A program made the translations under genes and the position numbers. Source: a virus. Taken from it: DNA of 30,489 nucleotides. Of the stretch, positions 1 through 30,489 are shown piece after piece. The DNA is taken from IMG/VR virus record IMGVR_UViG_3300014720_003420, positions 1 to 30,489 of that record. The stretch is one strand, 5' to 3'. The stretch's first letter is position 1. Every line of letters starts with the position of its first letter. A model generated the notes under the pieces. It did not search any database and had not been told where the DNA came from. It saw only the letters and a program-made list of their open reading frames with translations.

Positions 1-1
1 C

Positions 2-154
2 CGTGATCAACTCTTTCATCCTTTGTCACCAACTCATCTATTTCATTATGGCACACCTGAACCACTAATGTCAACTACTAAGTTAACTCTCGGGAGTGAG
101 GACACAATGGAGGGGTGGGGAAAAGTAGACAGAAAGGCTATAATTAATATATAG
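2..154 (+). other. Open frame reaching the left edge, possible 3' end of an upstream gene
   Basis: One plus-strand frame is open from the left edge to a TAG at 152-154, 16 nt before the tape-measure start. In lambda-like phages the tail assembly chaperone gene lies here, so this could be the end of that gene. Against this, its second half overlaps a G-rich leader segment and a TATAAT box, and another frame is also open to 68. The 50 or so residues it would encode are not recognisable. It may be only non-coding leader. Confidence 0.25.
83..144 (+). promoter_or_regulatory. Leader of the tape-measure gene with a TATAAT box
   Basis: A perfect -10 hexamer TATAAT lies at 139-144, about 27 nt before the tape-measure ATG; no convincing -35 is seen 16-18 bp upstream (TGGGGA at 116-121). 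Upstream, 83-100 reads TTAACTCTCGGGAGTGAG, containing an imperfect palindrome (ACTC-TCGG-GAGT), and CAGAAAGG lies at 130-137. Both blocks recur in the leader of the structural gene at 28428-28967. A late promoter served by a phage activator is possible but inferred. Confidence 0.35.
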
Positions 155-170
155 GATAGAATTTATATTT

Positions 171-3100
171 ATGACTAATTTAGGCGAGTTAATAGTAGAA
201 CTAAAGCTAGACTCAGTACAATTCACTGCTGATCTTAATAAATTTAAAGCTGATGCCACAAAGGTTGCTGGCGATATTGAGCAAAAAATAAATAATATTT
301 TATCTAAAACCATATCTATAAAAGTAGACGATAAAAGCTTAACTAAGTTAAATGAGCATTTAGATAAAAAGAAGAAACATTTAGACGAAGTAAAAAAGCA
401 TTACGAGAGTAACCCTATAGTCGTAAAAGTAGACAACAAAGAATCAGAAAAAAGTTTAAAAAATTTCAATACTAAATTAGAACAAGAATTAAAGAAAAAT
501 AAAAAATATACAATAGATTACCAGTCCGGCAAAGGATTAAACGATGTAACAAAAATCGTAAAAGATGCTGTAACAAAAGGCATACAAGAAGCATTTACTA
601 GTGTTAAAGCAGAAATTAATGTATCTGCAAGCAGACAGTCAACTAACCAGGTTACTAGCAATACTAGCTCTAATGCAGTAAGCGACAAAAATAGTCAGTA
701 TATAGTAGAAGAGTTAAAAGTATCTAACAAATTATTAAATAAACTTATTGATAGACAAGAAACCCTAATAACAAAAGTTCAGGCTTTAAGATTTGATGGA
801 TCCGGAGGAAGGACTCCAGTTGTAACACAAGAAACACAACAACAAAATAATGTTTCCGTAAGGTCAAGCTCAACAAAACAAGTAATTAATCAACCAGTAC
901 AACCTTCACCTACTCCGCCTCAATTACCAACTCAACAAATTGACGTAACACAATTAAACGCTAGTGTCAATAATCTTATTAATGCTAACGCAAACCTTGG
1001 TGCCACTATTTCAAGCATAGCTACTGCTGCTACAGGCATGGGAAATGAAGCAGCAGTAGCTAACACTCAGATAACTCAATCTGCTATAAAAGCAAAAGAA
1101 ATAAGCGATGAACTAAAAGTAGCAGCTTTAGAAGCATTAAGCATTACCAATCATATTGGAGCAGCACAAACATCAAGCGAAATTATTAAAAAGAATCTTA
1201 GCGATGCATCTGGTTATAGCGATGATATTCCAAATAATCTTGCTATTGCAGCTACTGAGTCTGAACAAGTAAAAAATAACTTTAATGAATCAAATAAATT
1301 AGTTGCTGCTATAAATCAAGATTTTAAAGATAGCAGGATTAGCGTAAAAGCTATTGAGGCTTTGTTTGCTGGTATTGTTACATCACTAGGAACGGTTGCC
1401 AATGATTTAAATAATGTAGCGGGAAAAGTTTCCTCTAATACTAGTGGTAGTAATTCTACTGTTGAAGACATAAAGAAAGCTATAGAACAAAGTCTTGCTA
1501 GTGCTATAATAGCAGCAAATAATAATATTGAAGTTGCAATAAAATCATCTGCTAACCAAATAACAGGCAGTAAAAACTTAGGTGATGTAGTATCTGAGCT
1601 AACAAAAATAATTGGAATTATAAATTCTTTAGATTCATCTATAAAAGCTAGTAAAGCAGATCCTACTAAAATAGATATAGACACAACAAATTTACAAACT
1701 TCTTTAACTGGTGCTAGTGAGCAGTTAAATAATTTTAAGGAACTTGTAGATAACAAGTTTATCCATAGTACAAATGTAGCATCAAATCAACTAGAAGAGT
1801 TAGGTAATGAGTTACAAAAAGTTATAACTAAGTTAAAAACGGAAGTTACTTCACCAGCTGAAACTAGTAAATTACCTAAATCAGTAGAAACTGATTTACA
1901 ACAAATATCTAATAATTGCGAATGCGAAATAAAAGTAGTAAAGTCTGTTGAAACCGGGACTGATAAAGTCGCAGAGCAGGTTAAAAAGTCAGGAGAAAAC
2001 CTTGAAAAAGGAATAAAAGATTTAGCAGAAAATTTTAAGGTAGAATTAGAGGATAACGTTTTAGGGCAGTTTAATGCAGTAGCAACAGAAATTAATAATT
2101 TTGTAACAGAAGCAAAAGATTTACAAAAAAAAGTATCCGATATTAATACTGGATTAGACGGCAATCTTAACGAATTAAACGATAATAACGAAAATCTTAA
2201 AAAAACTGCGGCAGATTTGCGAACCAAATTAAATGGTATTGGAAGCTTAATAGATGATATTGTTGATGAAGCTAAAAAACATTTTAATGGACAGCCTATA
2301 TCTGATGAAATAAATGAGTTCGCCAATAAAATAAAAAAATCAACTAGCTATCTTGAAGATAATATTAAAACTATTCCAAATACTTTGGATGTTAATATTA
2401 AAGCCAAAATGGCACAACAGGCACAAGAATTAATAGAAAAAATATCAGAAAGCACAAAAAAAATTGATTTAGACCCAGTTATAAAAACAGTTGTTGAAAA
2501 AGCTGCAACAAGCTTAAATAGTTTTGGAGATGATTCTTCTAAGCTTTTTGATAGTTTAACAAAATCTGTAGAGTTTAACACAAAAAAAATAGAACAAACT
2601 TTTGAAACTTTTGCAACAAAAATAAATCAAACAATAGATGCTAGTGCCAATGAAATAACTGCTTCTGCAACCAAACAGCAAACAAATAAACTTGGTAATG
2701 AAACTACAACACCCCCAGAATCAGAAACGCAAAAACAAGTTAACATGTCGTTATCTGAGTTTAATTCAGCTGTTGTTGCTACAAGAAATGAATTATTAAG
2801 TATTTTAAATGGATTAAATACTGAATCAACGTCTGCTACTAAAAACATTGAATCGCTTAAAGATTCATTAGATAAATTAACTGAAGAAACAGATCGGTTA
2901 GAAACAAAGTTTAAAGACGTAGCAAATAATAAAGATATTGATAAATTGTTTGAATCAATAGGTAAGCTAAACGACGAATACGATAATTTAAATCCAAAAG
3001 TAAAAGAAAATGTAAATAAGCAAACTGATTTAATAGCAAAACTTAACAATATAGTAGATGAACTTACTACAATTAACTCGTTAACCAAAGAAGGACAACA

Positions 3101-6100
3101 AAATAAATTAAAAGAAATAGAAGATCTTAAAAAGACTGCTACTGAATTGCAAACTAGTGGGTCTGGTCTTAACGATGCAATACTTAATATAACAGAAAAA
3201 GTATCAACTTCTACTAATACTATAAACGCTTTAAACGCACAAAACTTAACTCAAGTTAAAGCAGCAGAGCAAATTCACCAAAAATTAACACAAGTCTTAA
3301 CTAAAATAGATGAAACAGCAGATGAGGCACAAAAAATATCTAATAAATTTAAAAAAGAAGCAAACACGCCTATAGCTTTACCTGAAATAGACACCAGCTC
3401 ATTAAATAAAATTACAGCATATTTAAACAGTATAGCAAATTCGATAAAAATTCAAAGTGAAAAAATTAATGATATTAGTAGTGTTTTATCGTCTTTTAAT
3501 TCTGAAGAATTAAAAAATAATGTAACTAACATAGAATTAGCAGGAAAAAATATAGCAAATGCTGTTCCTAGTATAGTAACTCAAATAGAATCCGTAGCTG
3601 CACAAATAGAAGACGCTGGCAAAGTATTTACAGGTAAAGCCAATACTTTCAATTTAGATCAATTAAGTTCACAATTAAATAATTTAAAAGACGTTGCCAG
3701 TAATCTAGGATCTGAGCTATCAGGATTAAAAGTTGTAGAAATGCAACAAAAAATAGATAGTGTTGAAACTGATGTAGATTCCTTTAATAAATCTATACAA
3801 GATTCTCACACTAATCTCGTTGAGATAAACCATTTAATTAATGATGTAAAAAATGCTGTAAAAAATTATGAAGGTATCGTTCAAAAATCAAATAGCACAG
3901 CAGAAGAAGTAATTACAGCACAATCAAAAGTAGTTAAATCATTAGATGATTTAAACGCAAAATATAAATTAAATGAAACAACAATAGATAACATTAATAA
4001 TAAACACAATGAATTATTTAATAACATATCTAATCTAACTTCTGAAATTGGTAAAAACGAAAATGCCATAAAAGCATTTAGCGACAATCTTCATAACGTA
4101 GACTTTAACAGTGTAGTTGATGGGCTAAAAGAATTAAGTGGTGGATTTGAAGAAAGTGGTAAAACCTTTTTCCAAAATTTAACTACTAAGTTTAATGAAG
4201 CAATTAATGTTTTTACAACTAAAAAAGAAACAGACACTAAATCTAAAAATGAAACTCCTAAACAATTACCTGAGTTAATTCAACTCGAAGAAAATTTAAA
4301 TGACCCTAGCTTGTCTGACGCTATTAAAGAAGTTATAAAAAAAACAATAGAAAAAATTGAGAAAGATATAGAAATTGATATAAGCGAATCAAGCATTGGG
4401 GAAAAAATAAAAGAAAAACTAGTTAACGAACTAGATAATTTGTTATCTAAGATAGAACCAATTAAATTATCAGAATCACAATTAAAACAATATGTTGAAA
4501 TCTTAGAAAATGCTGCATCAAATTTTGGAGCTAATTTAAAAGAAATTGGTACAAACCACGCAGAAGTAATGCGGAATGTTTCTGGTGAATTAGCTGAATT
4601 TAGCAATAAAATTAAAGCAACTACAACAGAACTAGAAAGATTTGATGCTGTTGTAAAAAATGCTGTCACAAAACCTCCAGAACCAAAAGAAAAAGCAGCA
4701 CTTGAAAAAGCAACAGATTCATCAGACAAGTTAAAAGAATCATTAGAAGGTTTAACAGTAATAACCAACGATGTTTCTAGATCTGTACAAAATTTAGGAC
4801 AAAAATTTACTAAACTTGAAGAATTTGAAAATCTAAAACAATCTATTACAGGCTTAGACGTAGAAACCAAAAAATTTAGCTCACAAATAAAACTCGCTAA
4901 TACGTATTTAGAAGGCTTAGATTTTAAGGCAAAACAAACAGAAAGCAGTAAGTTCAAATCTATTGCAGAATCATTTGAATCTACACTAAAAGCATTAACA
5001 AGTGTTGCTGATAATTTAAAACAAGCAAACACTAGTTTTGTTGCGGAAGTTAATGTGTTAAAAACAAGTGTTGCAGGAATTGACGTTAATACGTTTAATG
5101 ACAAAGCAAAAGAATTAGCCAGCGTAGTCAATGGCTTAAAAGATAAATTAAATGAAATTAATCAACAATTATTAAGTGGTAAAGATATAGGAGCATCTTT
5201 AACTAAGTTTAACAGTGAATTAAAAGAAGCGCAACAACAATACAAAAATTTAGCTAGTTTGCAAAGCTCCATAAATACAGAACACGCAAAATTACAAACT
5301 GGAATTCAAGGATTTATAAATTATTTAGATAATAACAAGGAAAATATAGTGGCACCATTAAAAGAAATGGTGCAAACCTTTAAATCTGATTTAGCTGGAT
5401 TACCAGATGCCACTCAAGAGTCTGTAAAAGAATCTTTAACACAACTAGAAGCAAGGGTTACTAGCCTAGACACTATTTTTGGTAACTTCTCTAATAAAAT
5501 TGAAAGCTTTACTTTAGATAATATTGAGGAGAATTTTGAAGAAGTTACAGAAGAAATTAAACGTGAAACGAAAGGTGTTTTTGATTTAATTAAACAGTAT
5601 ATAAATCAACAATTTCCATCAAAGCCTAAAGACGAATTTATATCAGGATTAGACCAAGAATCATTTGATAGACAACGACAAGGATTAGAAGCAAGTTTAT
5701 CATCAATAGTAGATGCAATAACAACATCTGGTAATAATTATGCTAATCAAATAATAGAAGCTACTGTTGCAGCCCAAAAAATAAAAGAAACTAATCTAGA
5801 AATAAGTCAAACAAACAGGGAATTAGTTACGACTACTAAAAATTTAGTAACAGAACTAGGAAACAGCGCAGCTGAAATAAAAAAAGCTACAAATGATTTA
5901 GTAAAAGCAAAACAAGATGAGTTAGACGCTGTTTTAAAAGCAAATAAAGCAACACTAGATGCAGCTACTAATAAATCAAAAGAAAACGTAACGTATTATG
6001 ACAACGTTAAACAAGAGTTAAATAATGCAGTTGTTGTTGCAGTAAGTATAAAGGAAAGTGTAATTAAAATAAAAACACAGTTTGATGAGTTAGTAAAAGA

Positions 6101-9100
6101 AACATTAAACAGCAAAAAGAAAGAGATAACAGATGATGTTAAAACACTTGTTGAAACGCAAAAACAAGAATTAAAAGACAATCAAAATCAAATTACAAAA
6201 GATGTAAATAGTATAGTTAAAAATCTAGAAGCGTTTAATACTTCTTTGTCTAGCAATAATAGTAATACAACTAATCTTGTAAAAGTTAACAAAACACAAG
6301 TTGACACTCTTGCAAAAATTTCTACTGAATTTGAAAGTATATTAAATAAATATAAAACGTTTAGCAATCAAGTTGATAGTCAAGTTAAAAGCTTAACTAA
6401 TTTACCTAATTTTGAAGAGGCTGGAATTGCGTTTCAAGTTAAAATAAACGAATTTAAACAAGCATCCGCTAAGCAAATCGAAGATTTACAAACAGCATTA
6501 AAAGGTGTTATTGGTAGATTAGATTTGTCTGGAACAGAGTTAGCTAACAAAATTAGCAATGTTCAAATTAATTTAGATAGTACAGGTAATGAAATTAAAA
6601 AGCTAGGAAATGTTGCTGAAAAAGCTAGTCAAAATTTAGAAAGATTTGTAGAGCTTAAGTTAGGGGTTAAACAACAACCTGAACTTGAACCAGTTTATGT
6701 TACACAACAACAGCCAACTTCAAAAGCTTCAGTTCATGTTACACAACAACAGCCAACTTCAAAAGCTTCAACTCCTGAAACTCCACCTACTTCAAAAGGT
6801 TTAGATCCAAAAAAATTAAATGAACCTACTTTTCCTCTTGATAAAGATGTTACATCAATAACATCTTTTGAACAACCTTCCGTTGTAGATGCAAAAATTG
6901 TAGCAAACAATATAAATGAAGTGCAAAAAGAATATCAAGAAAAATTTGTAAATAAAGTATGGATTCCATTACTTAAAATATTAAATACAATATATTCTGA
7001 AACTCCTTTTTCAGATGATGATATATTAGAAAAAACTCAAAAGGGAGAAGCATTTCCTCCAGTAAATGAAAAATTTGACAACGCAATTATACGACAAATA
7101 AAAAACTTACTAAATGAATATGAAAAAGTTTTAACAGATGCGGGTGCGTCTAATTTAGAAAGTGTTACTCCTAAAGCTAGAGAAATAGCTAAAGAAATGG
7201 GAGAAACGCTATTAAACCTTGCACAAAAAACCGCAGAAGAGATTCGAGAAAAAATTGGAGAAAAAATTGCCTTTGATCTAATTTTAGCAAACCAAGACAC
7301 TAATCTTGAAGACAATAAAGAATTAGCAAAATACGCTAAAGATGGGGATTTAGCTAAAGAAATAAAAGTTTTAACCGATGCATTGTATGCAATTAAAAAT
7401 GCAGCTAAAGAAGTTGGAACGTATTTTCGTTCGTTATATAAAACAACATCAGGACAAACACAAGGACAATTTGTTGGTGAGTCAGTTGAAATAATGAATG
7501 ATGTAGCGAAAACAAAAAGTTATAATGCTGCAAATAACCAACTTATATCAGAAATTCAGCAAACAGAAAAAAATATCAAAAAACTTATTGCAGAGTCAGA
7601 CAAAGCAGCAAAAAACGTTGCAGATACAGGATCTGAAACAATAGAAGCTAAAACAAAAGAAAACCTTAAAAAAAGTTATAATTTATTTTATGATTTTGTT
7701 AATCAGATTAAACGAGCTTTACAAATTAAATCACCATCTCAAGTTGCTATATATATAGGTGAAATGTTTGGAGAAGGTTTATCAATTGGAATTGAAAAAA
7801 GAGCAGATAAAGTAATTAAAACTGCCAATGAAATGGCAAAAGATCTTGTTAAAACTGTTAAAAAACAATTAGGAATTAACTCAAAGTCAAGAATATTTTT
7901 TGAAATAGGTATACGTTTGCTAGAAGGATTTGAGTCAGGAATACAAATGAAAATGCCTGGAGTTCAAAATTTAATTAATCCACTTTTTCATGCAATATTA
8001 GCGCAAACTCCTGGAGTAGTAGGAGCTGAAATAGGAACTGCAATTATAATATCATTAGCACTATCAATTCAAAAAGGTGATAGCATTATATCAAAAGCAT
8101 TTAGAAAAATAGTTAATAATATTCTTTTTGTTGTTGATATAATGCAAAATAGTTTAGATGTGTATTCAGGACCATCTGGACTATTTCCAAATTTAGCGCC
8201 AGCTGTTCACCCAGGTATTGGTTTAACAATATATGCCCTTAAAACAACTTTACAATTACTTAAAGAAATTGGAGAAGAACACAAATTAAATAATAAAAGA
8301 TTATTACCTTCTTTACTTTATTCTGCTAAAAACCGATTTGATAAAATACGAAACGATAAATCATTAAATGTTGCAAGAGAAGGTGTTGAGCATGTAGGAA
8401 ATCTTGTTAGAGGTGGAGAAATGGTTCAATATGGTGCAAAATCTCCAATCATAGCAGTTATTAACGCAGCGCAAAGTGGAGCAACAGTTATACTAAGAAG
8501 TATTCGGATTATTGAATCTATGTATAAAGCCTATCAAGACACTGTGGCAAAAATACAAAGTAATCCATCCATTGACTTCTCAGCTACATTCCAAAACACC
8601 CTTGTTGATTATTTAAGAAGTTTCAATATAACTAAAAAAGATATTTTACAAGCATTAGCTAGTATAGGGCAGGTAGTACCAAAAATAGATTCTACTGGAA
8701 CAGGAAAAATAGTATCAGATCCTACTGTTGGAGGTGCGGCAGTTGGCGCTGCTGTTGCCATAGAAGTAATGGATATGATAAAAAAAGCCATTATTGACAA
8801 AACTAAAGAAAAAATGGCACAAGGTATAGATTTTAAAGATGCGTTTAAAACCAGCTTAGAAGACATTCAATCGCCAGAAGCAATAACAAAAATATTAACG
8901 AATGTTGCTGATTCTTTAAAACCTCAAATAAAACATCTTACTAATGCGGGTGAAGACATTATTGACGGTTTAATTAAAGGTATTTTAAATAGAATGGGAA
9001 TGGTAGCTCGTGTTATATATTTAACAAGTAAAGCTATTGAAGACCAAATTAAAGAAAATATGGGCATTACATCACCTTCAAAAGTGATGATAGAAGTAGG

Positions 9101-12100
9101 TTTGATGATTACAGAAGGATTAGCAATTGGAATTAAAAAAGGAACCAACAAAGTATTAAACGCTATAGAATTTGTAGGTAATGCAATAAAACAAAAAGAA
9201 TTACCTCAATTAACTGACAAAGAAACAAAACAAAATATAAATACTGATGTAACTAGAAGATTAAAACATATTGGTAAGCAAACATCACAAGGGTTTACAC
9301 AAGGCTTACGTAGTAATAGCATGGCAGAAGAAACTGGAGAAGAAGTAAGAAAAGTAATTAAGAAATTTAGAACTATATTAAAAATAGCGTCTCCTTCTCA
9401 GGTAACTAGGCAATTTGGTATAAACTCCGGAGAGGGTTATGGCATTGGTTTTGTGGAAGCACTAAATAACTCTAATAAAGAAATACAAAACGCTTTAAAA
9501 CAAATAATTCAAAGTTTAAAGACTGAATTTAGCGCTGTTGGTGTTAGCACAGGTTTTTCAGACGATCTTCAAAAAGTTTTAAGAGAAATGGATGATATTG
9601 AGAAAAAACAAGAAAGAATTATAGAATTACGTAACAAAGGATTAATAACAGAAAAAGAAGCAAGACAAGAATTACAAAGATATAATGATGAACTATTAAA
9701 GCAATCACAATTAGTTAACAAAATTAAACGAGATGCACAAAAAGAATTAGACCAAACAGCAGCACCCGGAACTACAGCTTATAAACTAACGACAGCAAAT
9801 GTTGTAAATGATGATTTTGCAAATAAAGAATTAGAAAATCAAATGATGCTTGAAAGAAGACAAAGAAGAATTAAACCAGTGGACATAAGAAATGTAGATG
9901 TACCTGAATCAATACATAAAGGAGATGACAATATTAGATATGCTTACGATAGAAGCATAGAATTACAAAAAGAATTAAAAAGACAACAGAAAGATCCAGC
10001 AATAAAACAGTTAAAAAAAGACCTTGAAAGAAACCGAAACCTAATTATTGAAGAATACAAAAAAAACGACATAACACTAAGAGAAGCTTTAGAGAGGCTA
10101 AACCAACAAAATGAAAACACAATACAAGAATTTTATGCAGCAGGTGGAAGTCCAATAGATTTAACTCAAGATAATATAAGACGCAATTCTAAAACATTTG
10201 GACAAAACGCGCAAGATTTAGGAGAAGGTATAGCAGATGTAACGGAGCAGGCTCAGGCGCAAGCTAATAGATTTGGTGACTTTACCGATGTAGTTAGAGA
10301 CTTTTATTTTGAAGCGGCACAAAAATTATTAGATTTAGTAAAAGCCATGGAGGAGATAGAACCGATTCAACGGCGATTCCTAGTGGCTATGAATGAAAAT
10401 AAACAAAAAGCTGACAGAGCATTTAAACTAGCTCAATCTACAGCAGAGCAAAACCGAATACCAATTATGTCTGGTTTAGAAGGTTACAGCCAAATGCTAG
10501 AAGCGGCTAAAGGCACAAGACTAGAAGGCGCAGATGTGCAAAACCTATTTGAAGGTATATCTGCTGCATTGTCTAGTATGTCTATCACTGGACGAGACGC
10601 AGATTTAGTATTTCTAGCGTTTACTCAGATGATTGCACGTGGTAAAGTGTCAATGGAAGAATTAAGACAACAGTTGTCTGAGAAATTCCCACCTGCCATG
10701 CGGATTTTTGCAAAAGCCTTAGGAACCACTGTGTCTGGCTTAACAGAGACAGTATCCCAAGGTTTGGTAATGTCGGATAACGCGTTATCAAAAGTTGCCA
10801 AAACATTAAACGAAGAATATGGTAATACAGCTAGAGGCGCAAAAGGTATTGGATTGGCGTTAACAGAACTATCTAATACTGGCGTTGCTATGCTCATAAA
10901 AATTACTGAATCTTTTAGTGATTTAGTTATAGTAGTCGCACAAAGCCTAAGTGCTATTGGTAATTTAATAAAAGATAACATTACTATAATAGCACCAATA
11001 GCAGCCGGTGTAATAGCATTGTTTAGCGCAGCATTGTTAGCTGGCATAATTACAATATTTAATAGCACTGGATTAACAACTGCTATATTAGCATTAAGTG
11101 GTAAATTTGTAACTACTTTTGCTAGTGGTATAGTAACAATGGCTCCGGTAATTGCATTAGCAATAGGAGAGGGATTGGCATCTGCTATAGGCGCAAAAAC
11201 AATAACTGAAATGATATCTAATAAAATAAAAGAAGGTGTAGATGGAGTAATGATATCGTTTAATACTAGTGGTACACTAGGGTTTATTACTAATTTATTA
11301 AATCCTATAGCGCTTTTAATTAATGCAGTTCAGTTTTTAGTAAAAGTAATTAAAGAAATTCCTAAAGCAGTTGAAAAACTTCGCAATGATAGTGGCGCAA
11401 TTGCAGGCATATTAAATTATCTAATACGTTTTATAGAAAGAGTTAAAGTAGGAATTGAGGCATTAATTGGCTCTATAACTGGTTTAGCGCAAATATTTGG
11501 ACTAGCTGCGATAAATGTAACTATTTTTAAAAGTATAATAGTGAGTAGTTTAACAGCGATAAAAGTGGCAACACTTGCGCTCGGTGTTGTATGGAACTCA
11601 GTTTTTGGTAAAGGTGTTGTTATAGTTGGAATAATGCTTGCAGTAGTTGCAGCTATATCTGCTATTGATAATAACCTTGATGAGTTTAAAAACCAGATAA
11701 ACAATGTTTTAGCTTACATGGGAGCAGCTATTTATGGTTTTATGTTAATACTTAAATTAGTCAAAAAAGATATTGTAGGATTTATTGGATTATTAGCTGT
11801 TATACCTACAATGATGTATTTACAAGGTGACTTTAGTAGTCCTGCGCTAGAGGCAATGAAAAACCTTAGTAAATCAATGAAAGACGGATTAGATAGATTA
11901 AAAGATGCCGTTAATAGTTTTAGTAAAGCAACAAATACATCAACAACCAAAGTTGAACAATCAGTTAAAGGATTTGAATTAAATATTCTTAAATTTTTTA
12001 ATCCTAATTTACAATCCTTTAAATCTGATACCCTTGTATTACAGCAAAGAGAAAGATTAAATAAAAATTTAAAAGACGATATTGAACGAAAACCTGATAA

Positions 12101-15100
12101 TTTACTTCATGAATTTGCATTATCTCTTTTAGGAATAGATGTCCATGCTCAATCTCAAATCAAACGTCATAGAGACAGCTTAGACAACGACTTTAAAGAT
12201 ACAAGTGGAAATAAAGTAAAAGTTCCAAATGATGTAGAAAATTTTTCTAGAAGAGAATATTTTGATTATGTAGACAGAAATAAAATAGACTACAACAATT
12301 GGTGGAACCCAGCTCCAAGTATAACTGCTTTTGGAAACACTTTGTTAGATTTAGACAAAGAAACAGAAGAGATATTAGCAACACGTTTTAAAAGTTATTT
12401 TGAAACGCTTAAAAAAGAAGCTAGAGGTAACTTAACAGTTAGTGACCGAACAATTATTGAATCATTAACAAGTTTTTCCAAAGAAGTAGAATCTGCAATG
12501 AAGGAAATAACTAAACTTACAAACAAAGAATTGAGTGAAAGCGAACGACAAAGAATTAAAAAAGAATTAGAAGGCATAGATAAAGAAATACAAGCAAAAC
12601 AGGTTGAAAGAGCTAAAGCAGACAAAGACCATAAGACAGAAGAAGTAGCCAAAATAGACAATGACATAGCAAAATTAGAAAAACAAAAAAATGAAAAGTT
12701 AAGCCCAATTAAAGCAGGTTTAAATGCTTTAGAAAAAATGAAAAGCTCTATACAGTCTGCTGGAGAAATGTTAATAAAAGAAGTTTCTGATGAAAAAGTT
12801 AAAAAAACAATTAAAAAAGATATAGAAAGAATAACAGAAAATTTTGAAAAATTAAGCGGTTTATTTAAAGATTTAGTAAAAGGAGACTTTGACGAAAGTT
12901 ATAATAAAGCATTAAAAGCTTTTAATGCTTTTGAAAAAGCTTATGAAGATTTTAAAAATAATTTAGAAACAGAAATAAATGTGTTAACCGCTAGTTTATA
13001 CAAAGGTAATTACAATTCAGCAACAATAGCTAGAGGAGAAAAGATTTTAGAAATAAAACAAGCTGATGCAAATATTAAAGCTTTAAACCAAAAAATAGCA
13101 TTAGATATAAAAATGCTGGCTTTAACACAAGGTCATACAAGAGCAAATAGTGATGAAGAAATTAAAAGCAAAATAGAAGAGCTTAAACAAGGATTAATGG
13201 AAAACAGAAATGCTTTAACTGCAGAACAGCTTAAAAAGTTAAAACTTAGTAAAGAGCTTAAAGAAGAAATTGAAGAAAATAAAAAAGCGTTAGAAGATTA
13301 TCAGCTTGAGCAACTGATACAAATAAAACAAATGCAGATAGAGCTAGAGAAAGCTAAAGCAGAATTAGAAAATTTAAGATTAGACAATAAACTAAAAGTA
13401 TTATTAAAAGATATTAAAAGCTCAAACTTTAAAAGCTTTATGGAGTCGGCGTTTAATTTAATAAAGAGTATAAATGAAATTATAGCTAAAAAACTAGAAA
13501 ATGATAAAAAACAATTAGAAGATCAAAAAAGATTAAGAGAAGAAGCAGAAAAACGAAAACAGATAGAAGATCAAAAAATAAATGAAAAAGCGTTTGAAAA
13601 TTTGGTAATTCAATCAAATTTAGATTTAACTAACGCTTTTAATACTACTTTTAAAACATTAACAGAAGTAACCAAACAAGCTGGAAATGCAATAAAAGAC
13701 CTTACAGGATTAATAGAGGGAATATTTAACAGATTTAACATACAAATAAATAAATCTAACAATGAAATAAGCAAAACAAATGCAGCAGCTCAAAAAGTAA
13801 GTTTAAATATAGAACAAAGTGGATTAAGCTTATCTAAATTTAATAACAGGATAACAATTGCAAACAACTCATTAGGTAAAACAGTTAATGCGTTTCAGTA
13901 TATAAATAATATATTAGAGAAAATGCCGCAAACTCCTGTTGTTACAATTAATTATGGTAGCGGTGGCAATCAACCATCAAACCAGCTTCCTTTTTCTAAT
14001 ATTGGTACAACTACAACTTCAAGCGGTTCTAACGGTAATAATGCAACTAATGTAGCTACTGCGTCAAATAACAATAATGATGTAGCCAAAACTAATGTAA
14101 CTACTGTAGCTACTAACGGTAATAATGCAACTAATGTAGCTTATGCATCAAAACCAAACTTTACTAATCATCTGCAAGCAGCTTTAAATCTGTTTCCTAG
14201 TACAAAAGGTAGTGATAAAATTGCAGATAATCTAGGAGTGCAAAGAACAACACAAGTGGCTAAAGGCAACCCAGGAACAAATGTTGGTAAAGGAAAAAAC
14301 AGAGAGTTGTTACGCAGTAACAGTAACAAACCTGACCTTTTAAGAGAATTGCTTGGAAATGTATTCGGAGGAATAGGTGTAAGCACCAATGAAATTAAAT
14401 GGTTTCAAGGGCAAATGAATTTTAACTCCGAAGACGAATTTAATAGATTCGCAAATCCACTTATTTTAATAGATAAAATAAATAAAACAATAGAATCTGC
14501 TGAAAAAAATAAAGTTAATCTTGATCCCGAACTAGGAAAAGCGGCAGAATTTGTAATAGATAATTTATTACCTTATATTCCGCAAAAAGGAAGAGATTTT
14601 ATATCAAAAGCTATACAAGACAGAAGATCTAAATCTAAAATAAAGTTTAAATATAATCCTAATGACCAAAATGAAATAGAAACAATAACAAATATTGCAG
14701 AAAATTATTTAGTACCAAATAGTCTTCAATCACATATAGATCGTGTACAAGCTGTTAAAACTTATATGAATATTGTAGTACAAGAATTAACAGCTAAAGG
14801 CAGCCTTAAAGACAGCAACATACCGAGTCCAAATTTAAAAGAAAAAGCAAATTTTGCTTTACGTAATATAGATAAAATAGCTTCACCGGATTTGATAAAA
14901 AGAAACGCATTACAAGCCAATTATCAATTAATAAAAGACATAGTCGAGAGAGACCGACTTACTACAGATAGTGGAATGACAGCTCGCAGTCTTATAGAGC
15001 AAGAGAAGCTAAGAAATCCTGGAAACACTAATAACCAAAACCCTGTAAACCCTAGAAACCCTGTAAACCCTAGAAACCCTGTAAACCCTAGAAATTCTGT

Positions 15101-18100
15101 AAACCCTAGAAACCCTGTAAACCCTGTAAACCCTGTAAACCCTAGAAACCTTGTAAACCCTAGAAACCTTGTAAACCCTGGAAACACTAATAACCAAAAT
15201 CCTGTAAACCCTACAATCCCAGGAGCTAATACACGCAAAGCAATTCCTGTAACTACTACACCCATAACAACCCCTGTAGCTAATACACCCACAACAATCC
15301 CAGGAGCTACTACACCCACAACAATCCCAGGAGCTACTACACCCAAGGCAACCCCTGTAGTCCTTCCAGTTATACCCCCAATAGATTTTTCAGGTCTTTT
15401 CCCAAAACCTAATAATTCTAGACAAGGTGTATTAGGTATTCAAACGGTTAGCCAGGCTTCTAATGCATCTCGTCAAATGACATTTAATGTGGGAACAGTT
15501 TTAATCAATGCACAATTAGTTAAACTTGTAGCATCTGGCGGATTGCCTGTTGGTAATCAAGCTGTACAAGTTTCTAGGAATTCCAAACAATCAATTCCTT
15601 CTAAAACTTCTCCTCCAAATTCTTCTAAAACTCCTTCTATTGATTTGACAAATTCAGAGTCAATAAGAGAACTAAACGAAGTAAATAGACAAATAGAACA
15701 AGCAAAACTTGACTCATTAATACTAGACTTTGGAATACAATTTGATAATATAAGAAACACAAACCCGGGTTCAGAAAGAAATGAAGCTACAAAAGCTAGA
15801 ACCGCAGCACGTAATAGCCTTCTAAAACTTTCAGGAAATCTTACCAATAGAGAAGAAGCAACAATTACCAAAGCTGAAAGAGAAGCTGACATTAAACAAC
15901 AACAATCAACGTTTACAGATCAAATAAAAGAATTAGGAAAACAAATTGAAGGCTACAATAAGTTAATTACAGGAATAAACAATGCTATACAAGAAATTCA
16001 AAACTCTCCTCTTGACGATACAACAAAAAGCAGTTATATTAACAGACTTAAGCCGATTTTAGAAAAAGTTAGAAGCGGATTAGAAACAGCAACAACAGAT
16101 AAAGAAAAGATAGAAGAAGAGTACAAACTAGCAAAACCTTTAATTGATAAAGCACTAGGTGATTTACCAAATTTTCTAGAGACCGTACTAACTACGCTTA
16201 ATTTAGGTGATCAGTTACGTGCAACTGAAGCTCAAATTCAAGTATTTGAAACTAGAAAAGATAATCTTGAAAAAATTAAACAACAAATAAGAAATTTAAC
16301 AAAAGAAGAACAACTTGAATTAGACTCAATATTAACTGTAAATATTCCATTTTTAGAGAATATAAGAGAATATACTCAGTTAAGACTAGCATATTTACAG
16401 GCTCTTAAAGAAAATTCAACTGAAGCCAACAAATTAAAAGCAAGACTTGATCTATCAAGTAAAAGACTACAAGAATTGTATAATTTTAATATAGGGTCAA
16501 AAGAAATAAGTGAAGCAACAAAAGACATTGAACAACTAATTGCAGACAGCCCAAACACTGCTATAATAGAAGCAAAAAAAGGAAGAGTAAAAGAAGTATC
16601 AGGCATCAACTATGAAATAGGTGTTCTAGGATCTAATAAAGAAGTTTTGGAATTAGCTGGATTACCAATAGACTCAATAGAACAAAAATTAGTTGAATTA
16701 GGCGAAACATTAAAAATACTAGAAAACATTAAATTGAGTCCAGAGATGGTAGAACTCCTTAAAGGCAGGGTGTCTACTTTAAGTAAAAGAGCAGAAGATG
16801 AAAAAACACAAGCAAGAGAAAATACTATATCTGAAGCAACTATCCAATCGTTAGAGTTACAAGGATTAACTTCAGAATTTCAGCTAAATGCAATAAAGCG
16901 TGATAGACTTATACAAAATGCAACTTTTGACAGAGATAAAGCAAACGATGATAATGCTCTTAGACTTAAACTATTAAACGAACAAGCAATACATAACTAC
17001 GAAACTGCTATAAAAGCTTTTCAAGAAGCTAGAGACAATGAAATAGCAAAACTAAATACAACTGATGAGCCAATTAATCAAGCTGATAAAACTGACGAAA
17101 TTAGTAGAATTGATGATACTTATTCCACTCAAGAAAAACAAGCATCAGCCGTTAAAGACGCTGCAATTAAAACGGCACAAGAAGAACAAACAAAACAAGC
17201 TACTGAAATTAATCAAGATCATGCAAGAGCAATTGAAGCAGCTAATCTTGCGCACAAAGATTTTTTAGCAACATTAAAAGATAGTATTGTAGTTACAGCT
17301 AAACAAAATATTGGTAGCGAACTATCCACCTATGTAATGAATGATTTAGTAATGGGTGTAGATGCAGTAACTGGAGAAGCTAGAGACCTTAGTAATGAAT
17401 TAAAAGGATTAGAAAGAGTATTATACAATGTCACTAAAGCTATTCTAAACTCAATCATTCAATTAGCTACAAAAACAGTAGTTGATAGCGCTCTTAACTG
17501 GTTTGTTGGGCTATTTACACCAAAAGTAGGAGGCAAAGCATTAGGTGGTGTTATAACAAACTATGCAGAAGGTGGATTAGTACCATCTATAGACGCAGCA
17601 TTTACTAAAGAGCGTTCGTTAAACGGTGGTATACAACCTGTATTAGCAGTATTAACTCCAGGCGAACGAGTGTTAACAGTTAGTCAAAATAAAAGGTTTG
17701 AGGAATTACAATTAAATAAAGTATTAAACTACGCTAATGGCGGCATAGTGTCTCCAACAGAAAGACAATATCATCAAACTATAAATAACGAAAAACCTAA
17801 AAACACACCTAATATACCAACTACCATAGAATTAAATAGTAGTAAAGATGAATCTAATGTAGACTCAGTTCAATTGCGTAACGGAACACAAAATGATTTA
17901 GTAATGGATGTAGATGCAGTAACTGGAGAAGCTAGAGACCTTAGTAATGAATTAAAAACAGTAGTTGATAGCGCTCTTAACTCGTTAAACGCAGCATTTA
18001 CTAAAGAGCGTTCGTTAAACGGTGGTATGCAGCCTGTATTAGCAGTATTAACTCCAGGCGAACGAGTGTTAACAGTTAATCAAAATAAAAGGTTTGAGGA

Positions 18101-18548
18101 ATTACAATTAAATAAAGTATTAAACTACGCTAATGGCGGTATGGTATCTCCCATGGATAGCAAAGTATTAAACTACGCTAATGGCGGTATGGTATCTCCC
18201 ATGGATAGCAAAGTATTAAACTACGCTAATGGTGGTATGGTATCTCCCATGGATAGCAGAGTATTAGCTTATGCAAATGGCGGTATGGTATCTCCAGCAG
18301 AAAGACAATATCATCAAACTATGAATTACGTAAACGGTGGCTATGTAGCACCACCTATAAATAACGGAGAAGCTAATAACAGTCAAAAACCTGAAAATAC
18401 ATTTAATATACCAATTACCATAGAATCAAATAGTGGTAAAGATGAATCTAATATAGACCCAATTCAATTACGTAACGCAATACAAAGCGCTGTATTAACA
18501 GAAATCCAAAGACAGCAAAGACAAGGAGGAATTTTACCTAGAAAATAG
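171..18548 (+). CDS. Giant tail tape-measure protein (6125 aa)
   Basis: This is the tail-length ruler of the virion and probably also the protein ejected with the DNA. The N-terminus (LGELIVELKLDSVQF) is typical of tape measures. A classical tape-measure domain lies at about 3384-3554, with GKVSMEELRQQL and KFPPAMRIFAKALG. Four copies of an SPSK/SPSQ...G...EG..IG motif lie at about 2521, 2571, 2968 and 3074. Hydrophobic, membrane-like segments lie near 3604-3630, 3646-3675, 3816-3833 and 3854-3885. Charged coiled coil dominates residues 1-2150 and about 4050-4500. Proline/asparagine repeat linkers sit near 4620-4660 and 4957-5060. The C-terminus repeats LTPGERVLT and YANGGMVSP motifs. The reading frame is unbroken for 18.4 kb. 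Lambda gpH has 853 residues and Thermus P23-45-type phages about 5000, so this is exceptional. Start ATG 171 fits the family; only a weak AGGA lies 14 nt upstream. Confidence 0.97.
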   Translation: MTNLGELIVELKLDSVQFTADLNKFKADATKVAGDIEQKINNILSKTISIKVDDKSLTKLNEHLDKKKKHLDEVKKHYESNPIVVKVDNKESEKSLKNFNTKLEQELKKNKKYTIDYQSGKGLNDVTKIVKDAVTKGIQEAFTSVKAEINVSASRQSTNQVTSNTSSNAVSDKNSQYIVEELKVSNKLLNKLIDRQETLITKVQALRFDGSGGRTPVVTQETQQQNNVSVRSSSTKQVINQPVQPSPTPPQLPTQQIDVTQLNASVNNLINANANLGATISSIATAATGMGNEAAVANTQITQSAIKAKEISDELKVAALEALSITNHIGAAQTSSEIIKKNLSDASGYSDDIPNNLAIAATESEQVKNNFNESNKLVAAINQDFKDSRISVKAIEALFAGIVTSLGTVANDLNNVAGKVSSNTSGSNSTVEDIKKAIEQSLASAIIAANNNIEVAIKSSANQITGSKNLGDVVSELTKIIGIINSLDSSIKASKADPTKIDIDTTNLQTSLTGASEQLNNFKELVDNKFIHSTNVASNQLEELGNELQKVITKLKTEVTSPAETSKLPKSVETDLQQISNNCECEIKVVKSVETGTDKVAEQVKKSGENLEKGIKDLAENFKVELEDNVLGQFNAVATEINNFVTEAKDLQKKVSDINTGLDGNLNELNDNNENLKKTAADLRTKLNGIGSLIDDIVDEAKKHFNGQPISDEINEFANKIKKSTSYLEDNIKTIPNTLDVNIKAKMAQQAQELIEKISESTKKIDLDPVIKTVVEKAATSLNSFGDDSSKLFDSLTKSVEFNTKKIEQTFETFATKINQTIDASANEITASATKQQTNKLGNETTTPPESETQKQVNMSLSEFNSAVVATRNELLSILNGLNTESTSATKNIESLKDSLDKLTEETDRLETKFKDVANNKDIDKLFESIGKLNDEYDNLNPKVKENVNKQTDLIAKLNNIVDELTTINSLTKEGQQNKLKEIEDLKKTATELQTSGSGLNDAILNITEKVSTSTNTINALNAQNLTQVKAAEQIHQKLTQVLTKIDETADEAQKISNKFKKEANTPIALPEIDTSSLNKITAYLNSIANSIKIQSEKINDISSVLSSFNSEELKNNVTNIELAGKNIANAVPSIVTQIESVAAQIEDAGKVFTGKANTFNLDQLSSQLNNLKDVASNLGSELSGLKVVEMQQKIDSVETDVDSFNKSIQDSHTNLVEINHLINDVKNAVKNYEGIVQKSNSTAEEVITAQSKVVKSLDDLNAKYKLNETTIDNINNKHNELFNNISNLTSEIGKNENAIKAFSDNLHNVDFNSVVDGLKELSGGFEESGKTFFQNLTTKFNEAINVFTTKKETDTKSKNETPKQLPELIQLEENLNDPSLSDAIKEVIKKTIEKIEKDIEIDISESSIGEKIKEKLVNELDNLLSKIEPIKLSESQLKQYVEILENAASNFGANLKEIGTNHAEVMRNVSGELAEFSNKIKATTTELERFDAVVKNAVTKPPEPKEKAALEKATDSSDKLKESLEGLTVITNDVSRSVQNLGQKFTKLEEFENLKQSITGLDVETKKFSSQIKLANTYLEGLDFKAKQTESSKFKSIAESFESTLKALTSVADNLKQANTSFVAEVNVLKTSVAGIDVNTFNDKAKELASVVNGLKDKLNEINQQLLSGKDIGASLTKFNSELKEAQQQYKNLASLQSSINTEHAKLQTGIQGFINYLDNNKENIVAPLKEMVQTFKSDLAGLPDATQESVKESLTQLEARVTSLDTIFGNFSNKIESFTLDNIEENFEEVTEEIKRETKGVFDLIKQYINQQFPSKPKDEFISGLDQESFDRQRQGLEASLSSIVDAITTSGNNYANQIIEATVAAQKIKETNLEISQTNRELVTTTKNLVTELGNSAAEIKKATNDLVKAKQDELDAVLKANKATLDAATNKSKENVTYYDNVKQELNNAVVVAVSIKESVIKIKTQFDELVKETLNSKKKEITDDVKTLVETQKQELKDNQNQITKDVNSIVKNLEAFNTSLSSNNSNTTNLVKVNKTQVDTLAKISTEFESILNKYKTFSNQVDSQVKSLTNLPNFEEAGIAFQVKINEFKQASAKQIEDLQTALKGVIGRLDLSGTELANKISNVQINLDSTGNEIKKLGNVAEKASQNLERFVELKLGVKQQPELEPVYVTQQQPTSKASVHVTQQQPTSKASTPETPPTSKGLDPKKLNEPTFPLDKDVTSITSFEQPSVVDAKIVANNINEVQKEYQEKFVNKVWIPLLKILNTIYSETPFSDDDILEKTQKGEAFPPVNEKFDNAIIRQIKNLLNEYEKVLTDAGASNLESVTPKAREIAKEMGETLLNLAQKTAEEIREKIGEKIAFDLILANQDTNLEDNKELAKYAKDGDLAKEIKVLTDALYAIKNAAKEVGTYFRSLYKTTSGQTQGQFVGESVEIMNDVAKTKSYNAANNQLISEIQQTEKNIKKLIAESDKAAKNVADTGSETIEAKTKENLKKSYNLFYDFVNQIKRALQIKSPSQVAIYIGEMFGEGLSIGIEKRADKVIKTANEMAKDLVKTVKKQLGINSKSRIFFEIGIRLLEGFESGIQMKMPGVQNLINPLFHAILAQTPGVVGAEIGTAIIISLALSIQKGDSIISKAFRKIVNNILFVVDIMQNSLDVYSGPSGLFPNLAPAVHPGIGLTIYALKTTLQLLKEIGEEHKLNNKRLLPSLLYSAKNRFDKIRNDKSLNVAREGVEHVGNLVRGGEMVQYGAKSPIIAVINAAQSGATVILRSIRIIESMYKAYQDTVAKIQSNPSIDFSATFQNTLVDYLRSFNITKKDILQALASIGQVVPKIDSTGTGKIVSDPTVGGAAVGAAVAIEVMDMIKKAIIDKTKEKMAQGIDFKDAFKTSLEDIQSPEAITKILTNVADSLKPQIKHLTNAGEDIIDGLIKGILNRMGMVARVIYLTSKAIEDQIKENMGITSPSKVMIEVGLMITEGLAIGIKKGTNKVLNAIEFVGNAIKQKELPQLTDKETKQNINTDVTRRLKHIGKQTSQGFTQGLRSNSMAEETGEEVRKVIKKFRTILKIASPSQVTRQFGINSGEGYGIGFVEALNNSNKEIQNALKQIIQSLKTEFSAVGVSTGFSDDLQKVLREMDDIEKKQERIIELRNKGLITEKEARQELQRYNDELLKQSQLVNKIKRDAQKELDQTAAPGTTAYKLTTANVVNDDFANKELENQMMLERRQRRIKPVDIRNVDVPESIHKGDDNIRYAYDRSIELQKELKRQQKDPAIKQLKKDLERNRNLIIEEYKKNDITLREALERLNQQNENTIQEFYAAGGSPIDLTQDNIRRNSKTFGQNAQDLGEGIADVTEQAQAQANRFGDFTDVVRDFYFEAAQKLLDLVKAMEEIEPIQRRFLVAMNENKQKADRAFKLAQSTAEQNRIPIMSGLEGYSQMLEAAKGTRLEGADVQNLFEGISAALSSMSITGRDADLVFLAFTQMIARGKVSMEELRQQLSEKFPPAMRIFAKALGTTVSGLTETVSQGLVMSDNALSKVAKTLNEEYGNTARGAKGIGLALTELSNTGVAMLIKITESFSDLVIVVAQSLSAIGNLIKDNITIIAPIAAGVIALFSAALLAGIITIFNSTGLTTAILALSGKFVTTFASGIVTMAPVIALAIGEGLASAIGAKTITEMISNKIKEGVDGVMISFNTSGTLGFITNLLNPIALLINAVQFLVKVIKEIPKAVEKLRNDSGAIAGILNYLIRFIERVKVGIEALIGSITGLAQIFGLAAINVTIFKSIIVSSLTAIKVATLALGVVWNSVFGKGVVIVGIMLAVVAAISAIDNNLDEFKNQINNVLAYMGAAIYGFMLILKLVKKDIVGFIGLLAVIPTMMYLQGDFSSPALEAMKNLSKSMKDGLDRLKDAVNSFSKATNTSTTKVEQSVKGFELNILKFFNPNLQSFKSDTLVLQQRERLNKNLKDDIERKPDNLLHEFALSLLGIDVHAQSQIKRHRDSLDNDFKDTSGNKVKVPNDVENFSRREYFDYVDRNKIDYNNWWNPAPSITAFGNTLLDLDKETEEILATRFKSYFETLKKEARGNLTVSDRTIIESLTSFSKEVESAMKEITKLTNKELSESERQRIKKELEGIDKEIQAKQVERAKADKDHKTEEVAKIDNDIAKLEKQKNEKLSPIKAGLNALEKMKSSIQSAGEMLIKEVSDEKVKKTIKKDIERITENFEKLSGLFKDLVKGDFDESYNKALKAFNAFEKAYEDFKNNLETEINVLTASLYKGNYNSATIARGEKILEIKQADANIKALNQKIALDIKMLALTQGHTRANSDEEIKSKIEELKQGLMENRNALTAEQLKKLKLSKELKEEIEENKKALEDYQLEQLIQIKQMQIELEKAKAELENLRLDNKLKVLLKDIKSSNFKSFMESAFNLIKSINEIIAKKLENDKKQLEDQKRLREEAEKRKQIEDQKINEKAFENLVIQSNLDLTNAFNTTFKTLTEVTKQAGNAIKDLTGLIEGIFNRFNIQINKSNNEISKTNAAAQKVSLNIEQSGLSLSKFNNRITIANNSLGKTVNAFQYINNILEKMPQTPVVTINYGSGGNQPSNQLPFSNIGTTTTSSGSNGNNATNVATASNNNNDVAKTNVTTVATNGNNATNVAYASKPNFTNHLQAALNLFPSTKGSDKIADNLGVQRTTQVAKGNPGTNVGKGKNRELLRSNSNKPDLLRELLGNVFGGIGVSTNEIKWFQGQMNFNSEDEFNRFANPLILIDKINKTIESAEKNKVNLDPELGKAAEFVIDNLLPYIPQKGRDFISKAIQDRRSKSKIKFKYNPNDQNEIETITNIAENYLVPNSLQSHIDRVQAVKTYMNIVVQELTAKGSLKDSNIPSPNLKEKANFALRNIDKIASPDLIKRNALQANYQLIKDIVERDRLTTDSGMTARSLIEQEKLRNPGNTNNQNPVNPRNPVNPRNPVNPRNSVNPRNPVNPVNPVNPRNLVNPRNLVNPGNTNNQNPVNPTIPGANTRKAIPVTTTPITTPVANTPTTIPGATTPTTIPGATTPKATPVVLPVIPPIDFSGLFPKPNNSRQGVLGIQTVSQASNASRQMTFNVGTVLINAQLVKLVASGGLPVGNQAVQVSRNSKQSIPSKTSPPNSSKTPSIDLTNSESIRELNEVNRQIEQAKLDSLILDFGIQFDNIRNTNPGSERNEATKARTAARNSLLKLSGNLTNREEATITKAEREADIKQQQSTFTDQIKELGKQIEGYNKLITGINNAIQEIQNSPLDDTTKSSYINRLKPILEKVRSGLETATTDKEKIEEEYKLAKPLIDKALGDLPNFLETVLTTLNLGDQLRATEAQIQVFETRKDNLEKIKQQIRNLTKEEQLELDSILTVNIPFLENIREYTQLRLAYLQALKENSTEANKLKARLDLSSKRLQELYNFNIGSKEISEATKDIEQLIADSPNTAIIEAKKGRVKEVSGINYEIGVLGSNKEVLELAGLPIDSIEQKLVELGETLKILENIKLSPEMVELLKGRVSTLSKRAEDEKTQARENTISEATIQSLELQGLTSEFQLNAIKRDRLIQNATFDRDKANDDNALRLKLLNEQAIHNYETAIKAFQEARDNEIAKLNTTDEPINQADKTDEISRIDDTYSTQEKQASAVKDAAIKTAQEEQTKQATEINQDHARAIEAANLAHKDFLATLKDSIVVTAKQNIGSELSTYVMNDLVMGVDAVTGEARDLSNELKGLERVLYNVTKAILNSIIQLATKTVVDSALNWFVGLFTPKVGGKALGGVITNYAEGGLVPSIDAAFTKERSLNGGIQPVLAVLTPGERVLTVSQNKRFEELQLNKVLNYANGGIVSPTERQYHQTINNEKPKNTPNIPTTIELNSSKDESNVDSVQLRNGTQNDLVMDVDAVTGEARDLSNELKTVVDSALNSLNAAFTKERSLNGGMQPVLAVLTPGERVLTVNQNKRFEELQLNKVLNYANGGMVSPMDSKVLNYANGGMVSPMDSKVLNYANGGMVSPMDSRVLAYANGGMVSPAERQYHQTMNYVNGGYVAPPINNGEANNSQKPENTFNIPITIESNSGKDESNIDPIQLRNAIQSAVLTEIQRQQRQGGILPRK
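6693..6770 (+). repeat. 39-bp tandem duplication inside the tape-measure gene
   Basis: Two adjacent 39-bp units (6693-6731 and 6732-6770) differ at a single base and encode VYVTQQQPTSKAS and VHVTQQQPTSKAS. They start a proline/threonine-rich linker that separates the long N-terminal coiled-coil half from the region with the SPSK motifs. The near identity points to a recent slippage or duplication event. Confidence 0.95.
14029..14141 (+). repeat. 29-bp direct repeat in an Asn/Thr-rich linker of the tape measure
   Basis: The same 29 bp occur at 14029-14057 and 14113-14141, encoding the NGNNATNVA motif twice. The surrounding stretch (about 13960-14160) is rich in Asn, Thr, Ser and Gly and looks like a disordered linker after the central coiled coil. 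Confidence 0.9.
15039..15182 (+). repeat. Eight 18-bp units encoding NPVNPR-type hexapeptides
   Basis: Eight consecutive in-frame 18-bp units, consensus AACCCTGTAAACCCTAGA, encode the hexapeptide NPVNPR with variants (NSVNPR, NPVNPV, NLVNPR, NLVNPG). The block is flanked on each side by GNTNNQ, itself a duplicated segment. The units vary at few bases, so copy number is likely to change by slippage without breaking the frame. The encoded stretch should be an extended proline-rich linker within the tape measure. Confidence 0.95.
15285..15338 (+). repeat. Two exact 27-bp units encoding a TIPGATTPT-type repeat
   Basis: Two identical 27-bp units lie head to tail at 15285-15311 and 15312-15338, with a third partial copy after them. 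They continue the Pro/Thr-rich linker that begins with the NPVNPR block. Confidence 0.9.
17340..18490 (+). repeat. Tandem duplication of the C-terminal module of the tape measure
   Basis: A module beginning NDLVM.VDAVTGEARDLSNE (17340) runs through LTPGERVLT, KVLNYANGG, ERQYHQT and SKDESN..QLRN to about 17890. It then starts again at 17892 with the same order of blocks to about 18480. Many blocks are nearly identical at the DNA level (17597-17755 against 17991-18150). The second copy lacks two internal segments, including the piece encoding LERVLYNVTKAILNSIIQL, and has extra 48-bp units. This looks like a whole-module tandem duplication followed by internal deletion. Confidence 0.9.
18114..18305 (+). 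repeat. 48-bp tandem units encoding KVLNYANGGMVSPMDS
   Basis: Three almost identical 48-bp units (18114-18161, 18162-18209, 18210-18257) are followed by a diverged fourth (18258-18305). Each encodes KVLNYANGGMVSPMDS or a close variant. A single related unit occurs earlier, near 17715-17760. The YANGG motif is common at the C-termini of tape measures, where one copy usually suffices. Confidence 0.95.
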
Positions 18549-18577
18549 TCAACTATATTAATAAGGAGGATATAATT

Positions 18578-19237
18578 ATGAAAAGCTATATAGCTAAAAT
18601 CGAACCATCGCAACAACAAAACTCTCCTTATTTTGAAGTGGCAACGCAGGTAGCTATTGGACTTTTGGTAGATTTAATACCAGTCATAGCCTCCACCATC
18701 TTTGCCTGGCTATTTTTTAAATTTAAAAACCAGCTTTTTGTTATACTTTCTAAACTGGAAGCCATAACTCATTCCCATTTGCCAGAAATTGATGTAGAAG
18801 AAGAAGCTATTATACAAAATTATTTTAAAGAGTTAAGTCAAAACGGATTTAATCGTATAACTTTTTTTATGTTAGATAATTTTCATAAAAAAAATAAGTT
18901 TATTTACGCTAAAACATTTTATAGCTTTATTGATTATAGCACAGAAAAAGCAATCTTAGAAGAAAATAAATATAATTATTCTTTTGTCAGTTTAGAAATA
19001 AACAACTTAATAAAACAAGATAGAGTGTTAGCAATATATAATAATTACACTAAAGGATTTATAAACACTGCATGGTTAAAACATAGAAAAATTAAATCCT
19101 ATGCAATCTATTTAATTAATAAAAAATACACAGGATTTATTTTATTAGAAAAAACTCAATGTCATTTTACTTGCCCAGTAAATACTCAAAAAATCCAAGA
19201 AATACTACAAAAAATTGATGAAATTATAAACAACTAA
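18578..19237 (+). CDS. Single-pass membrane protein of unknown role, 219 aa
   Basis: A strong Shine-Dalgarno (AAGGAGGA, 18563-18570) fixes the start 29 nt after the tape-measure stop, so the two are probably co-transcribed. One hydrophobic helix (about residues 25-49) follows a short polar N-terminus; the remaining 170 residues are soluble. Their pattern of alternating strands and helices, ending in AIYLINKKYTGFILLEK, resembles a GAF-type fold, which is an inference from pattern only. No lysozyme, holin or spanin signature is seen. Its position after the tape measure could suit a role in DNA entry, lysis or exclusion, but none of these is shown. Its stop overlaps the opposing dCTP deaminase stop by 4 nt. 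Confidence 0.8.
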   Translation: MKSYIAKIEPSQQQNSPYFEVATQVAIGLLVDLIPVIASTIFAWLFFKFKNQLFVILSKLEAITHSHLPEIDVEEEAIIQNYFKELSQNGFNRITFFMLDNFHKKNKFIYAKTFYSFIDYSTEKAILEENKYNYSFVSLEINNLIKQDRVLAIYNNYTKGFINTAWLKHRKIKSYAIYLINKKYTGFILLEKTQCHFTCPVNTQKIQEILQKIDEIINN

Positions 19238-19827
19238 ACAACCGGTAATGTAATCTGCTCCAATTGATTTTGGTATTTACCTAGCCTATCCTGATAACTA
19301 GTTCTACACATATCACCTTCAAAAAACAACAACTGCGCCACCCCCTCATTTGCATATATACGACAATCTGCGCTAGACGAATTACTGAACTCTAACGTTA
19401 AATAACCAGACCAAGCAGCTTCAACAGGTGTTAAATTAGCTATTATACCAACCCTGGCATACGTGCTTTTGCCAATACATATTGCAGTAACATTTACAGG
19501 CATCACTATCTTCTCTAAAGACACACCTAATCCATAAGAATTAGCCGGAATAACAAAATAATCACCCCACTGGTCAGACTGTAAATCTACAACCTCTAAA
19601 CTTTTGTCATTAAAACTTTTAGGATTTATTACTAATGCAGGTATACGTTTAAATACCTTAAACTCTTTTGGTGACAGCCTAATGTCATAACCATAAGAAG
19701 ATACACCGTAACTAATACAACTTAATTCATCACTGCCCCTCTTATACCTACGCACAAGTGATGATTCATAAGGAGAAATCATGCCTCTACTACATTGCTG
19801 TAAAATCCATTTATCATTCTTAATCAT
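19234..19827 (-). CDS. dcd: dCTP deaminase
   Basis: Deaminates dCTP to dUTP, feeding dUMP and dTTP synthesis; in a phage this supplies thymidine nucleotides for an AT-rich genome. The 197-residue product has the family length. The signature GKSTYARVGI carries the conserved Ser and Arg, and WSGYLTLEFSN carries the Glu aligning with the catalytic E138 of E. coli Dcd. YGVSSYGYDIRLS near the N-terminus and YANEGVAQLLFFEGD near the end are also typical. The ATG at 19827 is chosen because MIKNDKWI matches family N-termini; a TTG at 19836 is the alternative, and a GGAG lies 12 nt before the ATG. Some bacterial dCTP deaminases act in anti-phage defence by nucleotide depletion, but the context here favours phage metabolism. 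Confidence 0.93.
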   Translation of the reverse strand: MIKNDKWILQQCSRGMISPYESSLVRRYKRGSDELSCISYGVSSYGYDIRLSPKEFKVFKRIPALVINPKSFNDKSLEVVDLQSDQWGDYFVIPANSYGLGVSLEKIVMPVNVTAICIGKSTYARVGIIANLTPVEAAWSGYLTLEFSNSSSADCRIYANEGVAQLLFFEGDMCRTSYQDRLGKYQNQLEQITLPVV

Positions 19828-19897
19828 TACCAGCAACTACTCCAATAACAAAAACACTGTACACAAAGATAACATAAAAAAATCTTTTATTCAACTC

Positions 19898-19925
19898 TTG
19901 ACAAAGGTAAAAAATGTGTTATATT
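19898..19925 (+). promoter_or_regulatory. Sigma70-type promoter for the winged-helix gene
   Basis: TTGACA at 19898-19903 and TATATT at 19920-19925, separated by 16 bp, form a strong promoter. Transcription would begin near 19932, which rules out the ATG at 19914 as a start and leaves 19959 or 19983. A 6-bp inverted repeat (TGACAA at 19899, TTGTCA at 19933) brackets the promoter and may be chance. Confidence 0.75.
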
Positions 19926-19982
19926 TTGCTTATTGTCATTCTTTCGATATATACCACTATGCAGACTATCTCAAAGGGAGCT

Positions 19983-21401
19983 ATGTTTGTCTCCCGATTC
20001 CTAGAAGATTTAGAACTACTCCCAGAAGTTTATAGGGTGTTGGGTCGCATATATAGCCGCATAGGTGGCGGTAATGGATGCTTTGAATCTTTAAAAAATA
20101 TTGCAAAAGGAACAAAGATTGCATTATCTATAGTGCGTCGGTCTATACGCATATTATTGGAGTCTAATATTATTAAGGTAGTACAAGAATTACCTGGTCG
20201 TACTGTTGTTTACGATATCAACCCTATAGAGCAGTGGGCAACCGCTAATGATATTGCTAACATACAACAATCTGCTAAACAAAAAATTAAAAAGGAGCAG
20301 GTTAAACCAGCTCTCCCAAAAACTGTTCAACCTACTCCTTTGACGGAGGATGTCGATAGAATATACGCAATGGCGGCAGAGCGTATAGACAAAGATTATG
20401 CAGCGTGGCGCAGGCAGACTAAAACCGCGCCACAAATTAATAATAACACTGACGCTATAGATTGTCAAGTGGGTTTTGAAATTAATTTAGCCCCTATCGA
20501 AAATGACGTTCCGGAAACTGCGCAGCCCATCAAATCTGATATACCTACCCCTATCAGATTTGATATACTAAATAATAAAACTTTAAATAATAAAGAAAGA
20601 AAGAAGAAAGAGAAGAATCCCCCTACCCCCATAATTAAGGGTGAGACTGGTTTGGACAACAACCAAGAAGTAAACAATAATTTTTCCTTGGTATCCAACA
20701 TTCCTCAAACTCCACAGGACGAATCCCCCGCGCTTAAACCAATCAAGTTGAAAAGCGAAAGAGTAAAACCAGTGGATGATACAGTGACCGTTGAAGCAAC
20801 AGTTAATAATTTGCCTAAAACAGGCTTAGGAGGTAGTGTAATGACGGAAGATATTAAACAGGAAAATGACGGCGTTCTAGCGCCAAAAAACAGCCAATCT
20901 GGCTTATCTGTTAAACCTAGTGGATTAGTCAGTTACGGGCAATCAGTTAATCCTTATAGTGAAGACGTATTGAAGAGGGTGGAAAGTTATCGAACCGCTT
21001 GGTATCACGGGGTGAGCAATTTTAATCCTTTTCAGTTACAAGAGTGGGCGGCTGTGGAAGGCATGCTGCCTATTATTGAGTCTTATAGAAAATCTGGACG
21101 TATTTGCAACTACGCTCCTAATGATATAGATTTTAAGTTTGTTTGTTGGCTTAATGCATTACATTCTAGGGGTTCTAAAAAGAAAGATGACGCTTATGGA
21201 ATGAATTACATTAAATCTATGGAGCGTAATCCAGAGAAATGGGAATCATTAACTGCATTGGTTACTCAATGGCAAGGCTCTAAGAATCTTGGTTCCGGTT
21301 TTGAAAGTGTTTCTCAGGAAATAGAGTACGCTGAGCAAAAAAATCAATTAAAACAGACTATGGATCAAATGGGTGAGTTGAGGAATTTACTTCGATTTTA
21401 G
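19983..21401 (+). CDS. Winged-helix DNA-binding protein, probable replication protein (472 aa)
   Basis: Residues 1-70 read as a winged helix (LLPEVYRVLGRIYSRIGGGNGCFESLKNIAKGTKIALSIVRRSIRILLESNIIKVV), the form found at the N-terminus of plasmid and phage replication initiators and DnaD-like primosome proteins. A long, low-complexity, charged and proline-containing linker follows, about residues 95-300. A C-terminal helical domain then has an aromatic-rich portion (YGMNYIKSMERNPEKW, then TALVTQWQG) that vaguely recalls the DnaD/DnaB_2 fold. ATG 19983 is preferred because AAGGGAG directly precedes it; the ATG at 19959 has no ribosome site. The next gene starts 57 nt downstream behind its own promoter. 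Role in replication initiation or helicase loading is inferred from architecture and neighbours. Confidence 0.7.
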   Translation: MFVSRFLEDLELLPEVYRVLGRIYSRIGGGNGCFESLKNIAKGTKIALSIVRRSIRILLESNIIKVVQELPGRTVVYDINPIEQWATANDIANIQQSAKQKIKKEQVKPALPKTVQPTPLTEDVDRIYAMAAERIDKDYAAWRRQTKTAPQINNNTDAIDCQVGFEINLAPIENDVPETAQPIKSDIPTPIRFDILNNKTLNNKERKKKEKNPPTPIIKGETGLDNNQEVNNNFSLVSNIPQTPQDESPALKPIKLKSERVKPVDDTVTVEATVNNLPKTGLGGSVMTEDIKQENDGVLAPKNSQSGLSVKPSGLVSYGQSVNPYSEDVLKRVESYRTAWYHGVSNFNPFQLQEWAAVEGMLPIIESYRKSGRICNYAPNDIDFKFVCWLNALHSRGSKKKDDAYGMNYIKSMERNPEKWESLTALVTQWQGSKNLGSGFESVSQEIEYAEQKNQLKQTMDQMGELRNLLRF

Positions 21402-21404
21402 TTA

Positions 21405-21445
21405 TTGACACTTGTAACTAACTATGTTATTCTAGTTGTTAGTTA
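21405..21445 (+). promoter_or_regulatory. Extended -10 promoter with an 8-bp inverted repeat
   Basis: TTGACA (21405-21410) and TATTCT (21428-21433) are 17 bp apart, with TGT just before the -10 giving an extended -10. A perfect inverted repeat, TAACTAAC (21415-21422) and GTTAGTTA (21438-21445), brackets the -10 and the likely start of transcription, so bound repressor would block the promoter. It serves the gene at 21459. Confidence 0.7.
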
Positions 21446-21458
21446 TTAGAAAACGATT

Positions 21459-22001
21459 ATGCAATATCAACTTAATGGACACAGTGACGACCAAGATAAA
21501 TCTGATTTACGTCCAGAGCTACGACGCGTTTTACAGAACCTTGAAATTAGGTTTGAAACTAAGTTTAAAGACTTAGTATTGATGGCTTGGGTAGAAACAT
21601 TATCTAATATACCAGACAAGTATTTACTTGTTACTTGTGTTTATGTTTCTAGTGTTTGTACGCATTTACCTACGCCTTTACAGTTTTTGGAAATGTATCG
21701 AGAAAAGCTTAAGCAGGCAGAAGATTTAAATCGATTAGACCAAAGGCTAATTCAGCCTGGTAAAGACAACTCTCTGGAAGCTCAAAAGGAGAAGTTGATA
21801 GGTAGATTGTTTTTAAAGCTGAGAGATAACGTTATGGAGGGGTGTACTGGTAAGGATTTTGATGAGCGAATTCACAAGCAAAGGCATGCTGAATTTTTTC
21901 AAGATTTTCGTAAATTGTCTTTGGAGACCCTTCAAGATTTAGACATGCAACTACCTCCTTTTAGTAAAAAGGTTCAATGGTCTAAATCTTTGTTTAAATA
22001 G
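21459..22001 (+). CDS. Small replication-associated protein, possibly helicase-loader-like (180 aa)
   Basis: All-helical and soluble. The N-terminal half (LRRVLQNLEIRFETKFKDL, then AWVETLSNIPDKYL and LPTPLQFLEMY) has the layout of small phage replicative helicase loader/inhibitor proteins of the G39P type, where a helical domain with a conserved Trp precedes a P-T-P segment. This is a pattern match only. The second half is charged and probably partly disordered. Position directly behind the winged-helix replication candidate supports a replication role. No clear Shine-Dalgarno is seen, and the leader is only about 20 nt. The stop abuts the stop of the opposing ATPase gene with no base between, so no terminator separates the two units. 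Confidence 0.6.
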   Translation: MQYQLNGHSDDQDKSDLRPELRRVLQNLEIRFETKFKDLVLMAWVETLSNIPDKYLLVTCVYVSSVCTHLPTPLQFLEMYREKLKQAEDLNRLDQRLIQPGKDNSLEAQKEKLIGRLFLKLRDNVMEGCTGKDFDERIHKQRHAEFFQDFRKLSLETLQDLDMQLPPFSKKVQWSKSLFK

Positions 22002-23441
22002 TTATTTGTTGATTAACTTAGTTGTTTTTTGGAATTTTTTAGACAATTGAATGTTAAATGGAATTAAATAAGTATTGAGTAATTCTCCTATAGAGTTATT
22101 AAACTTATTTAATTCTATAAATTCTTTAACATTATTAACTTCTGAGTTTAATAATGCTTGTTCCCATGCTTTAAATATAGGATTGTTTTTAACATTTTCC
22201 CATACTTTTTGAGTAACATAAATACTTTGTTTTTTAAGGTCTCTGTCAATGCCAGAGTAGTTAGTTAGTTTAGGCATTGGCAACCATTTTTCTTGAAAGC
22301 AATATGCTCTTTGTACTGGAGATTCTTGTCTAAGTTTTTCTAGCTCTTCTAAACTAATTGGAGGAATTGGCAATGCTTTACCCCATTGTCTTAATTGGTT
22401 GCTTTCTCCAACTAAAGTAATCCAAGGAATTTGAGAGGTTTGACTAAGATTTAACCCTACAGCACCTACATAAGGTGTTTGAGTGATTAACCATAGCTTT
22501 CTACCAGACACGTCACCTAATGAAGCAATTGAAATAATTAAACTACCAATTCTTGTGTATTTTTGTTCTTTAGAGTAATGCCCAAGTATTAATAATTCAT
22601 CAATAATTAATAATACTCTATTTCCGTTTATTTCCTGCTCTGTTGCAAAGGATTGATATTGGTTTAAACAGCTATCTAACCAAGTTATAACTTCTTCTGA
22701 TGTCATGTTTGCCACTTGATTTTTTAATATTAAATCTGCTGCACTCCAATATCCAGCTTCATTTTCATTGCCTTTTGGATCTATTACAAATACTTTTAAG
22801 AAAGGGTCAAATTGTTTTGCCTTTCTTAAAGCATTTGATATTAAAATTCCTTTTCCGCTACCGCCAACTCCTAATACAAATAAATTAGAAACTGGCGCAG
22901 CAATTTGGTCTAACAAATTAAATTCACTAACTTGTTGTTTTTGGTCTAATGTTGAATCAAAAAAAAACTCTTGAGTTTTTTGTTCGCTGTTTTGTTCAGC
23001 TGGTAATTCTATTTTTTTGAATTCTGAGCTAAACTTTCTTTCTATGTTTTTTTCTGGAGTTTCAGGTGGTAAAACCCTAGGTTTGATAGACCGGTAAAAC
23101 TCCCATGCTGCTTTTGAAAATGGTAAGTTTCTTCTAAACGCTTCCTCTATTTCCTCTTTAGTTTTTTGGTAACCAATTTCTCTTGAATATTCTTTAAAAT
23201 CATCTCCTTCTAAAGCGTGAGCTATGCATTCTCCTTGAATAATTGATTCATAGCTACGTCCACTAGATTTAGCATTTTTGACACAACGATAGAATACCAA
23301 AACAGCAATAGCTAATCCGACTACTGGAGTAGTGGCTGATGCCATTACAACAGCTGCTCCTAATCCAAAAATTATCTTATACTGTAAGTTTCCATTGTCA
23401 GCCCGCAATGCTTGCTTTTGATACTCTATCATTTTGTCCAT
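22002..23441 (-). CDS. Membrane-anchored HerA/FtsK-VirD4-like ATPase (479 aa)
   Basis: Probable inner-membrane motor. A hydrophobic hairpin (about 23-52) precedes a linker and a C-terminal P-loop domain, the layout of FtsK, VirD4/TraG and TcpA pumps. The P-loop is GVGGSGKG at 191-198, in which Gly replaces the usual Ser/Thr after the Lys. FVIDPKG (218-224) is characteristic of the HerA/FtsK superfamily; the Walker B is LLIIDE (277-282), and LITQTP (318-323) matches the sensor strand of these ATPases. The tail after residue 360 has no recognised domain. It is the last gene of a five-gene operon and begins directly after the stop of the polytopic membrane protein, with GAGG 11 nt upstream of the ATG. 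Substrate unknown; DNA translocation is the family expectation. No relaxase or VirB4 homologue is visible nearby. Confidence 0.75.
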   Translation of the reverse strand: MDKMIEYQKQALRADNGNLQYKIIFGLGAAVVMASATTPVVGLAIAVLVFYRCVKNAKSSGRSYESIIQGECIAHALEGDDFKEYSREIGYQKTKEEIEEAFRRNLPFSKAAWEFYRSIKPRVLPPETPEKNIERKFSSEFKKIELPAEQNSEQKTQEFFFDSTLDQKQQVSEFNLLDQIAAPVSNLFVLGVGGSGKGILISNALRKAKQFDPFLKVFVIDPKGNENEAGYWSAADLILKNQVANMTSEEVITWLDSCLNQYQSFATEQEINGNRVLLIIDELLILGHYSKEQKYTRIGSLIISIASLGDVSGRKLWLITQTPYVGAVGLNLSQTSQIPWITLVGESNQLRQWGKALPIPPISLEELEKLRQESPVQRAYCFQEKWLPMPKLTNYSGIDRDLKKQSIYVTQKVWENVKNNPIFKAWEQALLNSEVNNVKEFIELNKFNNSIGELLNTYLIPFNIQLSKKFQKTTKLINK

Positions 23442-24110
23442 TTAAATTAAACCTCTACTTTGTTTATACAAAAGAACCAATTTGTTGCTGTAAATTATTA
23501 AAAGAGCGATTATCTCGCATGCAAACAAAGTAATTATACTAAGTGCAAAATTTAATCCATTAATTACAGCATAATTTCCAGTTGCTATAGCAAATAAAAA
23601 ATCCGCTAAACCACCTTGAATTGGAGGGTATATGGTAATTACCAACATAAAATCAAATACGTAGGTAAAAATCTGAGCGTATTTAAGGTTTCTGATTACA
23701 GCTAAAGGAAGTCGGTTATAAATTTTTTTAGCTGCTTTCATGATTGGATCATCGTTATCATTGATGTCAAATTTGTTTTTACCACCCGAACGGATAATGG
23801 TTTCTAACAGCAAATCATCAGAAAAGATAACAATTGGTAGAGTTTCAATTATTTGAATAACAGCCCACGTGATAGCGCCCATTACCCAAATAGCTGTTTT
23901 ACCAATAAATCCTGCAATATCCTTAATTATAGGAACATTGGAAAAAACATTAATCCATAAAGTATCTTGCATTGTTGCAGATAAAGCAGCTATAACTCTT
24001 TCATAAGGAACTATATTAAGAAAGGCAAAATATATTCCTAACAAAATTAAAAGAAAATAAAGGTAATCTATCCAAATCCACTTGGATCTAACTGGCATTG
24101 TTTGTTTCAT
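23442..24110 (-). CDS. Polytopic membrane protein of the ATPase operon (222 aa)
   Basis: Not recognised. Hydrophobic segments lie at about 14-34, 66-92, 145-163, 165-183 and 184-207, giving four or five membrane helices. A polar loop of about 50 residues between helices 2 and 3 includes the acidic stretch DINDNDDP (115-122). It overlaps the preceding gene by an ATGA and abuts the ATPase gene, so the three should be made in fixed proportion. The likely role is a membrane partner or channel for the ATPase, inferred from operon position only. Confidence 0.75.
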   Translation of the reverse strand: MKQTMPVRSKWIWIDYLYFLLILLGIYFAFLNIVPYERVIAALSATMQDTLWINVFSNVPIIKDIAGFIGKTAIWVMGAITWAVIQIIETLPIVIFSDDLLLETIIRSGGKNKFDINDNDDPIMKAAKKIYNRLPLAVIRNLKYAQIFTYVFDFMLVITIYPPIQGGLADFLFAIATGNYAVINGLNFALSIITLFACEIIALLIIYSNKLVLLYKQSRGLI

Positions 24111-24574
24111 TTTGATGTTACTGGTTGGCTAAACATTCCGCCCCTAAAAGTTTTTAATCGAGACTCTATTACGCTTCTATTGTTAGTTACGGCTAAAGAC
24201 CCAATACTACCATCTCCTTGAATCACTGCTGTAGCTCCTTGAGAGTCACAAACAATAGTACCCTGTACCAAAGGTTTATTTGTGTGTCTATCGGTAGGTA
24301 TTTCTCCTACAGCTAAATTAGAGTAAAACAAATTAGGATGAGTTCCTTTTACTAATACTAAACAACCAGTTTTATAACGGTTATTAGCAACTTTTGCCTG
24401 TTGTTGAAGGCTTTTTTCTTCTTGGTTTAACAAATTAATAGTATTAGTAGATTGCAGGTTTTTAGTTTTAAGCTCATCAAATTGATTAAATGTTTTACCA
24501 ACATTACTTAAAGACCCAACTACTGCTAATCCAATAATTCCCATTATGACTGCTTCGACTTTATCAAATACCAT
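24107..24574 (-). CDS. Bitopic membrane protein with a coiled coil (155 aa)
   Basis: Not recognised by family. A single hydrophobic helix lies at about 8-22, followed by a Gln/Asn-rich coiled-coil stretch (30-65), then a Gly-rich beta domain with two cysteines (71 and 109). The short N-terminal anchor and folded C-terminal domain resemble the build of small accessory proteins of secretion and transfer machines, but no homologue can be named. It overlaps its upstream neighbour by 11 nt; AGGGG lies about 6 nt before the ATG. Confidence 0.75.
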   Translation of the reverse strand: MVFDKVEAVIMGIIGLAVVGSLSNVGKTFNQFDELKTKNLQSTNTINLLNQEEKSLQQQAKVANNRYKTGCLVLVKGTHPNLFYSNLAVGEIPTDRHTNKPLVQGTIVCDSQGATAVIQGDGSIGSLAVTNNRSVIESRLKTFRGGMFSQPVTSK

Positions 24575-25184
24575 ACTTTGCCCCTATATCAATTGTTTTG
24601 GTTCTGTTGTATTGTGTTGCAGAAATGCTATTTCTAACCTTTTGTAATTCAAATTCAATTAAATCAGCAAAAGCCTCTGCATCCAAATCTGGAACTCCTA
24701 GACTAGTCATAAATTTACGTTGTTTTTCTCCAGAATTTCCAAAAGTTTTAAGCCATTCATTGTCTTCTTGCTCCTGCTCTACAAAACTTTTGTTCAGTTG
24801 AGCAGCAGTTTGTTGATAACTTTGCACCGTTAAATCGTGAGCTAATTGCGCAAGATTTACTCCTTTTTGTACAGCTACACTTGCTAACAAAACAGTTACA
24901 CCTTGTGTTCCTAAAATTTCTGTAAATTCTTTAAACTGAGTAGCTTTGTTGTTACTTTGCGCTACTGACTCTATATTTTTGTTAGAGTCAATTGCTTTTA
25001 ATGCAATTCCATTTAAACTTTTAGCAGCTGTAAAAAACTCATCTAATTTTTCCGCAATATTATCCGGAAAGCTATCATTGTCAAAATCACAATTTCCATA
25101 TTTGTTGTGATACAAATTAATTGCCTGGTCTATTATTCCATTGTCTTCATTAAATAACTCGTGCAATTCATTTCGTTTATACAT
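24564..25184 (-). CDS. Soluble helical protein of the ATPase operon (206 aa)
   Basis: Not recognised. Mostly helical and acidic, with one mildly hydrophobic helix (VTVLLASVAVQKGVNLAQLA, about 96-115) that is too polar for a confident membrane span. AAGGAG 10 nt upstream supports the ATG at 25184. It overlaps the upstream HTH gene by 8 nt and the downstream membrane-protein gene by 11 nt, so translation is probably coupled through the operon. Confidence 0.75.
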   Translation of the reverse strand: MYKRNELHELFNEDNGIIDQAINLYHNKYGNCDFDNDSFPDNIAEKLDEFFTAAKSLNGIALKAIDSNKNIESVAQSNNKATQFKEFTEILGTQGVTVLLASVAVQKGVNLAQLAHDLTVQSYQQTAAQLNKSFVEQEQEDNEWLKTFGNSGEKQRKFMTSLGVPDLDAEAFADLIEFELQKVRNSISATQYNRTKTIDIGAKYGI

Positions 25185-25584
25185 ATTTCAACATCTCCTT
25201 AAATACACTTCGTCTTACATTTTTAGTGTTTTTTCGTAGTAATGATACTACAATTTTGTCACTACCCTTTTTAAATCCTTCGTATTCTTTTATGCAGGTT
25301 ATTAAAGCAATTAAGAATCGTTGGTAATGGTCAATGTTAGAGCTTCTGGGGTTATCTTGAAAATAATCATTATATAAACACGGTATTTGTTTAATAATGT
25401 TATGTTCCCAATTTCTGATAGTGTTTCTATCAATTTTTAGTAGCACTGCCCAGTGTTCTCTACTAGTAACAACATCATGCACAAGTAAATCAAAAAAAGT
25501 TGTGTTTTTTAATTTACACCATATATTGTCAATACATAAATTATGGTCTACATCAAAAGGCGAGTAATTCGCCTGCTCTGTCAT
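25177..25584 (-). CDS. Small HTH DNA-binding protein, first gene of the ATPase operon (135 aa)
   Basis: A helix-turn-helix is visible at about residues 43-62 (REHWAVLLKIDRNTIRNWEH), close to the form in which a recognition helix reads NTIRNWE. The remainder is basic and helical with no other domain. A near-perfect Shine-Dalgarno (AAAGGAGG) 5 nt before the ATG at 25584 makes this the start, rather than the longer frame from 25623. The protein is the natural candidate to bind the palindrome and repeats immediately upstream and regulate its own operon, though this is inference; a role in DNA recognition for the ATPase is an alternative. Confidence 0.75.
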   Translation of the reverse strand: MTEQANYSPFDVDHNLCIDNIWCKLKNTTFFDLLVHDVVTSREHWAVLLKIDRNTIRNWEHNIIKQIPCLYNDYFQDNPRSSNIDHYQRFLIALITCIKEYEGFKKGSDKIVVSLLRKNTKNVRRSVFKEMLKYV

Positions 25585-25596
25585 TAATCCTCCTTT

Positions 25597-25639
25597 TTCT
25601 ACAGCAATGCTAATTTTTAACATTCTACAGCATTGCTAA
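25597..25639. repeat. 17-bp direct repeat containing AGCANTGCT palindromes
   Basis: TTCTACAGCAWTGCTAA occurs at 25597-25613 and 25623-25639, 26 bp apart, with one mismatch. Each copy centres on the palindrome AGCAATGCT or AGCATTGCT. On the transcribed strand the two lie in the leader between the promoter and the ribosome site. Facing half sites could also form an AGCATT/AATGCT hairpin in RNA or DNA. This looks like a pair of operator sites or short iterons. Confidence 0.85.
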
Positions 25640-25652
25640 AATGCTTAACTAA

Positions 25653-25699
25653 TTAATAACTTAATTGATTAAGTGTTGTCAAGGGTTATTTAATTGATT
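25653..25699 (-). promoter_or_regulatory. Promoter of the ATPase operon with a 16-bp palindrome
   Basis: Read on the minus strand, TTGACA (25682-25677) is followed after 17 or 18 bp by TTATTA or TATTAA (25659-25653). The perfect palindrome ACTTAATTGATTAAGT (25659-25674) fills the spacer between -35 and -10. Its half sequence TTAATTGATT occurs again at 25690-25699, just upstream of the -35. The arrangement suggests repression by a dimeric DNA-binding protein. Confidence 0.7.
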
Positions 25700-25739
25700 T
25701 TGTACTGAATTTTTTAAAGTAGTATTATATATTAGTGTG

Positions 25740-26462
25740 CTAAGAATAAGTATTGAGTCCTGGAAATCCACCAAACGGTAACGTCTTAAATTGTCCAAAT
25801 CTTGTTTCACATGCTTTAAGTGTTTTAGCGCATATATCTTTAGCTGCGTCGTCAGTTGTTTTATTGTTTATGTCGTATTTTTGTGCTTCTAGTGGATATC
25901 CACATTCTCCACCGTGATATATCCAGGGACAGCTGCGCGACATTATTCTAGCCGGTAAAGTAATTCCGTCTGTATCGAAAGGTGTAGTTAGCTTAAATTT
26001 TACTGTTTGGTAATTTTCTTCTTGTAGTTGCTCAATTACGTATACCTGGAAAGGTAGCTCTTTTATGCTATCTCCAGCATTAGATTCTCCGTCTAAAAAT
26101 CGTTTTTGAGTAACACGACGCTTTACGTAAGTGCCTTCTAGTCTGTAATTATCGTTAATACGTGTTTCTCTAAGCCAACTAGTTAAAATACCACCAACGT
26201 TGCTTACGGTTATTGTTGGAGTTGGTACAGCACCTTGTCCTATTAGGTCAAACCCTTCTCCTTGTATACCTAACGCATAATACAAATTATTTTCAAAAGA
26301 TAGCCCAGGTATGCTATTATCTTCTTTAACAAAGTTACATATCCTAATAACTGTATTGTCATCCCATTTGTTAGTTCCGGGGTTGCTTGTATTCCAATAA
26401 AATTTATAGAACTCGTATAGCTCAACAAAGCTGTCTGGATTTAAACTAAGTAGATTAATCAT
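25740..26462 (-). CDS. Tail-tip protein, lambda gpL-like, probable Fe-S protein
   Basis: Homologue of the lambda minor tail protein L, a component of the tail tip that contacts K and J during assembly. The C-terminal signature is complete: CPWIYHGGECGY (Cys178, Cys187), then Cys211 and Cys218 before ETRFG, and the ending LPFGGFPG. The four cysteines match those that hold a 4Fe-4S cluster in lambda gpL. The 240-residue length is also close to lambda's 232. Its ATG overlaps the preceding gene by 8 nt. It is the last gene of the tail-tip operon; the promoter of the ATPase operon follows directly with no obvious terminator. Confidence 0.9.
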   Translation of the reverse strand: MINLLSLNPDSFVELYEFYKFYWNTSNPGTNKWDDNTVIRICNFVKEDNSIPGLSFENNLYYALGIQGEGFDLIGQGAVPTPTITVSNVGGILTSWLRETRINDNYRLEGTYVKRRVTQKRFLDGESNAGDSIKELPFQVYVIEQLQEENYQTVKFKLTTPFDTDGITLPARIMSRSCPWIYHGGECGYPLEAQKYDINNKTTDDAAKDICAKTLKACETRFGQFKTLPFGGFPGLNTYS

Positions 26463-26877
26463 ATAATATATCTAGAATAGTGGTAATTATGCTATAGAAA
26501 TGTTCAGCAATTGCAATCCAAATTAAATTAATTTTACTTTTTCTTTCAATTTTTTTACGTTTTTTAAATATGTTTTCTTTGATTTCTTTTGTGTTTTCTA
26601 TCTCTTCTACTATTTCCTGCCCGTTTTCTAGTATGTTTACCTCAAATGTAATAAACCAATCTTCGTGTTCTGTTGATAAAATTTTTACTGTTTTTACAAA
26701 TTCGTAATTTTCTAATATTATTTCAAATAGTAACTCATAGTTATCAGTAAGTTTTTTGCAATCTTCTGTACAGCAACTAATTAAAATATCTTGTAACTGA
26801 TAATCGTTTTCTTCATAATCGTAAAAACTTAAACTGCATTGTTCCATTGTCTCTAGTATCGACTCTAGATTCTCCAT
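26455..26877 (-). CDS. Small acidic protein with a C-terminal hydrophobic helix (140 aa)
   Basis: Not recognised. Residues 1-100 are strongly acidic with several cysteines near 14-45; a basic patch (KKRKKIERKSK) precedes a hydrophobic C-terminal segment (about 115-137) that may be a membrane anchor. AAGGAG lies 10 nt before the ATG at 26877; a TTG at 26886 would leave no spacing. It sits between K and L, where lambda has no gene, and overlaps the end of K by 65 nt in another frame, which is long for this genome. It may take the place of gpI (tail assembly), but the two do not look alike. Confidence 0.65.
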   Translation of the reverse strand: MENLESILETMEQCSLSFYDYEENDYQLQDILISCCTEDCKKLTDNYELLFEIILENYEFVKTVKILSTEHEDWFITFEVNILENGQEIVEEIENTKEIKENIFKKRKKIERKSKINLIWIAIAEHFYSIITTILDILYD

Positions 26878-27673
26878 AATTTTCAAACTCCTTATGTCTG
26901 CATACGTAGCGTGTCACAGATTTCCAATATTCACCTTGATAGACAAACAATTCGCTAAGTCGCTTACCTCCTATTGTGTGTAAAGATTTACTGGTTTTAC
27001 TGTCTACCATTATAGCAACATGATGAGTTTGAGTACCTTGTAAATTCATTAAAATTGCGTCATTATTCTGTATTGGTTCGTCGTATTCTAGTTTCCTAAA
27101 TCCAGCTTTACTAAAGTTATTTTCAAATAAATCCCAGTCTGGTGACAAGGTTTCCTCCACTGCTACACCTCTTACAAATTCTGGTATCTCTATACCTAAA
27201 TAATAGCCATAATAAGCCCTAAACAAAGAATAACAATCTGACCGGTTGTACGCAAAAGGCCACTTTAAGTAGTAGTCTAAATCTTTTGGACTGTATTTAT
27301 TTGGCACTAACGGAAAAGGATATAAATTGCTAGGGTCAAACCCGTCCCACCCATCAAACTCAGTGTGATATAACAAATAAGCCGTTTTAGATGCTTTACT
27401 GTTGGCAATGTCTATAGCACCTAATATGCTAGGTTGCGTATCGCTCCAGTGTGAATGATAAACCGCTTTAATGATTGCATCTTCGTGTGTATCTAAAATA
27501 GAGTCTACTTCGTCTGGGCTAATAACAAAACTCTCGGTAGGATTTTCGGCAGCGTTTAAACATGGTATAACCAACTCTTGTTCATTATATAGCAGCACTA
27601 ATCCACAAGACTCTTGTTTGGGAGTTTTCTGGCATTCGGTTTTTATAGTTTCTTTGGTTTCTGTGGTAATCAT
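26813..27673 (-). CDS. Tail-tip peptidase, lambda gpK-like (JAB/MPN plus NlpC/P60)
   Basis: Two-domain protein as in lambda gpK. The N-terminal JAB/MPN metallopeptidase domain shows ESCGL (Glu21), then HSH (73-75) and Asp88; the position where a JAMM Ser is expected (85) is Gly. The C-terminal NlpC/P60 domain has the Cys147 nucleophile in SDCYSL and a candidate His218 in THHVAIMVD. In phages this protein helps the tail tip form and probably cuts peptidoglycan during DNA entry. The gene starts in an ATGA overlap with the M-like gene, so it is translated by coupling. A 25-residue tail after the NlpC domain is encoded by the stretch shared with the next gene. Confidence 0.9.
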   Translation of the reverse strand: MITTETKETIKTECQKTPKQESCGLVLLYNEQELVIPCLNAAENPTESFVISPDEVDSILDTHEDAIIKAVYHSHWSDTQPSILGAIDIANSKASKTAYLLYHTEFDGWDGFDPSNLYPFPLVPNKYSPKDLDYYLKWPFAYNRSDCYSLFRAYYGYYLGIEIPEFVRGVAVEETLSPDWDLFENNFSKAGFRKLEYDEPIQNNDAILMNLQGTQTHHVAIMVDSKTSKSLHTIGGKRLSELFVYQGEYWKSVTRYVCRHKEFENYGESRVDTRDNGTMQFKFLRL

Positions 27674-28428
27674 ATAAACAATATAGATAGTGGCGGATTT
27701 ACGTTATTATAAATGCTTAGTTCAAATGCTTTTTTACTAAGTGTGGCTGTTGGGTCTGTAAAAATAGTTTTGTCACCTACTAATGCAATTTCTATGGCAT
27801 CAAATAATGTATTTTGACCTTGCGGAAAATTGATAAATCCGCTTGGAAACGCATTGCCTTGAAAATCACTAGCAACTGCTTTTGTAGCTCCGTTAATTTG
27901 ACTTCCAGTAACAAACCATGGAATTAATCGTTGAGACGTATTTCCGTATCTAATGACATAAAATACGCATGTAGTCGTATTTGTAATACTAGAAAAATAC
28001 GCAAACTGAAACCATACTGTTAAATCAGTAACTAGAGAGACATCTGTTCGTGGTACTGCCAAATTATTTCTAATCTTGCTAGTAACAATTTTATTAGATA
28101 CAGACGAATATACCTGCCCGTTAAACACACCGCTAGGCGTAACAGTCCAATCGCTTACTAAAGAACATTGTTTTAAATTTTGTCCAGTAGGTGACCACAG
28201 AAAGTTAGTATTAACGTAATTACGTAAGTTAATTAATAAAGTGTCTAATTGACTTTTAGGCATTACTGGACTGCTAACATCCCATTCCGATATTGGCTCC
28301 AACCCTTTGTTTTGAACTTGAGTGTAGTTATCTCCTAATTGCGTGGTCAGTCTAGGTAAAAATGTGCGCTGACTCACATTCCAAAGCGGACTTAATTCTA
28401 ATGTTGGTAGCCAATATGATTGTGTCAT
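27670..28428 (-). CDS. Minor tail protein, lambda gpM-like N-domain with an added C-terminal domain (252 aa)
   Basis: Residues about 20-105 match the lambda gpM family: PRLTTQLGDNYTQ (family form GDGYSQ), then a stretch ending in FLWSPTG, then SDWTVTPSG. Lambda gpM is 109 residues, so the 140 residues after this domain are an extension. The extension is rich in Ser, Thr, Asn and aromatic residues and looks beta-rich, as in receptor-binding or carbohydrate-binding domains; that reading is inferred. The start overlaps the previous stop as TAATG, with GGAG 8 nt before the ATG. Confidence 0.8.
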   Translation of the reverse strand: MTQSYWLPTLELSPLWNVSQRTFLPRLTTQLGDNYTQVQNKGLEPISEWDVSSPVMPKSQLDTLLINLRNYVNTNFLWSPTGQNLKQCSLVSDWTVTPSGVFNGQVYSSVSNKIVTSKIRNNLAVPRTDVSLVTDLTVWFQFAYFSSITNTTTCVFYVIRYGNTSQRLIPWFVTGSQINGATKAVASDFQGNAFPSGFINFPQGQNTLFDAIEIALVGDKTIFTDPTATLSKKAFELSIYNNVNPPLSILFI

Positions 28429-28967
28429 TATGCCGCTCCCGTATAATATCCGACTGAATATACTATAGCATTAGCGGTTGTAGCTTGTAGATTAAAGGCT
28501 GTGTTAGCGGTTAGTGCTAACTCTCGCCTTTCTGGAAAAGTTACGCTATAAACGCTGTTTTGCGGTAACACAATACTTAATATTGTAGTAGTTCCAGACC
28601 TAACGTTTATAGTAGTTGTAGTAGCGTCAATATTTTGAAAGATTAAATGCGTTATATATACAGCAGTGTTTGACGTTACTGGCGCAGCTACAATATCTGT
28701 TCCAGTAGTATTGGCTAAAGTTGCATTGCTGTAAACTATAGCCGGTCTAGTAAAGGCATTTAAAAACCGTTTAAACAAAGATATAAGGCTAAAAGAGCCA
28801 GTATTACTAGTGGCTGCGGTATCTGCTTGTAGTCCAACAGCACTCAATTCTGTGTTGACTACAGAAACCGTAAAAACATCTGGACTAGCTGTTGTACCTG
28901 CACTGCTTGCAGTTATATCCCTTTGCCTAACGTTACCCGTTCCGTCTACATAAGCAATTGAAGCCAT
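28428..28967 (-). CDS. Probable virion structural protein (179 aa)
   Basis: Not recognised by family. It is Thr, Ala, Ser and Asn rich, with few charges, and has repeated beta-strand patterns (VYITHLIFQN, TINVRSGTTTILSIVLP), as in small tail-fibre, tail-tip or decoration proteins. The start is set by AGGAG 7 nt upstream of ATG 28967; the frame is open further upstream through the structured leader, but that part has different composition and no ribosome site. It is the first gene after a 187-nt gap in the tail-tip operon and may be made in greater amount from its own promoter. Confidence 0.75.
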   Translation of the reverse strand: MASIAYVDGTGNVRQRDITASSAGTTASPDVFTVSVVNTELSAVGLQADTAATSNTGSFSLISLFKRFLNAFTRPAIVYSNATLANTTGTDIVAAPVTSNTAVYITHLIFQNIDATTTTINVRSGTTTILSIVLPQNSVYSVTFPERRELALTANTAFNLQATTANAIVYSVGYYTGAA

Positions 28968-29154
28968 ATTAATCTCCTGTTCCCTATTTGATGGTGTGCC
29001 ATTTGATTTTCCGGCACATCTATACAGATTGTCACCTTTCTGCTTACTCCCGGTTAAGAGAGTCTTTCTACTTGGACACCAAGTAATCCCGCCCGAACTG
29101 CGGTACAATGTTATTGTAGCACAGATTTCTGGTTTCGGAAATCCTTTCAAACAT
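28968..29154 (-). promoter_or_regulatory. Structured leader with a possible promoter inside the tail-tip operon
   Basis: This is the only sizeable gap in the operon and is less AT-rich than its surroundings. On the minus strand an extended -10 (TGCTACAAT, 29121-29113) lies within an inverted repeat (TACAAT/ATTGTA); no good -35 is seen. Downstream are a 7-bp hairpin with a 3-nt loop (TACTTGG/CCAAGTA, 29069-29085), a hairpin ACTCTC-TTAACC-GGGAGT, and GTGCC/GGCAC. GATTTC/GAAATC (29124-29143) lies just after the previous stop but lacks a T run. The block TTAACCGGGAGTAAG-CAGAAAGG (29057-29035) recurs in parts before the tape measure. Confidence 0.5.
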
Positions 29155-29601
29155 CTAAAAATCTATAGCAAATATTAACGAATTACTTCTATCAGAAAAT
29201 ACTAATGCACCTGAAACACCTTGTGCAAAAGACTCAACCCAATCAGAGGTAGTACCACCAAATACAACTGTTCTTATGCGCACAAAATAAGTTGAAAAAG
29301 CGATATTAGGAAAAGTCATAAAAGTATCTTTTACTCTTGTGCGTAAATTCCACTCTTGATTCTCTCCACTTTTAACTTCTAGATCATAACCGATAGTCCA
29401 TGGGCTTTTGGTGGTAATTCCGTCTTGTGTAATAGTTGGAGCATCCCAATTTACATCTAAATTATATAACTTAACTGAATTTTGCGCAACAGCTGCGGTA
29501 AGTGTAGGTATATACCTACGCGAAGTTTTTATATTTGTAACTCCTAAACTTGGTGTTGGTGCAGCTATTCTTTCTGGTAGTGGATCAAATTCCCATGTCA
29601 T
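29155..29601 (-). CDS. Fibronectin-like domain protein, apparently the continuation of gpJ (148 aa)
   Basis: Begins MTWEFDPLPERIAAPTPSLGVTN, the kind of proline-rich joint followed by a fibronectin type III-like domain that continues the chain in lambda-type J proteins. Strands ending in YFVRIRTVVFGGTTSDW match the F-G region of such domains. Its ATG shares one base with the stop of the J-like gene (TAATG), giving tight coupling. It is therefore probably a tail-tip protein made as a separate chain that packs on the J hub. A sequencing frameshift or programmed frameshift that joins the two is also possible. It ends after one such domain. Confidence 0.7.
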   Translation of the reverse strand: MTWEFDPLPERIAAPTPSLGVTNIKTSRRYIPTLTAAVAQNSVKLYNLDVNWDAPTITQDGITTKSPWTIGYDLEVKSGENQEWNLRTRVKDTFMTFPNIAFSTYFVRIRTVVFGGTTSDWVESFAQGVSGALVFSDRSNSLIFAIDF

Positions 29602-30489
29602 TATAATAAACTCATTCCATCGATTAAATTATACTTGCTACTATTATACTCTACTGCTAGTATTTCGTGCATACCTTCTATAGAATCTTGTACTGGAGTC
29701 CGGTTAATTACTCTATAAATTGTATTAGACAATGTGCCACCTTGAATTATCCAATTAGACTCTGGTGGCGGAACATCAGCACTATTATTACCAAAGCCTG
29801 CTCCTGCTAAAAATACAGTAGTTAGATTATTACCACTGGTCATAATTTCTGCTTCTTTAACCTCAAATCTTAATTTCTGTTTTTGTGCAGGATCAGACAA
29901 GTTAGCACCTTGCTCTATTTGTGGTATTACTAACTTACTAGTTGTTACTGTAATTTTATAAGTTGTACCAGCTGCTAAATCTACTGGACTATCTAGTGTT
30001 ACTGAATTTTGAGTTGCAGATTTAATAATGCCCGCATATCTAGCAGCTGTTCTTTTAGAATCGTATATACGTATTAAGTCACCTGGTTTTACGTAAGCTG
30101 CAAAGGCTCTAGCTTTAAAAGTTACAGATTCTTGCTCCATTCTATTAGTTAAAAGTGCTGCAACACCTGCTCGTCTAGCTTGTCCTCTAGAGCTACATGC
30201 TATAGCGTCTATTTCTAATTCTCTAACGCCCCATTTAGCCAGTCCAATTGGGTCTTCTACCACTTCTACAGCTTTTTTGTAAAAATCTAAAGGATTAAGA
30301 TAACTCACTACTGCTACAGTTTTTCTAGACTTTAATCCACTTCTACTATACGTAAAAGAACCCTCTTCTATGTCTGCTTGTGTAAATTGATGCACCACAC
30401 TACCACTAGCATCTGCCGCAAAAGACACTACTCCAGCTTGCCAGTAAGCAAAGCCTCTAAATATTGATACTAGGTTTTGTATAACCTGA
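29601..30489 (-). CDS. Tip attachment protein, lambda gpJ-like (partial, 5' end beyond the window)
   Basis: Central hub and host-specificity protein of the tail tip. Visible landmarks in family order: FRGFAYWQAGVV, FTYSRSGLKSRKTVAVVSYLNP, a KWGVREL.IDAIACSSRGQARRAG stretch, VKPGDLIRIYD, and an end domain with NTIYRVINRTP and EYNSSKYNLIDG. The frame is open through the right edge, so the GTG at 30428 is not the real start; about 295 residues are seen of a protein that is usually near 1000. The chain stops directly after the last hub domain, where lambda J continues into fibronectin domains; those appear in the next gene. Confidence 0.9.
   Translation of the reverse strand, partial: QVIQNLVSIFRGFAYWQAGVVSFAADASGSVVHQFTQADIEEGSFTYSRSGLKSRKTVAVVSYLNPLDFYKKAVEVVEDPIGLAKWGVRELEIDAIACSSRGQARRAGVAALLTNRMEQESVTFKARAFAAYVKPGDLIRIYDSKRTAARYAGIIKSATQNSVTLDSPVDLAAGTTYKITVTTSKLVIPQIEQGANLSDPAQKQKLRFEVKEAEIMTSGNNLTTVFLAGAGFGNNSADVPPPESNWIIQGGTLSNTIYRVINRTPVQDSIEGMHEILAVEYNSSKYNLIDGMSLL

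Follow-up and report, generated by a model that had tools for sequence, protein, structure and literature searches.

A 6125-residue tape measure protein from a freshwater virus, with a predicted tail of about 1 µm

Lambda gpH, which is Katsura's protein ruler, has a length of 853 aa, and its role and the tail module type to which it belongs (J, K, L) are shared by the locus described here. The nearest named relatives of this locus are the Cylindrospermopsis (Raphidiopsis) siphophages CrV-01T and Cr-LKS4, whose tape measure proteins (TMPs) comprise 4416 aa (MH636380 gp064) and 2987 aa (OQ625504 g67), respectively, and whose TMP genes are in both cases followed by a gene for the same 233-aa protein and by a dCTP deaminase gene. 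Cr-LKS4 carries a long non-contractile tail (PMC12507012), and a literature search retrieved no tail length for either phage. Giant TMPs combined with very long tails are represented by the Thermus phages P23-45, with a TMP of 5002 aa (PMC10770324) and a tail of >800 nm (PMC9022992), and P74-26, with a TMP of 5006 aa and a tail of “nearly 1 µm” (PMC10034513), the published record. The Gordonia phages Hotorobo, Woes and Monty likewise possess very long TMPs (genes of 9.97-9.98 kb) matching tails of ~540 nm, equivalent to 0.162 nm/aa (PMC4982279). Cryo-EM of HFTV1 has shown a TMP assembled as a hexameric coiled coil in register with the rings of the tail tube (PMC12494034).

In the current work, the analysed stretch of DNA, referred to as the window, is a linear virus record of 30,489 bases. 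Its features are listed below by window position, strand and identity, with residue numbers referring to the TMP.

171..18548, + strand: giant TMP gene, 6125 aa, single frame matched by Pfam TMP_3, NCBIfam tape_meas_nterm and tape measure families of PHROG
171..605, + strand: conserved N-terminal head (residues 1-145, MTNLGELIVEL...), ~40% identical to CrV-01T, Cr-LKS4, G001 and G003
618..7520, + strand: variable “ruler” stretch (~residues 150-2450), proline-poor, amphipathic-helical and nearly without detectable relatives
7719..9518, + strand: SPSxV...G...GL..GI motif region (~residues 2517-3116), PHROG TMP matches, 29% identical to CrV-01T residues 610-1157
10338..10883, + strand: TMP_3 / tape_meas_nterm domain (residues 3390-3571, SMEELRQQLxEKFPPAM), from Pfam, NCBIfam and AF2
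10881..11831, + strand: hydrophobic cluster of about ten membrane-type stretches (residues 3571-3887), from hydropathy
13968..15770, + strand: Pro/Asn/Ser/Thr-rich linker, probably disordered (residues ~4600-5200), from composition; no relatives found
15038..15360, + strand: tandem repeats kept in frame, with an 18/36-nt array (NPVNPR) and a 27-nt array; the assembly is weak here, and the second contig breaks off at 15152
17181..17912, + strand: C-terminal domain, first copy (residues 5671-5914), 43% identical to the Cr-LKS4 C-terminus
17892..18545, + strand: C-terminal domain, second copy, with a 48-nt repeat x3.8 at 18114-18295; DNA stretches 96-98% identical to the first copy
18578..19237, + strand: protein following the TMP in this phage group, 219 aa, 32% identical to CrV gp065 / LKS4 g68 in the same place
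19234..19836, - strand: dCTP deaminase, a syntenic neighbour and not a tail part (PHROG 1663 E 2.6e-52, Pfam DCD), 68% identical to CrV and LKS4
25740..26462, - strand: minor tail protein L (Pfam Phage_tail_L E 4e-37), 92% identical to CrV L
26813..27673, - strand: tail assembly protein K (PHROG 30, Prok-JAB), 91% identical to Cr-LKS4 K
27670..28428, - strand: minor tail protein (weak PHROG 14 match), 95% identical to CrV and LKS4
29155..29601, - strand: short tail protein adjoining J, 92-97% identical to CrV and LKS4
29601..30488, - strand: central fibre J, C-terminal part, cut by the contig end (PHROG 31 E 1e-57), 89-92% identical to LKS4 and CrV J

An earlier note on this DNA had claimed an unbroken frame of 6125 residues, and 171-18548 is confirmed as a real, intact single frame: it opens with an ATG at 171, its stop ends at 18548, and its 6125 codons contain no internal stop, compared with 744 and 844 stops in the remaining two + frames across the same interval. 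A chance open frame was ruled out, with p ~10^-220 for 6125 stop-free codons at the window's overall stop-triplet frequency. GC content at the three codon positions (~0.40-0.49 / 0.25-0.40 / 0.12-0.22) is even along all 18 kb, as expected of one coding gene, and both ends of the protein (N-terminus MTNLGELIVELKLD, C-terminus AVLTEIQRQQRQGGILPRK) are kept in relatives. An independent metagenomic match, IMG/VR contig 3300013132_005079, corresponds to 15152-30489 at 99.985% identity and gap-free, and spans both copies of the C-terminal domain, the 48-nt repeats and the boundary at which the diverged left part meets the tail tip block. The second copy of the C-terminal domain, being a recent tandem in-frame duplication (region 17340-18486), is thus seen in the second contig too.

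An assembly artefact, in which pieces of two TMP genes were joined or repeat copies mis-counted and the actual TMP has fewer residues or a different construction, could be argued from the repeat arrays at 15038-15360 and 17340-18486, from the termination of the second contig inside the first of these (in the 18/36-nt array at 15038-15220), and from the coverage of residues 1 to ~5000 by one contig only, as no second contig was found for that part. Such an artefact is nevertheless considered very improbable. The longest exact repeat measures 35 bases within 171-15037 (71 bases in the whole window), so mis-joining of that part by repeats is unlikely, and the codon-position GC is uniform; mis-counted copies would, moreover, be expected to alter the length by no more than a few per cent. 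The order of head, SPS region, TMP_3, hydrophobic cluster and C-terminus is the same in relatives, and frames similar in size and layout occur in other metagenomes, with two of them, G002 and G050, each from a separate metagenome, sharing 93% identity end to end over 6235 residues.

The assignment of this intact frame as a siphophage TMP of known kind is well supported, and the identification of the protein as a tape measure in the earlier note is borne out by curated models, PHROGs and structure comparison alike. Pfam TMP_3 (PF20155) matched residues 3390-3571 with an E value of 1.7e-18 and 67.4 bits (cut-off 41), while NCBIfam tape_meas_nterm (TIGR02675) matched the same residues with an E value of 4.6e-12 and 46.1 bits (cut-off 21.35), such that the HMM check against phage tape measures which had been suggested gave matches above cut-off for both curated models. 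Many PHROG tape measure families matched around residues 2400-3090 and 3380-4390; TMP_2 (PF06791) gave no match in the 6125-aa protein. An AF2 model of residues 3370-4000, based on an alignment of 14 sequences (the window and relatives), contains a helical domain over TMP_3 with pLDDT values mostly of 60-86. Foldseek comparison of this model returned N-terminal regions of phage tape measures with E values down to 8.6e-18, the viral matches being almost all tape measure proteins where named, and comparison with PDB structures returned generic long helices only. The TMP of Salmonella phage YSD1 also carries a TMP_3-type region matching that of the window, although it is 4.3 times shorter and the identity amounts to 23% over ~270 residues. 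The so-called N-terminal TMP domain sits mid-protein, preceded by a variable helical stretch of great length and followed by membrane-type stretches which are also present in the compared relatives, but in smaller number. Taken with its helical, proline-poor and hydrophobic segments and with the tail genes on the same contig, the match to curated models places the protein among phage TMPs.

Relatives of the TMP were collected by scanning viral contigs with the TMP_3-region alignment and measuring the frames found; exact peptide patterns from the window TMP had given no match in viral contigs because its variable parts are too diverged, and the alignment was needed instead. The resulting set of 24 TMPs (window included) ranges from 2608 to 6256 aa, the longest being G002 (6256), G050 (6235), G077 (6228), the window (6125), G057 (6123), G062 (5846) and G054 (5772 aa). 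The window TMP is longer than any found in the literature, but it is not the longest of all, as three uncultured relatives exceed it. In a tree of the TMP_3 domain the giants occupy at least two separate positions, probably three; the branches of the window and G002 are long, and many of the forks are weak. When genome contigs were scanned with TMP_3, a single cyanobacterial locus was obtained, in a Crocosphaera MAG, besides distant ones, and a scan of genome contigs with K found nothing.

The site of the length differences among these relatives was located by using the conserved SMEEL motif as an anchor in 23 TMPs. The portion before SMEEL has a mean of 2272 residues (sd 927) and the portion after it a mean of 2293 (sd 249), and ~84% of the variance in TMP length lies before TMP_3, a descriptive figure, the rows being related. 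L153 and L161, which are 95-99% identical, differ by a single in-frame gap of ~300 residues before TMP_3, while G077 and L148 are 86% identical over their last 3000 residues and differ by ~1700 residues before that. In the two isolates, CrV-01T and Cr-LKS4, the DNA is 98.5% identical over 32 kb and 90-99% identical over most other compared stretches, whereas a DNA alignment of their TMP genes is confined to the 3' end and the very start. The encoded proteins differ in length by 1429 residues; their final 287 residues are 84% identical, and the aligned parts upstream of these 26-36%. The window TMP belongs to this Cylindrospermopsis-phage group, as it shares with both isolates the N-terminal head, TMP_3, the C-terminal end and the downstream neighbours (a gp065 homologue and dCTP deaminase); the TMPs of the isolates are, however, 1700-3100 residues shorter, mostly before TMP_3, with 20-43% identity in the aligned parts. 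Compared with its relatives, the extra length of the window TMP is located mainly in the fast-evolving helical stretch before TMP_3, of which residues 150 to ~2440 had no detectable relative within the collected set.

Over most of its length the TMP is a proline-poor amphipathic helix. Its hydrophobic residues recur with a period of 3.4-3.7 (z=31 versus local shuffles, whole protein), and no excess was found at strand and control periods in the same periodicity test. The helical period is raised in nearly all 500-residue stretches up to ~residue 5500, with z values of 7-13 across residues 1-2500 and a peak at 3.55 in residues 150-2570, and proline is scarce except at ~4600-5200 and at the end of the protein. 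AF2 modelling of residues 1101-2100 without an alignment gave 82% helix and no strand at a pLDDT of only 46, and this model is taken as a hint of helix only. All AF2 models of the protein are helical, though mostly of low confidence.

Not every residue of a TMP need act as ruler, since P23-45 has a virion RNA polymerase as the N-terminal part of its TMP (PMC10770324). Part of the extra N-terminal length in the window might accordingly represent cargo, i.e. an enzyme or ejected protein, with a tail of perhaps 0.6-0.8 µm. Several residue ranges of the window TMP are indeed without known relatives, and an HExxH motif (HEMFH) is found near residue 1600 in three uncultured giant relatives, G057, G062 and G077, the last of which also gives a sub-threshold SprT-like match (E 0.024); metallopeptidase cargo is therefore possible within these three TMPs. 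In the window, cargo is judged unlikely. Neither the HExxH motif nor the DxDxD RNA polymerase signature occurs in its 6125 residues, and a fusion of the P23-45 type is consequently not found, so that enzyme cargo, although possible in the group, is not indicated here. The N-terminal half contains no Pfam enzyme domain and, in NCBIfam, shows only an SMC/Rad50-type coiled-coil resemblance far under cut-off; peptidoglycan hydrolase and peptidase domains were likewise not found in the window TMP (Pfam, NCBIfam, HExxH motif search). The helical periodicity across residues 1-2500 also speaks against cargo, as does P23-45 itself, which retains its >800 nm tail with the polymerase included (PMC9022992).

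The two Thermus phages resemble the window in their giant TMP with transmembrane stretches and in a very long tail (predicted in the case of the window), but differ in their host and in TMPs that carry a DFDGD RNA polymerase and a metallopeptidase (PMC10770324); DFDGD was located at 779 in the P23-45 TMP and likewise at 779 in that of P74-26. A blastp comparison of both Thermus TMPs with the window TMP gave no match. Separately, a segment of ~110 residues of the P74-26 TMP (L113, 3146-3249) is 35-38% identical to stretches in the cyanophage-type TMPs L161, L153 and G003, which are relatives of the window TMP.

By a further reading, the protein is cut or matured in another way, and only a portion of it remains in the tail to act as ruler. 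The duplicated C-terminal domain might be read in this way, yet the frame contains no protease or intein match (Pfam, NCBIfam), and this explanation is held to be highly unlikely. Lambda gpH does lose a C-terminal part during assembly, the cut taking only a small end.

Several further proteins encoded beyond the TMP gene are without family matches. At the DNA level, the tail tip block at 25715-30489 matches CrV-01T and Cr-LKS4 with 88-93% identity, whereas the window outside this block shows ~70% DNA identity to the same phages or is detectable as protein only. This sharp mosaic (25715-30489 versus 1-25700) has a junction spanned by the second contig. Relative to CrV-01T, the block of TMP, 219-aa protein and dCTP deaminase is inverted with respect to J...L...gp055-gp056. 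On likeness to CrV-01T and Cr-LKS4 alone, the host of this freshwater phage is probably a filamentous cyanobacterium near Cylindrospermopsis/Raphidiopsis. No tRNA or Rfam element was found in the window. A dispersed repeat of ~140-160 nt at 28975-29128, foldable into several hairpins and without Rfam match, recurs at numerous sites across CrV-01T, Cr-LKS4 and uncultured relatives (L001, L002, L003, L004, L005, L007, L011, L014); it forms the 5' part of the ORF at 28428-29150, the real start of which is probably near 28970. The Cr-LKS4 record (OQ625504) additionally contains ~9.7 kb of genes repeated inverted at its end (g82-g94 and g104-g116; L001 32669-42385 and L003 7410-17126), which could be a terminal inverted repeat or else an artefact of assembly, and annotates two CRISPR arrays (87526-88160 and 88835-89093; L003 3527-4161 and 4836-5094).

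For calibration of tail length, seven phages were employed, with tail lengths taken from papers and TMP lengths from records or papers. Besides the Thermus pair, these are YSD1 (220 nm, PMC9022992; 1431 aa; 0.154 nm/aa), Mic1 (400 nm, PMC7156551; 2572 aa; 0.156 nm/aa), Aphanizomenon phage CL131 (361 nm, PMC6293099; 2131 aa; 0.169 nm/aa), Hotorobo (tail and ratio as above; 3327 aa) and MinS1 (260 nm, PMC8876498; 1155 aa; 0.225 nm/aa), the last being an outlier. The ratio is thus 0.154-0.169 in four phages and at least 0.16 in the Thermus pair, and the rule of ~0.15 nm per residue on which the earlier note had relied holds in all but MinS1. At the ratios of these other long-tailed phages, 6125 residues predict a tail of ~0.94-1.04 µm, and linear fits to the calibration phages give 957-1080 nm. 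For CrV-01T and Cr-LKS4 the fits predict tails of ~700-775 nm and 490-520 nm, respectively. The previously proposed figure of ~0.9 µm consequently stands as a prediction of the order of size, with the value itself recalibrated slightly upward. The Gordonia TMPs, matching tails of known length, are about half as long as that of the window and belong to phages of actinobacterial hosts. A tail of ~1 µm, at or above the published record, is a sound prediction. Possibly neither the linker at ~4600-5200 nor the duplicated C-terminus adds to tail length.

The interpretation considered likely is that the frame encodes the TMP of a lambda-type, non-contractile-tailed phage, probably of a cyanobacterium, and that the helical length of this TMP sets a tail of ~0.9-1.1 µm. 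Several copies of the TMP would form a long helical bundle within the growing tail tube, with assembly started by the C-terminal end of the TMP together with the tip proteins, and rings of the tube would stack along the bundle until its end is reached. The hydrophobic segments are thought to aid passage of the DNA across the inner membrane at infection. More tentatively, and with slightly less than an even chance in our estimate, tail length may be a fast-evolving, exchangeable trait, in that similar freshwater phages would swap or resize the helical N-terminal ruler to place tails of ~0.45 to >1 µm on nearly the same tip, possibly tuned to the thickness of the host sheath or serving to evade superinfection exclusion aimed at the TMP.

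The TMP family, with its span of 2608-6256 aa, makes the ruler rule directly testable; the isolates CrV-01T (4416) and Cr-LKS4 (2987) amount to a natural counterpart of Katsura's ruler experiment in a nearly isogenic pair, and close uncultured relatives, with in-frame gaps of 300 to 1700 residues between them, mark where the ruler is resized. The group also poses the question of why ~18 kb of a phage genome is devoted to one tail protein. Should tail length track the number of residues, the tails of these phages would be longer than any others known, and such tails would then occur in ordinary fresh water as well as among hot-spring phages.

Follow-up and report, generated by a model that had tools for sequence, protein, structure and literature searches.

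INTRODUCTION

Plasmids of Streptomyces spread inside the mycelium by the TraB/Spd system, which requires no relaxase and combines an FtsK-like membrane ATPase with small membrane partners. VirD4/TraG and TcpA are likewise membrane-anchored DNA-pump ATPases with N-terminal membrane helices, and FtsK/SpoIIIE (PF01580) joins a RecA motor fold to an N-terminal membrane anchor. HerA, including the SIR2-HerA and HerA-NurA systems, has the motor fold and, to our knowledge, no membrane hairpin.

Here, we describe a five-gene operon found by ORF calling on the minus strand, between positions 22002 and 25584, of a 30,489-nucleotide virus sequence (hereafter the window) from a phage of a filamentous cyanobacterium. 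Like TraB/Spd, it pairs an FtsK-like membrane ATPase with small membrane partners in filamentous, multicellular hosts; it differs in occurring also in phages and in hosts with Gram-negative-type envelopes, and the likeness drawn here is one of architecture. Its ATPase has the motor fold and anchor of FtsK/SpoIIIE but lacks PF01580, has a GKG Walker A motif and is accompanied by four additional operon partners. It also has the general build of VirD4/TraG and TcpA, but matches no type IV coupling protein (T4CP) profile, compares weakly with these proteins at the profile level and lies in a window in which no relaxase or type IV secretion system (T4SS) genes were seen. There is good support for regarding the operon as a DNA-translocase cassette, previously undescribed, that belongs to mobile elements of filamentous cyanobacteria. 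No description of it was found in a search of the open-access literature, as far as the text of the sources was available (PMC6293099, PMC4916379 and PMC7466765 included), and neither 'FtsK' nor 'translocase' occurs in the main text of PMC6293099 and PMC4916379.

RESULTS

A conserved five-gene operon and its upstream region

The operon and the elements preceding it are as follows.

22002..23441, minus strand: ATPase gene, last in the operon (479 aa)
23442..24110, minus strand: polytopic membrane protein gene (222 aa)
24107..24574, minus strand: bitopic protein gene (155 aa)
24564..25184, minus strand: soluble helical protein gene (206 aa)
25177..25584, minus strand: HTH-like protein gene, first in the operon (135 aa)
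25589..25596, minus strand: ribosome-binding site AAAGGAGG, read from the sequence
25597-25613 and 25623-25639, minus strand: two 17-bp direct repeats, 94% alike, 26 bp spacing, core GCAWTGC
25654..25682, minus strand: promoter-like TTGACA, 17 bp, TTATTA, picked out by eye; the promoter scan did not list it

The ORFs agree with the original prediction of five genes with abutting or overlapping ends (overlaps of 4, 11 and 8 bases). For the HTH-like gene, the longest ORF spans 25177-25623 and contains an internal ATG at 25584; since AAAGGAGG directly precedes this ATG, we prefer it over 25623, in agreement with the start at 25584 given earlier. The five genes lie on one strand and in the same order in 19 of 24 loci whose membrane genes are of the window type and whose sequence extends for at least 3.5 kb upstream of the ATPase, or in 17 of 22 distinct elements, the window included, when two elements counted twice (L017/L019 and L018/L024) are merged. 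All five genes are under purifying selection, with dN/dS values of 0.02-0.39 across five locus pairs. Because the gene set is conserved, an operon arising by chance is excluded.

The direct repeats scored 14, the highest score among 30 shuffles being 10, and the GCAWTGC core is present at locus L020, again at 26-bp spacing. Located directly upstream of the HTH-like start, they are likely operators, judging from their sequence and position. Repeats precede the operon in the window and in many relatives of both the window and the plasmid type, where motifs were counted with patterns chosen after the sequences had been seen. Near the cassettes of lytic phages described below, no such repeats were seen except for a 3-copy 9-mer in A-1.

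The ATPase belongs to the FtsK-HerA fold class but matches no known family profile

In the AlphaFold model, the ATPase starts with a membrane hairpin (helices 2-36 and 39-68), followed by a helical region to residue ∼119, a disordered linker, the RecA motor (∼175-400) and a helical tail, which is the DNA-pump architecture that had been expected. The C-terminal tail, including the region where an FtsK gamma winged-helix (KOPS) domain would be sought, is modelled at low confidence. The motor carries the Walker A motif GVGGSGKG, a DPK motif and a DE Walker B motif, and GK-G, DPK and DE are invariant in all 39 aligned members.

A Foldseek search of the model against the PDB retrieved the FtsK motor (6t8g, E 1e-4) and the coupling protein TcpA (6o1w, E 1.7e-4), with VirB4 and EssC as further matches. 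By VIA-align, R388 VirB4, STIV B204, HerA, EccC, FtsK and TcpA were matched over ∼170-210 residues at Z 13.3-12.0, with HerA-type matches (SIR2-HerA and HerA-NurA among them) at 12.9 and 12.7. Other RecA folds were close behind (Rho 12.2, KaiC 11.5), so that the lead of the FtsK-HerA class is small; crystal structures of TrwB/VirD4 were not among the 50 VIA-align matches listed, which excludes nothing. At the level of the model, the evidence supports a membrane-anchored ATPase of the FtsK-HerA fold class.

Its family affiliation is less conventional. None of the 10 cassette members scanned matched the coupling protein profiles PF02534 and PF10412, PF01580 was without a match in the Pfam scans of cassette members, and PF01935 (HerA) did not match the window family, the ATPases of phages CL131 and PaV-LD reaching E 6.7e-4 and 5e-3 with this last profile, below the cut-off. 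The terminase large-subunit profile of PHROGs did not match the window ATPase. In profile comparisons, the window family scored 88.5 (96.2 in reverse) against a family built from the N1, CL131 and Leptolyngbya phage ATPases, compared with 10-19 for T4CPs, at most 41 for FtsK, at most 36 for HerA, 46 for a TrwB-like pair and 0.3 for the host HerA. The Walker A motif of local cyanobacterial T4CPs is GKT or GKS and that of host FtsK proteins GKS, as against GKG in the window. The proposed HerA/FtsK-VirD4-like identity thus holds for the fold and the N-terminal hairpin, whereas the sequence profiles do not assign the ATPase to VirD4, FtsK, HerA or TcpA.

The partner proteins match no family in the libraries searched

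The predicted polytopic protein was modelled as four long helices (mean pLDDT 79.4), as befits the membrane protein originally called, and 20 relatives could be aligned. Against solved structures, its best E-value was 1.7 and its best Z 7.2, a level that helical bundles reach by chance. In the bitopic protein, a single membrane helix at the N-terminus is accompanied by a soluble domain, in which a GC pair is invariant and a GTxVCD-like motif is present. The 206-aa soluble protein consists of a helical body preceded by a small N-terminal domain that, from its sequence, looks DNA-binding. The HTH assignment of the first product fared unevenly: the sequence has the appearance of an HTH protein and the family profile matches a 74-aa HTH-like protein of phage CL131 (E 1.7e-5), but Pfam does not recognise it.

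Searches of the five window proteins against Pfam, NCBIfam, PHROGs and PADLOC gave nothing convincing, in keeping with the claim that the gene set is undescribed. The membrane proteins matched no packaging, holin or metabolic family in Pfam, PHROGs or NCBIfam, any of which would have spoken against a new system, and no cassette protein matched a septal or channel protein family. With PADLOC, none of the five window proteins gave a match, and five plasmid-type proteins gave two weak, local ones (mad8, E 0.0012; oMTase, E 0.054). Sub-threshold library matches (FSIP1, AAA_16, Picorna_P3A and similar) were discarded as noise, and PDB sequence matches (beta-synthase, methyltransferase and similar) were judged spurious. 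An inovirus coat cassette, suggested by a gene order of bitopic protein, polytopic protein and pI-like ATPase, was rejected on account of the N-terminal anchor and of the carriers, which are tailed phages and plasmids.

Relatives in prophages and plasmids

No relaxase, VirB4, packaging or T4SS gene was found among the nameable genes of the 30-kb window, which is possibly a fragment; for the first three, this is as originally reported. The gene set itself recurs in relatives, its absence from which would have undermined the prediction. The same cassette is present in other Nostocales prophages, and a sister version is carried by Nostocales plasmids. The view that it has no place in a standard tailed phage must therefore be abandoned, considering these prophages and the divergent form found in lytic phages.

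In total, 95 ATPase loci were collected: 27 of the window type, 43 of the plasmid type and 25 in which neither membrane family is present, of which 17 have <2 kb of sequence upstream of the ATPase. All five genes occur in order in 16 of the 35 plasmid-type loci with enough upstream DNA. As profile comparison between the plasmid-type and phage-type proteins failed to show homology for the bitopic (score 1.0) or the polytopic protein (12.5), we do not claim homology of these proteins across types. Twelve of the 18 plasmids with the ATPase were typed as mobilizable or conjugative, and three small cassette-bearing plasmids as non-mobilizable. Plasmid loci are close to genes for ParA, ParB or ParG, and some of the nearby genes are presumably actin-like.

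Three of 78 genome loci belong to metagenome-assembled genomes named Pseudanabaenaceae or Synechococcales, names that leave morphology undecided. In a survey of 292 genomes of the phylum, 18 were matched by the ATPase profile with an E-value no higher than 1e-3. Ten of these matches, at E 2.1e-6 or better, all fall in genomes of at least 5.0 Mb; the other eight (1e-4 to 1e-3) cover a short stretch near Walker A in genomes of 1.7-2.2 Mb and were set aside as noise. The lytic-type ATPase profile matched two of the 292 genomes.

Distant cassettes in lytic phages of filamentous hosts

Distant and differently composed cassettes ending in a membrane-anchored ATPase are present in lytic phages of Nostoc/Anabaena/Dolichospermum, Nodularia, Aphanizomenon, Leptolyngbya and Planktothrix. 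In A-1(L), N1, Elbi, CL131, Lbo402-yong5, PaV-LD and kac65v161, as in the window, an N-terminally anchored FtsK-HerA-like ATPase comes last, after bitopic, soluble and small polytopic proteins. Of the seven virus loci from one of the searches, five were read. The lytic cassettes differ from the window in their polytopic proteins and in a GKS or GKT Walker A motif, and homology of their partner proteins to the window genes is not demonstrable. The CL131 ATPase ends in a PD-(D/E)XK nuclease-like domain (PDDEXK_9, E 1.5e-4) that is absent from the window ATPase, and the Leptolyngbya phage relative is annotated as 'DNA translocase coupling protein'.

The best 3 of 612 ATPase matches in a viral model library include one named for Nodularia phage kac65v161, and the other two have the lengths (641 and 525) of the ATPases of Aphanizomenon phage CL131 and Nostoc phage N1. 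Using tblastn, three lytic-phage ATPases retrieved 7, 2 and 9 phages, or 18 of 50,697 phage records, and all 18 are named after filamentous hosts (Nostoc, Anabaena, Dolichospermum, Nodularia, Aphanizomenon or Leptolyngbya). The ATPases of loci L018 and L035 gave chance-level matches or none in phages.

Among records chosen before looking, one of three phages of filamentous hosts matched (Planktothrix phage PaV-LD, E 4.8e-11), compared with none of three phages of unicellular hosts. The small podoviruses A-4L and Pf-WMP3, which infect filamentous hosts, had no profile match, and the cassette is therefore not required in those phages. No profile match was obtained for the unicellular-host phages S-PM2, LMM01 and Mic1 either, but this is weak evidence of absence given the low sensitivity of the profiles, A9 having failed to detect the Nodularia protein and A6 the Leptolyngbya protein. 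Overall, of the seven lineages of filamentous-host phages looked at, five have a predicted membrane DNA translocase, which also occurs on many Nostocales plasmids.

DISCUSSION

As its likeliest role, we tentatively propose that the cassette carries the DNA of the element across the membrane, possibly between successive cells of a filament and with no need of a relaxase. The operon would encode a membrane-anchored DNA translocase, whose ATPase most likely forms an inner-membrane ring that pumps double-stranded DNA, while the polytopic and bitopic proteins would supply a membrane platform or pore for it. The HTH-like protein, and perhaps the 206-aa protein, would control the operon from the upstream repeats and may also recruit the DNA of the encoding element to the pump. 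Element DNA could then be passed between neighbouring filament cells with neither a relaxase nor a full T4SS, by analogy with plasmid spread by TraB and Spd in Streptomyces mycelium. The reason for proposing cell-to-cell transfer is that filamentous cyanobacteria are the hosts of the phages and plasmids in which the cassette and its more distant relatives occur; the restriction to Nostocales could, however, reflect nothing more than the host range of the elements.

More doubtful is the broader idea that a relaxase-free machine dedicated to moving their double-stranded DNA from cell to cell is encoded by mobile elements of multicellular cyanobacteria, one version being shared by temperate phages and plasmids and several lytic lineages having versions of their own. 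If true, an infection or a plasmid could spread within a filament with no need to exit it, by a route specific to bacterial multicellularity. Model systems for a direct test exist in phages A-1(L) and N1 on Anabaena/Nostoc. Proteins scattered over phages and plasmids as 'hypothetical' or 'FtsK-like' are here united as one recognisable cassette tied to chain-forming hosts.

Other roles have to be weighed against transfer along the filament. A pump of this kind might, like FtsK/SpoIIIE, clear plasmid or prophage DNA from the closing septum or move it into daughter cells, with the HTH-like protein binding the repeat array as a centromere-like site. The upstream repeats, the proximity of plasmid loci to par genes and the presence of FtsK among the closest folds are consistent with such partitioning; we nevertheless consider it unlikely, as lytic phages, which should not need partition, also carry a cassette, and separate ParA or ParB genes are present on some cassette plasmids and in the NMS2 prophage. 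Superinfection exclusion or defence, in which a membrane-bound HerA-like ATPase would act on entering DNA alone or with a nuclease, would profit plasmids and prophages alike and could draw on the HerA and SIR2-HerA fold matches and the nuclease-like domain of CL131. It too seems improbable, given that the window ATPase has no nuclease domain and that the ten cassette proteins submitted to PADLOC gave only the two weak plasmid-protein matches. We know of no HerA defence layout with a conserved multi-gene order including two membrane proteins. The cassette would be worth naming even if its role proved to be partition or exclusion.

The ATPase could instead be a coupling protein on loan, feeding DNA to a T4SS or pilus encoded elsewhere, on a host plasmid or the chromosome, in ordinary mobilisation. 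TcpA is a close fold, the GK-G Walker A and following DPK motifs are, we assume, reminiscent of VirD4/TraG, and the typing of most ATPase-bearing plasmids and the annotation of the Leptolyngbya phage relative point the same way. Against this, the local T4CPs have GKT or GKS motifs and a profile comparison score of 10, the cassette supplies its own membrane proteins, and three small plasmids carrying it were typed as non-mobilizable; we regard the explanation as distinctly unlikely. Least credible of all is a factor acting at the inner membrane in virion assembly or in the entry of the phage genome, such as one that draws in the final portion of the injected DNA. The STIV B204 packaging ATPase fits the fold, and the operon has tail genes as neighbours in the NMS2 prophage as well as in the window, but plasmids carry the cassette in abundance, and NMS2 encodes a separate terminase of its own.

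A five-gene operon beside phage tail genes

The original prediction of a five-gene membrane/ATPase operon at 22002-25584 was confirmed, and the finding proved wider than could be seen from the sequence alone. Five co-directional minus-strand ORFs with abutting or overlapping ends run from 25584 down to 22002 of the 30 489-base viral record, and are flanked by phage tail genes on one side and by plus-strand genes on the other. Tail-side features are as follows:

25740-26462, minor tail protein L (E 4.3e-37), flanking the operon
tail-gene side, Phage-tail_3 protein (E 1.9e-20)
tail-gene side, JAB-like protein

The most likely start of the first gene is 25584, since the window reads AAAGGAGG and then ATG at this position. 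Upstream of the operon lie two 17-bp direct repeats with 26-bp spacing (scoring 14, where 30 shuffles reached at most 10) and a promoter-like TTGACA-17-TTATTA, read by eye. Clade-specific repeats were also seen upstream of the HTH gene in other compared loci (L022, L025-L027, L032-L034, L072; L047, L048, L057, L058, L064), as TGCAACA/TGTTGCA in prophage-type loci and as a TTGAYA-type array of about 12-bp period in plasmid-type loci.

The structure model of the 222-aa polytopic protein has four long helices and matched none of the solved structures searched. In the 155-aa protein a single membrane helix at the N-terminus is joined to a soluble part that carries an invariant GC pair and a GTxVCD-like motif. 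For the soluble 206-aa and 135-aa proteins we infer a DNA-binding role from the appearance of their sequences and, for the 135-aa protein, also from one profile match, to an HTH-like protein of Aphanizomenon phage CL131.

The ATPase has a clear fold class

An AlphaFold model of the 479-aa ATPase, with 39 aligned sequences as input, shows a RecA motor modelled with confidence (residues about 175-400), with a pair of N-terminal helices and then a helical region in front of it. Foldseek against the PDB gave its top ranks to an FtsK motor (1e-4) and to TcpA, a coupling protein (1.7e-4); VIA-align bunched VirB4, STIV B204, HerA, EccC, FtsK and TcpA at Z 13.3-12.0, with Rho (Z 12.2) and KaiC (Z 11.5) as other RecA folds. 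Because these scores lie so close, the model makes the fold class clear but not the family within it; curated profiles assigned the ATPase to no family. GK-G, DPK and DE are invariant in all 39 members. The GK-G Walker A is reminiscent of VirD4/TraG, whereas T4CPs from these hosts carry GKT or GKS.

At several loci a short ORF of about 225-235 aa downstream of the main ATPase matches its profile, and could represent either an additional motor-domain copy or a broken end:

L006:9098-9775
L022:7574-8251
L040:3754-4443
L061:8969-9673

The gene set recurs in plasmids and prophages

With the window ATPase, tblastn found 18 plasmid records, every one from Nostocales, and none of 50,697 phage records. 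Its profile matched three virus contigs, including L002, a near-twin of the window, and 78 genome loci, all cyanobacterial; 75 bear the names of Nostocales genera and three are Pseudanabaenaceae or Synechococcales MAGs.

Loci were surveyed with a separate profile per gene, after which gene order was checked. Window-type membrane genes with enough DNA upstream were present at 24 loci, of which 19 (17 of 22 distinct elements) have the complete set of five in order; at least the bitopic, polytopic and ATPase genes remain at the other five. Purifying selection acts on each of the five genes, with dN/dS of 0.02-0.39 (five pairs). Plasmid-type loci (n = 43) have the ATPase and a positionally equivalent membrane protein, usually also a bitopic one, and 16 of the 35 with enough upstream DNA have homologues of the HTH and 206-aa proteins in the same order. 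Homology between the plasmid-type and phage-type bitopic and polytopic proteins was not demonstrable. Annotated reverse transcriptase genes occur near two plasmid ATPases (L012:4734-5897 and L011:9712-11392), that of L012 immediately upstream, in the position expected for partner genes.

The operon had been thought to have no place in a standard tailed phage, which is not so. In Nostoc sp. NMS2 the cassette lies inside a prophage that also has tail, terminase, antirepressor, sigma-factor and integrase genes and a tape-measure-like ORF. The Calothrix PCC 7103 copy belongs to a 92-kb virus record that also encodes a tail protein and a 3,168-aa tape-measure-like ORF. Among temperate phages of these hosts the cassette thus has a regular place.

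Similar cassettes in lytic phages of filamentous cyanobacteria

Among predicted viral structures, the best match group of the window ATPase (best 3 of 612) has one member labelled as Nodularia phage kac65v161. The other two are unnamed, and their lengths of 641 and 525, equal to those of the ATPases of CL131 and Nostoc phage N1, suggest that they are these proteins. Ranks 4-6 were unnamed and rank 7 was a giant-virus packaging ATPase (6e-6). The lytic-phage ATPases each have an N-terminal membrane segment and each come last in a small cassette.

Protein lengths, in gene order, in lytic-phage cassettes
A-1(L): 194/94 bitopic/150/64/91 polytopic/530
CL131: 187/120 bitopic/145/167 and 99 polytopic/641
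Leptolyngbya phage Lbo402-yong5: 141/171/131 bitopic/150/91 polytopic/493
Planktothrix phage PaV-LD: 167/143/269/475
Nodularia phage: 180 (two helices)/94/712

CL131 and Leptolyngbya phage partners match each other at about 2e-6, bitopic and soluble alike; a similar gene order was seen in each of the five virus contigs that were read, and a shorter version in an NMS2 locus (L192). Between window and lytic cassettes the partner proteins are alike in kind and position, common ancestry not being demonstrated. In profile comparisons, which are uncalibrated single comparisons of shallow alignments and informative only as a ranking, the window family scored 88.5 (reverse, 96.2) with the N1, CL131 and Leptolyngbya ATPases together, 40 and 90 with the Nodularia pair, 7 and 36 with the N1 family alone, and 10-19 (T4CP), <=41 (FtsK), <=36 (HerA) and <=46 (TrwB-like) with host proteins. 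By this ranking the window-family ATPases are linked more strongly to the combined lytic-phage set than to the host families.

Against the 50,697 phage records, tblastn gave seven matches for the N1 ATPase, two for CL131 and nine for Nodularia. All 18 phages are named after Nostoc, Anabaena, Dolichospermum, Aphanizomenon, Leptolyngbya or Nodularia, which are filamentous genera. CL131-type ATPases (47.6-49.5% identity) were also found on ten large Nostoc and Halotia plasmids. Six further cyanophages were picked as tests. Planktothrix PaV-LD gave a match to the lytic-type profile (4.8e-11), and the other five gave none, namely A-4L and Pf-WMP3 from filamentous hosts and S-PM2, LMM01 and Mic1 from unicellular ones; these absences are not firm, since each profile also missed a known positive. 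A published comparison describes phages of filamentous cyanobacteria as mutually distant, with little synteny (PMC6293099), and against that background a shared cassette stands out more.

Possible functions

No description of the cassette turned up in the libraries and papers searched, and its function is predicted. A DNA translocase in the service of its element is the reading that best suits an FtsK-HerA motor that is anchored in the membrane, has membrane partners, is carried by plasmids as well as phages and has so far been met in hosts that form chains of cells. Passage of DNA from cell to cell along the filament is the favoured but more tentative reading of its task, which we consider possible though short of probable. 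TraB pumps double-stranded DNA with no relaxase; were DNA pumped in the same way here, a relaxase would be unnecessary, and passage along the filament would give plasmids, temperate phages and lytic phages alike a reason to keep the cassette. Partition at the septum would account for the repeats and the plasmid context but leaves the lytic-phage cassettes unexplained, and we regard it as unlikely.

Exclusion or defence, to which we give the same low standing as partition, agrees with the HerA likeness of the motor and with the CL131 ATPase (gp108, L185:6001-7923), which has a C-terminal PD-(D/E)XK nuclease-like domain (PDDEXK_9, E 1.5e-4). On plasmids of Nostoc UHCC 0302 and MS1 the matches are confined to this tail. 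A coupling protein lending DNA to host machinery seems less probable again, and a genome-entry factor the least probable. Infection by CL131 is reported to point to lowered nitrogen transport from heterocytes to vegetative cells (PMC7466765); this would fit a phage acting at septa, as well as many other explanations.

Other features of the window

171-18548, plus strand, single ORF of 6,125 aa
19237-19836, minus strand, dCTP deaminase (PF22769, E 2.3e-21)

The 6,125-aa ORF, which has the look of a tape-measure protein, is encoded on the opposite strand from the tail-tip genes, and pieces of it match the tape-measure-like ORFs of the NMS2 (1,533 aa) and Calothrix (3,168 aa) prophages. As a tape-measure protein it would rank among the longest known. 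Base 1 of the near-identical contig L002 (IMGVR 3300013132_005079) falls where the window ends (30489), inside a tail gene; the junction may be an assembly break common to both contigs or the end of a genome. An intein-containing dCTP deaminase is reported for CL131 (PMC6293099).
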